Below the pieces are notes generated by a model. It did no database searches. It was not told the origin of the DNA and saw only the letters and a list, made by a program, of their open reading frames with translations. A stretch of 55,294 nt of DNA from a bacterium. GTDB lineage: Bacteria; Zixibacteria; MSB-5A5; WJJR01. The stretch covers positions 1-55,294 of the forward strand of contig DATMBC010000068.1 of NCBI GenBank assembly GCA_035559435.1, read 5' to 3'. The translations under genes and the position numbers were made by a program. This document shows positions 1 through 55,294 of this stretch, piece by piece. How positions within the stretch are numbered: position 1 is the stretch's first letter; the number at the start of each line of letters is the position of its first letter.

Positions 1-960
1 GGACGCGCGCACGTGCGCGGCTGGACCACCTCGCCCAATTTCCCCGCCGTCAACGCCATGGACAACAGCTTCAACGGCGGCGATCGCGATGTCTTTCTGG
101 CCCGCCTCAATCCCGCCGGCTCCGCGTTCGAGTACAGCACCTACCTCGGCGGCGACGACAGCGATTATGGCGTCGGGCTGGCGCTGGATGATTCGGGATT
201 TGTGTATCTGGGCGGGGTAACCCGCTCGCAGGATTTCCCGCTGCAGAACGCCTATGACAACACGATCGACGGGCTGCAAGACCTCTTCGTCATGCGCGTG
301 GACTCCAGCGGCCAGTCGCTGCGGTTCAGCACCTTGCTGGGCGGCTCGGCGGAAGATTTCAACGGCCTGGCGGCGGTGGATCTCTGCGGCCAGGTCTATG
401 TCTCCGGCTACACCTACTCGACCGATTTCCCGACAGCGCAGGCCTTCGACGATTCCCACAACGGCGGCTCCGACCTGGTCGTGGCCGGGCTTTCCGCCGA
501 CGGTTCCGCGCTGGTTGCCGCCACCTTTCTGGGCGGCGCGGACTTTGAGTTCAACAACGCCATCCTGCTGCGCGGCGGACGCGTCTACGTCGCCGGCGTG
601 ACCAGTTCGTCTGATTTCCCCGTTGCCGCACCCTATGACGGCTCCTTCAATGGCAACAACGACGGCGTCCTCGCGATTCTCTCGGGCATGGGCGTCAACG
701 AGTGCGGCGGCTGCCTGTGCCTCTGCGCCGCCGATCCCGCCTGCGACGGCATCCGCAGCGATGTGCTCGATGTCGTCAAAACGATCAGCGTCGCCTTCCG
801 CGGCGGCGCGGCGGTCATCGATCCCTCGCCCACCTGCCCGCGCGAGAATACCGATGTGAACTGCTCAGGGACCACCGACATCGTGGACGTTGTCAAGATC
901 ATCAGCGTCGCCTTCCGCGGCGGTTCGCCGGCCACGGAGTATTGCGATCCCTGCCTGTAG
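1..960 (+). CDS. SBBP beta-propeller surface protein with dockerin-like tail (5' partial)
   Basis: The reading frame is open to the left edge, so the N-terminus and any signal peptide are missing. The visible 320 residues hold four repeats of about 55 residues with a recurring VYVxGxTxSxDFP pattern, typical of SBBP (seven-bladed propeller) repeats in secreted proteins. A Cys-rich linker (GGCLCLCAADPACDG) follows, then two dockerin-like segments sharing the VVKxISVAFRGG pattern, the second starting NTDVNCSGTTDIVDVV, which resembles a calcium-loop/F-hand. The protein ends in CDPCL. The same tail architecture closes the 722-residue protein at 39748-41916. Function is likely extracellular or cell-surface; any binding partner is unknown. 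The gene converges on the next one across a strong hairpin. Confidence 0.75.
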   Translation, partial: GRAHVRGWTTSPNFPAVNAMDNSFNGGDRDVFLARLNPAGSAFEYSTYLGGDDSDYGVGLALDDSGFVYLGGVTRSQDFPLQNAYDNTIDGLQDLFVMRVDSSGQSLRFSTLLGGSAEDFNGLAAVDLCGQVYVSGYTYSTDFPTAQAFDDSHNGGSDLVVAGLSADGSALVAATFLGGADFEFNNAILLRGGRVYVAGVTSSSDFPVAAPYDGSFNGNNDGVLAILSGMGVNECGGCLCLCAADPACDGIRSDVLDVVKTISVAFRGGAAVIDPSPTCPRENTDVNCSGTTDIVDVVKIISVAFRGGSPATEYCDPCL

Positions 961-985
961 TCCAATGAACGACCAAATGAAACAA

Positions 986-1012
986 CGCCCGCGGCCGGAC
1001 CGGCCGCGGGCG
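986..1012. terminator. Bidirectional hairpin terminator
   Basis: A perfect 13-bp GC-only inverted repeat (986-998 with 1000-1012, arms CGCCCGCGGCCGG) lies between two convergent genes. On the minus strand it is followed by a T-containing run (TTGTTTCATTT). On the plus strand the following sequence is only moderately T-rich (TCGTGTTGTC). The position between convergent stops supports a shared terminator. Confidence 0.75.
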
Positions 1013-1037
1013 TCGTGTTGTCATGATCCGGCGCGGA

Positions 1038-4000
1038 TTACTTAACGAGGATCATCTTCCTCGTCGCGCTCCATTGCGCGGTTTCCAAACGGTAGAAATA
1101 GACGCCGCTGGCGACGGCCGCGCCGTTCTGATCGGCGCCATCCCAGGCGACCGTGATCCGACCGGCCTCGCCGCGACCGGTGTAGTTGCGCGTGACCTGG
1201 CCCATCACATTATAGATGGTCAGCGACCAGTCGGACGCCTCCTTCAGCGCGAACGGGATCACCGTGCCGGCGTTGAATGGATTCGGGTAGTTCTGCTCGA
1301 GCGCGTAGTCGGCCGGCACCACCCCCTTGTGTGCCGCGGTCGACAAAAGCGCGCCCTGCGCATCCGACAGTTGCACCTCGACCAGCTCGATCGACCCAGA
1401 ACCGCTCACCAGCGCCGTAAACAGCGTCCGCTGTCCGGAGGCGATCGTGCCCAGGCCTTCCGTCGGCGCCGCCAGCACGCGGATTTCGCCATCCGTGGCA
1501 TGCGAACGGAAGGCGAGGCCGGAAGCCGCATCGTTCGGCAGGATGGCTCCGAGCGACAGGCCGCGGGCGCGGAAGACAAACAACGCGCCTCCCAGGTCGA
1601 CGCTCGCATCCGTCGCCACTGTCAGCAGGTCATGGTCAACGCTGAACTGCGCGCGGCCCTCAGCCGCAAAGGGCGACAGTTTGGCGCCCGACTCAGGCGG
1701 CTGCGCGTCGCCGGCAACCACACGCAGCAGGTAGCGCAGATCGGCCACCGTCATCCGGATGCCGTCATCGTTGACATCCGAAGCCGCCAGTTGCGCCTCG
1801 CGCAGCGTCGTCTCGTTGGCCAGGGCCGCCATTCCATAAATGAGGTAATTGGTCAGCAGGACCACGTCGCCGACCTCGTAGGCCGATCCATTCAGATTCA
1901 GATCGCCGGTCATGCGTTGCGGGCGGCGAACATTCAACTGCACACCTTCAAACCGCACCCCGGTGAGCACCGCGCCGGACAACGTCGGCTCGCAGGTCTC
2001 GATGTCTGACTCGGCCATGACGAAGGTCATTTCGCCGTCACGGCTGACGACCGTGTTGTCGCGGCACCCGTCCAGGCAGGGCGTCAGAGCGAAGGCCCGA
2101 TTGGCGTGGGCCGGATCGGCGTTGATGGCCAGCCGGACATTGGCAATGGCCCCCAGCGGCAAGAACGCCGTGACGGGCGGGTGCGATGCCCCGTTGTTCA
2201 AGTCCGCAATGCCCGTGAGCCGGATGATCCCGGCGCCGTCCAGCGCCGTCTCCAGCCGATAGCTGAAATGCTCCCAGCCGGCCAGCGCCGCGCCGCGTTC
2301 GACACCGAGCACCGTTGCCGCCTCGCCGTCGTAACGCACTGCCAACTCGAATGACGAGATCTCGCTGGCGGCCTCATCGACACGAATCGGAACCGTCAAC
2401 GTCTGGCCGGACAGCGCATCGATCACGCCGCCGCCGTCGCCGGCCACCAGCGAGAACGGGCAGTCGGGACGCAGCACGGTCACGATGCGCACGCACTGCG
2501 CCTCATTGCCGCAGGCGTCGGTGGCCTTGAACGTATAGGTCACCGGAATCGGCATGTTGGTGCAACCGATGCCGCCCAGCCCGCGACGGCTGCACGTCAC
2601 CGTGATGTCGGCGCTGCAATTGTCCGTCACGGTCACGTCATTGACGTTGCACGGCGGCAGATCGAGGATCCGCTGCACCGTGATGTTGGGCAGGCAGGTG
2701 ATCGTCGGCGGCGTGTTGTCGACGACATTGATCGTCTGCGTGCACGACGCCGAATTGCCGCATTCGTCGGTGGCGGTGTATGTCCGGATCACTGAACCCG
2801 CGCAAGGATCGCCAGTCAGCGGCGACTCGGAGCAGGTCACGGTCACCGGGCCGCCGCAATTGTCGGAAACGCTGACGTCCGCCGGCGAGCACGGCGGAAT
2901 TTCGGAACCGCATTCGACCGTCGTCGAGGGCGGGCAGACGATCGTGGGCGGTGTGTTGTCGTCCACAATGATCATCTGCGTACAGGACGCGGTGTTCCCG
3001 CAGGCATCGGATGCCAGGTAGGTGCGCAGCACAGAGCCGCCGCACGGTTCCCCTTGGAGAGGCGCGTCGCTGCAGGTAACCGTCACCACTCCGCCGCAAT
3101 TGTCGGTGGCCGAAATGACCGCGGTGCTGCAGGGCGGAATGTCACCGATGCAGGCGACGGTCAGCGTCGCCGGGCAACCGGAGATCACGGGCGGCGTCTC
3201 GTCGGCGATCACAATCAGCCGCTCACACACCGCGACGTTGCCGCAGGCGTCGGTGGCCGTGTAGGTCTGCACAATGGTGCCGTCGCAGGCATCGCCGGAG
3301 AGCGCCCCGTCGGTGCAGGTCACCGTCACCGGCGCCCCGCAATTGTCCGTGACCGTCACATCCGTCGGAGCGCAGGGCGGCACTTCGCTGAGGCACTGGA
3401 CCGTCAGTGTGGGCGGACAACTGGTAAAGACCGGCGGCGTGGTGTCGTCGACAGTGACCGTCTGCGTGCAGGAGGCGGTATTTCCCGCCGCGTCGGTGGC
3501 GGTATAAGTCCGGGTGATCGTCCCGCCGCAGGGCCCGCCGACCAGCGGTCCCTGGTCGCAGAGGACGGTGACCGGTCCGCAACCGTCGGTCACGGTCGCA
3601 TCGGCGGGATTACACGGCGGCACGTCTTCCACGCACTCCACCGCGAAATCAGCCGGACAGACGATCGTCGGCGGCTCGTTGTCGGTGAAGGTGATGAGCT
3701 GACCGCACGAGGCGGTGTTGCCGCAGTTGTCGGTGGCCGTATAGGTCCGCGTGAAATAGCCGGAGCAGGGGTCGCCGGTGATCGGGCCGTCCGTGCACGT
3801 GACCGTCACCGAACCGCAGTTGTCCGCAGCGGTCGCGTCACCGGGATTGCACGGTGGAATCGGACCGCTGATCGTCAACGCCGGCGGACAGGAGATCGTC
3901 GGCGGCGTGTTGTCGATCACCGTGTAAGTGCGCACGCACTGCGAGGAGTTGCCGCAGTCGTCGGTCGCGGTGTAGGTGTCGGTGATGATGAGCGGATTAC

Positions 4001-4514
4001 CGACGCAGCCGGCGCCGCCGTTGGATGTGCGCGCGCTCGTCAGCGTCACCGAGGGGTCGCAATTGTCGATCGGGCCGATCCCGCCCAGGCCGGGCGGCGG
4101 GACTTCGGCGACGCACTGGTACGTGACATTCCGATTGCAGCCGGCCGAGAACGATGGTCCCTGCGTGTCCACAACCGTGATCGTCTGCACACAGGACACC
4201 GGCGCCCCGCTGGAGGGCGTCGCCGTCCAGGTGCGCGTGATCGTCCGCGCCGCCGGGCAGGCGCCCGGCGTCACCGCGTCGCTGTGCGTGAGCGTCACCG
4301 GACCGCAATCCGCGTTGGCCGTAAACGAGGCCGTTCCCGTGTTCCACGGCTCGGTGGATTGATTGCATTCGATGGTCTTGTTCGGGGGACAGGTGATCGT
4401 CAGAACGCAGGCGTCCGGCTCGGCCAGCGCCGAACCGGCGCCGGCAGCCCAGACAACGAGCGCGACGATAATCCCGAGAAACATCCGTGTGTAGATCCCG
4501 TGTCGATCTGTCAT
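1038..4514 (-). CDS. Giant secreted HYR-repeat protein with dockerin-like pair and FlgD-like sorting domain
   Basis: This 1158-residue protein begins with an N-terminal hydrophobic segment (about residues 11-31, ending SALA), consistent with a signal peptide. About eight HYR/SprB-like Ig modules of roughly 80 residues follow, with patterns such as TYTATDxCGN, DNTPPTIxCPP and VTDNCG; the paired cysteines suggest disulfides. Residues from about 660 resemble a cohesin/adhesin beta-sandwich. A dockerin-like pair comes next (GDLNLNGSAYEVGDVVLL; ASDVNDDGIRMTVADLRYLL). The C-terminus is a FlgD/T9SS type A-like domain (NYPNPFN, GVYFYRLET, final ILVK), which in FCB-group bacteria directs secretion or anchoring. 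The start is ATG 4514, with AAGGAGG eight bases upstream. The last ~500 residues closely resemble those of the next protein. Role unknown; probably extracellular adhesion or matrix. Confidence 0.85.
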   Translation of the reverse strand: MTDRHGIYTRMFLGIIVALVVWAAGAGSALAEPDACVLTITCPPNKTIECNQSTEPWNTGTASFTANADCGPVTLTHSDAVTPGACPAARTITRTWTATPSSGAPVSCVQTITVVDTQGPSFSAGCNRNVTYQCVAEVPPPGLGGIGPIDNCDPSVTLTSARTSNGGAGCVGNPLIITDTYTATDDCGNSSQCVRTYTVIDNTPPTISCPPALTISGPIPPCNPGDATAADNCGSVTVTCTDGPITGDPCSGYFTRTYTATDNCGNTASCGQLITFTDNEPPTIVCPADFAVECVEDVPPCNPADATVTDGCGPVTVLCDQGPLVGGPCGGTITRTYTATDAAGNTASCTQTVTVDDTTPPVFTSCPPTLTVQCLSEVPPCAPTDVTVTDNCGAPVTVTCTDGALSGDACDGTIVQTYTATDACGNVAVCERLIVIADETPPVISGCPATLTVACIGDIPPCSTAVISATDNCGGVVTVTCSDAPLQGEPCGGSVLRTYLASDACGNTASCTQMIIVDDNTPPTIVCPPSTTVECGSEIPPCSPADVSVSDNCGGPVTVTCSESPLTGDPCAGSVIRTYTATDECGNSASCTQTINVVDNTPPTITCLPNITVQRILDLPPCNVNDVTVTDNCSADITVTCSRRGLGGIGCTNMPIPVTYTFKATDACGNEAQCVRIVTVLRPDCPFSLVAGDGGGVIDALSGQTLTVPIRVDEAASEISSFELAVRYDGEAATVLGVERGAALAGWEHFSYRLETALDGAGIIRLTGIADLNNGASHPPVTAFLPLGAIANVRLAINADPAHANRAFALTPCLDGCRDNTVVSRDGEMTFVMAESDIETCEPTLSGAVLTGVRFEGVQLNVRRPQRMTGDLNLNGSAYEVGDVVLLTNYLIYGMAALANETTLREAQLAASDVNDDGIRMTVADLRYLLRVVAGDAQPPESGAKLSPFAAEGRAQFSVDHDLLTVATDASVDLGGALFVFRARGLSLGAILPNDAASGLAFRSHATDGEIRVLAAPTEGLGTIASGQRTLFTALVSGSGSIELVEVQLSDAQGALLSTAAHKGVVPADYALEQNYPNPFNAGTVIPFALKEASDWSLTIYNVMGQVTRNYTGRGEAGRITVAWDGADQNGAAVASGVYFYRLETAQWSATRKMILVK

Positions 4515-4931
4515 CCCACTTCCCTCCTTGCTGAGTCGAATACTGCGTAGCGACGCGATTCGGCATCAGGAAATAACTGACCGATACATCCATGAATTGC
4601 GCAGTGAGTCAGGCGTCGGGGCGATCCGTGCCGACCGTGTTTGGGACACCTCCCTGTTTGGCGGGATGCGCCAGCGCACCACGAGCGATCCGTCATGATG
4701 CGGACACAACCGGGCTGCGGGTTACCGCACCCGTGTTCCGAACAGAATCTCCGTTTGTTGGCACCCTGAGGCAGGCAAGACGCGCCCTCAGGTTCGGTAT
4801 GAGTATGGAATTGCTCCTGCCACGTGTGCGTACAGACTTCCAGCGCCTTTAACTTCATCCGCGACAGGCGGTTTAGTCAAGCGCAATTTCCGCCATCAGC
4901 GTTCGCCGGCTTACCTCGGGGAGCCCAAAGA
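4515..4931. other. Intergenic upstream region, no gene seen
   Basis: About 420 bp upstream of the HYR-repeat gene. Short open frames here have no ribosome site or recognisable protein. A weak stem (CCTGAGG 4765-4771 with CCTCAGG 4786-4792) is present. No convincing -35/-10 pair was found; the promoter of the minus-strand gene should lie here. Confidence 0.5.
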
Positions 4932-4962
4932 GAAGCCCGCGGCCTGATTGGCCGCGGGCTTC
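4932..4962 (-). terminator. Rho-independent terminator of the beta-helix gene
   Basis: A 13-bp perfect stem (GAAGCCCGCGGCC, 4932-4944, with 4950-4962) has a five-base loop. On the minus strand it is followed by TCTTTGGG. It starts 29 bp past the stop of the giant protein at 4991. Confidence 0.8.
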
Positions 4963-4990
4963 CGGACTTACGATGGCTACGACAGCGGAC

Positions 4991-7900
4991 TTACTTGACC
5001 AGCGTCATCTTCTTCGTGGCGTGCCAGTTATCAGTCTGCACGCGATAGAAGTAGACGCCGCTGGAGACCGCCGCGCCGTTATGATCGGCGCCATCCCACG
5101 TTACCGTGACACGGCCGGCGTCGTTGCGGCCCGTAAAAGTCCGCACCACCTGGCCCATCACGTTGTAGATGGTGACCGTCCACTCCGAGGCATCCTTGAG
5201 CGCGAACGGGATGACCGTGCCGGCGTTGAACGGGTTCGGGTAGTTCTGCTCCAACGCGTAGTCGGTCGGCAGAACGCTCTTGTACGCCGTCACCGCCAGC
5301 AGCGCGCCGTCGGCGTCGGACATCTGAACCTCGATCAAGTCGGCTGTGCCATCACCCGTCACCGGAACGCTGAACAACTCGCGGTGTCCCGCGCTGACAG
5401 ACGCCATGCTCTCAAGCGTCGTGGACACCAGCACCCGGCACTCGCCGTTGCCCGAGTTGACGCGGACGTTCATTCCCGCCGCCGCCTCCGACAACGCCGG
5501 CGAACCGACGCTCAGGCCTTCGGTGCGGAAGATGAAGAGCGCGCCGCCCAGATCGACCGCGGCGTTCGTCGAGACCGTCAGACGGCCGTCTTCAATCCGG
5601 TACTCGGCTTGGGCGTTGGGGGCATACGGCGACAGCTTGGCGCCCGGAATCGGCGCGGCCTCGCCCGCCACCACCCGCAACAGGTACCGCAGATCGGCTA
5701 CGGTCATCAGCACGCCGTCGGCGTTGACATCCGAAGCCGCCAGCTGCAACTCACGCAGCGACGCATCCTCGGACAGCGCCGAGAACCCGTTGACCAGGTA
5801 GTTGGTCAGCACCACAATGTCGCCCACCTCATAGCCCATGCCGTTGAGGTTGATGTCGCCCGTCGTGCTCTGCGGCTTGGCCACATCGAGACGGAGGCCG
5901 GCAAACCGGACACCTGTCACCACCGTGCCGGACAGCGACGACGTGCAACCCTCGACATCGGACTCGGCCATGACGATCGTCTTGGCCCCGCTGCGGGTCA
6001 CCACGGTGTTGTCCGTGCAACCGTTGAGGCAGGGCTCCAGGTTGATCGAGCGGCCGATGTAGCTCGGATCGGCGTTGACACTGAGGCGGATGTTGGCGAT
6101 CGCGCCCAACGGCATGTAGGCGGACAGCGGCGGATTGACGCCGTTGTTGAGATCCGCCATGCCGATCAGGCGGACGATGCCCGAACCGTCGGATTCGCTG
6201 GTCTCCAGACGATAGCTGAAGTACTCCCAGGCCGCCAGCGCCTCGCCGCGGTCCACGCTCTGGACCGTGACCGCGCTCTTGTCATAGCGCAGCGCCAGAT
6301 CAAACGACGATACCTCGGTGGAGATCTCGTCGACGTTGACCGGCAGCGTCAGCGTCTGGCCGGCAAACGCGTTGACCACGCCGCTGCCGTCACCGGCGCT
6401 GACCGCGAACGGACAGTCGGGACGCAGGACCGTGACCACGCGCTGGCAGGTCGCGCTGTTGCCGCACACGTCGGTCGCCGTGTACGTGTAGTACACCAGC
6501 GCCGGGACGTCGCTGCAACCCACGCCACCCAGGCTCGAGCGCTCGCAGGTCACCGTGATGGCGCCGCCGCAGTTGTCGGTCACCGTCACATCGCCCTCAT
6601 CGCACGGCGGCAGGTCAAGCAGACGCTGCACCGAGATGTCGGGCAGGCAGGTGATGACCGGCGCTTGCGTGTCGAGGACCGTGATGACCTGGTCGCAGGA
6701 CGATGTGTTGCCGAACTGGTCGGTCGCGGTGTAGGTGCGGGTGAGCGTGCCGCCGCACGGATCGCCGGTGAACACGCCATCGGAGCAGGTGATTGTCACC
6801 GGGCCGCCGCAGGCGTCGGTCGCCGTCGCGTTGTTCGGATTGCAGGCCGGGATATCGGCTTCACACTCCACCGTGAAATCGGCCGGGCAGACAATCTCCG
6901 GACCGGTCAGGTCGCGGGTGAAGCACCACTGGAAGGTGCAGGCATCCGCGTTGCTGCGTCCGAAGTCGTCGACCACCAAGAAGTACACGCAATGCTCGCC
7001 GCCGGAGAGGCCCGCATAACCTGGAATCTCCCACGCGGCATTGCTGTACGCCGTGCCCGTCAAGCCGGTCGCGATCGGCTGCCAGGTGCCGGCGCAGCCG
7101 TCAATCTGGTAGTAGACCGCATCCAGATCGCAATCATCGGTCGCGGAGATGTCCAGCACCGGCGCCGGCCCATAGCAGGCGCCCGGAGCCGGGCTGTTGA
7201 CCGTGATGCCCGACGGATCGGCGCAATCGGAGGTCAACGCCACCGACGGGGCCAGCGACGCCGGTATCTGCATCGTGCGGCCGAGATCCTCATACAATCT
7301 GCCGTAGGTCATGTCGATCACGGAGTTGATGCAGCTTTCCGAGCCGCTGAACGTGACCGTGAACAGCACCGCCGGGCCGTCCAGCGTCGCGCTGGCGTTC
7401 TGCAGCGTGAAATTGTGCTGCCCGCCGCCCGGGGTCGAGTAGGACAACAACCAGCCCGGCTGCGGCGTCGACATGTTCACCAGCGTCAGAGACGGAGGAA
7501 CCATCAGGATGACATCGGCCAGCGACACGCCTGTGACCGACTCGCCGATTGTGACATCGACGCTGAAGGTGCCTTCGCAATCATAGGCGATGGCATCCGG
7601 CGTGAGGTCAAACCCGCAACCGCTGGTCGCGGCATTGTCGACATTGGCGCCGGCGCCGCCGACCGCGTACGGCTGCACGCCGTTCCAATCGCTCCAGCAG
7701 TTGGCGTTGTAGTAGTTGCCCGCCGTGTTGTCGTCGGCGTTGGTGGTGTTGTAGCAGATCGAGTTGAACTGCGCGTCCACCGTGCCGTTCCCGTTGTACA
7801 GACCCAGCTCGTTGTAGAAGATCTTGTTGTAGGTCAGAGTCGATGTCAACACCGCGTCGTTGTCTTCATACAATTCCATGCCGACGCCGAACTCGGTGAT

Positions 7901-10900
7901 GACGTTGTTGCTGGCGGAGAAGTTGAGCGTGCCTTCGCCACCGTTGGCCACCGACCAACTGTAGGCGCCAATGCCCACTCCGTCGCCGTCACCGTCGAGG
8001 ACGTTGCCGGTTGCGGACGTCGCGATGGCGTTGACGCCGGCGGCCATGCTGCCCAACGACGAGGCCGCGACGGTCTCTTCGAATGGCTGCGGCTTGCGGC
8101 CCTTGATGTCACCGGGGTCGGCGATGATACCCCAGTAGTAGGTCCCGGTGCCGGCCGAAGTGTTGGTCACGGTGTTGTTGTCGATGTTGCCGCCGATGTT
8201 CACGAAGTAGATGCCCGTCTGGCACTCGTCGACTTCGTTGCCGACCACCTGCACCGCCTCGTAGCTGACCGGGTAGCCGTAGATGAGGATGCCCGCCGAC
8301 GACCAGTTCGGGCCCGTGTACGAGCAGCCATAGACGCGATTGTTGTCGACGACGCCCGCCGCGTTCCAGCCGATCTGGATGCCGTTCATGGCGATGAAAT
8401 TCGCCGGACCGTAGCCATCCACGTCATTGTCGACCACGTTGGCGGTGAGGTAGTCACCGTTCATCACGATGCCGCCCTTTTGGAACCCGATCACGTGGCA
8501 ACCGCTGACCGACACCGTGCGCGCCGGCGCGGCAAAATTGTAGCCATAGATCGCGTTGCCGCCCTGGATCCCGTCGATCGGCGTGTTGCGGATGTCCTTC
8601 ACTTCGCAATCGGTCACGCTGCCGCCCGATTCGAAGAACGCAATGCCGACGAAGCGGTTGTTGATGTTGCCCTTCCCCAGGCCGTCCACGGTCAGGTCGG
8701 AGATGGCCACATCATCGGAATTGACGATCGCGATTACCGCGCGGTTGTTCGACGGCGTGGTGTAGTTGTACGCCATCGTCGTCGCCGGCGGATTGATGAT
8801 CGTCACCCCGACGCCCGAACCGATGACATCGAGATCGGCAAACCCGTTGATCACCGTCTGCCCGACATAGGTGCCCGGCATGAGGTAGATCGTGCTGCCG
8901 CTCACCATGTTCACCGCTTCCTGGAAGTGGTGATCGGCGCCGGCGACCGGGCTGTCGTCATCGGCCCAGAGCGCCGAGAAGTCACCCTGGAAGCCCATGG
9001 TGACGCCGTCGATGTCGTTGCCGTCCAGCCAGGGCGAGTAGTCGACCACGCCGCTGACTTCACCGGCCACCGCGAGCGGATCGGTGCTGCCCCACCAGTT
9101 GCCCGATCCATCGGCCACGCTCGACCAATTCGAGCGCATGCCAAAGGTGTTTCCGGCCAGACTGTTTGAGTAGGCCTTCGCGGAGGTGAAGACACCCACG
9201 TCGCAGCCGGACTGGCACTGATAAACCTCCACGCCGACTTCAAACCCGGTCACGACGTTCTCGGCCGCGTAGAAGGCCAGGTCATTGGGACCGTAGCCGG
9301 CGTCGGCTTCGATCGCGTAGGTGGCGGTGTTGTCCATGCCGCTGAAGGTCAGTTCGTTGCGCAGGACATCGACCGCGACCACCGCCGCGGCGGAGGCCGC
9401 CATGCGGTCGCCGGAGGGCGCCGCGCTAAACGGCGTGATCTCGTCCACCGGCGAGGGAACCGCCTTGGGCGGATCGCTGGCGATGATGCCGAAGGCGTAC
9501 ACGCCGATCTTCTCGATCGTGATGTCGTTCTCGGCGATCGTGGCGTTCCCGTCGATGTTGTAGATGCCCATGTGCGCCTGCGAGATCGTGTTACCGACAA
9601 TCTGCAGGTCGGTGTAGAAGTTCAGAATGCTGGTGGCCACCCACTTCGTGCTCGACAACGTGTTATCGTAGGCGATCGCCGAGACGGTGTTGTTGGTGAC
9701 GCTGCCGGAGCTGCCCGGCGTGTAGATCTGGATGCCGTTCTGCGCCGTCACCGTCGTCGCGCCGTAGCCCACGATCGTGTTGTCGTGGACATTGGTGGTC
9801 AGCGACGTGCCCGCGGCGGCGTTGAGCGCCATCGCGTTCTTCTGGAAGTCGTGGATCGAACAGTTCCCGACTTCGATGCTGCGCGCGACGCCGTCGACGT
9901 TGTAGGCGTAGACGCCCACGCCGTGCTGTGTGCCGCTGAACGGGGTATCGCGCACGTCGGTCACTTCGACGTGATCCACCACGCCGCCGGCGTTGCGGAA
10001 GCCCACGCCGATGAAGCGGTAGTGCGCGTTGCCGCGGCCATAGCCGTCCACCGTCAGATCGCGGATCGCCATGGACGCAACGTCATGGATATACACGACC
10101 GGGTAGTTGTTATAGGGCGCGGAGAAGAAGAACTTGGTCAACGCAACCGGGCAGCGGATGATCGTCGAGCCCATCCCGTCGCCCTGCACCGTGATGTTCT
10201 CCTTGATCTCGACCTGCTCCTCGTAGACACCCGAAGCCACGTAGCAGGTGCCGGTCGGCAGCGTGTTGAGCGCGCCGGTGGCGGCGGACTGATACGGATG
10301 GCAGGAGTGGCCGTTGCCGCCGGGGGCGGCGGCGATGTCGACGTAGGAGTACGCGCGGCCGCTCTTGCCGCCGACGTACTGCGCCGAGATGTAGGCGTCA
10401 TCGTTGCCCACCGACAGCGCGAACAGATCCGGATACCAGACCGGATTCACGCTCGCCAGCAGCGCGATGTCCGCGCCCTGGTTGCCCGGGCAGGGCCAGT
10501 CGTTGCCGGTAAACGTGATCTGCCCGCCGTCGTTGACCCACCCGCGCGTGCCGTACACGTGGTTGCCGGTCACCGTGCCCACTGTGCCCGGATTGATGTA
10601 GGCCGGCTGGCGCAGCGTGTGGATCGTGTTGTTCTGGATCACCAGCCCGCTGAGGCCGCCGGCGACTTCCATCGCCCGGCTGACCAGGCCGTTGACCGAC
10701 CACGGCGAACCCGGATCGGGACCGAAGAACTCGTTGTTCTCGATCGTCACGTTGTTCGCGTTGATCAGCGCGAGGTTGTGCACGGACAGCAGGTCGGTCT
10801 TTTCCACCGTGAAGCCCCGGATCACCGATCCGGCGCCAGTCACGTTGAACGCGTAGCCGACCGCCTTGGAGACCTGCACGATGGTGTTGCCGGCGCCGGC

Positions 10901-11851
10901 GCCTTCGAGCACCAGGTTCGGCAGGTTGACGTTGATCGTGCTGGCCAGGACATACGTGCCAGCGGCGACGTAGACCGTCGAGCCGCTCACGTTGTTGATG
11001 CCATCCTGGATGGTGGCAAAAGCGTTCCAGCCGAAGAACTTTCCGGGCTCGACTTCCACGCCCGGCGCCGTGCCCGCCCAGTCGTCATCGACATAGACCG
11101 GATCGGTCTTCGCTTCGAGATCGATCACGTAGCTGTCGCCCGTGGTCAGATTGATCTCGATCGCGTCGATGTAGCCGGCGAACGCGGCCCAGCCGCTGCC
11201 CGTCGACCAGTTGAGATACTTGACGGTCTTGGCGCCGTAATCGATCGGATTCGGATCGGCCGAGCCCGCAGTGGGATTGCCGGGCCAGGTGGACCAGTTG
11301 ATCGCGCCGGCCTGCAGGTCCGCCAGCGTCGGCTGGCCATAGAACCCGAAATTCCCGCCGTTGTTGTTGGCGTCGAAGAATGTGAGCTGGTTGGTCGGCG
11401 CATCCGTGGTCCAGGTGTTCCACACGCCCGCGGTCGGCGGCACATACCCGTTGCTCAGGTACGGTTCGGCGTTCAACCGCTTGTTGTACCACGAGGCGTC
11501 GTTGTCGCTGCTTTCCAGCGCCGTGTAGATCAACATGTAGAAGTCGACGCCGCTCGGATTGGTGGCGTCGTTGAGCGTGTGGTAGACCACGCTCTGGATC
11601 TGGTCGATCGTGAACGACGCGCCGAATTGCGCCGCGGGATCGACGTAGATCTCGGTCTTGCCGCTGGGATATTGCTCATACCACGAACCGGCTCCCAGGT
11701 ATTGGGCTGCGGTGGACGGCGTGATGAACGAGGCCGCGGCGTAAGGCGCGCCAAAGGTCAGGTTGTACGTCGTCGCCTGTGCCGACGTGCCGGCTGCCGC
11801 GACGACCGCCACTGCCACCGCGAGAAACCACCACCACTTCACATTGCGCAT
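4991..11851 (-). CDS. Giant secreted parallel beta-helix protein with HYR, dockerin-like and sorting domains
   Basis: This is a 2286-residue protein. The start at ATG 11851 was chosen because GGAGGAGG lies just upstream and it begins a clean signal peptide (MRNVKWWWFLAVAVAV, cleavage near SAQA); a frame extension to 11893 is less likely. After an N-terminal beta-rich domain come three parallel beta-helix stretches (about residues 270-500, 540-830 and 990-1370), each opening like DGINNVSGSTVYVAAGTY, in the NosD/polymorphic outer-membrane style. Then follow a cohesin-like region, an Ig-like domain, two HYR modules (CPADFTVECEADIP; CLPDISVQRLLDLP), an adhesin-like beta-sandwich, a dockerin-like pair (GDINLNGMGYEVGDIVVL; ASDVNADGVLMTVADLRYLL) and a FlgD-like sorting domain ending TLVK. 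Carbohydrate binding or degradation is possible from the beta-helix fold, but no catalytic residues could be assigned. It is a paralogue of its downstream neighbour over the C-terminal third. Confidence 0.87.
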   Translation of the reverse strand: MRNVKWWWFLAVAVAVVAAAGTSAQATTYNLTFGAPYAAASFITPSTAAQYLGAGSWYEQYPSGKTEIYVDPAAQFGASFTIDQIQSVVYHTLNDATNPSGVDFYMLIYTALESSDNDASWYNKRLNAEPYLSNGYVPPTAGVWNTWTTDAPTNQLTFFDANNNGGNFGFYGQPTLADLQAGAINWSTWPGNPTAGSADPNPIDYGAKTVKYLNWSTGSGWAAFAGYIDAIEINLTTGDSYVIDLEAKTDPVYVDDDWAGTAPGVEVEPGKFFGWNAFATIQDGINNVSGSTVYVAAGTYVLASTINVNLPNLVLEGAGAGNTIVQVSKAVGYAFNVTGAGSVIRGFTVEKTDLLSVHNLALINANNVTIENNEFFGPDPGSPWSVNGLVSRAMEVAGGLSGLVIQNNTIHTLRQPAYINPGTVGTVTGNHVYGTRGWVNDGGQITFTGNDWPCPGNQGADIALLASVNPVWYPDLFALSVGNDDAYISAQYVGGKSGRAYSYVDIAAAPGGNGHSCHPYQSAATGALNTLPTGTCYVASGVYEEQVEIKENITVQGDGMGSTIIRCPVALTKFFFSAPYNNYPVVYIHDVASMAIRDLTVDGYGRGNAHYRFIGVGFRNAGGVVDHVEVTDVRDTPFSGTQHGVGVYAYNVDGVARSIEVGNCSIHDFQKNAMALNAAAGTSLTTNVHDNTIVGYGATTVTAQNGIQIYTPGSSGSVTNNTVSAIAYDNTLSSTKWVATSILNFYTDLQIVGNTISQAHMGIYNIDGNATIAENDITIEKIGVYAFGIIASDPPKAVPSPVDEITPFSAAPSGDRMAASAAAVVAVDVLRNELTFSGMDNTATYAIEADAGYGPNDLAFYAAENVVTGFEVGVEVYQCQSGCDVGVFTSAKAYSNSLAGNTFGMRSNWSSVADGSGNWWGSTDPLAVAGEVSGVVDYSPWLDGNDIDGVTMGFQGDFSALWADDDSPVAGADHHFQEAVNMVSGSTIYLMPGTYVGQTVINGFADLDVIGSGVGVTIINPPATTMAYNYTTPSNNRAVIAIVNSDDVAISDLTVDGLGKGNINNRFVGIAFFESGGSVTDCEVKDIRNTPIDGIQGGNAIYGYNFAAPARTVSVSGCHVIGFQKGGIVMNGDYLTANVVDNDVDGYGPANFIAMNGIQIGWNAAGVVDNNRVYGCSYTGPNWSSAGILIYGYPVSYEAVQVVGNEVDECQTGIYFVNIGGNIDNNTVTNTSAGTGTYYWGIIADPGDIKGRKPQPFEETVAASSLGSMAAGVNAIATSATGNVLDGDGDGVGIGAYSWSVANGGEGTLNFSASNNVITEFGVGMELYEDNDAVLTSTLTYNKIFYNELGLYNGNGTVDAQFNSICYNTTNADDNTAGNYYNANCWSDWNGVQPYAVGGAGANVDNAATSGCGFDLTPDAIAYDCEGTFSVDVTIGESVTGVSLADVILMVPPSLTLVNMSTPQPGWLLSYSTPGGGQHNFTLQNASATLDGPAVLFTVTFSGSESCINSVIDMTYGRLYEDLGRTMQIPASLAPSVALTSDCADPSGITVNSPAPGACYGPAPVLDISATDDCDLDAVYYQIDGCAGTWQPIATGLTGTAYSNAAWEIPGYAGLSGGEHCVYFLVVDDFGRSNADACTFQWCFTRDLTGPEIVCPADFTVECEADIPACNPNNATATDACGGPVTITCSDGVFTGDPCGGTLTRTYTATDQFGNTSSCDQVITVLDTQAPVITCLPDISVQRLLDLPPCDEGDVTVTDNCGGAITVTCERSSLGGVGCSDVPALVYYTYTATDVCGNSATCQRVVTVLRPDCPFAVSAGDGSGVVNAFAGQTLTLPVNVDEISTEVSSFDLALRYDKSAVTVQSVDRGEALAAWEYFSYRLETSESDGSGIVRLIGMADLNNGVNPPLSAYMPLGAIANIRLSVNADPSYIGRSINLEPCLNGCTDNTVVTRSGAKTIVMAESDVEGCTSSLSGTVVTGVRFAGLRLDVAKPQSTTGDINLNGMGYEVGDIVVLTNYLVNGFSALSEDASLRELQLAASDVNADGVLMTVADLRYLLRVVAGEAAPIPGAKLSPYAPNAQAEYRIEDGRLTVSTNAAVDLGGALFIFRTEGLSVGSPALSEAAAGMNVRVNSGNGECRVLVSTTLESMASVSAGHRELFSVPVTGDGTADLIEVQMSDADGALLAVTAYKSVLPTDYALEQNYPNPFNAGTVIPFALKDASEWTVTIYNVMGQVVRTFTGRNDAGRVTVTWDGADHNGAAVSSGVYFYRVQTDNWHATKKMTLVK

Positions 11852-12517
11852 ATCTCCTCCTCCGCTGACATGCTGGAACCGGACGTACGACAACGCCCGC
11901 TTCCGGTGAACGATGAAGTTGTGTCAAACTGTGAATTGCGCGCGTGTAACGGATCAGACCGACATCTACAGCAGAAAAACCGTCAGGAAGGCAACACACT
12001 CATAGGCAGACTCCGTAAGCTTGGGGTGCCCGCTCGACCCTGAATACTGATCGTGGGCACCGTCACTCTCTCCCCCGTCGACATCGGGGCAACAACGTCA
12101 CCTTAGCAGTTGTCATCAACATTCCAACCCTGCCGCGAACCGACACAAAGGCGCCGACGAGCGTCTCTGCTGACGGCAATGTCTACAACTGGCCGTATTA
12201 AACCACTCCCCGGCGAGATGTCAAGCCACTATCGCGGCAATCTTCGCAAATATGACAAAAACTATCTCGATGCTTGACGACGAACCATTCCGCTGACCGA
12301 GAGAAAACCGGACCTTCACAGGGGGCGTTTAAGCCGAAGTTAGAAATCACCATGGCACAGCGCGGGAAGCAACGACCGATCACGTCGACCTATCCCATCG
12401 AAAAAAATAGCGACCGTCGCGCGATTCTGTGGGACATGGCGCCGGCGCTTCCCCCAATATTTTAGTCCCGCCAGGCAACGCGTTGTTACGCAGCCGTCGG
12501 CCCGGCCGTGCGCCGGA
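11852..12517. other. Long intergenic region upstream of the giant beta-helix gene
   Basis: About 670 bp lies between the giant gene start and the glutamine synthetase stop. It is more AT-rich than the surroundings. No ORF with a ribosome site or family resemblance was found. The minus strand carries TTGACA in the 11915-11935 area, but no matching -10 at 16-18 bp, so no promoter is called. No clear terminator for glnA was found here. Confidence 0.5.
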
Positions 12518-13930
12518 TCAGCAGTCGTAGTACATCTCAAACTCGTACGGCGTCGGCCGGCTGCGGATTTCCTGGACATCCGTCCGCTTCAGATTCATCC
12601 AGCTGATCAGCAGATCCTCGGTGAAGACGCCGCCCTGCAATAGGTATGCATGATCATCGATGAGCGCGTTCAGCGCCTTGTTGAGCGACGTGGGCAACTG
12701 GTGGATCTGGTGACGCTCCCGTGCGGTCAGTGTCTCGACGTTTTTCTCCAGCGGCGTGCCCGGGTCGATCTTGCGTTTGATCCCGTCCAGTCCCGCCATC
12801 AACATCGCCGCGTAGGCCAGGTAGGCGTTCATCGTGCCGTCAGGAGGACGGAACTCGACGCGCATCTTTTTCGGATCGCGCTGATAGCCGGGGATGCGCA
12901 CGCAGGCGGTGCGGTTGCCGGTGCCGTACGTGCCCGCCACCGGCGCCTCGAAGCCCGGCACCAGCCGCTTGAACGAGTTGGTCGACGGGTTGGTGAAGGC
13001 CAAAAGCGAATCGGCGTGCGCCAAAAGACCGCCAACGTAGTGCAGCCCCAGGCGCGAGAGCCGTGACGGCGATTTGGCGTCGTAGAACAGCGATCCCTTC
13101 GCGTCAGCCAGATACTGATGCACGTGCAACCCGGAACCCGGCTCGTTGAACAGCGGCTTGGGCATGAACGTCGCCGACTTGTGCAGGCGGAAGCATTGGT
13201 TCTTGATGATGTATTTGACCAACAGCGTCTGATCGGCCGCCTTCAGCAGCGGCGAAAACTCGATTTCGATCTCGTGCTGTCCCGCGCCGCCAACCTCGTG
13301 GTGATGGTACTTCATACCGATCCCGGCCGCGGCCATCAGCACCGCGATCTCCGAGCGCAGGTTGAAGGTGCGGTCCAGAGGCGGCGCGACATGGTAGCCG
13401 CGCTTGTATGGAATCCTGTACGCGAGCGACTCTTCCTCCACGCCGGCGTTCCAGATCGCCTCGTTGGCGTGCAATTCATAGAACGCATGCTCCGGCCGCT
13501 GCGAAAAGTCGACCCGGTCAAAGACGTAGAATTCGAACTCCGGCCCCAGGATGGCATCGGCCCCCTTCACCGTCTTGCGCAGATACGCTTCGGCGTCGGA
13601 GGCCACCCGCCGGGGATTGCGCGAGTATGGCGTGATCGCCGCGCCCGACTCCATGATGTCGCCGATGAGCGACAGCGTCGGCCGCTCGAAGAACGGATCC
13701 ATGAATGCCGTGGCGGGATCGGGCAGCAGAATCATGTCGCCGCGCTCGATCGACGCGAATCCCGGCATCGATGACCCATCGACGCCCACGCCCGATTCAA
13801 ACAGCCCCTTGCCCAACGACGCGATCGGCAGCGTTACATGATGCCAGCTACCGCTCAGATCGCAGAATTTCAAATCGAGGAATTCGGTCCGGTGGCGTTT
13901 GGCCAGCTCCTGCAGTGAGGCGAGTGTCAT
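12518..13930 (-). CDS. glnA: Glutamine synthetase, type I
   Basis: This enzyme condenses glutamate, ammonia and ATP into glutamine in the cytoplasm, as a dodecamer in this family. The 470 residues show the beta-grasp signature (SGVGVDGSSMPGF), metal-site glutamates in LGPEFEFY and GAGQHEIEIEF, NEPGSGLHVHQ with the conserved His, the TGNRTACVRIP arginine loop, RVEFRPPDGTMNAYLAYAAM and the C-terminal YEFEMYY. ATG 13930 is chosen because AGGAG lies seven bases upstream; the frame can extend two codons to a TTG. The adenylylation segment, KNLYDLPPEE in enterobacterial enzymes, reads KNVETLTARE here, so the target tyrosine is replaced by Glu. Control by GlnE-type adenylylation is therefore unlikely. 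It is a monocistronic-looking gene. Confidence 0.96.
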   Translation of the reverse strand: MTLASLQELAKRHRTEFLDLKFCDLSGSWHHVTLPIASLGKGLFESGVGVDGSSMPGFASIERGDMILLPDPATAFMDPFFERPTLSLIGDIMESGAAITPYSRNPRRVASDAEAYLRKTVKGADAILGPEFEFYVFDRVDFSQRPEHAFYELHANEAIWNAGVEEESLAYRIPYKRGYHVAPPLDRTFNLRSEIAVLMAAAGIGMKYHHHEVGGAGQHEIEIEFSPLLKAADQTLLVKYIIKNQCFRLHKSATFMPKPLFNEPGSGLHVHQYLADAKGSLFYDAKSPSRLSRLGLHYVGGLLAHADSLLAFTNPSTNSFKRLVPGFEAPVAGTYGTGNRTACVRIPGYQRDPKKMRVEFRPPDGTMNAYLAYAAMLMAGLDGIKRKIDPGTPLEKNVETLTARERHQIHQLPTSLNKALNALIDDHAYLLQGGVFTEDLLISWMNLKRTDVQEIRSRPTPYEFEMYYDC

Positions 13931-14094
13931 CGGCAAACTCCTGAAATGGCGCTACCCGTTGATCCCGCCGCCGTCACAGCGCCGGGCGCAGACGCGAGGA
14001 CGGCAGAGCGCCGCGGTGCCCGCCTGCGAGGGGAAAGATAGCAACCGCTCCCGGCGCGGGAGTCACGCCGCAATCGCCAACCGGCAAAGTTTTG

Positions 14095-16536
14095 TCAGGC
14101 GTGTCGTCGCAGCGCGGTGAGAATGACATCGCTCGGTGCGCCCTCCGCAGCCATTGCATCCGGCTCCCCCGGCGATCGCCACAGACACAGCCATGCCAGC
14201 GCGTAGCAGCCCGCGCCGACGATGACCACCACACGGTACCCCCAGAGCATCGCCAAGGCGATGGCGGCCACCGACCCCAGCACCGAAGCCGCGCCGTTGA
14301 GGCCCCACGCCCAGGGCACCATGTCATGGCGGCGGCTCTCAACGTGCTTGAGCCCGATCGGGAACGGCTGCCCCAACAGGAAGCCCAGAGGCGCCAGCAG
14401 CAAAACTGTAATCGCCACACGCGCGCCCAATGGCAATACGAAGGTCGCGCTCAACAGTGCGGGCAGCAGCGCCTGCGCCAGCAGGATGGCGCCGACGATC
14501 GCCGCCAATCGCCCGCCGCGATACCGTCGGCAGCGCTCCACCGACAGCCGCCGGCTGTACAACGCCCCCGCGCCGGCGCTGACCAGAAGCGCGCTGAGAA
14601 TCACCGTCAGCGCATGCACCGGATGACCGAGATAGAGGACGAAAGTCTGGATCAATCCAACTTCGACCAGGATGAACCCCAATCCGATGGCAATGAAGTA
14701 TGACATCATCGGCACGCCGCCGCGCATTCGCCAGAGGTCGCGTCCGCGACGCAATGTCAACAGCGGCCCCAGGAAGAACAATCCGACCAGGAGGACCGAA
14801 ACCGCCGCGACCACAATCAGATTGAGAATACCAAGATTGTTCTTCCGCGACTCCAATTCGAGCGCGAAGAGACCGCGCAGATCGCCGGCGCGGATGATGT
14901 TGAAGAAAAACGGCCGATCATCGGTCGCCGGAGTCACGTTGTACTCATACCCGGCGATGAAGGCGGCGCGGTCGGCGGCACGGGCGAAATCGTCGTAGGC
15001 GTTCCACATGCGCTCAAACGGCGAGTAGAGCAAATGCCCGCCGGTGGCCGTCAGGCGGTTCATCACCGTTTCGTGATCGGCGCGTGATATCGGCGCGCGC
15101 CGGAAGATGAAACTGGCCATCTCCAGCCCGGCGCCCGGCAGGGGAATCGACGCGATGATGATGTGCCGCGCGGGATCGGCGATTCCCTGACGCTCGGCGG
15201 CGGCAAACGCCGTCGTCATCAGCCGCAGCGCCTCGCGCGGCTTGGGAAAGTTCCAGCGCGTGATCGATAGGATGCCGTCGTCTTCAAGATGCGCGAGGTA
15301 GTCGGCAAACGCCTCCACCGTGTAGAGATGATTCTCGGTGAGACTGAAGGCGCCCGCCGCGGTCGCCGCCCAGGTATCGACCAGCGTCAATTGGATGTGA
15401 TCGTAGCGCGCGCGGCTCTGCAGCACAAACGAGCGGCCTTCGGCCACCACCAGATTGACGTCGGGACGATCATAGAGGCGGCCGGAAAAGCCGGCGTAGC
15501 GCCCGCGCATGATGTCGTCAGCGATGATGCCGTTGAGCTCCACCGCGTCGATCCGCCGCGCGCCCCAAGCCAGCGCGAAGACCACATCCAGCCCGCCGCC
15601 CGGCCCGATGATGAGCACCCGTCCGGTGCCGGCCAACTCGTGCGGCAGCGACGAGGCCCAGGTGCGCGCCACCGACGCACGGATCTGCTCCGGCGTCATC
15701 GCCGCAAACGGGTCCTTGAGAATGAAGGTGGCGGCGTCGGCGTCGATTTCGATCCGCGCCAGATCACCGCGGCCGGGCGGATTCTGCACCGTGATATACG
15801 AGTACGCGTTCCAGCGCTCAAAGGCGACCGGCTCCTTGGGACGGCCCTTGAGATACTTCAACGGGAAGACCGCGACCCATTGGTTGACCACCGTCACGCC
15901 CACGACGAGCACCAACAGCGCCGCGGCCGTCAGCCGCAGGCGGCCGCTGCTCCAACCCGCCAGCAGCGCCGCGGCCGCCAGGATTCCCGCCGCGATCAGG
16001 CACGTGGCGATGGCCCCGAACACATTCAACAGCGCCACTGTCAGCACCGCCCCAATCGCCGCGCCGACCAAATCCCAGGAGTACAGCCGCGACACCTCCC
16101 GCGTGCGACGAAAGAGAATGATCGCAATCGCCATCCCGGCACAGAAGAAGGGCACCAGCAACGCGGCGTAGATCAACAGCAGCCGTCCGACATTGGCGTT
16201 GGAGTACTCCAACGTGATGGGAATGCGCAGAATGACCGCCAATGCCGCGGCCGCGCTCACTGCGGCCGCCATCGACCAGAAGGCCACGCTGCCGCGGAAG
16301 CGCCGCTCCGGATAGCGATCCTCAAATCCGAACAGCCACAGCCCCGACGCACCCAGGCCGAACATCGCCAGCGAGATGGCCATGAAGCCGAAGTGATAGT
16401 ACATCAAGACCGAGAACAGCCGCGTGATCGCCACTTCCAGGATCAGCACGCCGGCGGCCGCCAACATGATGATCCACTGGCAGACGCGCAGATCGCCATA
16501 TGTTCCGTTCGCCGGTGCCGTCGCGCCGCTTGTCAT
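14095..16536 (-). CDS. Polytopic membrane protein with internal spermidine-synthase-like methyltransferase fold
   Basis: This 813-residue protein has several N-terminal transmembrane helices (about residues 20-220). A soluble Rossmann domain follows, with the SAM/aminopropyl-binding motif VLIIGPGGGLDVV and the acidic loop DAVELNGIIADD, as in spermidine synthases. At least six C-terminal helices then occur (about residues 590-790). This 'spermidine synthase-like, membrane-embedded' architecture is widespread, but its substrate is generally unknown. The start at ATG 16536 follows GGGAGG 12 bases upstream; an upstream GTG at 16620 would add a non-hydrophobic stretch without a good ribosome site. 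Polyamine synthesis should not be assumed: no decarboxylase partner is adjacent. Confidence 0.75.
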   Translation of the reverse strand: MTSGATAPANGTYGDLRVCQWIIMLAAAGVLILEVAITRLFSVLMYYHFGFMAISLAMFGLGASGLWLFGFEDRYPERRFRGSVAFWSMAAAVSAAAALAVILRIPITLEYSNANVGRLLLIYAALLVPFFCAGMAIAIILFRRTREVSRLYSWDLVGAAIGAVLTVALLNVFGAIATCLIAAGILAAAALLAGWSSGRLRLTAAALLVLVVGVTVVNQWVAVFPLKYLKGRPKEPVAFERWNAYSYITVQNPPGRGDLARIEIDADAATFILKDPFAAMTPEQIRASVARTWASSLPHELAGTGRVLIIGPGGGLDVVFALAWGARRIDAVELNGIIADDIMRGRYAGFSGRLYDRPDVNLVVAEGRSFVLQSRARYDHIQLTLVDTWAATAAGAFSLTENHLYTVEAFADYLAHLEDDGILSITRWNFPKPREALRLMTTAFAAAERQGIADPARHIIIASIPLPGAGLEMASFIFRRAPISRADHETVMNRLTATGGHLLYSPFERMWNAYDDFARAADRAAFIAGYEYNVTPATDDRPFFFNIIRAGDLRGLFALELESRKNNLGILNLIVVAAVSVLLVGLFFLGPLLTLRRGRDLWRMRGGVPMMSYFIAIGLGFILVEVGLIQTFVLYLGHPVHALTVILSALLVSAGAGALYSRRLSVERCRRYRGGRLAAIVGAILLAQALLPALLSATFVLPLGARVAITVLLLAPLGFLLGQPFPIGLKHVESRRHDMVPWAWGLNGAASVLGSVAAIALAMLWGYRVVVIVGAGCYALAWLCLWRSPGEPDAMAAEGAPSDVILTALRRHA

Positions 16537-16746
16537 CGCAACCGGTTGCCTCCCGATTGTTGCGTGGCTGTGCTCAACGGGCCGCAACACGGAGGACCGT
16601 GCGTGACCAGGGAGGCACACACGCCTGTCCCGGCGGCGACATGCCGCCTTGGGTTATGTCAGCACAAACTGTCGACGTCCCCCGGATGGGGGCAGAGTTG
16701 AATCCAAGATACACAATGCCGCAAAAGAGGCAATTCCGGAAAGCGG

Positions 16747-16774
16747 AGGGGCCGGTCCGCACGGACCGGCCCCT
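16747..16774 (-). terminator. Hairpin terminator after the PEP carboxykinase gene
   Basis: A perfect 13-bp inverted repeat (AGGGGCCGGTCCG, 16747-16759 with 16762-16774) sits 21 bp beyond the minus-strand stop. A short C/T-rich stretch (CCGCTTTCC) follows it rather than a pure T-run. Confidence 0.7.
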
Positions 16775-16795
16775 GGGGAATCAGCGGGCGCGGGG

Positions 16796-18436
16796 TCAGA
16801 CTTTGGGGCCCGCGGCGACAATCTCCGGCGGGCAGCCATCCTTGAACTGCTTGAAGTTGTCGACAAAGCGCATTGCCAGATCGCGATACTTCTGCTGGTA
16901 CATCTTCTTGTCCGCCCAGGAACTCTCCGGACGCAGCACCTGATCGGGCACCTCGGGACAGGTCCTGGGCACCGAAAAGCCGAAGACCGGATCCTGGTAA
17001 TACTCGACGTTGTCGAGTTTGCCTTCCAGGGCGGCATCCAGCAGCGCGCGCGTGTAGCGAATGCTGATCCGTTTGCCAACCCCGTAGGGACCGCCGGTCC
17101 AGCCGGTGTTGACCAGCCAGCAGGAGGCGTTATAGCGCAGGATTTTGCGCTTGAGCAGGTCGGCGTAGTAGTACGGATGGTGCACCATGAAGGGCGCGCC
17201 GAAGCAGGCGCTGAAGGTGATCTCCGGCTCCTTGCCCATCTCAATTTCGGTGCCGCTGACCTTGGCGGTGTAGCCGGAAATAAAATGGTACAACGCCTGA
17301 TCGGGAGTCAGGCGCGCGATCGGCGGCATCACGCCGGAGGCGTCGCAGGTGAGCATGACGATGTTCTTCGGATGACCCGCCATCTTCTCCGGCACCGCGT
17401 TGTCAATGTAGTCGAGCGGATAGGAGGCCCGCGTGTTCTCGGTGCGGCTGTCATCGTCCAGATCGGGAATCCGGCTGACCGGATCAAAGATCACGTTCTC
17501 CAGAATGGTGCCATAGCGGCGGGTGCAGGCAAAGATCTCCGGCTCGGCGGTCGGCGACAGCGCAATCACCTTGGCGTAGCATCCGTTCTCGAAATTGAAC
17601 ACGCCGTCGTCGCTCCAGCCATGCTCGTCGTCGCCGATCAACCGCCGCCGCGGATCGGCCGACAGCGTGGTCTTGCCGGTGCCCGACAACCCGAAAAACA
17701 GCGCCGAGTCGCCGTTCTTGCCCACATTCGCCGAACAGTGCATGCTCAACACGCCCTGCAGCGGCAGCAGGTAATTCAAAATCGTAAACGCCGACTTCTT
17801 GATCTCGCCGCCGTAGCCGGTGCCGCCGATCAGCACCAGCTTCTGCTCGAAGCTCAGCAGGATGAAGGTCGGGCTGAGCGTGCCGTCGATCTCCGGCGCG
17901 CCCTTAAACGACGGAATCGAGATGATGGTGAATTCGGGGACATGGCGGCGCTGTTCCTCCAGCGAATTGACCGGGATGAACATGTTGCGCGCAAACAGAC
18001 TGTGCCAGGCCAGCTCGGTGACCACGCGGATGGGCAATCTCCAGTTGGGGTCGGCGCCGACATAGCAGTCCTGCACGAAGACATCGCGGTCCTGCAAGTA
18101 GGCCTGCAGACGGTTCATCACCGCGCTGAACTTGTCGGGGCTGAAGGGACGGTTGTATTTCCCCCACCAGATGTGGGCGTCGGTGGAGGCTTCGCGCACG
18201 ATGAACTTGTCGTTGGCGGCGCGGGCGGTGTGCTTGCCGGTGTTGACGATGAACGGCCCCCGGTAGCCAATCTGCCCCTCGCGGCGGAAGACCGCCTCCT
18301 CGTACAGGGGCGCGGTGCGCAGATTCCAGTAGACCCGATGCAGCTTGCCGAAGCCCTGGTCCTTCAGACGAAAGTCGCTGGCGCGCTCGGTGGCGATGTC
18401 CTGCGCCGGCGTCTTGATATCGATATAGAACTTCAT
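16796..18436 (-). CDS. pckA: Phosphoenolpyruvate carboxykinase (ATP)
   Basis: The enzyme decarboxylates and phosphorylates oxaloacetate to PEP with ATP, the first committed step of gluconeogenesis, in the cytosol. The 546 residues fit the family length. The P-loop reads GLSGTGKTTLSADP (about residue 248), the second kinase/metal motif is GDDEHGWSDDG, and the C-terminal half has the GWTGGPYGVGKRI region. An N-terminal loop usually written TGRSPxDKF reads HTARAANDKF, a small departure. ATG 18436 overlaps the TGA of the aminotransferase as ATGA, so the two are translationally coupled. The frame extends upstream to 18844, but only antisense to or out of frame with that neighbour. Confidence 0.96.
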   Translation of the reverse strand: MKFYIDIKTPAQDIATERASDFRLKDQGFGKLHRVYWNLRTAPLYEEAVFRREGQIGYRGPFIVNTGKHTARAANDKFIVREASTDAHIWWGKYNRPFSPDKFSAVMNRLQAYLQDRDVFVQDCYVGADPNWRLPIRVVTELAWHSLFARNMFIPVNSLEEQRRHVPEFTIISIPSFKGAPEIDGTLSPTFILLSFEQKLVLIGGTGYGGEIKKSAFTILNYLLPLQGVLSMHCSANVGKNGDSALFFGLSGTGKTTLSADPRRRLIGDDEHGWSDDGVFNFENGCYAKVIALSPTAEPEIFACTRRYGTILENVIFDPVSRIPDLDDDSRTENTRASYPLDYIDNAVPEKMAGHPKNIVMLTCDASGVMPPIARLTPDQALYHFISGYTAKVSGTEIEMGKEPEITFSACFGAPFMVHHPYYYADLLKRKILRYNASCWLVNTGWTGGPYGVGKRISIRYTRALLDAALEGKLDNVEYYQDPVFGFSVPRTCPEVPDQVLRPESSWADKKMYQQKYRDLAMRFVDNFKQFKDGCPPEIVAAGPKV

Positions 18437-19650
18437 AGCCAATCCCTCACCAGTTTCCGGTCGCCGAGGAACAGTTCGTTGGGCGCGTTGGGATCCAGCG
18501 CCCACTTGATGCGCGCCACGCCCTCGGTGATGTCCTTGATGGTGCCGCAATAACTCAGCCGCAGGTGCCCTTCCATCCCGAATTCCTTGCCCGGGACGCT
18601 CACCACCCGCACCTTGTTGAGCAGAAATTCCGAGAGCGCCACCGAGTTCTGGTTGTAGGCGCGGAAGTCCGGCAGGCAGTAGAAGGTGCCCTCGGGCACC
18701 GTCACGCGCACCCCGTCCAGCGTGCGCAGTTCCTGCACCATCACGTTGCGGTTGTTCTGCAGCGTCAGCCGCAGACTCTCGATCCCGCTTTGAATCCCGT
18801 TGAGCGCGCCGACCGACGCCACCTGCGAGATGGTCGAGGGACACGAGGTCGTCTGCGCCTGCACATTGATCATCACCTCGATGATCTTCTTCGGCGCCAC
18901 CGTCCAGCCGATCCGGAACCCCGTCATCGCGTAAAGCTTGGAGACCCCGTTGATGACGATCACTTTCGACTCTTCCAGGTTGGCCTTGGCGAACTTATAG
19001 GCCGGCGTGAACGCGCGGCCGTCGAAGATCAACTTGTGGTAGATGTCGTCGCAGATGAGATAGATGCCCTTGGTCTCGCAGAAATCGACCATCTCGGCGA
19101 TGAACTCATCGGCGTACACCGCCCCGGAGGGGTTGTTCGGGCTGTTGAGAACGATCGCCTTGGTGTACGAACTGACCGCGGCCTTGATGTCCTGCGCGCG
19201 CGGCTGAAACCGGCCGTCCTCGGCGTGCACGATCACCGGCACGCCGTAGACCATCTTCACCATCTCCGGGTAACTCACCCAGTACGGCGCCGGGATGATC
19301 ACCTCGTCCTGGGGGTTGATCAACACGGTCAGCAAGACGGAGAGCGCCTGCTTGGCGCCGCCGGAGACGATCACATGTTCCGGGCCGACCACCTTGTTGT
19401 AGTTCTCCTCCATGTACCGGATGATCGCCTTCTTCAATTCCGGGATCCCGTCGGTGGGGGTGTAGCGCACCTCGCCGGAAGTGATCTGCGCTGCCGCGTT
19501 GCGGATGGCCTCCATCGGGATCTTGCTTTTTGGTTCGCCGGCGCCGAGATGGATCACCGGTTCCCCTTTTTCGCGCAGGATGCGCGCCTGCTCGTTGAGC
19601 CGCAGGGTGGGGGACTCGGCAATCGACCGGGCCAGTTGACTGATGCTCAT
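18433..19650 (-). CDS. Aspartate-type aminotransferase, class I/II
   Basis: This PLP-dependent aminotransferase has 405 residues. The PLP lysine lies in NGVSKLYAMTGFRIGW, preceded by NSPNNPSGAV and CDDIYHKLIFDG, which mark fold type I, subgroup I-gamma enzymes (aspartate or aromatic aminotransferases). The start at ATG 19650 has AAGGAG nine bases upstream. It is the first gene of a two-gene operon with pckA (ATGA overlap). The pairing suggests aspartate to oxaloacetate to PEP, feeding amino-acid carbon into gluconeogenesis; this is inferred from context. Substrate preference cannot be read from sequence alone. Confidence 0.93.
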   Translation of the reverse strand: MSISQLARSIAESPTLRLNEQARILREKGEPVIHLGAGEPKSKIPMEAIRNAAAQITSGEVRYTPTDGIPELKKAIIRYMEENYNKVVGPEHVIVSGGAKQALSVLLTVLINPQDEVIIPAPYWVSYPEMVKMVYGVPVIVHAEDGRFQPRAQDIKAAVSSYTKAIVLNSPNNPSGAVYADEFIAEMVDFCETKGIYLICDDIYHKLIFDGRAFTPAYKFAKANLEESKVIVINGVSKLYAMTGFRIGWTVAPKKIIEVMINVQAQTTSCPSTISQVASVGALNGIQSGIESLRLTLQNNRNVMVQELRTLDGVRVTVPEGTFYCLPDFRAYNQNSVALSEFLLNKVRVVSVPGKEFGMEGHLRLSYCGTIKDITEGVARIKWALDPNAPNELFLGDRKLVRDWL

Positions 19651-20170
19651 CGCCACGAACTCCTTCTGATCATCTCCGGCCCGCGCCATGGGCGCAGCCG
19701 GCGCACTTTCGCTGTGTGTCCCCGTGGGGACCGGACGTCATCGTTGCCCTTCGCTCCGGCCACAGTCAACCAATTATGCGACAAGAGGATCGATTTTGAC
19801 AGACGAATCCCTGCCGCGCAATCTGCCATCGCACCGACAGTTCCGCAACGGTGATAGTGTCATTCGCCATCGGGTCATGGCCGTCGCCCCACCGGGGCGC
19901 CGCCATCACATCTTCACCAGCGGGCAGCTTCAACACCGCACGTGCCACGTCCGGTTCGAATCCGCCTCGGCCGAATTCGAGGGCCACCTTTTGCTGGAGG
20001 AATCCCCGCGCTATGGAACCCGACTAGAGACGGGCGCGGGTCTGCGCCGGAGGATCGTCGCCGCCACTTTGCGACAGACGCTCAACGGACTGCTTACACT
20101 GACATCGACAGCAAGAATACCCGGGAGGTCGCGGCGTCCGACCTCCCGGCTGTCTGTGTGATTGGCCGGC
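19651..20170. other. Intergenic region, no supported gene
   Basis: About 520 bp. It holds the upstream region of the aminotransferase gene and the katG terminator. Open frames on both strands lack ribosome sites, and one runs straight through the terminator hairpin. Nothing else recognised. Confidence 0.5.
20121..20149 (-). terminator. katG terminator hairpin
   Basis: An 11-bp perfect stem (CCGGGAGGTCG, 20121-20131 with 20139-20149) has a seven-base loop and lies 22 bp past the katG stop. TATTCTT follows on the minus strand. Confidence 0.7.
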
Positions 20171-22369
<2,199 letters not shown>

Positions 22370-22399
22370 TCATTCGCTCCTTCTGCATTATGAACAACC

Positions 22400-22424
22400 A
22401 AAAAACGCGCTTCGCTGGGAAGCG
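22400..22424 (-). terminator. Terminator or attenuator between perR-like gene and katG
   Basis: Read on the minus strand, CGCTTC-CCAGC-GAAGCG (22424-22408) is followed by CG and six T residues (22405-22400). This is a short but canonical intrinsic terminator placed between the regulator stop and the katG ribosome site. It could limit read-through so that katG expression is lower than the regulator's, or depends on its own promoter. A CATAAT hexamer near 22387-22392 (minus strand) could be a katG -10, but no good -35 accompanies it. Confidence 0.6.
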
Positions 22425-22441
22425 TCTGGCAGTAGACAGGT

Positions 22442-22843
22442 TCATTTCTTCCGTTTCCGTCGTCCGCGCAAGATCACCTGGAACTCCAGGATTTCGTAAT
22501 CCCGCAGTTTGTCCTTCCCTTTGACATCCAGTTGATCCCACGGGATGTCGTGGATCTCGCCGGTGTCGGCATCGATGAAGTGATGATGCTTCCGCACATT
22601 GGGATCAAAGACTACCGCCCCTTCGGTGATCGTCTGCATGCGGACGAGGCCTTTTTCGACCAGCAGATTCAGCGTGTTGTAGACAGTCGCGCGCGAGACG
22701 GTCGGGCACGCCTTCCGCGCGGCGCGCAGCACATCCTCGGCGGTCGGATGCGCCCGGCTGCCCAGCACGCACTTGGCAACGGCAATCCGCTGCGGCGTCG
22801 GCTGAATCCCGCCCTGTCGCAGGATCGCAATGGCGTCGGTCAT
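22442..22843 (-). CDS. perR: Fur-family peroxide regulator, PerR-like, lacking structural zinc cysteines
   Basis: This 133-residue winged-helix repressor has a recognition helix in TVSRATVYNTLNLL. The PerR metal-sensing ligands can be placed: His in RAHPTAED, Asp in VVFDPN, two His in KHHHF, and Asp in GEIHD, where true Fur proteins have Glu. The CxxC pair normally following the His cluster is replaced by D and T (IDADTGEIHD). The C-terminal CxxC is absent too, replaced by a basic tail. The structural Zn site is therefore missing. Position directly upstream of katG supports a role in H2O2 response. Its start codon lies about six bases from a -10 element, so the mRNA may be leaderless. PerR is favoured over Fur from the Asp ligand and context. 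Confidence 0.85.
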   Translation of the reverse strand: MTDAIAILRQGGIQPTPQRIAVAKCVLGSRAHPTAEDVLRAARKACPTVSRATVYNTLNLLVEKGLVRMQTITEGAVVFDPNVRKHHHFIDADTGEIHDIPWDQLDVKGKDKLRDYEILEFQVILRGRRKRKK

Positions 22844-22849
22844 GCATTT

Positions 22850-22878
22850 AGAATACGTCTTGGCTTAGACAAAGTCAA
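22850..22878 (-). promoter_or_regulatory. Sigma-70-type promoter of the perR-like gene
   Basis: The minus strand has TTGACT (22878-22873), a 17-bp spacer and TATTCT (22855-22850). The start ATG begins at 22843, only six bases past the -10, so the predicted transcription start falls at or next to the ATG and leaves no ribosome site. The spacer contains GTCT and AGAC half-sites that could be an operator, but no classical PerR box is seen. Confidence 0.65.
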
Positions 22879-23040
22879 ATGCCTATCGTCACACAAATCA
22901 CAACGTCAAGAGTCGCCTGTGGCGTTGGCAGACAACCATGAACGGGTATGAACGCATGATCGACACTATGAGGTTATGACTGGCCCAACGATGGGGGAAA
23001 GCCACCTCTCCCCTAACCCTTTGCCACGCGCCCTCATAAA

Positions 23041-23082
23041 CGCGAATAGAGCCGACCCGTTCCATGGGTCGGCCACGTCCGT
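23041..23082 (+). repeat. Copy A of a 42-bp hairpin-containing direct repeat
   Basis: Starts CGCGAATAGA and contains the perfect stem GCCGACCC (23051-23058) with GGGTCGGC (23066-23073) around the loop GTTCCAT. A second copy at 42127-42168 in the same orientation matches at about 37 of 42 positions, including 19 identical central bases. The two copies bracket the epimerase, two-component system and glycan locus. It may be a REP-like intergenic element or a recombination footprint. Confidence 0.7.
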
Positions 23083-23246
23083 TGCTTTGGGCTTAATCCA
23101 AAAAGGATCACGTGGCGGGGTGAGTCCACAGTGCTTGGTATCGCGAGTTGTCAGGCGAGTATTCGAACTTAGGCCTTCAAGCGCTCAACTTGAGGCGGAA
23201 ACGACCCCGAGGGCCGACGCTGAGACATCGACCGGAATCATGCGGA

Positions 23247-24170
23247 TCACCCGGGGGATGGCCGATCGTCGTCGAGCATCGTCAGTCCGTCATCCAGCCG
23301 AATCTGCGGAGCCCAGCCGAGCATGCGTCTGATCTTCGAGACATCAGCATGCGTTATGAGCGCCTCGTTGGGCCGCTCAGGGATGTAGGCCTTCTGGTCC
23401 GACATTAATGTCGCGATGGCATTGATACTGTAAGTCTCGCCCGCTCCGACGTTGAAAACCTCATAACTGACAGTCGATCTTGCCGCCAGGTAAAAGGCGC
23501 GGGCAACATCGTACACGTGAACAAAATCGCGCGACTGCTCGCCGGTCCCGGTGATCGTCAGGGGCTTCCCCTGGCGGCGCTGGTGGTGGAAGATGCCGAT
23601 GACCGGGCTGTAGGCCGAGTTGGGCCTGCCTACATTATAGGATCGCGGTCCGTAGACGTTGAACATCCTCAGCCCGACGGCCGGCACACCCCAATTCCGA
23701 CCGAGGATCAGGCTGTACTGCTCGCCGGTGTACTTCTGCAAGGCGTAGGGGTTGTAGCAGCGGATGGGGGCCTGCTCGGTGGTCGGTATCTCGTCGGGGG
23801 TGCCGTACACCGCCGATGATCCAAAATAGAGGAAGCGCGTTGCGCCCGCCTCCAGCGCGGCCCGCAGGCAGTTAATCGTGCCAATGACGTTGATCTGCTC
23901 GTGTGTGTCCGGATCGTCAAACGACGGTTGAATGCGCGGCCAGGCCGCCCCATGGAAGATCCAGCGGCAGCCGCGGAAGAGCGGACGTATCCGGTCCAAA
24001 TGCCGCACATCCGCCTGATGAAACTCGGCTTTGGGATTGACGTTCTCCGAGCGTCCGGTGGACAAATCATCCACCACAACGACGTCATGGCCTTCCGCGA
24101 TCAGCAGATCGACAACATGTGAGGCGATGAATCCGGCGCCTCCGGTTACCAGGCAGCGCTCTCCAGGCAT
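23247..24170 (-). CDS. NAD-dependent sugar-nucleotide epimerase/dehydratase (extended SDR)
   Basis: This 307-residue extended short-chain dehydrogenase has the NAD-binding TGGAGFIASHVV at the N-terminus, catalytic Ser in FGSSAVYG, and Tyr/Lys in YALQK. The NVYGPR motif is typical of UDP-glucose or UDP-GlcNAc 4-epimerases and related sugar-nucleotide enzymes. ATG 24170 is preferred, with AAGGTG nine bases upstream; the frame extends to a TTG at 24191. It is divergent from the histidine kinase gene and close to the UDP-glucose dehydrogenase operon, so it could provide a galacto-configured precursor for that glycan. The exact substrate is not determinable from this sequence. Confidence 0.88.
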   Translation of the reverse strand: MPGERCLVTGGAGFIASHVVDLLIAEGHDVVVVDDLSTGRSENVNPKAEFHQADVRHLDRIRPLFRGCRWIFHGAAWPRIQPSFDDPDTHEQINVIGTINCLRAALEAGATRFLYFGSSAVYGTPDEIPTTEQAPIRCYNPYALQKYTGEQYSLILGRNWGVPAVGLRMFNVYGPRSYNVGRPNSAYSPVIGIFHHQRRQGKPLTITGTGEQSRDFVHVYDVARAFYLAARSTVSYEVFNVGAGETYSINAIATLMSDQKAYIPERPNEALITHADVSKIRRMLGWAPQIRLDDGLTMLDDDRPSPG

Positions 24171-24341
24171 CGTGGCGGGCACCTTAGGCAACCGGAGGCC
24201 CTGAAGTCAACCGTCTTGCGCGGATTTCGATGTTTTGCTGGACCGGGCGCGGTCAAGACAGCGATTTTGTCCGGCGGGGCAGGCCGTGACTGGATACCCG
24301 ATTGCCGCTCGGCCGTGGGCAAAACGGGCATACACCGCAAT

Positions 24342-25808
24342 ATGACGCTTCGCACAAAACTCCTCGGCAGCTACGCGACCATGCTGTTGGTGGTCATTGG
24401 GCTGGTCGTTGTAGGGCATGGGGCGGCGCGGCGCTGGCGGAGAACGGCGCAGGAGATGGCGCGCTCCTACGAACAGGGGGTCGTCGCCGAACGCCTCCGC
24501 TGGGCCATTCGTGAACTCGCTGAAGGTGATCCGGGACCGGACGCCGAACGATCGCGCGCCCTGCCTGATCTCATCGAGCGATTCATCGGCACCCTGCGGG
24601 ACCAGGCGGCGCAGTCAGCCGACAGCGTCCTGGAGCTCGATCACATCAACGGATTCGTTGAAGTGTATCGGGAGCTCCAGGTCATCCTCCAGCAACAGTT
24701 CCAACCGGATTCGTTGGCCGCCGCCGCGGGGGATGCGGAGAGGCCGCAGGCCCGGTTGACGGAAATTCGCGATGAAGTGGATGATGCGGCGCTCGCGATG
24801 GAACAGTACTTCCGTGACAACAACCGCCGCTACCTGGCCGAAGCCGACGACATCCGATCCCTGGCCGTTACCATGACCGGAGCCGCCGCCGCTCTGACGG
24901 TCCTGCAGTTTGTTATCATGGTGGTGTTGCTGCGTCGCTGGGTGACAAAACCCATGGAGGATCTGGAACATGCCGCCGAGCGGATCGGCGCGGGGCACCT
25001 GGACGTGCGCATCCGGCCACGCTCGGAGCGCGAATGGCAGACGGTCGCCAGGGCCGTCCACGAAATGGCGCGGTCGCTCTCGACCCTGCAACAGCAATTG
25101 CGTGTCAATGAGCGGTTTACCGCCATCGGAGAAGTGGCGGCCTTTACTGCGCACAACATTCGTAACCCGCTGGCAAGTATTCGGATGACCGCACAGGTTG
25201 CCCTGGGCGAAACGTCGAGCAACCCCGGCATCGAAGCGACACTCAAAGACATTATCGGCTGCGTCGACAAGATGGAGCAGTGGATTGCGGGGCTTTTGAA
25301 TTTTGCCCGTCCCATGTCCCTCACGCCGTCTCGTGTTCGCTTCGACGCGCTGGTCGATTCCGTGCGGGAGACTTCGCAGCCACAGGCGGCCGCCCGCGGT
25401 ATCCGGTTCGCCTGCTCGTATCGCGCCGGTGAGACGGTGGTGTCGGCGGACGAGGCGTTGTTCGAGCAGGCGCTGCATGCCGTGGTGGCCAACGCCATCG
25501 AGGCCTCGCCGAACGGTGGCATCATCCGATTGACGACCGAATGCCGGCCGGCCGAGGACCGCGCCTGGGCCGCGGTGACCGTGACGGATGCCGGTCCTGG
25601 AATCCCGGAGCCGCTGCAACCGAACATTTTCAAGCCATTCGTGACCGGCAAGCCCGGCGGCAGCGGCTTGGGACTCGCCCAAGCCAAGAAGATCCTCGAT
25701 CTGCATCTGGCGGAAATCGACGTGAGCAGCCGGACCGGCATGGGAACGTCGATCACGATTCGTTGTCCGATTCCCGAGGACGAGCATGGCACAGATAATC
25801 ATCATTGA
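24342..25808 (+). CDS. Membrane sensor histidine kinase (NtrB/AtoS-like)
   Basis: This 488-residue sensor kinase has TM1 at about residues 12-28 and a periplasmic or extracytoplasmic domain of about 140 mostly helical residues. TM2 is at about 173-200, followed by HAMP at about 200-255. The dimerisation/phosphoacceptor helix carries His271 in AHNIRNPLASIR, and the GHKL ATPase domain has the N-box ANAIEASPNGG and the G-boxes DAGPGIPE and GGSGLGLAQAKK. The HNIRNPL style of H-box is typical of kinases paired with NtrC-family regulators. ATG 24342 starts the first transmembrane helix region; the longer frame from 24216 has no signal. It overlaps the response regulator by 23 bp. The input signal is unknown. 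Confidence 0.93.
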   Translation: MTLRTKLLGSYATMLLVVIGLVVVGHGAARRWRRTAQEMARSYEQGVVAERLRWAIRELAEGDPGPDAERSRALPDLIERFIGTLRDQAAQSADSVLELDHINGFVEVYRELQVILQQQFQPDSLAAAAGDAERPQARLTEIRDEVDDAALAMEQYFRDNNRRYLAEADDIRSLAVTMTGAAAALTVLQFVIMVVLLRRWVTKPMEDLEHAAERIGAGHLDVRIRPRSEREWQTVARAVHEMARSLSTLQQQLRVNERFTAIGEVAAFTAHNIRNPLASIRMTAQVALGETSSNPGIEATLKDIIGCVDKMEQWIAGLLNFARPMSLTPSRVRFDALVDSVRETSQPQAAARGIRFACSYRAGETVVSADEALFEQALHAVVANAIEASPNGGIIRLTTECRPAEDRAWAAVTVTDAGPGIPEPLQPNIFKPFVTGKPGGSGLGLAQAKKILDLHLAEIDVSSRTGMGTSITIRCPIPEDEHGTDNHH

Positions 25809-27162
25809 CGACGAACTGCTGCTGGCAAAGGCGCTGGCCCGCTCGCTGACGCAGAAGGGCCACGACTGTTCGGTGGCGGGCACCGCGGAAGACGGGTTGC
25901 GCCTGCTGAAGTCTTCTCCGCCGGATGTGGTGCTTCTCGATCTTCAGCTTCCCGGCATGTCGGGGTTACAGGCGCTCGCGCAGATCATGGAGTTTGACCC
26001 GGGGATGGTGGTCATCATTGCGACGGCTTACGGTACGGTGGCTTCGGCGGTGGAGGCCATGCGCGCCGGCGCAGCGGACTTCCTGCGCAAACCGCTGGAC
26101 CTGGAAGAGGTCGGGCTGACCATCGAGCGCGCGCTGTCCAACGCGCGCCTGCGGGAGCGCCTCCGTTACTACGAGCAGCGTGATGTCGAGCTGTCCTCGG
26201 CGGACCAGATGCTCGGCGACAGCGAGGCAATGCAACGCCTGCTGGCAATCGCCAACCGTCTGAGTCAGTTGAATATATCCCGCGCCGGAGAGTGCCCCGC
26301 CATCCTCATCACCGGGGAGACGGGAACCGGGAAGGACACGCTGGCCCGCTACATCCATTACCGGAGCAAGTTCGCCTCTCAGCCGTTCATCGACGTCAAT
26401 TGTCCGACCCTGCCGCGCGGGTTGGAGGAGGCCGAGTTGTTCGGGTATGAGCGCGGCGCCTTCACCGGGGCGCACAAGTCCAAACGCGGGCTGTTCGAAG
26501 CCGCCGAGGGCGGCACGATCTTCCTGAACGAAATCGGCGATCTTCCGATGGAGGCGCAGGTCAAGCTGCTTCAAGTGATCGAGCGGCGGACGTTGCGTCA
26601 CATTGGCGGTCTGCGCGACGTCCCGGTGAACGTGCGCATCATGGCGGCGACAAACCGCGATCTGCCCGAATTGATTCAACGCGGCGGATTCCGCGAGGAT
26701 CTCTACCACCGACTGCATCACTTCTCCATTGTCATGCCGCCGCTCAGGGATCGCGGGCATGATGTGATCCTCCTGGCGAATCACTTTCTGCAACGGTCGC
26801 GGCGCAAATACGGAACCGGGCCGCTGGCATTCTCGCAGGCCGCGAAAGATTTGCTGGTCTGCTACCGATGGCCGGGCAATCTCCGCGAGCTTGACCACGT
26901 CATCGACCGCACTGTTGCCTTGAGTCATGGCCCTGAGATCACACCGGAAGACCTGGGCCTCCCCAACGATAGCCGTACGGTGAAAGCATCCGGAGATTCC
27001 GCTTCCCCGCAGCGCAAGACGCTGGATGAACTGGAGCGTGAGGCCATCATTCAAGCCCTGACAGTCTCCGGCGGCAACGTCAGCGAAGCCGCGCGACTTC
27101 TGGGAATCGGCCGCGAAGCCCTCCGTTATCGCATCCAGAAACACCGACTCGATAACGGTTAG
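25786..27162 (+). CDS. NtrC-family sigma-54-dependent response regulator
   Basis: This 458-residue activator has a receiver domain with acidic pocket DD8-9 and phospho-acceptor Asp52 in LLDLQLPG. The AAA+ domain has Walker A GETGTGKD (about 177-184) and the sigma-54 contact loop GAFTGA (about 224-229). The C-terminal Fis-type HTH reads NVSEAARLLGIGREALRYRI. The Walker B segment reads TIFLNEIGDLP, with Asn where Asp is commonest. An intact GAFTGA means it should activate sigma-54 RNA polymerase. A strong sigma-54 promoter lies 147 bp downstream, ahead of the dehydrogenase-led operon, so it is the probable direct activator. It is co-transcribed with its overlapping kinase. Confidence 0.95.
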   Translation: MAQIIIIDDELLLAKALARSLTQKGHDCSVAGTAEDGLRLLKSSPPDVVLLDLQLPGMSGLQALAQIMEFDPGMVVIIATAYGTVASAVEAMRAGAADFLRKPLDLEEVGLTIERALSNARLRERLRYYEQRDVELSSADQMLGDSEAMQRLLAIANRLSQLNISRAGECPAILITGETGTGKDTLARYIHYRSKFASQPFIDVNCPTLPRGLEEAELFGYERGAFTGAHKSKRGLFEAAEGGTIFLNEIGDLPMEAQVKLLQVIERRTLRHIGGLRDVPVNVRIMAATNRDLPELIQRGGFREDLYHRLHHFSIVMPPLRDRGHDVILLANHFLQRSRRKYGTGPLAFSQAAKDLLVCYRWPGNLRELDHVIDRTVALSHGPEITPEDLGLPNDSRTVKASGDSASPQRKTLDELEREAIIQALTVSGGNVSEAARLLGIGREALRYRIQKHRLDNG

Positions 27163-27193
27163 TCGGCTTCCGTCAGCGGACGACGCCGATGGT

Positions 27194-27219
27194 TGTAATC
27201 GACCAGTTGGTTGATTACA
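27194..27219. promoter_or_regulatory. Dyad upstream of the sigma-54 promoter, candidate activator site 1
   Basis: A 26-bp imperfect palindrome: TGTAATC and GATTACA arms with internal ACCA/TGGT, 11 of 13 positions symmetrical. It is centred about 128 bp upstream of the predicted transcription start, a usual distance for an NtrC-type enhancer. Assignment to the adjacent regulator is inference. Confidence 0.55.
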
Positions 27220-27264
27220 GCAAATACTACCTCTCGACTCAAGATTGACCCGGTCTCACCGTTT

Positions 27265-27277
27265 GTTGTCGGACAAC
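27265..27277. promoter_or_regulatory. Second dyad, candidate operator or activator site 2
   Basis: A perfect 13-bp palindrome, GTTGTC-G-GACAAC, centred about 64 bp upstream of the predicted start. Its sequence differs from the 27194-27219 dyad, so it may bind another protein. Confidence 0.45.
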
Positions 27278-27308
27278 TGGTTATGGCACAATCTGGCCGG
27301 TCCACGAT

Positions 27309-27323
27309 TGGCACGTCCTTTGC
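27309..27323 (+). promoter_or_regulatory. Sigma-54 (RpoN) promoter
   Basis: TGGCACG-TCCT-TTGC matches the -24/-12 consensus exactly, with a T before it and correct 12-bp spacing between GG (27310-27311) and GC (27322-27323). The predicted start is near 27335, about 16 bases before ATG 27351 and 6 bases before its GGAGG ribosome site. It drives the dehydrogenase-led operon. Confidence 0.85.
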
Positions 27324-27350
27324 CATGGCTGTGACGCTGTGGAGGACCAC

Positions 27351-28769
27351 ATGCGGTCAAATGCCACCTCTGGAATCGGTGCAATCGACATCGCCGGCAC
27401 GCAGTCGCGTGTGACGGAACTAAGCTGGTTGACCCGGGCAGAAAATGTCGCGCCCTCGACCGGCACAAGCGTCTGCGTCATCGGCGGCGGATTTGTGGGA
27501 TTGGTGACGGCCGCTTGCCTGGCGCAGACCGGGCATAGCGTGGTCTGCGTCGAAAAGGACGCACAGAGAGCCGCGGATCTCTCGGCGGGACGAATTCCGA
27601 TCTACGAGCAGAGTTTGCCGCAATTGGTGCGCGCCAATCTCGAGCGTGACCGGTTGCGCTTCACGACCGATCTCCGCCAAGCCGTTGCCGGGCAGGACAT
27701 TCTGGTTATCACCGTGGGCACCCCGTCCGGCGCCGATGGCCGAGCCGACTTGACGGCCCTGGATACTTTGATAAGTGACCTGGGCCCGATCCTCGCCGCC
27801 GGGCAAATCGTGACGATCAAAAGCACGGTTCCGGTCGGCACGGCGGCGCGTGTCCGCCGCATGCTGAACCCCCATGACGATGGAGCGGAGCCGATTCCCG
27901 TCGTCAGCAATCCCGAATTCCTGCGCGAAGGCACGGCGGTCTATGATTTCTTCCACCCGCAGCGCGTTGTGGTGGGGGCGTCGTGTCCCGACGCCGCCGA
28001 CCGCGTCGTGCAGACGTACCGGGCGGGCTTGGCGCGCCCCGCGCCCATCGTTGTGACGAGCAATGAAACGGCCGAACTAATCAAGTACGCATCCAATGTC
28101 TACCTGGCGACCCGACTCTCCTTCGTCAATGAGCTATCGTCGGTCTGTGATGCGCTCGCCATCGATATCGGCGATGTCGCCTATGCGATGGGGTTGGATC
28201 CCCGTATTGGCGCGGAATACTTCGACGCCGGCCCGGGATTCGGTGGTTCCTGCCTGCCCAAGGACCTCGACGCGTTCATTTCCTTCTCGGAACGTAACGG
28301 CGCCAAACTCGAATTGGCCCCCGCGGTGAAGGCGGCAAATGAGCGGCAGCTGGAGCGGGTCCTGGCGAAGATTCGACTCGCCGCGGGCGGGAGTCTCGCC
28401 CAACAACGCATCGGTATACTCGGCCTGTCCTTCAAAGCCCAGACACAGGACATGCGCGACTCACCCGCCAAAAGCATCATCGAGATGCTGTTGCAACAGC
28501 AGGCGCTCGTTCAAGCCTACGATCCGGTGGCGATGGACGAGGCGCGCAGGGTTCTGCCCCAAATCACGCTGTGCCATCGGGCCGAAGATGTCGCCAGCGG
28601 AGCCAGCGTCGTCGCTGTCATGACCGAATGGCCCGAATTCCAGCTGCTGGACTGGCGATTGGTGCACGATCGAATGCTTCGGCCGGTGATCGTCGACGCG
28701 CGCAATCACCTGAGCCCCGAAACGCTGCAGCGCGCCGGTTTTGAATACATCGGGATGGGACGTCGTTGA
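27351..28769 (+). CDS. ugd: UDP-glucose/GDP-mannose 6-dehydrogenase family
   Basis: This 472-residue NAD-dependent dehydrogenase oxidises the C6 of a nucleotide sugar, most likely UDP-glucose to UDP-glucuronate. The Rossmann motif VIGGGFVGLVTAACLA starts at about residue 45, after an unusual N-terminal extension of about 44 residues. Other motifs are STVPVGT, SNPEFLREG, KYASNVYLATRLSF and the catalytic Cys301 in GFGGSCLPKD. ATG 27351 has GGAGG five bases upstream; a GTG at 27339 is the alternative. It is the first gene of the glycan operon under the sigma-54 promoter, and the product would give the polymer uronic acid residues. Confidence 0.93.
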   Translation: MRSNATSGIGAIDIAGTQSRVTELSWLTRAENVAPSTGTSVCVIGGGFVGLVTAACLAQTGHSVVCVEKDAQRAADLSAGRIPIYEQSLPQLVRANLERDRLRFTTDLRQAVAGQDILVITVGTPSGADGRADLTALDTLISDLGPILAAGQIVTIKSTVPVGTAARVRRMLNPHDDGAEPIPVVSNPEFLREGTAVYDFFHPQRVVVGASCPDAADRVVQTYRAGLARPAPIVVTSNETAELIKYASNVYLATRLSFVNELSSVCDALAIDIGDVAYAMGLDPRIGAEYFDAGPGFGGSCLPKDLDAFISFSERNGAKLELAPAVKAANERQLERVLAKIRLAAGGSLAQQRIGILGLSFKAQTQDMRDSPAKSIIEMLLQQQALVQAYDPVAMDEARRVLPQITLCHRAEDVASGASVVAVMTEWPEFQLLDWRLVHDRMLRPVIVDARNHLSPETLQRAGFEYIGMGRR

Positions 28770-28791
28770 TTCAGAGCCAGGGAATACCCGA

Positions 28792-30060
28792 ATGAGCGCA
28801 CCGTTGATACAAACGGATTCTCCGGCTCCCGCGGCGGCCCATCAGGCGATCTCTGCGCGGCCTCAGGCCCGGCCCGCGATTCGTGTGATGATCTATTCGC
28901 ACGATACGTTTGGGCTGGGGCATTTCCGTCGCTGCCTGAAGCTGGCCCGCGAATTCAGCCGGCAGGCCGGCGACAGCACGACCCTGCTGATGACGGGCTC
29001 GCCGTTGGCGCACCGCTTCTCCCTGCCCGACCGCGCCGATTACATCAAGCTGCCCGCGGTGGTCAAGACCGGCGTGGACGAGTACGCGGCGCGTTCGCTC
29101 CATGCGGATATCGACGACATCATACGGTTGCGCGCCTCGCTCATCGAAACCGCGGCCCGACAGTTCGGGCCCACCGTGCTGCTCGTCGACCATGCGCCCC
29201 TGGGGTTGAAAGGCGAAATCCTCCCGACCCTGAAACGGCTCCGGAAGCGTGCCGACGTGACGGCGGTGCTCGGACTGCGCGATGTGATCGATGAGCCGGA
29301 CTGGATACGCGCGCAATGGCGCCACAACGGCACCTATGAGGCGCTGGACGCGCTGTTCGATCGGATCATTGTGTATGGGCATTCCAACATCTTCGACACG
29401 GTCGGCGAGTACTGCCTGCCGCCATCGGCGCAGTACTGCGGTTACCTGGCCGGAGACGCCGACCCCGCGGCCGAGGGAGCAACGGTCGACTCGGACGCCA
29501 GGCCGTACGTTCTCGTCACCGTCGGCGGCGGGGAGGATGGACGGCACATTGTCGATGCGTTCCTGGAGATGTTGCGCCGCCATCGCGGCGACGTCGGTTT
29601 TGACACCGTTCTGCTGCCCGGCCCCCTGCTCCCCGCGGACGCTATCGTTGAAATCGAACAGTGCGCACAAGGGCTGCCCGTGACAGTCCGCTCATTCGTG
29701 GACAATGTCCCGGCGTTGATGAAAAAAGCCTCCTGTGTCGTGTCGATGGGAGGGTACAACGCCGTCGCGGAGTTGCTCGCGTATGCGCAAGACGCGCTGA
29801 TCATTCCCCGCGAATCCCCCCGGCGCGAGCAGTTGATCCGCGCTCATCGCCTCCACCAGATGGGCATCGTGCGTATGTTGAGGGTGTCGGACTTGACATG
29901 TGAGAATCTCTACCGCGCGACGCGCGGCATTCTCGACGCGCCCGCCTCAGCGCTGGACTCCGCCCGTCGCGATGGCCACGTGCGCACCGACGGCGCGAAG
30001 CAGGCTGTCCGCATTGTGCTGGAGTCAGCCATCGCCATTGGAAAAGGGGACGGACAGTGA
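28792..30060 (+). CDS. Predicted GT-B glycosyltransferase (COG4671/MurG-like)
   Basis: This 422-residue protein begins, after a ~30-residue Pro/Ala-rich tail, with VMIYSHDTFGLGHFRRCLKL, the N-terminal signature of the COG4671 predicted glycosyltransferases. The C-terminal nucleotide-sugar domain has VLVTVGGGEDG and VVSMGGYNAVAELLAY (about residue 319), as in GT28/MurG-like enzymes. No transmembrane helix or signal is seen, so it is cytoplasmic and perhaps peripheral. It starts 22 bp after the dehydrogenase and ends GTGA-overlapped with the next gene. Donor and acceptor are unknown. Confidence 0.82.
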   Translation: MSAPLIQTDSPAPAAAHQAISARPQARPAIRVMIYSHDTFGLGHFRRCLKLAREFSRQAGDSTTLLMTGSPLAHRFSLPDRADYIKLPAVVKTGVDEYAARSLHADIDDIIRLRASLIETAARQFGPTVLLVDHAPLGLKGEILPTLKRLRKRADVTAVLGLRDVIDEPDWIRAQWRHNGTYEALDALFDRIIVYGHSNIFDTVGEYCLPPSAQYCGYLAGDADPAAEGATVDSDARPYVLVTVGGGEDGRHIVDAFLEMLRRHRGDVGFDTVLLPGPLLPADAIVEIEQCAQGLPVTVRSFVDNVPALMKKASCVVSMGGYNAVAELLAYAQDALIIPRESPRREQLIRAHRLHQMGIVRMLRVSDLTCENLYRATRGILDAPASALDSARRDGHVRTDGAKQAVRIVLESAIAIGKGDGQ

Positions 30061-31349
30061 GCGATACGCTTCGCATCGGCTACGTCGTCCGCATGTTCCC
30101 GCGGTTCTCCGAAACGTTTGTGCTGCAGGAGATCCTCGAACTGGAGCGGCAGGGCGCCGACGTCACGATCTTTTCCATGCTGAAGCCAAACGAAGGGCGG
30201 TTTCACCCGGCGCTGTCGAGTCTGCGCGCCCGGGTCATCTATCTCGATGAACGCGAGGCAAAGCGGTGGTGGACCTGGCTGCCGGAGGAGTGGCCGGCAC
30301 TGGCCTCCGACCGCGATCGGCTGTGGACGTTGGTGGAGGAGGTCACGCTGCGGGGCAACGGCAGCGAGTTGGATCTGGTCTTTTGGGGCGCGCTGCTGGC
30401 CGCGAAGGCGCGGTCGCTGGCGCTGGATGCCCTGCATGCCCACTTCGCCTCGGCGGCCGCCTCTTTGGCCTACTACGCCCACCGCATCAGCGGCATCAAC
30501 TACAGCTTCACGGCGCATGCGAAGGACATTTTCACCGAGTCGATTGATCGCGACTTCCTGACAACGAAGATCAACGCGGCGCGCTTCATTGTCACCGTGT
30601 CCGAGTTCAACCGCCGGTTTCTCATCGAGGAACACCCCGGCGTGTCCGCCGAGCGCATCCGCGTGCTCTACAATGGGATCAATCGTGAGTTCTTCTCGCC
30701 GGCAAACGCCACTCCGCGCGAGCAACCGGCGCTGATTCTGTCGATCGGACGTCTGGTGGCAAAAAAGGGGTTCGCGGACCTGATCCGCGCCTGCGGCGAA
30801 CTGAAGCGCCGCAACCTCCACTTTCGCTGCCTGATCGTCGGCCAGGGGCGCGAAGAAGCCGCGTTGCGCGAACTGGTTTCCGCGCTGGGACTTGACGACC
30901 GGGTCGGTTTTGCCGGCGCACGGCATCAAGAGGAGGTGCGCGATCTGATGCGCCTTGCCACGGTGCTCTGCCTCCCCTGCCGGCGCGACAGCGATGGGAA
31001 TCAAGACGCTTTGCCAACGGTGCTCCTCGAGGCGATGGCTTGCGGACTGCCCGTGATATCGACGCGCTTGTCGGGCATTCCGGAGATCATCGATGATGGG
31101 GCCGACGGCCTGTTGGTCGATCCAGAATCGCCGACGCAGGTCGCCGATGCGCTGGAGAGCATCCTCGACGCCGGCGATCGGTGGACGCGGCTCCGGGAGG
31201 GCGGGCTCCGCAAGGCGGCCGCTCGTTTCGACATTCAGCGTAACGTCTCCGTGCTCCATGGCTGGCTGAAGGAACGCGCCGGAGAGCGCGGCCGTTCGAT
31301 CCCAGCCGGCGCGGATGTTCAGATCCCGCCGCAGCGAGGCCGGTCGTGA
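30057..31349 (+). CDS. Glycosyltransferase family 4, WcaL-like
   Basis: This 430-residue retaining GT4 enzyme starts MSDTLRIGYVVRMFPRFSET, a pattern seen in WcaL/AmsK-type exopolysaccharide glycosyltransferases (MFPRxSETFI). The C-terminal domain has LSIGRLVAKKGFADLI and the donor-binding EAMACGLPVIST with the later Glu in SGIPEI. Start is GTG 30057, overlapping the previous TGA (GTGA). It likely adds a sugar to a lipid-linked or nascent glycan at the inner membrane face. Confidence 0.9.
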   Translation: MSDTLRIGYVVRMFPRFSETFVLQEILELERQGADVTIFSMLKPNEGRFHPALSSLRARVIYLDEREAKRWWTWLPEEWPALASDRDRLWTLVEEVTLRGNGSELDLVFWGALLAAKARSLALDALHAHFASAAASLAYYAHRISGINYSFTAHAKDIFTESIDRDFLTTKINAARFIVTVSEFNRRFLIEEHPGVSAERIRVLYNGINREFFSPANATPREQPALILSIGRLVAKKGFADLIRACGELKRRNLHFRCLIVGQGREEAALRELVSALGLDDRVGFAGARHQEEVRDLMRLATVLCLPCRRDSDGNQDALPTVLLEAMACGLPVISTRLSGIPEIIDDGADGLLVDPESPTQVADALESILDAGDRWTRLREGGLRKAAARFDIQRNVSVLHGWLKERAGERGRSIPAGADVQIPPQRGRS

Positions 31350-32596
31350 TGCGCATCCTCTATCTCTGCGCGGATCCGGGCGTCCCTTACTGGGGGACAA
31401 AGGGAGCGTCGATTCATGTCCGGGCATTCGCCCGCGCGCTGGTTGCCGCCGGACAGGAAGTGACCGTGGTGATCGCGCGCGCGGGAAAACCGCACGGGAC
31501 GCTGCCGGAGGGGGTGCGTGTCGTCGAGATTCCCGCGGAAAGCGAGCAATTCTTCGCGCCGCGACCGGACAGCGCGGCGGACGAGGCGACGCTTCTGTAC
31601 GAGGCCCGGCAGTTCTCCCAGAATCGTGCGGCGCAGGACGTCATGAACGACCTATTGGCCCACGAGCGGTACGATATCATCTGTGAGCGCTATTCACTGT
31701 TCAGTGTCGCCGGACGTGAGAGCGCGCGCTGGCATGACCTACCGTTTGTGCTGGAGGTCAACGCGCCGCTGGCGCGCGAAGCCAAGGAACACCGGCAGTT
31801 GATATTGGAGCCGCTGGCGCTTGCGATCGAGCGGTATCTTTACGCGAGCGCCGATCAGGTCGTCACGGTCTCCGCCGCCCTGGCCACACACGTTTCACGC
31901 ATCGCGCCCGCGGCGTCGGTCTCCGTGATCCCCAACGGAGTCGACGTCGACGCGTTTGAATCGGTCGCCTCCGCCTCCGACTGGCGGGAGTCACGCGGTC
32001 TGACAAGGAATGGGGATTTCTGCATCGGCTTCATCGGCAGTCTGAAACCCTGGCACGGACTGGACATCCTGATGGACGCCTTCGCGCAACTCGAACCCAG
32101 CCGCAGCCGCTATCGGCTGCTGCTGATCGGCGACGGTCCGCTGCGTCCGGCCCTCGAACGCGAAGTGCAGGAGCGGAACCTCGCGGCGCAGGTGGTCATG
32201 ACGGGCGCCATCCCCCATGAAGAAATCCCGTCCGCCACTCAGGCCTGCGACGTGCTGGTCGCACCGTATCCAAGCATGGAGAATTTCTACTTCTCTCCGC
32301 TCAAGGTGTATGAATACATGGCCGCGGGTCGACCGATCGTCGCCTCGCGCATCGGGCAGATTGCCAGTATTCTGACACACGAGGAAAACGCATTGCTGTC
32401 CGAACCGGGCAAAGCGCTGCCCCTGGCGCGCGCCATCGAGCGGCTGCGCGGCGATTCCGACCTGGCCGGACGGCTGGCCCAACGCGCGCGGCACGACGCC
32501 TTCACGTCGCACTCGTGGCGCCGCCGCATGGTCGATTGGATCGCGATGTTCAACCAGCTGTCGGAAACGAGAATGCGCGAGGAGTCTGGCGCGTGA
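31349..32596 (+). CDS. Glycosyltransferase family 4
   Basis: This 415-residue GT-B enzyme has N-terminal MRILYLCADPGVPYWGTKGA, a middle nucleotide-binding part FIGSLKPWHGLDIL, and the C-terminal SPLKVYEYMAAGRPIVAS motif of family 4. ATG 31349 overlaps the previous stop (TGATG); a GTG three bases earlier is possible. It is the third glycosyltransferase of the operon, which suggests a repeat unit or glycan of at least three added sugars. Confidence 0.9.
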   Translation: MRILYLCADPGVPYWGTKGASIHVRAFARALVAAGQEVTVVIARAGKPHGTLPEGVRVVEIPAESEQFFAPRPDSAADEATLLYEARQFSQNRAAQDVMNDLLAHERYDIICERYSLFSVAGRESARWHDLPFVLEVNAPLAREAKEHRQLILEPLALAIERYLYASADQVVTVSAALATHVSRIAPAASVSVIPNGVDVDAFESVASASDWRESRGLTRNGDFCIGFIGSLKPWHGLDILMDAFAQLEPSRSRYRLLLIGDGPLRPALEREVQERNLAAQVVMTGAIPHEEIPSATQACDVLVAPYPSMENFYFSPLKVYEYMAAGRPIVASRIGQIASILTHEENALLSEPGKALPLARAIERLRGDSDLAGRLAQRARHDAFTSHSWRRRMVDWIAMFNQLSETRMREESGA

Positions 32597-34449
32597 AAGT
32601 GCGTCTCCGCTGGCCCCGATTTCCGCTCGGCGAATTGCGCCGCGTGTACGGCTATTTCGGCGGCCACCTGCGCGAGCACAGGCCGGCGTTGCTGGGAGGC
32701 GCGGCCTGTCTCATGGGTATTGCGCTGGTCGAGATGGCGCGCCCGTGGCCGCTGAAGCTCGTGTTCGACCACATCCTGTTGCCCCAGCAGGCCCACGTGG
32801 GCTGGGGCGGCACAGCCCTGCGCGATTGGTCCACGACACAGATTCTGATTCTGGCCAGCATCGGGCTCCTGGCCATCGCCGTCATCTCCGGTTTGTTGAC
32901 CTACGGACAAACGATGCTGCTGGGCGCGGTCGGGCATCGCGTCGTCGGCGGCATCCGACTGCAGCTCTTCTCGCACATCCAACGGCTGCCGCAATCCTAT
33001 CACGATCAACGCGAGACCGGCGATCTGATGATGCGGTTGACCGGAGACCTGAACCTGCTCAAGGATCTTCTGGTCTCGATCGTCATCACCCTGGGAAGCA
33101 GGATCGTGATTGTCGTGGGAATGCTGGTGGCGATGCTTTGGATGGATTGGCAGCTGACCCTGATCGCTCTGTCCATCGTGCCCGTCTTGCTGGCGGCCAA
33201 TACGCATTTTTCGACCCGCATCAAGTCCGAATCACGGCGACAGCGGCGCAAGGAGGGCATGCTGGCGGACGCGGTGCACCAGTCATTCGCCGGAATGACG
33301 CTGACCAAAGTCTTCGCTCAGGAGAAAAGGCAGGAGAAGCGATTCAGCAAGGGCATCTCCAGCGACGTGCGGGCGGGCTTGAAGATCCGTCGACTGGAGG
33401 CCTCCTTCTCCCGCACCGTCGAGATCGTCACGGCGCTGGGCTTGTGCCTGGTGCTCTGGTTCGGGGTGCGACGTGTGCTGGCCCAGGAACTGTCCGCCGG
33501 CGACCTGCTGATCTTTATGTCCTATATCCGTCAATTATACCGGCCGGTCCGCGATACCGCGCGTCTGGCGACACGGACATCGAAGGCGATTGTCGCCGCC
33601 CAGCGCGTCATGGAAGTCCTCGATCTGAAGGCGCCGATTGAGGATCATCCCGGCGCGGTGTCGGCCTTCGGCCTCCAGGGAGCGACGCGGTTCGAAGGGG
33701 TCACGTTCGCATACAGCGCCGGCAACCCGGTCCTGCACAATGTGTCGTTTGCAATCCCCGCCGGCAAGACCACGGCCATCATCGGACCGAGCGGATCGGG
33801 CAAATCGACGATCGCCAAACTGCTGTTGCGGCTTTACGAACCGCAGACGGGCCGCATTCTCATCGACGAAAGGGACTACCGGGAGTACCAGTTGCACAGT
33901 TTCCGCAAACAGATCACCAGCTTGACTCAGGATGTGACGATGTTCCACGCCAGCGTGCGCGATAACATCGCCTTCAGTTGGCCCAAGGCAACGGATGACC
34001 AGATTGTCGCCGCGGCGCAGTCGGTCGGCGCGCATCAATTCATCATGGATCTACCGAACGGTTACGACACGGTGCTCGGCGAGGGCGGCTTGACACTCTC
34101 GGGAGGCCAGCGACAACGACTGGCGTTCGCCCGCGCCGCGCTGCGCGACTCCCGCATCATGATTTTTGATGAGCCGGCCACCGGACTCGATGCTGACGCC
34201 GAGCGTCATGCCAAGCAGGCGCTTCTCTCCCTGCGGAACGGACGCACGCTTGTGATCATCACGCACCGACTCAACTTTCTTGAGCTGGCCGATCATGTCA
34301 TCGTCGTCGAGGACGGGCGCGTCACCGACGAGGGTGATCCCGTTGATCTGTCCGGCAAGCCGGGGCGTTTCCAGGCCTTCGTGCAGAACTGGTACGACGC
34401 GCAGCACCCACGGCACACGTCCGACTACCCGGCGGTGAATCCCGTATGA
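32593..34449 (+). CDS. ABC exporter, fused permease and ATPase (MsbA/ABCB type)
   Basis: This 618-residue half-transporter has a membrane domain of about six helices (roughly residues 25-320). The nucleotide-binding domain has Walker A GPSGSGKSTIAK (about 397), Q-loop SLTQDVTMF, signature LSGGQRQRLAFARA (about 502), Walker B IMIFDEPATGLD and H-loop ITHRLN. GTG 32593 overlaps the previous TGA, matching the coupling at other junctions; the longer in-frame extension overlaps the GT gene. It presumably moves the lipid-linked or short glycan product across the inner membrane. It belongs to the MsbA/PglK/NdvA-like class and not to the two-component Wzm/Wzt class. Confidence 0.93.
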   Translation: MKVRLRWPRFPLGELRRVYGYFGGHLREHRPALLGGAACLMGIALVEMARPWPLKLVFDHILLPQQAHVGWGGTALRDWSTTQILILASIGLLAIAVISGLLTYGQTMLLGAVGHRVVGGIRLQLFSHIQRLPQSYHDQRETGDLMMRLTGDLNLLKDLLVSIVITLGSRIVIVVGMLVAMLWMDWQLTLIALSIVPVLLAANTHFSTRIKSESRRQRRKEGMLADAVHQSFAGMTLTKVFAQEKRQEKRFSKGISSDVRAGLKIRRLEASFSRTVEIVTALGLCLVLWFGVRRVLAQELSAGDLLIFMSYIRQLYRPVRDTARLATRTSKAIVAAQRVMEVLDLKAPIEDHPGAVSAFGLQGATRFEGVTFAYSAGNPVLHNVSFAIPAGKTTAIIGPSGSGKSTIAKLLLRLYEPQTGRILIDERDYREYQLHSFRKQITSLTQDVTMFHASVRDNIAFSWPKATDDQIVAAAQSVGAHQFIMDLPNGYDTVLGEGGLTLSGGQRQRLAFARAALRDSRIMIFDEPATGLDADAERHAKQALLSLRNGRTLVIITHRLNFLELADHVIVVEDGRVTDEGDPVDLSGKPGRFQAFVQNWYDAQHPRHTSDYPAVNPV

Positions 34450-35816
34450 ATTCCCTCTCCGCTGTGACCGACTCCTTCGTCGACATTCCGGACGGGCTCG
34501 ATATTCCGGGACTGTCGATCTTGCTCGATGCCGGCGCGATGCGCAAACGCCTGGAGCAGACACTTCCGGCCGGCCCGACGCGGATCACTGCCTGCCACAT
34601 CACCAACTTCCGCTTCCGCACTCCGACGAATTGCACAATCGCCTACGAGCTGACGGCCCATGTCGAGGGAGCGCCGAGCGACGTGACGGTGCATGCCTAC
34701 GCGCGGGCCTACTCGCAGGCGGCATATCCCCAGGCCCGTCACAAGGCGCTGAGCTCTCGTTGGGTGGTTTCCGCAATCGGAACGAGCGTCCAGATGTTGG
34801 ACGAGCTGTACGCTGTCCTCTACTGGTATCCCAATGATGAGCGGCTCAGCGGGCTGCGCGGTATCGCCGCGCCCAGAAAATTGCAGCGACTCTTCTATCA
34901 GAATCTGAGCGATTTCCCCAGCGCAAGTTGGCGGATCTCCGACCGCAGCATCCGGTTGTCGCTGCTTCGTTACAAACCCGAGCGCCGCGCCGTGTTGCGG
35001 TGCCGCTTCCGCGCGCATCGCCTGGGAACCGCAGAGCAACACGAGTTGTTTGTCTTCCTCGGCGTCTATGAGGACGTGCGCGCGGCGCAGCTGTCCGGAT
35101 TAATCGCTCGGCTGACGGAGCGGCTGAACAATGCGACGGAATTGTCGCTGCCACGCACGATCGCCTGCGTGCCCGACGCCGGACTCCTGGTGTCCGAGGT
35201 GGCCCCCGGCGACACACTGCAGTTGCTGTTGTCGGAGAATACCGCGTTCGCAGCGGAGGCGATCAATCGATCCGCCAACGCGATCGCCCGCCTGCATCGC
35301 GTCGCGGCGGGAAGCGATATCCCTGCAAACCCGGGACACGAAGCGCGCCTCTTCGAAACCGTGGAATTGATCGGCCGCCTTGCGCCGGATTGCCTGCGCA
35401 CGGCGCGTGAAATAGCCGATCAATTGGGACGCGACGGACTGATATCAGGTGCGAACCGATCCGTGATACACGGCGATCTCCATCCTGGGCAGATCCTGCT
35501 GTCCGACGCGCGGACCACTCTGGTCGATCTGGATCGCACCCGCTACGGTGACCCGCTCGAGGACATCGGCAACTTCTGCGCGCAGCTTCGCCTCGGCCCG
35601 CCGGGTGGTCCGCTCTGGGATCCGGACACGGTTCAATCGCGGTTCCTGAGCGCATATGAGCGGAGCACCAGCCGCAGGATCGACCAACACGCACTGTCCC
35701 GCTGGATTGCCTTCGCGCTCCTCCGTGCCGGCGTGATCCCCCTCGGTCGATTCCAGCCCAACTGGCGGGCCGCCATGAAGGACATTCTCGCGGCGGCGCA
35801 GGAGCGCCTGCAATGA
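34446..35816 (+). CDS. APH-fold phosphotransferase-like protein, first copy
   Basis: This 456-residue protein has, after about 170 residues of unassigned sequence, the aminoglycoside-phosphotransferase/choline-kinase fold. The catalytic loop is VIHGDLHPGQILL (about residue 339) and the metal-binding Asp is in TLVDLDRTRYGDPLEDIGNF. The conserved HGDLHxxQ and DxD suggest a live kinase. ATGA overlaps join it to the ABC transporter before it and to a second APH-like protein after it. In this context it may phosphorylate a sugar, lipid or glycan terminus. The APH resemblance alone does not indicate antibiotic resistance. Confidence 0.8.
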   Translation: MNSLSAVTDSFVDIPDGLDIPGLSILLDAGAMRKRLEQTLPAGPTRITACHITNFRFRTPTNCTIAYELTAHVEGAPSDVTVHAYARAYSQAAYPQARHKALSSRWVVSAIGTSVQMLDELYAVLYWYPNDERLSGLRGIAAPRKLQRLFYQNLSDFPSASWRISDRSIRLSLLRYKPERRAVLRCRFRAHRLGTAEQHELFVFLGVYEDVRAAQLSGLIARLTERLNNATELSLPRTIACVPDAGLLVSEVAPGDTLQLLLSENTAFAAEAINRSANAIARLHRVAAGSDIPANPGHEARLFETVELIGRLAPDCLRTAREIADQLGRDGLISGANRSVIHGDLHPGQILLSDARTTLVDLDRTRYGDPLEDIGNFCAQLRLGPPGGPLWDPDTVQSRFLSAYERSTSRRIDQHALSRWIAFALLRAGVIPLGRFQPNWRAAMKDILAAAQERLQ

Positions 35817-37129
35817 AACTCACGACCGCCTCCCCGCTGCTGGAACGTTCTCTGCAGGCGGATGCCATGCAAGCGCTCCTAACGCCCATTGTCCGCGCGG
35901 CGTATGCGGCTGAACTGGCATCGGTCGACGTGCCCCGCGTCATGCCGCGCTCGACCGGCGAGATTCTCATTCAATACCACCTTTCCTATGCGGAGCGGAG
36001 CCGCGAATCCTTGACTCCGCCGGTCCTGTTTGGCGAGTTTTTCCCGGACGGCGCTCCGGACCAACCGAACAGCCCCGAACGGCTCCCGGACACGGTCTGG
36101 CTGGAGCACCTCCCGCTCCGGCTGTGGCTCTACCCGCACGATCCCCAATTGAGGTATCTGCATCTGATCTGCGATCCGAAGCAGTTTCACTCCGTGTACG
36201 AGTCGACTTTGGAAAACGTCGGATATGGACGCGAAAGAATGGGAACTCCGGCCACGATCCTTGGGTATCGATTGGGTCGGCGTTGTGTGGCGCAGGTCCA
36301 ATGGATGCCAGGCGACTCCGCTCCGGTTAAGACACCCTCCAAAGGCAATATCGTGGTCAAGATGTGCCGGACACGTCAAGCCCTCCCGCTGTGGACTCGC
36401 ATGCGGCAATTGGCGCACGAGGGCTTTGCGGAGAAGTCATCGGATGGGATCAGCATCCCCAAGGGGCTGTTTCTGCATCAGGAGACCGGCGCGCTGTTCC
36501 AACGGTATGAGGCGGGCGAATCATTGCACGATCTGATCGACACCGAGGCATTCGTGCGCGGTTGCGGTCTGGCGGGCAGGACACTTCAAAAGCTGCACGC
36601 GACACGTCTCCTCGGGCTCCCCCTGTATTCCGCCAACGATGAACTGACACATCTTGAGTGGCTGGTGAGCGTTACCACCCGGTTCTATCCCGGCCTGGAG
36701 GTTGGACTGCGCGCCGCGCTGTCGGATGTGCAATCCGGGAGCGTGCGCGTCGAGAATCCGCCGATGGCGACAAGCCACCGGGACTTCTACGACAAGCAAC
36801 TGCTGTACTCCGAAACGCGGGCCGTGCTTCTGGATTGCGACACCCTGTCACTGGCGGACCCGGCGCTCGACTACGGCAACTTCCTGGCTCATCTCCAATG
36901 GCGAATGCACCAGTCTCCCGGCGACAGCGGACGCCTCCAACGCGGTGCCGAGGCGTTCCAGAGCCAATATCCCATTCCGGATGCCGAGTTTGCCGCGCGC
37001 GCCGCATGGTGGACTTCGAGTGCGCTCTTGCGTCTGGCTTGCTTATACCTTTGGCGCCCCCGTTGGCGCAGTTCGGTGCCGGCATTGATGCGATCGCGCC
37101 GGTTCCAGCGTCGAGTTGCAGTCATCTAA
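35813..37129 (+). CDS. APH-fold phosphotransferase-like protein, second copy
   Basis: This 438-residue protein has an unassigned N-terminal half and a C-terminal kinase-like part: a catalytic loop TSHRDFYDKQLLYS (about residue 320), where HxD is kept but Gly is replaced by Arg, and a metal site VLLDCDTLSLADPALDYGNF. It is thus an APH-like enzyme divergent from the preceding one, with only distant similarity between the two. ATGA-coupled start at 35813. The pairing of two such proteins directly after a glycan ABC exporter is unusual and suggests a two-step or heteromeric modification. Confidence 0.72.
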   Translation: MKLTTASPLLERSLQADAMQALLTPIVRAAYAAELASVDVPRVMPRSTGEILIQYHLSYAERSRESLTPPVLFGEFFPDGAPDQPNSPERLPDTVWLEHLPLRLWLYPHDPQLRYLHLICDPKQFHSVYESTLENVGYGRERMGTPATILGYRLGRRCVAQVQWMPGDSAPVKTPSKGNIVVKMCRTRQALPLWTRMRQLAHEGFAEKSSDGISIPKGLFLHQETGALFQRYEAGESLHDLIDTEAFVRGCGLAGRTLQKLHATRLLGLPLYSANDELTHLEWLVSVTTRFYPGLEVGLRAALSDVQSGSVRVENPPMATSHRDFYDKQLLYSETRAVLLDCDTLSLADPALDYGNFLAHLQWRMHQSPGDSGRLQRGAEAFQSQYPIPDAEFAARAAWWTSSALLRLACLYLWRPRWRSSVPALMRSRRFQRRVAVI

Positions 37130-37142
37130 CTTGGAGGTGTTC

Positions 37143-37718
37143 ATGACTCGGTCGGTTGTCCTCATCCTCTGTCTTTGCGTCGTCGTCGGATCGACAATCG
37201 CCGGTGAACCGCCCGCGTACATGCAGGCCACTGCGGGCAGTACCGCCGAGATTAAAATTGAGCGCGAGAAAGAGGGCGCCCTACGCGCCGATGAGCTCGA
37301 ACTGCTTCCCTCGGCCCGCCGCCCGAAACTGCGCGGCGCGATTGAGGCGGTCGACAGCATCCGACAGGCCATTCGCGTCTTTGGCCAGTGGATCACGGTC
37401 ACCCGTGAGACACAGTTTCTCGACCAGACGGACACGCCCATCGGATTCCGCAGCCTGAAACCCGACACAAGAGTCGAAGTCAGCTGCAAAGTCGACAGCC
37501 TTGGGAACTGGAGCGCGCGCCACCTGCGGACTCAGGGTGTCAAGTCATCGGACAAGATCAAGGGTACGATTTCCCGGACGGCGTATGACGGCCGCTCACC
37601 CGACACGCTGGAAATCGAAGGACTGAAGATCATCGTGACGGACCGGACGGAGGTGTTCCGCACGTTGGGCGGCGCCGCCGAAGCCGCGGACACCGCCGGC
37701 ATGTCCGAGGAGCAATGA
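37143..37718 (+). CDS. Secreted DUF5666-like protein
   Basis: This 191-residue protein has a signal peptide (MTRSVVLILCLCVVVGSTIAG). Two beta-rich segments resemble DUF5666: LRGAIEAVDSIRQAIRVFG...TVTRETQF, and KIKGTISR...LEIEGLKIIVTDRTEV. ATG 37143 has GGAGGT four bases upstream. It lies 13 bp after the kinase-like gene and four bases before the barrel gene, so it belongs to the operon. A periplasmic location is likely. The barrel protein that follows carries similar segments, which suggests a partnership. Confidence 0.68.
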   Translation: MTRSVVLILCLCVVVGSTIAGEPPAYMQATAGSTAEIKIEREKEGALRADELELLPSARRPKLRGAIEAVDSIRQAIRVFGQWITVTRETQFLDQTDTPIGFRSLKPDTRVEVSCKVDSLGNWSARHLRTQGVKSSDKIKGTISRTAYDGRSPDTLEIEGLKIIVTDRTEVFRTLGGAAEAADTAGMSEEQ

Positions 37719-37722
37719 CGTC

Positions 37723-39654
37723 GTGACGACCGCGTTCCCCCCGCTGCGCAATCAACCGATGACCCGCCCTGCCCTGCGGGACACGGTGGCGTTTGGTTCC
37801 GCGGGGATATTGATCATCCTCCTGCTGAGCGCGTCGCCGCTTCCGGCGGCGACGGTCCCGGAGTTGCCCCCTGGTACGATCGTTGCAATCAAGCCGTACG
37901 AGCATCGTGTGCCGTTGACCGCGCGCACACTCCTGATCACCGGCCAGCCAATCGATGAAGGGGAAACCGTATCCCTCAGCCTCCGCGCCCCGATCGAAGG
38001 GATCGCGACAGAGGAATCCCAGATGCGTATCGCCGGACGGACTGTCGCGATTTCATCGCAGACCCGCGTCCCGGCCGGCCTGCGCAGTGTGACGAATTTG
38101 CGGCGGGGACAATGGGTGAAGGTGAAGATTGACACCTCCGACCCGGAACACTGGTCGGCCCTCCGCATTGAGACGGAAAACATCGACCGCCGCCGCAAGA
38201 TTGAGGGCCCCGTCTCCGGTCTGTGGCGCGGCCGCGACGGCGCGATCGACTCCGTATCCGTGGCGGGACTTGTCGTGGCGGTCTCCCCGACAACGCGGAT
38301 TGATGATCATATGCGTTCCGCTTCTGAACGGTTGTTCGACGAACTGGTCACCGCGCGCGACCCGCGGCAACCGGGGCCGTGGTGGAACGCCGGCTGGATC
38401 TGGTCGCGCGGCAAGCTGGGAGTCATTCAGCGCATCGAGAATGATTTCACCGCGGGCGATTCAACCGGCGATCGGTATCGTGAAGCCGAGCCAAGTGTCC
38501 GGCTTGAATTGACCGCGCGCGGGCCCGCCCGGCTTACGGCATTTGCCAAGCTCCGCGCCCGGCAGACGGCGGTCATCGAAGATGCGCCGTTGCGCCGCAG
38601 GCCAAAAGAGAAAGTCATTCAACTCTACGAGGCGTTTGTCCTCTGGCGCGATGCGTTCTCTCTGCCGCTCGCCGTTCAAATTGGCCGGCAGGATTTCGAC
38701 GAATACCGAGAGTGGATCTTCGATGATCAATTGGACGCGCTGCGGTTCTATGCGTATCCGCTGTACCCTGTCGTCGCGGAAGCGGCCTACATAAACTCGC
38801 TCGACAATTCCACCGGCAACAAATACCGCACGACAAAAGACTATCTGATCCACCTGCACTGTCGAGTGAACGCATCCACCGAGCTCGGAGCGTACCGCCT
38901 CTGGCGGACGGATACCGATGCGCGCGGCCGTGAACCCATTTGGACGGGGGTGCGGTGGCGGGGGAACTACTTCGGTTTTCGTCCGTGGGGAGAACTTGCC
39001 TGGCTGGGCGGATGGGACAAGGGGCGGCGATTCGACGCCCATGCAACCGACCTGGGACTCACCGCCTCCAGGCAGCTGGGTTCGCGTCGCGTCTCCGTCA
39101 CCGTGGCTCATGCGCGCGGCTCCGGGAACTCAGACGATCCCAAGGCAACCGGAGTCGACCACCAGTTCATTCAGACCGGCTATGAGGACAACACCAGCGC
39201 CTTCGGCGGCGTCGTCTCGTTCCAGTACTACGGCGAGATCTTTGATCCCGAACTGGCAAACCTCGACATCCTCACCTATGGGGCCGGCGTGGGCTTGACC
39301 CCTTCCTTGTCAGTCGATGTGGTTTATCACCGATATCGGCAGTCGGAATACTCGCCAACGGTGTCGCGTGATCTGGAGAGCACCGACCTGACGCTCTACG
39401 ATCTTGGCGGCCGCGGTATTGATCCGTCCAACAACCGCCCGGTCAAGGAACTGTTTCCCTATCCGCACGTCGGCTGGGAGATCGATGTGATCATTGGGAT
39501 GACAGGCCTGCTCGGCGTGCTGGACGTCAAAGGGGTCCTTGGTTACTTCGAACCGCAGGAGGCGCTATTTCCGCCCTTCTGGGAGGAATTACCGTTCAAA
39601 TCCAGGAAACACGCCGCGTTTCTCAGCCAGATCAACTTGGAATACAGATTCTAA
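37723..39654 (+). CDS. AlgE-like outer-membrane export barrel with N-terminal DUF5666-like part
   Basis: This 643-residue protein starts at GTG 37723, preceded by GAGGAG at a 10-base spacing; ATG 37759 is an alternative nearer the signal helix (GILIILLLSASPLPAA). Residues about 45-200 contain DUF5666-like repeats (EGIATEESQMRIAGRTVAIS; IEGPVSGLWRGRD). The rest is a beta-barrel resembling alginate-export proteins: alternating hydrophobic strands, a QIGRQDFDEYREWIFDD region, and a C-terminal aromatic residue (LEYRF) as expected for outer-membrane barrel insertion. It is the last gene of the coupled operon and a plausible outer-membrane exit for the glycan made by the upstream genes. Confidence 0.78.
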   Translation: MTTAFPPLRNQPMTRPALRDTVAFGSAGILIILLLSASPLPAATVPELPPGTIVAIKPYEHRVPLTARTLLITGQPIDEGETVSLSLRAPIEGIATEESQMRIAGRTVAISSQTRVPAGLRSVTNLRRGQWVKVKIDTSDPEHWSALRIETENIDRRRKIEGPVSGLWRGRDGAIDSVSVAGLVVAVSPTTRIDDHMRSASERLFDELVTARDPRQPGPWWNAGWIWSRGKLGVIQRIENDFTAGDSTGDRYREAEPSVRLELTARGPARLTAFAKLRARQTAVIEDAPLRRRPKEKVIQLYEAFVLWRDAFSLPLAVQIGRQDFDEYREWIFDDQLDALRFYAYPLYPVVAEAAYINSLDNSTGNKYRTTKDYLIHLHCRVNASTELGAYRLWRTDTDARGREPIWTGVRWRGNYFGFRPWGELAWLGGWDKGRRFDAHATDLGLTASRQLGSRRVSVTVAHARGSGNSDDPKATGVDHQFIQTGYEDNTSAFGGVVSFQYYGEIFDPELANLDILTYGAGVGLTPSLSVDVVYHRYRQSEYSPTVSRDLESTDLTLYDLGGRGIDPSNNRPVKELFPYPHVGWEIDVIIGMTGLLGVLDVKGVLGYFEPQEALFPPFWEELPFKSRKHAAFLSQINLEYRF

Positions 39655-39747
39655 ATCGTTGCGGCGGCCGGAGCGGATGCCCTGGACCGCCCGGATGTTC
39701 AGCCCGTCAAGCGTTCGTGTCATGGCATCTGAGAGAGGGAGTGAATA

Positions 39748-41916
39748 ATGAAGCCGCGTCAAGTCCGTTCGGGGTTCCTCATCGCCGGCGCAATCCTGTT
39801 CACCGCGGTCGCCGAGAGCGCGCAGGCAGGGATTCTGACCGGAAAGGTGACCAACCCGAACAATGTCGGTGTCGCCAACGTAAAGGTCGATTTCTTTGAG
39901 TCGTCGACCGGTAATCCAATCGTCGTCACGGGCAATCTGACCGACGCCGGCGGAAATTACGGCGTGCTGGTCCCGAACGGCACCTACGACGTCGAGTTCG
40001 TCACCCCGGTGGCGCCGGGTGGCATAGTGCCGGCGCGTTACACCGCGGTCACCATCAATACAACCGTCACGTTGAATGTGTCGCGGCCTTTCGGCAAGGT
40101 CCTCGATGGCACGGTCTTCGACACGCTGGGCGCCGCGGTGCCAAACGTCGATCTCAATGTGATCGATGCCCTCACCGGAACGCTGGAGTTTACGCCGAAT
40201 GACAATACCGACGCCTCGGGCAACTACGGTGTGATGATCGCTCCCGGACTGAAGAACATTGTCTACGCCGATCAGAACGCCGGGTCGCGGCTGGCCGCCC
40301 GGTCCCTGACCAATGTCAATATCGTCAACGACTCGACAATTGATGTGTCCCTGCCCGCGGGCGTCTTCGTGAACGGCACGGTATGGGATGGGTTTTCGCA
40401 ACCCGTGACGGGCGCCGATCTTGACTTCGACGATGCCGCCACCAAGACCCGCCTGACGACACCCAGCGATAACACCGATAATAATGGTGATTACATCGTG
40501 ACCGTGCCGCGCGGCACCTATGATATCACCGTCGAGCCGGACGTCGCCGACCGCCTGGTCGCGGAGCGTCGGTTTTCCATCCCAGTCAACAAGGATACGA
40601 CGATCGATTTCACGCTCCAAGCGGGCCTGAGTTTGTCCGGCAGCGTGAGCGGTCCGGGAGGAGCCGTGGCCAGCTGCGACATCGACGTGATCGACGCCGG
40701 CACACGCGCCAAACTCGTGACGCCCGGCGACAGAACCGACGGCGCCGGCTTCTATGAAGTTATTGTCCCTGTGGGGAACTATGAAATGCACTTCCAGCCG
40801 CCGGTGGCCACACATTTGGCATCCGTCATCAAAACGGGAATCCACGTAGCCATGGATACGATCGTCAACGCCGCCGTGCCGGCGGGCGTGATCCTGAGCG
40901 GACATATTCAGAGCGGCACCGGCGCCAATGTCGATGCCTGCGACATCGATGTCTTCCTCAGCTCCACGGGAGCGACGGTGCTCGCATCGGGCGACAAGTC
41001 GAACTTCTTCGGCAATTATGAGATGGTCGTCGTGGGCAACACCTACGATCTGGAGTTCGAGGCTCCGAAGACGCGTCGCCTGCAGGCCAAACGGTTCACC
41101 TCGGTGGCGGTGACGTCCAATGTGAATTTCCCCGTCACCCTGGATACGGGACTGTCGGTGAGCGGTACGGTCACAGGCGGCGGAACGCCGATTGACAGCG
41201 TCAATGTCGATGCCATCTTGCAGAGTTCGGGAGTGAGCACGTTCCAGCCCGGGGACCGTACGGACGCGGCGGGATTCTACCAGATTATCATCGGTTTTGT
41301 GCCGCACACGCTGGTCTTCTTCCCACCCGTGGCGTCCGGCTATGCCGCCAAGTCGTTCACGAATATCAACCCCGGCGGGGACCACACTCTGAATGTCGCG
41401 TTGGGCACAGGATTCCTGGTCACGGGCACGGTGACCCAGACCGGCGGCGCCCCCGTCAGCGGAGCGACGCTGCGCGCGGAGTCCGGTCCGACGTGGGTTC
41501 CGACGACGGATGGCGTCTCGCGGGCCGACGGGTACTACGAGACTCTCATCCCGGGTGGCACTTACACTCTGCGGTTCATTCGAGCCACGGGCCCGACGGC
41601 CGATACGGTTGTGCTGAGCAGCGTCGCTATCGCACGAGACACGGTCATCAACGTGGAGTTCTCTGCGGCGGCGTGTACATGCCCCTGCAAGTACGATCCG
41701 GCGTGCGACGGCGTGATCTCGAACGTGCAGGATGTCGTGACCACAGTCAATGTGGCCTTCCGTGGGGCATCCGGAATCATCGATCCTGGATGCGGTATCG
41801 AGAGGACGGATGTCGATGGAAACGGTTTTACCAGCGTGACCGATGTGGTTCGGATTGTGAACGTCGCGTTCCGCGGCGCCGATCGCTTGACCCAGTATGT
41901 CGATCCCTGCCCGTAA
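39748..41916 (+). CDS. Secreted repeat protein with carboxypeptidase-regulatory-like domains and dockerin-like tail
   Basis: This 722-residue protein has a signal peptide ending ESAQA. Seven beta-sandwich repeats of about 85-90 residues follow, each opening like LxGxVxxxxGxxVxxVxVD and containing DxxGxYxVxVPxGTYD, a CarboxypepD_reg/CNA-B-like pattern. The tail is TCPCKYDPACDG plus two dockerin-like segments sharing VNVAFRG (VQDVVTTVNVAFRG; TDVDGNGFTSVTDVVRIV), ending YVDPCP, the same design as the protein at 1-960. ATG 39748 has GAGGGAG six bases upstream. It lies 93 bp after the barrel gene with no terminator found, so it may be part of the same transcription unit. It could be a surface or matrix protein associated with the glycan. 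Confidence 0.78.
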   Translation: MKPRQVRSGFLIAGAILFTAVAESAQAGILTGKVTNPNNVGVANVKVDFFESSTGNPIVVTGNLTDAGGNYGVLVPNGTYDVEFVTPVAPGGIVPARYTAVTINTTVTLNVSRPFGKVLDGTVFDTLGAAVPNVDLNVIDALTGTLEFTPNDNTDASGNYGVMIAPGLKNIVYADQNAGSRLAARSLTNVNIVNDSTIDVSLPAGVFVNGTVWDGFSQPVTGADLDFDDAATKTRLTTPSDNTDNNGDYIVTVPRGTYDITVEPDVADRLVAERRFSIPVNKDTTIDFTLQAGLSLSGSVSGPGGAVASCDIDVIDAGTRAKLVTPGDRTDGAGFYEVIVPVGNYEMHFQPPVATHLASVIKTGIHVAMDTIVNAAVPAGVILSGHIQSGTGANVDACDIDVFLSSTGATVLASGDKSNFFGNYEMVVVGNTYDLEFEAPKTRRLQAKRFTSVAVTSNVNFPVTLDTGLSVSGTVTGGGTPIDSVNVDAILQSSGVSTFQPGDRTDAAGFYQIIIGFVPHTLVFFPPVASGYAAKSFTNINPGGDHTLNVALGTGFLVTGTVTQTGGAPVSGATLRAESGPTWVPTTDGVSRADGYYETLIPGGTYTLRFIRATGPTADTVVLSSVAIARDTVINVEFSAAACTCPCKYDPACDGVISNVQDVVTTVNVAFRGASGIIDPGCGIERTDVDGNGFTSVTDVVRIVNVAFRGADRLTQYVDPCP

Positions 41917-42276
41917 TCGATCTGTGTGAGCAGGGGCAGCGGCGGGCCCACGGGGCCGGGTGTTGTCTTAATGCACTTTGCCCAGCGCCACGGGATCGAG
42001 GATACGCTGGCAGATCCTGAGCCATCGAATGGGCGATGGAGTGTTCAGGATTACGTTCAGTCGTTCGCCGGGAATTCAGCCATCGGTCCGCCGCCCGCCA
42101 TTCACTTTAGCAAGCACCCCCATTTTCGCGAAAAGGACCGACCCGTTCCATGGGTCAGCCCCGTCCGTCACTGCGTAAGTCTTTGTAACCGAATCTAAAT
42201 GGTGGGGCAAGTGAAACGGTGTACGAACTCATAGGTCGTCGATGCACACTCTGGGCGGGAGGCGTGCTCGATAGGG
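41917..42276. other. Intergenic boundary between glycan locus and defence-like island
   Basis: About 360 bp between convergent genes. It contains copy B of the hairpin repeat. Small open frames lack ribosome sites. The stops of both flanking genes point inward, so terminators are expected; the repeat hairpin may serve as one. Confidence 0.5.
42127..42168 (+). repeat. Copy B of the 42-bp hairpin-containing direct repeat
   Basis: Starts CGCGAAAAGG and shares the 19-base core CCGACCCGTTCCATGGGTC with copy A at 23041-23082. The stem is shortened by one mismatch (arms 42138-42144 with 42152-42158). Same orientation as copy A, 19.1 kb away. Confidence 0.7.
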
Positions 42277-45200
42277 TCATGGCAGGTTGGCTGGATGATC
42301 CATAAAGTACCGACCGCAGTAGTGGTATGGGTGTCTTTCTTGGAATCGACCGAGGTTGTCGAGAACAGTGACAATTCGGCAGCTGGCTGTCCCTCCATTC
42401 TTCTCGCCTCGCAAGCCTCGGCCGACCATTTGCATGTAGCGAACAGGGCTGAATACCGCACGAGAAATGAGCACCATATCGGTCTTTGGAGCATCGAAAC
42501 CAGTACTGAGAACCGAGTGGTTGCAGAGGACACGGATATCGCCAGATTGGAATCGCGACAGGAAGAAACGTCGTGATGTCATCGGGGTCTCTCCGCCGAT
42601 CGCAGCTGACGACACCCCCTTGAGATTCAATCTGGCTGCCATCTCCTGTGCGTGGACCACGGAGTTGGCAAAGAGGAGAATTGCCTTCTGAGCGGCGCCG
42701 CGGATGAACTCCACTATCCTCTCGTTACGTTGCTGACTCTTGGCCAATCGTTGGTTGATGGTCTCGACAATGTTCTCGAAGTCAACTCCCTCCCATGGGT
42801 CAGGGATGTTGGAGAGTTGTTCAATCTCTTTAGCAGTCAGACCGATTCCGCTGTCCAATGATTCGCTGCATACTTCAGCCAGAATGCCCTGACTCCGAAG
42901 ATGTCGGTGGAGATCTGCTTGCCCCTTAGGCAGCCAGCGTCTGTCGAAGCGACGCGCCAGCCGTTCGCTCTCCTCGTCATCCGCACGAAACGGGGTCGCG
43001 CTGAGTCCAAGAATGGGGGGTTCGGCTATTGATGGGGCTCCCTGCCGCGGGGTTGCTGCATCGAGAAACCGCAAAAGGTTGGTGTAGCTCGGGGCGATTG
43101 CGTAGTGGCACTCGTCCACCACGACCAAGCCCGGTCTTTGGAACCAAGTCAACCCTTCAGTTCCCATCCGGTGGTTCAGCGTCTGTATCGACGCAACAAC
43201 GACGATCGGCTTACCCGATTCTTGGAATGCTGGATTCGGGTTGCCTCCCCACAGTCGGACGATACGCAAATCGGTCTGTTTAGCCCCAAGGTTAAGCCAA
43301 ACCTGTCGGAACGCTTGAACAGCCTGCTCGCAGAGTTCGTCAGTCTGTGCGACCCAAATGACGCTACGATTCACGTCTTCCGCTTTGAGAACAAATTCAA
43401 CCGCGGCCTGTACTGTGGCTCGTGTCTTGCCTCCACCCGTTGGCAGACTCACTACTGCTCGTCGACGCCCTGAACCGCTAGCAATCAGGTCGCGAATGCC
43501 TCGAACGACCTCATCTTGGAAGTCGTGGAGAGCGGGTAGCTCGATTGGTCCGCTGATGTACTCCTCCGGTTCTCGACGCAATTCTGGAGACGCGGCAAAC
43601 TCGGCCGGAAAACCGATGCTGGCAACAAATGCGCGCGCACCTGTGGTGTTCCAGCGTATAGGAGGTTTCAGTCCCTCACTCTCCAGGGTCTCCTTGAGGG
43701 TGGCCAGTGTCGCTGGGCCAATTTGTGCGAGAACCAGTTCGGCGAGTCGAAGCGCTGTCACTCCCTGAAGAAAATCCAATCCCCCAACGTAGCCAAGTGC
43801 CTGCCTCAAAGGTTCCTCTCGCTCGCCTACGGCACGCCAAAGTCGCTCGGCGAGGGACGCTCCTTGGGAAACATGATTGCGACGTCGCTCCAATTCAACG
43901 TCGCCAAGTATAGACAAGCACTCCTCAGGGTCGTGACTCAGCCACCCTGCCGACCCCGCCTCAGACAAGAGATGCTGCAACCTCTCGGCTCGAGACAGCA
44001 ATGCAAGTTGCGGACCGTCGAGAAATAGAATTCCTTCCCACAACAAGCAGTACAGCGGGCTGAAGGCCCCCGCTATCATCAATGTCAGCCCAGCTACGGG
44101 CTGACAACGGGCGGAATCCTTGATCTCAGGCTTCAACACTTCGGACATCTCAGGGAATACAGAGATCAAGAGTTCAGCCGGGCCTGTCGGCTGAATCCAC
44201 TCCGGTTTCATTAACTCTGCAAGGTCACGAGCTCCGTTTGCCAACCATAGCGATAGTGCCTGAGCATCGAGAGTAATGGCAATATTTCCCTGCGCTCGAG
44301 CTCGGCTGGCAAGATCTTGAGACTCAGTCACGAAAACGTGCGCTAATGGGATCTCGCCCTGATCTGTCGGCAATGACTGTGGAACCACTCCGTCCCGTGC
44401 CGCACCCAACCAAAGATCCCGCAAGGAATCATCCCGCAATACTGCGGGCGTTGCAGACATCCTGATCAGCGCTTGCCACATTTCGCGAATGTCATCTGTT
44501 GTAGCTGTGACCTTCGGAATCGCATCCCCCAGCTTGTCGAACGCAGGCTGAAATTGTTGGCCCAGTATCTGGACAATCGACGGCTCGTCCCTGCGGTCTA
44601 CTATGGCAACGAGTGGAATCGTCGTGCCTTCGATATTCCATGTTCCGTGGCGGAGCATGAGCCATAGAAGTGGATGAGAGACGCAAATTCTGGAATAGGT
44701 GGACACGGTGGAATGTCCGAACCGGACTGTCACAGGCAACCCGTCCTCTCCCAGCAAGGACAAGAAGTGTTCGGTGAGCCTTGCATTTGGAAGGCCTGCC
44801 AACTGCGCCAGAAAGTGCCATCCCGCTGGTAATTTCAGATTGTAAGGCTTGAGGTACTTCCAGGACGCCCGCTCATTCTCGCTCCGCTTATAATGGGATC
44901 GCCAATGGCTCAGCCAATCGCCAAGTCCGTCGGGGTTGTCGACGGACACCACACCCTGAGGGAATTCGCAGACTTTCAATTCGGCCAACAGCTCCGCGTC
45001 GTCAGCGTGGACTACATCGTCCACCAAGACCATTCGATTGTCAGATGCATCGTCGGAACTTACAAGTGCACCCGGAATTAGCGCCTCGAAGGGTAGGGCC
45101 CATCTGCCATCTCGCCGCTTGACCCGGATTCGTGCGGCGTTTTGTGACATGAATTGCGCTCGGGCTTTTTCAGGCGCCGATCGCAGCAGATTCCAAAATG

Positions 45201-47001
45201 CGCACCATAATCCGTCGGGGGGTGTCTGCCACAGTTGCATTCGAGGCAGAGTTTCGTTCAAGACGACTACCCACACATTGTCGTCTAGAGGCTTCACCTT
45301 CAGCACATCCGTGAGAATTCGCCTTGCATCTGCGACTGCGAACAGTCGACTGTCAACTGCATGACGACCATCAGGAACAATCGTGCCTTCAGGCGCAAAC
45401 ACCGATTGATCCGGCGTCAACAATTTGCCTTCGTCGGATGGAATGAGTGCGAGTTTTGGGCGAATCTGCGACCACTCTCCTGGCTTGCAGTCATCTGCGA
45501 ATGCGGCGGTAAGCCGAAGGACCTGAACGGCTCTGTCTATCTCCAGTGATGAGATCTCGGCGAACCACTTCTCTGCATCGCATTGCTCAAGTCGCGGAAG
45601 CGCTGAGCCCATTTTCTCCTTGTGCGCAATCCGTTCCGCAAGTGCCCGCAGCCGGCTGGCACGCAGCCCTTCAAGGCATGAAGGATGAACCACTTGTTTA
45701 AGGCTATCGCTGTTAGCGAGCAGGCACCAGCGACGAGCAAGGTCTGCATTGTCTCGCGGATGCCGCCATAGCTCTTGTGGTCGACGCAGAGTGCCCAAGC
45801 TGTCCGCAATCACGGCAGATTCCTGCAGTGCATCCCACAGCGTTTCGACCAAAGGCTTGGCGATCTCATCCGAACGGTCAATTTGGCGCGGAAATGCATC
45901 CAGCGGCCGACCGACGTCATCCATAGTACTCAGCTCTGGCAGCGCGTCGGCGATTAGCTTGGCAGCCTCCTGCATGAGGGCGGTGTTCCACTCGCCGGAG
46001 ATGATGGCGTTGCGGTCGCTGTTCAGCTTCCAGGGTGCATTGAGGATGCCAGCCAGATACGTCGGTGTCTGCGTGGGAAAGAATGCCCAAAATCCCCCAG
46101 CCTCTTCACGCTTACCTTCAACGGGCATCGCCCAAGCTAAAGGCACCTTATCGCGGCTATGTACATGAGTCGCGTCTTCCCTGGCACGTCGGTCGGTAAT
46201 TGGGACGACATGTTCCACTACTCTCCAGCGTGACTTCGACTCACCTTCGTGGAGTACTACGTCCTGCCCTTCAATTACGCGATGTATTTCTCTCTTCGAC
46301 TCCGGACTATCGCTGTTCGCGAGCATAAGTTGAACCGGAACCGGCAGGAAGAGTAGGAATTCAGCTGGGAAGCCATCGATCTCCTCTCCCAAGTGCTCAC
46401 GGAATCCTCGGGAGAGAATCTCAGCGCAGACTACAGTAGTCGCCCATGGGAATTTGCCTCTGAGTTCCTCTGCTCGGTCTTCCTCAAGTGACCAGGCGAG
46501 ACGCAGCCCAGGTGCCTCCTGCACCTTGTATCGATCTTTCAGCTCTGTCCGGCATCGCTCGGGATCGAAGCCAAATGCGAAACTTCCGCTGGTGATGTCG
46601 ATCCTCCCACCAAGTCGGAGCAAAGATTTGAATCCGAGACCAAACCGTCCGATCTGCATGCCTCGCTTGGGCGAGGAATGAGATCGCAACAATGCGTCAA
46701 TGCCATCCTCGCTAAAAGGTGCTCCGGTGTTGGCTACATAGAGATTTGAACCATCGAGAAGCACTTCAATCTTACAGGGGACCTCAAGATCCGTGCCGCA
46801 TTCATGTGCTTCTAAAATTGCGTCCGCACCGTTTTGTACAAGCTCCAAAATCTGACGATAGCCGTACCCGCCAGCAAGCACGACTTGCTCAATCCCGAAG
46901 TGCTCTCGAATGTCACCGGGAGAGGCCTTATAGGCTTGATGCCTCCTCTCACAAAGCTGGTCGACAAACTGGTTCGGCGATGTTTGTTGCTGTTCACACA
47001 T
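42277..47001 (-). CDS. HSP90-type (sacsin-like) ATPase fused to SF2 helicase
   Basis: In this 1574-residue protein, the N-terminal ~300 residues form a GHKL ATPase: N-box ILELVQNGADAILEA, G1-like VANTGAPFSEDGI, HSSPKR, and G2 IGRFGLGFKSLL. This arrangement is typical of sacsin/HSP90-like domains. A middle of about 850 residues is unassigned. The C-terminal ~420 residues are an SF2 helicase: Walker A SLPTGGGKTRAT (about 1185), DECH box VVVDECHYAI (about 1297), SAT motif LGLSATPFR and motif VI MQMVGRGLRG (about 1525). It is the last gene of the minus-strand island. Local GC is near 50% in places, lower than elsewhere in the window. Nucleic-acid sensing with energy-dependent remodelling is plausible and anti-phage defence likely, by inference. 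Confidence 0.85.
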   Translation of the reverse strand: MCEQQQTSPNQFVDQLCERRHQAYKASPGDIREHFGIEQVVLAGGYGYRQILELVQNGADAILEAHECGTDLEVPCKIEVLLDGSNLYVANTGAPFSEDGIDALLRSHSSPKRGMQIGRFGLGFKSLLRLGGRIDITSGSFAFGFDPERCRTELKDRYKVQEAPGLRLAWSLEEDRAEELRGKFPWATTVVCAEILSRGFREHLGEEIDGFPAEFLLFLPVPVQLMLANSDSPESKREIHRVIEGQDVVLHEGESKSRWRVVEHVVPITDRRAREDATHVHSRDKVPLAWAMPVEGKREEAGGFWAFFPTQTPTYLAGILNAPWKLNSDRNAIISGEWNTALMQEAAKLIADALPELSTMDDVGRPLDAFPRQIDRSDEIAKPLVETLWDALQESAVIADSLGTLRRPQELWRHPRDNADLARRWCLLANSDSLKQVVHPSCLEGLRASRLRALAERIAHKEKMGSALPRLEQCDAEKWFAEISSLEIDRAVQVLRLTAAFADDCKPGEWSQIRPKLALIPSDEGKLLTPDQSVFAPEGTIVPDGRHAVDSRLFAVADARRILTDVLKVKPLDDNVWVVVLNETLPRMQLWQTPPDGLWCAFWNLLRSAPEKARAQFMSQNAARIRVKRRDGRWALPFEALIPGALVSSDDASDNRMVLVDDVVHADDAELLAELKVCEFPQGVVSVDNPDGLGDWLSHWRSHYKRSENERASWKYLKPYNLKLPAGWHFLAQLAGLPNARLTEHFLSLLGEDGLPVTVRFGHSTVSTYSRICVSHPLLWLMLRHGTWNIEGTTIPLVAIVDRRDEPSIVQILGQQFQPAFDKLGDAIPKVTATTDDIREMWQALIRMSATPAVLRDDSLRDLWLGAARDGVVPQSLPTDQGEIPLAHVFVTESQDLASRARAQGNIAITLDAQALSLWLANGARDLAELMKPEWIQPTGPAELLISVFPEMSEVLKPEIKDSARCQPVAGLTLMIAGAFSPLYCLLWEGILFLDGPQLALLSRAERLQHLLSEAGSAGWLSHDPEECLSILGDVELERRRNHVSQGASLAERLWRAVGEREEPLRQALGYVGGLDFLQGVTALRLAELVLAQIGPATLATLKETLESEGLKPPIRWNTTGARAFVASIGFPAEFAASPELRREPEEYISGPIELPALHDFQDEVVRGIRDLIASGSGRRRAVVSLPTGGGKTRATVQAAVEFVLKAEDVNRSVIWVAQTDELCEQAVQAFRQVWLNLGAKQTDLRIVRLWGGNPNPAFQESGKPIVVVASIQTLNHRMGTEGLTWFQRPGLVVVDECHYAIAPSYTNLLRFLDAATPRQGAPSIAEPPILGLSATPFRADDEESERLARRFDRRWLPKGQADLHRHLRSQGILAEVCSESLDSGIGLTAKEIEQLSNIPDPWEGVDFENIVETINQRLAKSQQRNERIVEFIRGAAQKAILLFANSVVHAQEMAARLNLKGVSSAAIGGETPMTSRRFFLSRFQSGDIRVLCNHSVLSTGFDAPKTDMVLISRAVFSPVRYMQMVGRGLRGEKNGGTASCRIVTVLDNLGRFQERHPYHYCGRYFMDHPANLP

Positions 47002-47111
47002 GTCAGCTCAATTTGCACGTCGGCAAGCAAGTTTGACAAGTTGATGGTAAAGGCTAAGAGACACGTTTCCTGAGTTCAACTGCCTCCCGCCCCCTCTCGT
47101 CACCGCGTGTC

Positions 47112-47453
47112 TCACTCATCCTCGATGACCAGATCATCCCCACCGACATCACGCACGACGGAATGCGCTTCAATGTCGAACCACTCCCTAAACATCGCAA
47201 ACGTCAGCCGTGTCGGCCACAGGGACTCATCGGTGCACCAGCCGAACAGCTCTTCCTCGAAGATCTCCCGCCAGTACTTCCTCACTGCACGATCTACATC
47301 ATCGTCCCGGTTCTCGGGAATCAGGTAGACGACATTGTCCTCCGCGACCTCTTCGAGCGTCACCGGCCGATCGTCGGGCTCAGTCTCATTGATCCAGTCG
47401 ACGAATGGCTGCTTTGGTCGAAGGACGATGGCGGTGCGATTCAGGGTCGGCAT
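47112..47453 (-). CDS. Small acidic conserved-looking protein of unknown function
   Basis: This 113-residue protein starts MPTLNRTAIVLRPKQPFVDW and is very acidic toward the end (DVGGDDLVIEDE). Trp-rich stretches (KYWREIFEEELFGWC; LWPTRLTFAMFREWFD) look like a folded domain. I have no family name for it. It lies between the nuclease gene (60 bp) and the helicase gene (110 bp) on the same strand. The acidic, aromatic composition would suit a small regulator, inhibitor or DNA-mimic partner, but this is only speculation. No strong ribosome site precedes ATG 47453. Confidence 0.65.
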   Translation of the reverse strand: MPTLNRTAIVLRPKQPFVDWINETEPDDRPVTLEEVAEDNVVYLIPENRDDDVDRAVRKYWREIFEEELFGWCTDESLWPTRLTFAMFREWFDIEAHSVVRDVGGDDLVIEDE

Positions 47454-47512
47454 AGCACTGGCTCACTTCGATCGAGGAGTCAACCACCCCTCGTCGCCGG
47501 AGCGGGGTAAAC

Positions 47513-48229
47513 CTACGTCGGCACACAATCCACAATCAACGGCGCATGATCGCTGACTGGCGTCCATTCCTTGCCGTTCCCAACCACGACTGACGTCAGT
47601 GACCATGACTGCGGCAGGAAGCAGTAGTCTATATGGTACACGCCCTTCCCCGTCAGCCAGAACAAGGTCGGGTGAGGCTCCGCTCCATACGGCGAGCCGA
47701 CGAATGAGTGGTATGCGCTCGTGAAGCCATGTCCCTCCAAACGCGATGCGATGTTGGAGAAGTTACCCTGTCTTCCTGGTTTGTCCCAACAAACCGAGTT
47801 GTTGAAATCGCCAGCGACAACCACGTGGCCCTGCGACATCAATTGCTCGTAATCCTCAAGCAGCACAGCCGTCGGTATCCCCAATCGCTTCGCCGAGCCC
47901 GGGGCGCGGCATCCGAAGGCCCATATGGCAAGCAACGAGAAGTTGAGGGATCCCGATACCACGACTGGGAGAAGATACTTGTGATTCGGGTTGAATAGAT
48001 GGTGACGTTCCAATCGCAGTCCTGAAAAAGCAAACACGCCGAGCCCCTTGTTCGGATTGTCGCCCGCCCACCGTGATTCGCACTCCGGCCCCGACTTTCG
48101 ACGCGACCAGGTTAGACTTGGCTCGGCACACTCCGGAGTGATTGCGAGATCTGGCTGTAGCCCAAGCAGACGATCCCACTTTCGATGGAGACCCATGGCG
48201 CAATTCCAGACGACTATCCTGAGATTCAT
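47513..48229 (-). CDS. Endonuclease/exonuclease/phosphatase (EEP) family nuclease
   Basis: This 238-residue EEP-fold hydrolase starts MNLRIVVWNCAMGL (metal-site Asn9) and has Glu33 in LAITPEC, the catalytic GDFNNS (about residue 143), HIDYCFLP, and the terminal SDHAPLIVD (His about 226). These are the full Mg-dependent catalytic set of the family that includes exonuclease III/APE1 AP endonucleases and DNase I. ATG 48229 is chosen because the fold begins there; upstream residues of the longer frame are unlike the family. It follows the DNA glycosylase gene by 85 bp, so an AP-site or nick-processing role is attractive, though the EEP family also includes phosphodiesterases acting on other substrates. 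Confidence 0.85.
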   Translation of the reverse strand: MNLRIVVWNCAMGLHRKWDRLLGLQPDLAITPECAEPSLTWSRRKSGPECESRWAGDNPNKGLGVFAFSGLRLERHHLFNPNHKYLLPVVVSGSLNFSLLAIWAFGCRAPGSAKRLGIPTAVLLEDYEQLMSQGHVVVAGDFNNSVCWDKPGRQGNFSNIASRLEGHGFTSAYHSFVGSPYGAEPHPTLFWLTGKGVYHIDYCFLPQSWSLTSVVVGNGKEWTPVSDHAPLIVDCVPT

Positions 48230-48314
48230 GCTCTGGTATGTCCCTTTAAATCCTAAGCTGCGTAACCACTCACAACTATCAATAAGCGCGGATTCCATTC
48301 CGTGCGACAGACGC

Positions 48315-49079
48315 TCAAGCTTTCGGCGCACTTGGGCAGATCGTGTTCATGCAACACTCCCCGCACGCCGGCCTCGTCGGTCTGCACCAGTTCTTGCCAA
48401 TTTCCCAGCAAGGGAGATCCATAATCCCCGGAAAGTCGGGGTAGAGTGCTCTTGCCTTGTAGATCACGTGCTCCACGGTCGGATCGGATCCGGTCAGCCC
48501 CAGCCGAGCGAATACTTGACGGACGTGCACGTCTGCGGAGATGTCAATCGAGTAGTAGTCGCTAAAGGGTACTTTGAACTCTCTCGCCAAAATGTTGACT
48601 GCCATTGTCGCGATCTTCGGCCCGACCCCGTCGAATTCAAGGAACCGATACACGGCTTCCGAGCTTGAGGGCCTGCCGTGCCAGATCCTGGATGCATCGC
48701 CCTCGTACTGCTGGTCAATTCGCTTAATCGCGGCGTGAAGTAGAACGGGCATCTTGTCTACGAATCGGTGGAGCGGTTCTGGCTTCGTCATCAGCTTTCT
48801 TATCTCGGATTCCGATAGCCGCCGGAGCCGATCCATCGAGAACCCGCCTATCTTCTGACTGATCTTGTACGGGATGAGCCACGCCCGCTCCGCCTTCACC
48901 TGCCGATCCATCACGCAGGCCAGCACAAAGGCATGAGGATAGGTCGCAATGTCATTGAGAAGTGCGTTTGCCTCCGGCACGACCGTGAAATCGATCGGCT
49001 TCTTGGGAGCGTCGAACAACTCGCGACCACGCTTCACCAGTCGATCGCGAATGAGCAAGTGGCCATCAACGGTGGTCAT
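48315..49079 (-). CDS. Endonuclease III-like DNA glycosylase (HhH-GPD with Fe-S loop)
   Basis: This 254-residue protein has the helix-hairpin-helix element FDGVGPKIATMAV (about 147-160), with Lys aligned to the catalytic Lys of endonuclease III. The conserved Asp is in ISADVHVRQVFARLGL, and the C-terminal Fe-S loop is C-X6-C-X2-C-X5-C (CRPTRPACGECCMNTIC). A ~90-residue N-terminal region is unlike the Nth N-terminus. ATG 49079 follows GAGGGAGAAG. It would excise a damaged or modified base. Placement between a giant helicase-nuclease and an EEP nuclease suggests a restriction or defence use and not housekeeping repair; this is inference. Confidence 0.88.
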   Translation of the reverse strand: MTTVDGHLLIRDRLVKRGRELFDAPKKPIDFTVVPEANALLNDIATYPHAFVLACVMDRQVKAERAWLIPYKISQKIGGFSMDRLRRLSESEIRKLMTKPEPLHRFVDKMPVLLHAAIKRIDQQYEGDASRIWHGRPSSSEAVYRFLEFDGVGPKIATMAVNILAREFKVPFSDYYSIDISADVHVRQVFARLGLTGSDPTVEHVIYKARALYPDFPGIMDLPCWEIGKNWCRPTRPACGECCMNTICPSAPKA

Positions 49080-49160
49080 TCTTCTCCCTCGCCTCGAATT
49101 GCTGAACTGGCCCGTCGTGCCCTTCGCCCAAGGAGCCTCAATTGCTCCACCATCCAAGAG

Positions 49161-52100
49161 CTATGGGGCACCCTCTGCAACTTTGCGAGCGCCAAATACG
49201 GCTGCATGAGTCATTATCTGGTCAATCAGATCCTTGTCATACCTCATCACCACCACTTGAAATCCGCGGTTCGCCAGTGCTTCACGAGTTGTTCGATCTT
49301 TCTCGCGCTGCTCCCTTTCGTCGTGAGGCGTCCCGTCACAGAACACACAGACATTCGGCTCGTAGAAGAAGTCGGGAATGCAGTTCGGCTCCTCGATGTG
49401 CTTCTGAGCCTCATCGGGCAACCGGTGGAAACCGTCGGCGAGCGTCTTCAAGAACGTGCGCTCAAGTTCCGACCGAGAGTCTGTCAGTGAGCGGAGCCAT
49501 TCGAGATGCGCATACCAATCGCGGCCCTTGATCCGCGATAACGTCCTGCTCTGCGCCAAATCGAGTAAGTGTGCCAAAGCACGCTTACGATCCAGCAGGA
49601 GCGCTTCATGCTGGTTTCCATAGCTCATCAGACACTGGTAGCAGGCCGCGTGACACTCCGGACGCAGATCATTGCCTGCGGCGTCATAGTGGCAACGTGA
49701 AAGCGCCTTCGCTGCAATTCTGGACATGGTAGCAGAATCCGACACCAGCCGCTGCAGCACTCCGGCGCCACCTTCGCCACTTTCGTAGAGCAGGATCGAT
49801 CGTTGCTCGCCGGCGCCGATTCTTTCGCCAGAGATCTCGGCCTCTTCGAGTTGGAAGACTGTTTCAAGACCGCGCTGAATGGCATATTGGATGGTGGACT
49901 CGATCTGCGGATCACGAAGTTCAGGCCGTACGAGGCGAATCAGCAATAGATTCTGAGCTCCCTGCACAAATAGCCTGGTGTTTTCAATACGGCGGGGCTG
50001 GGCCGGTCCGGAAGCTGCCGGCAAGCCAGCAGTCAGCACGTCTCCAGTTTCGTAATCGACAAGGAATCCCGGTTGGCTGGCTGACCGCCATCCATGATTA
50101 ATCCGCAGCAGAGTTGCCGCGGGACCGTAAATCAATCTCAGCACAGCATCACTGCCACAGTAGACATCGGCTTCTTTAATCCGAAGCGCGCCACCTTCCC
50201 CTTGGGCGAACTGGAAGGCGGTCGAAAGGTCATACCCTCGACGTATCCTCTCTTCCTCATCGCAGGTGATGCTCTCTCTACGAACGCAGCGCACATTGGG
50301 CATCTCCAACAATTTGACCAACTGGCTGTTACTGCCGTCAAAGCGGATGTGACAATGCAGACACAGATCGCAAGATGTGTCATTAAATGCCCCGCAGGTG
50401 CTGCAGATGCGTTTCTGGCTCCGACGCTCTTCCAATCCTCCGGGTGGAGATTGAAATCCATCGACCTGCCACTTCGCCCCCTCGTGATAGAGCATGTTTC
50501 CGGGAGCTAACTCACGCAAGGCGAGGAAACGGGGCCGGGAGATATACTCCCCGCCCTTGCGTCGGCGGGGAACCCATGCCCTCACCGGTAAGGCTGGAAA
50601 GTTGTATCCCGGCAGGAACCCCTCACTGGCGAGGTAACGGTACGGATAGAAGTCCCCTTCCTCTCTACTCGTGCTGATCTGCAATAAAAGATTCCTCTGC
50701 CGTTCGGCTTCACTCTCGCGACGTCTCGCCCGCTCCTGATCCTCTGGCCGGCGTGCCCGGAATCTATCCTGCTGGGCCTCCTGCAACTGTTTCGTCGCCG
50801 TTTTGAAGAGTTCCCGCCAACGATCAAATGCCCGATCGAATTGTCGTGGCGCGTCTCGGACCGTTTGTTCGATCCACGCTTGCGAATACCACCCCGCTGC
50901 CATCAGATCGTCGAGATCATGTTGCAGAATTGCGCGAAGTCTCTCGCAGACTTCAAGGATCCCGGCCTCGTTCAACTGGATCGCCGCTGAGGCATGGGTG
51001 TTGAGGGGCAGATCGTCCACACCCGTGTCGATGACGCGCTCGATGGAGTCGCCCAACGGCAGGCGCACTTGAGCCAGCCACACAGCATGGGCATGTGCCC
51101 GAACGAGTGCCTCATTCGTGACATCAAGTCGCGGGGGACGCACGCTCCCGGCGACCATCTCCTCACGACGGTTGAAGAAGTATTGGTCATGACTGTTGAT
51201 TGCGCCGCAGTAGGTGACAATCAGCCCGGGTTGACCTTGCCGCCCTGCGCGGCCGCTGCGCTGGGCGTAGTTCGCCGGCGTCGGCGGGACATTTCGCAGA
51301 TGCACCAGATCGAGATCGGCGATGTCGATCCCTAACTCCATGGTCGGGGAGCAGACCAGGTACGGAAGCCGCCGGCCAAGATCGCGCACCTTGTTCACGT
51401 CCGATTCCTCCCAGCGGAATCTCCGTTCCCGTCGCTCCCGTTCGCCCGGTTCGACCACCTGCGCCGTGTGTTCGTGCGCCTCCATACCGGCGAGGACACT
51501 CGCGTCACCGGAATAGAACGCTTGAAAGAAGCGGTTCACCGGCGGTGCAGCGGTCCGGTACGACTTACCCGATGCTTTCTTGGAGTAGAGGGGATCCGGC
51601 GGAGGCGGGGCGCCGTCCTCGTGACGCCAGATCAGACACGCCGCATCCAGTTGAAACAGCTGATGATCATCCACTGACGGGAGACGCACCAGGAAGCCTT
51701 GGCCGACCAGCAACGCCAGCAACTCATCAAGCGTGGCCGAATACGCAGCCCCCTTCAACTTCAGTTGCTCCGCCAGGTATCTCCCGAGTTTCCCCTGACT
51801 GCCAAGACTCACGGCGTTTTTCACATCCCGATTCGATTGCCCCCAGAGGACGGCACAGTTTGCCGTCCGCATTCCGGGTGATGATTCATCCAAGCCCCAG
51901 AATTCATTGAGATGCTGCTCGGCCCGCTTTCGGATCTGCTGCTGGTTCGTCTCGTGTAGGCACTGGCAGGAAATGGCCAGCTTCCGGCGAAAGTGATCGA
52001 GCACTGTCCGCACTATGACGAGTCGCTCTTCCGGCTTCATGGCCAACAGTGTGGCGTCAAATCGCCATGGATCGTCGTCGGCACAGACCGCATCCAGCCC

Positions 52101-54263
52101 CCGGTAGACGATCTGCAACAGCCCGACGTTTTCGAGGTTGGGTTGGACAACCCTCCAACCCCGTCGCAAATCCTCATAGAGCCGGTATTCGGTGAGCTCC
52201 GTGAACGCCTGCCAGACGTCTTTTGCGGCCGGGGCACTCGGATCCAGGTCCGGATTGCTGGCAATGTCGCGGACCGTCAGACCGCTGTGGCTGACCACTT
52301 CCCGAGCCACACGATCAAATCCCAACTCTCGATGCTCCACCAAGGCGGCATGCAGTGCACATCGCAACAGCGCCATGTGTACAAAGTCATTGAAGTGCCC
52401 GGCCTGAAGCGACGCATCCTGACGGTTGTCCGTAAAGGTGAGCAGTTTGTCCTGCGGCAGACCCTTGGCTCCGGAATGCCGCAGAAGCGCTGTTGCCAGA
52501 ACGGTGGTGGCGCTGCTGCGCTGTTCGCTGGACAACGACGCCAGTTTTGCGAATTCTGTCCCGCGCGCCGCGTAGAACTCCCCACAACACTGGCAGAGAG
52601 AGAATGGCGCCGGCTGGAACCACATCTTGATGGCGCCTTCAATGGCGTTGGCGTGGCAGGTGCCGTCAGAAGCGACCCAGACCTCGCGCGGGATTCGATC
52701 CTTGTGGGTCGATTTGATCCGCCCCTTGCGATCACGCCACTCGTCCGGGATCTGGTCCGGCGTCCAATCATCCGGCGACGGCGCCAGCATCAGATAGCCG
52801 GCACGCGTGTCATCATCCAGCGGCGCCACGCCCAAGGGATGCGGCAGGAGTCGGGTCATGTGGTCATCGATCAGGACATGGTAGTACTCCTGGCCGCAAT
52901 GGCGGCAGAATCGGATCGGCAGGAAGATCTTCCCCTGGCCACCAACGATTTGTCCTTCAAGTGAGAATTCCCGAGTCTCGGCGCTTTCAAGCGTCGCGTA
53001 CAACGCCCGCCCCTGCCCGATGAACTGATGGAGCTTGAACGCAAAGGCACGGCCGCCGTCCTCGCGCTCAAGTTCACCGCCCCGGACGAGCAGTTCGCGC
53101 AACCGCCGTTCGCAGGTCTCGTGATCGACACCGGTCATCGCCGACAAACGCTCAGCCGCCCCTTTCATCTCCTGCGGACGTCGCCGCTTGAGTCGTCCAC
53201 CCGACTCGTCTTCAACGCCAAACTCGGATTCCGCCCAACGCGCCAGTGGATGGCGCCGGAACTCCGCAATCGTCCCGGGAACCGGGGTCGCCAGCGACGA
53301 GCGCAACTCGCCGACAGAGGGAATGCCTCCCTCGGTGAATGTGATCAGCGTCTCTTCGATGACATTGTCCGGCGCGACTACCCGTCCGAAGACCCGCGAC
53401 GCGAAGGTGGCAACCGCCTCCCGTCGCTGCACGGGGGTCGCTTCGCGATCCGCAACCATGGTGGCGCTGGTCCCGACGCAAATCATGTCCTTGGCGGCGG
53501 ACCGCTCCGTCAGCCGGCGGATCAGCATGGCGACATCGGCTCCCTGCCGGCCGCGGTAGGTGTGCAATTCATCAAAGACAAGGAATCGCAGCCCGCCCCC
53601 GACACGGTCGAGGAAGCGCAGATCCTCAGGACGGACCATGAGCAGTTCCGCCATCACGTAATTGGTCAGCAGAATCTGTGGCGGATGATTGCGCATCGCC
53701 TCGCGCTCTTCGGCGGTGGTATCGCCCGTGTACTTGGCGAAGGTGACCGGAAACGGCCGACTGTGACGGGACTCGTACAAGGATTTGAGCGTCAGAAGTG
53801 ACTGGTACTGTGAATTGACCAGCGCATTCATCGGGTAGACCACCAGCGCCGCCACCCGGTCGCCAGTGTTGGGTTGACGTAGCAGCGAATCGACAATCGG
53901 GATGAAGTATGTGAGACTCTTGCCCGAGCCGGTGCCGCTGGTGACGACGTAGGATTTGCCCGCGAACGCCCGCTCGATACCTTCCACCTGATGTTGGTAG
54001 AGGTTGTAGGGTTCACCTGTCGCAGTGCGGAAGATGCGGGCCGTCTCGGAATGAATCGTCCCGCGCTGCGACAATTCATCGATGGTGGCCGCCCGGGCAT
54101 AGGAGGGGCTGACCTGGAGTAGGAACTCCGGCCACAATTGGGCATCGTCGTTGATCGATTTGTCGATGAAGGCGCGCGCCCGGTCATCGGCCACCAGGAA
54201 GAACGACCGCACAAAGTCGCGGTAGTCGGAAAGCACCTTTTCATGCAGTTCGAAGATACTCAT
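49161..54263 (-). CDS. Giant DUF1998-type DEAH-like helicase with C-terminal nuclease domain (DruE/MrfA-like)
   Basis: This 1700-residue SF2 helicase has Walker A SGTGSGKSLTYFIP (about 105-118), a DExH box LVFDELHTYRG (about 230), VGTSATM and motif VI YAQRSGRAGRQGQ (about 1005). It has several Zn-binding Cys pairs (CRHCGQ; CQCCGEF; CSTCGAFNDTSCDLC) and the DUF1998/MZB cysteine cluster CHAACYQCLMSYG (about 1544). The C-terminal ~100 residues look like a PD-(D/E)XK/DUF559-type nuclease: SELE, IPDFFYEPNVCVFCDG, then a conserved Arg/Asp-rich helix. Giant DUF1998 helicases include Druantia DruE; shorter relatives include MrfA and the DISARM components. ATG 54263 follows the ATPase gene by 12 bp. 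Likely a DNA translocase-nuclease in phage defence. Confidence 0.85.
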   Translation of the reverse strand: MSIFELHEKVLSDYRDFVRSFFLVADDRARAFIDKSINDDAQLWPEFLLQVSPSYARAATIDELSQRGTIHSETARIFRTATGEPYNLYQHQVEGIERAFAGKSYVVTSGTGSGKSLTYFIPIVDSLLRQPNTGDRVAALVVYPMNALVNSQYQSLLTLKSLYESRHSRPFPVTFAKYTGDTTAEEREAMRNHPPQILLTNYVMAELLMVRPEDLRFLDRVGGGLRFLVFDELHTYRGRQGADVAMLIRRLTERSAAKDMICVGTSATMVADREATPVQRREAVATFASRVFGRVVAPDNVIEETLITFTEGGIPSVGELRSSLATPVPGTIAEFRRHPLARWAESEFGVEDESGGRLKRRRPQEMKGAAERLSAMTGVDHETCERRLRELLVRGGELEREDGGRAFAFKLHQFIGQGRALYATLESAETREFSLEGQIVGGQGKIFLPIRFCRHCGQEYYHVLIDDHMTRLLPHPLGVAPLDDDTRAGYLMLAPSPDDWTPDQIPDEWRDRKGRIKSTHKDRIPREVWVASDGTCHANAIEGAIKMWFQPAPFSLCQCCGEFYAARGTEFAKLASLSSEQRSSATTVLATALLRHSGAKGLPQDKLLTFTDNRQDASLQAGHFNDFVHMALLRCALHAALVEHRELGFDRVAREVVSHSGLTVRDIASNPDLDPSAPAAKDVWQAFTELTEYRLYEDLRRGWRVVQPNLENVGLLQIVYRGLDAVCADDDPWRFDATLLAMKPEERLVIVRTVLDHFRRKLAISCQCLHETNQQQIRKRAEQHLNEFWGLDESSPGMRTANCAVLWGQSNRDVKNAVSLGSQGKLGRYLAEQLKLKGAAYSATLDELLALLVGQGFLVRLPSVDDHQLFQLDAACLIWRHEDGAPPPPDPLYSKKASGKSYRTAAPPVNRFFQAFYSGDASVLAGMEAHEHTAQVVEPGERERRERRFRWEESDVNKVRDLGRRLPYLVCSPTMELGIDIADLDLVHLRNVPPTPANYAQRSGRAGRQGQPGLIVTYCGAINSHDQYFFNRREEMVAGSVRPPRLDVTNEALVRAHAHAVWLAQVRLPLGDSIERVIDTGVDDLPLNTHASAAIQLNEAGILEVCERLRAILQHDLDDLMAAGWYSQAWIEQTVRDAPRQFDRAFDRWRELFKTATKQLQEAQQDRFRARRPEDQERARRRESEAERQRNLLLQISTSREEGDFYPYRYLASEGFLPGYNFPALPVRAWVPRRRKGGEYISRPRFLALRELAPGNMLYHEGAKWQVDGFQSPPGGLEERRSQKRICSTCGAFNDTSCDLCLHCHIRFDGSNSQLVKLLEMPNVRCVRRESITCDEEERIRRGYDLSTAFQFAQGEGGALRIKEADVYCGSDAVLRLIYGPAATLLRINHGWRSASQPGFLVDYETGDVLTAGLPAASGPAQPRRIENTRLFVQGAQNLLLIRLVRPELRDPQIESTIQYAIQRGLETVFQLEEAEISGERIGAGEQRSILLYESGEGGAGVLQRLVSDSATMSRIAAKALSRCHYDAAGNDLRPECHAACYQCLMSYGNQHEALLLDRKRALAHLLDLAQSRTLSRIKGRDWYAHLEWLRSLTDSRSELERTFLKTLADGFHRLPDEAQKHIEEPNCIPDFFYEPNVCVFCDGTPHDEREQREKDRTTREALANRGFQVVVMRYDKDLIDQIMTHAAVFGARKVAEGAP

Positions 54264-54275
54264 CGCAGAGAGTGT

Positions 54276-55294
54276 TCAATTGAACTGCAGCAACCAGTCG
54301 GCCGCCATGTGCAGCCGAACGGCCTTGGGCAGTTCGCGTGTGGTCGGACGCGACAGGGTGATCAGATGAAGACTTGCTCGTCTGTGTTCCATTGCGGCCT
54401 CTTGCAGCGCCCGCAACTCCCGCTCGGCCGTTTCCGGATCATCCAGTTCAGCGCAGACCTGAATCAACTCTTGACGCCCCTCGGGGTATCGGGCCAGAAA
54501 GTCCACTTCATACCCGCGTTGCGTCTTTACGTAGGCAATCTCGGCGCCGCGACGCTCCAACTCAAGAAGCACGCAGGTTTCCAGCGCCTTCCCACGGTTC
54601 TCTTTGCCGGACCGATCAAACACCGGTATAAGTCCCATGTCTATCGGGTAGGCCTTGCGCGGATTGACCATCCGTTTGCGCTCCGAGTCAGTCGCCAGCG
54701 ATATAATACGAACAAGGAATGCGTCTCCCAAAGCCCCAAGCAGAAAATGCAGCGTATCTCGCGAGACCGCCAAGCCCTGTGACTTCAAGTCATTGTAAAA
54801 CTTGCTGATGCTGAATTCGCCCGCGGCGTTCCCCAGTAGCTGCCTCACCATCCAGCGTAACGCTTGCGGGTTGCTTACATCGTATCGCTCGATAACATCG
54901 CGAAGGATTGCCACATCTATGTAGTTTTGCAGAAGCGCGAATCGATCCCGCCCCCCCAGACCCATCGCCTCCGGAAATCCCCCATTACTGAGATACTCAC
55001 GCAGGTCTCGCTCCAATTTGGATCGGGAAGCTTTGGGCTCCCTCGTAGTGTTGCCCTCAGGCTCGCGGCCATGGTATCTCAAATACTCGCGAAAACTGAA
55101 GGGATGCACCAGCGCTTCCATCGCCCGTCCCCGCATGCTGGTGGCGACTTCGCGGCTGAGCAGCCGGGCCGACGAGCCCGACAGGAACAAATCGATCTTC
55201 TCGGTGTCCAGCAGGCGGCGCGCGAACAGTTCCCAGTTCGGAACGACCTGGATTTCATCGAGGAAGAACACCGCCTTGCGTTTGTCCCGCCACT
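54276..55294 (-). CDS. AAA ATPase with DUF4143-type C-terminus (partial)
   Basis: The frame is open to the right edge, so the N-terminus and Walker A are outside the window. The visible part begins within Walker B (AVFFLDEIQ), has the sensor FLSGSSARLLS, then HPFSFREYL. A winged-helix/nuclease-like C-terminal region ends with GYEVDFLARYPEGRQELIQVC, the pattern of the AAA_14 plus DUF4143 family (PD-(D/E)XK-like remnant). These ATPases are common in mobile and defence-related neighbourhoods, with unclear function. It lies 12 bp upstream of the giant helicase on the same strand and probably belongs to the same operon. Confidence 0.85.
   Translation of the reverse strand, partial: WRDKRKAVFFLDEIQVVPNWELFARRLLDTEKIDLFLSGSSARLLSREVATSMRGRAMEALVHPFSFREYLRYHGREPEGNTTREPKASRSKLERDLREYLSNGGFPEAMGLGGRDRFALLQNYIDVAILRDVIERYDVSNPQALRWMVRQLLGNAAGEFSISKFYNDLKSQGLAVSRDTLHFLLGALGDAFLVRIISLATDSERKRMVNPRKAYPIDMGLIPVFDRSGKENRGKALETCVLLELERRGAEIAYVKTQRGYEVDFLARYPEGRQELIQVCAELDDPETAERELRALQEAAMEHRRASLHLITLSRPTTRELPKAVRLHMAADWLLQFN

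Follow-up and report, generated by a model that had tools for sequence, protein, structure and literature searches.

The window analysed here, which is the whole of contig 68 (55,294 nt) of a 3.0-Mb draft Zixibacteria genome, carries a sensor kinase and an NtrC-type regulator at the head of a glycan export operon, and this two-component system very likely forms a dedicated switch, probably with a single target, which drives the operon via sigma-54. Direct control by the adjacent regulator, as proposed in a preliminary description of this DNA, is supported at the sequence level by the co-inheritance of regulator and operon, the footprint of operator and -24/-12 element, the uniqueness of the tandem operator and the presence of RpoN, which is encoded in the host genome. 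In the proposed circuit, an envelope signal would cause the kinase to phosphorylate the regulator, an oligomer of which would bind the tandem palindromes at 27190-27223, just past the stop codon of its own gene, and remodel sigma-54 RNA polymerase at 27309-27323 for open-complex formation. The transcript would start at approximately 27335 and extend over 12.3 kb (to the barrel gene) or 14.6 kb (if the gene for the repeat protein is included). Circuits of this general kind are already known. The present example pairs an enhancer and promoter defined by their footprint with what is probably a single target, so that operator, regulator and operon constitute a small, portable and testable unit; a literature search for comparable sigma-54 enhancer/promoter work in the Zixibacteria found none.

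Gene content and limits of the operon

All the genes named in the preliminary description are present on the forward strand with Pfam support (Table 1), and its statement that they mostly overlap at ATGA or GTGA is borne out by the four-base stop/start overlaps of this type at five of the eight internal operon junctions. As homology begins only at approximately residue 43 of the kinase open reading frame, which opens at TTG 24216, ATG 24342 is the likely start of this gene. For the dehydrogenase, the most likely predicted start is ATG 27351, behind the GGAGG motif, and is preferred over GTG 27339 because the latter lies just 4 nt from the predicted +1 (27335). The operon had been described as ending at 39654; the genes up to the barrel are as described, but this limit is not retained, as the operon probably continues through the gene at 39748-41916, which follows after a gap of 93 bp and keeps its barrel-adjacent place in those relatives whose contigs reach this far. 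By eye, the C-terminus of the protein encoded by this last gene seemingly carries two dockerin-like repeats that follow those of the carboxypeptidase-regulatory-like type, with no family match.

Table 1. Features of the predicted regulatory and glycan export locus
Feature	Position	Strand	Support and remarks
GalE-like NDP-sugar epimerase, divergent	23247..24191	-	Pfam; adjoins kinase in six of the relative loci examined
Sensor histidine kinase (HAMP-HisKA-HATPase_c)	24342..25808	+	Pfam; likely start
NtrC-type response regulator / sigma-54 EBP (receiver, AAA+, Fis-type HTH)	25786..27162	+	Pfam; overlaps end of kinase gene
Operator half 1, TGGTTGTAATCGACCA	27190..27205	+	Conserved palindrome
Operator half 2, TGGTTGATTACAGCAA	27208..27223	+	Conserved palindrome, 18 bp from half 1
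Sigma-54 -24/-12 promoter, TGGCACGTCCTTTGC (TGGCACG-N4-TTGC)	27309..27323	+	Predicted +1 at ~27335
UDP-glucose 6-dehydrogenase family	27351..28769	+	Pfam; SD GGAGG 27341-27345
GT28-type (MurG-like C-terminal) glycosyltransferase	28792..30060	+	Pfam
GT4 glycosyltransferase	30057..31349	+	Pfam; nearest NCBIfam model EpsE (under cut-off)
GT4 glycosyltransferase, second	31346..32596	+	Pfam
MsbA-type fused ABC exporter	32593..34449	+	Pfam
APH-fold kinase-like protein 1 (HGDLHPGQ, DLD motif)	34446..35816	+	Pfam, family profile
APH-fold kinase-like protein 2 (HRDFYDKQ, DCD motif)	35813..37129	+	Pfam
DUF5666 protein, hydrophobic N-terminus like signal peptide	37143..37718	+	Pfam
DUF5666 + Alginate_exp outer-membrane barrel	37759..39654	+	Pfam; alternative start GTG 37723 possible
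CarboxypepD_reg-repeat surface-type protein, probable last operon gene	39748..41916	+	Pfam; adjoins barrel in relatives

Predicted glycan and export route

A role in glycan export is supported by the gene families of the operon and by the match of the barrel family profile to PDB AlgE structures (E 2.4e-14), with both Alginate_exp and DUF5666 present in 11 of 11 aligned family members. The APH family profile matches methylthioribose kinase, corramycin phosphotransferase and maltokinase, and the H-G-D and D-x-D motifs are kept, with Gln where Asn is usual. The AlphaFold models predicted for the barrel (pLDDT 30) and the first APH protein (pLDDT 46) were too poor for structure search. The operon products would make UDP-glucuronate, and the three glycosyltransferases would build a glycan, likely containing uronate, probably on a lipid carrier. 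The two APH-fold kinases would phosphorylate a sugar or acceptor, while the MsbA-like ABC exporter would flip the glycan prior to its passage via the AlgE-like barrel. Neither a synthase, a phosphoglycosyltransferase, an OPX or PCP protein nor a TPR scaffold was found in the cluster with Pfam; the single OPX and single phosphoglycosyltransferase matches of the genome are both located on contig 55, and these proteins could serve in trans. Literature searches on Zixibacteria exopolysaccharide and on a link of DUF5666 to polysaccharide gave no useful work.

It is possible, though on balance doubtful, that the product is a glycan of the cell envelope linked to lipid, either LPS-like or a glycolipid, instead of a secreted polymer and that the AlgE-like barrel is a porin, which would be compatible with sigma-54 control. 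The MsbA type of the exporter and a cluster free of polymerase and synthase genes are consistent with such a product, but the barrel family matches the AlgE profile, and the arrangement of glycosyltransferase, APH, ABC and alginate-export genes recurs on plasmids of Candidatus Manganitrophus, beside an alginate lyase family gene. A secreted polymer is the preferred reading. In these plasmid clusters (CP114557, CP114554), GT28-type, GT4, APH-family, ABC exporter and alginate-export genes likewise occur together, but alginate lyase, radical SAM and histidine phosphatase genes are added, the order differs and protein identity is 21-41%; the annotated stretches examined contain no kinase/regulator pair. 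Three further candidates were set aside: the APS operon of S. meliloti, of which the reported gene set (uxs1-uxe-apsS-apsH1-apsE-apsH2) differs, weak APH matches in Rhodospirillales and Rhodobacter (L018, L019), which are not syntenic, and alphaproteobacterial plasmid matches with little in common beyond GT28 and GT4.

A secretion route of this kind would share the AlgE-family barrel with synthase-dependent alginate export. The alginate pathway, however, has a synthase and a TPR scaffold, neither of which is encoded in the cluster, whereas here the barrel is fused to DUF5666 and an ABC exporter lies within the operon. Export dependent on an ABC transporter or on Wzx/Wzy, with OPX and beta-barrel proteins (PMC9603273), likewise has an exporter or flippase together with a barrel porin. 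The cluster, however, lacks OPX and PCP genes, the partners used in ABC-dependent capsule export of the KpsMT type, OPX being encoded elsewhere in the genome. AlgE homologues near OPX genes have already been reported (PMC9603273), and a mixed export route therefore has some precedent. By bringing ABC-type and AlgE-type export together in one conserved gene set, the predicted pathway is unusual and makes it more pressing to ask whether both routes can combine.

Distribution and co-inheritance of the cluster

The gene for the first APH protein, taken as the cluster marker, is present in 17 of 132 Zixibacteria genomes spread over five families. The cluster is missing from both of the other genomes in the host's genus and from a further two in its family, a patchy distribution indicative of loss, transfer or both. 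Searches with 13 window proteins (tblastn) revealed an order common to the loci examined, namely kinase, regulator, dehydrogenase, GT28, GT4, GT4, ABC, APH, APH, DUF5666 (where found), barrel and repeat protein. Relatives from five families have the cluster in colinear form, each contig that extends far enough shows the regulator at the front, and matching genes occur in a relative from the same family (G006). An additional APH gene or a second repeat-protein gene is present in some lineages, while the dehydrogenase gene is absent at two loci (L056 and L059), where the sigma-54 element remains before the next gene. Among 20 genomes searched, a regulator ortholog (54-72% identity) occurs in all five that bear the cluster and in none of the 15 cluster-free genomes, in which merely paralogs of ~40% identity were found.

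Conservation of operator and sigma-54 promoter

The palindrome TGGTT-N6-AACCA, with up to two mismatches, is present in the regulator-operon gap of 12 of 13 loci, usually in tandem at 18 bp, compared to a mean of 0.7 loci (maximum 4) in mononucleotide shuffles. Operator mismatches total 13 over the 13 loci versus 45.2 +/- 2.5 in dinucleotide shuffles (minimum 35), and 12 versus 34.8 with one locus per genus, figures that are partly post hoc in that the operator consensus was first derived from the same sequences. The optimum for pairing of the palindromes is a spacing of 18 bp, although the tandem arrangement fits poorly at L050 and L052. The distance from the end of the best palindrome to the -24 element downstream is 83-107 bp at every locus but L060, which has neither operator nor sigma-54 element. 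Searches of whole genomes for the tandem operator placed it solely in the regulator-operon gap in G000, G016 and G022, suggesting that the regulator has one target; G019 has one unrelated match with three mismatches. Both dyads of the preliminary description exist in the window. The first is the conserved operator, while the second, GTTGTCGGACAAC (27265-27277), had no recognisable counterpart in the loci of relatives.

The promoter, earlier described as consensus-perfect, indeed matches throughout the 15-mer, although the optional base that follows is C and not A/T. Five exact copies of the 15-mer TGGCACGNNNNTTGC are present in the 3.0-Mb genome (none of the reversed control), a count from which ~3e-4 exact copies are expected per 176-bp gap. 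When scored at a fixed offset against the textbook sigma-54 consensus, the promoters of the 13 loci reach 257.5 versus 175.5 +/- 7.1 in dinucleotide shuffles (maximum 195), and 195 versus 136.1 with one locus per genus, with a weak -24 or -12 at L057, L058 and L063. This test against a textbook consensus, the spacing optimum and the genome-wide uniqueness of the tandem operator are less exposed to post hoc bias. One promoter-like site at 37872, within the barrel gene, was taken as a chance match. Another exact sigma-54 15-mer (L077; G000 contig 101, 7226-7240) precedes a gene whose start resembles that of a lipoprotein, and an EBP gene is found on the same contig.

A housekeeping promoter ahead of the kinase gene could instead drive most of the expression of kinase, regulator and operon as a single read-through transcript, leaving the sigma-54 element a minor role. 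Regulator and operon share a strand, the 176-bp gap between them is short, and it contains no terminator-like site on the forward strand, such that read-through is possible. A passive gap would nevertheless lose the footprint, which here keeps operator and promoter at fixed offsets in loci whose proteins are just ~30-55% identical, and neither the gap nor the stretch just before the kinase gene yielded a sigma-70-like site in a simple scan. Expression chiefly by read-through is accordingly considered unlikely, and control through the sigma-54 promoter remains the favoured interpretation.

The regulator and its motifs

Receiver, AAA+ sigma-54 and Fis-type HTH domains were all identified in the regulator with Pfam, and the sigma-54 contact loop is an intact GAFTGA, in agreement with the earlier account of a kinase and NtrC-type activator directly before the promoter. 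The orthologs carry GAFTGA, GSFTGA, GSFSGA or GAFTDA, of which GAFTDA and GSFTGA are given as activation-compatible for Desulfovibrio (PMC4641369). The Walker B motif, usually hhhhDE, reads FLNEIG, with Asn for Asp and the Glu kept. A study on PspF (PMC3419264) describes the D107A variant, with Ala rather than Asn, as nearly without ATPase activity, and the altered motif counts against the proposed switch. It is highly improbable that the altered Walker B makes the regulator repress at this site, or activate without sigma-54 remodelling: FLNEIG is found in 13 of 13 orthologs and LDE in most other readable EBPs, but the -24/-12 element is conserved together with the operator, the contact loop is GAFTGA or a close variant, some of these being listed as functional, and Asn is not unique, as the readable EBPs of the host and other Zixibacteria comprise eight with DE and two with NE, namely this regulator and a second EBP encoded by the host. 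For an activator acting through sigma-54, the conserved Asn raises the question of how essential the Walker B Asp is in natural activators. Tentatively, and with less confidence than for the switch itself, the locus might represent a polysaccharide secretion system conserved in Zixibacteria, in which an MsbA-like flippase delivers to an AlgE-type barrel fused to DUF5666, with no OPX, PCP or synthase involved, under a one-target sigma-54 activator working with a Walker B Asn.

The circuit fits the view of sigma-54 as a controller of the cell exterior (PMC3162934). The PrsK/PrsR system of PEP-CTERM/exosortase bacteria (Haft 2006, PMC1569441) similarly pairs a tandem kinase and NtrC-like regulator with nearby glycosyltransferases, and an upstream activator motif with a sigma-54 element some distance on. 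PrsK/PrsR, however, targets dispersed PEP-CTERM genes, while the target here would be the adjacent operon. Membership in this system was rejected, as the scores for TIGR02915 (382.8 of 502.6 bits) and TIGR02916 (78.8 of 300 bits) fall below the cut-offs; the host genome has no match to the exosortase family PF09721.

Other features of the window

On the reverse strand, 42277-55271 is a stretch of lower GC content (mostly 54-58% versus ~63% elsewhere) resembling a defence island. It encodes a TmtA-like/ResIII helicase (42277-47001), a DruE-like helicase (49161-54263) and an AAA_14/DUF4143 protein (PDC-S01; 54276-55271), as well as two unassigned open reading frames, 47513-48331 and 48315-49157, all on this strand. 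At 20171-22843, also on the reverse strand, a peroxidase-family gene adjoins a FUR-family regulator gene.
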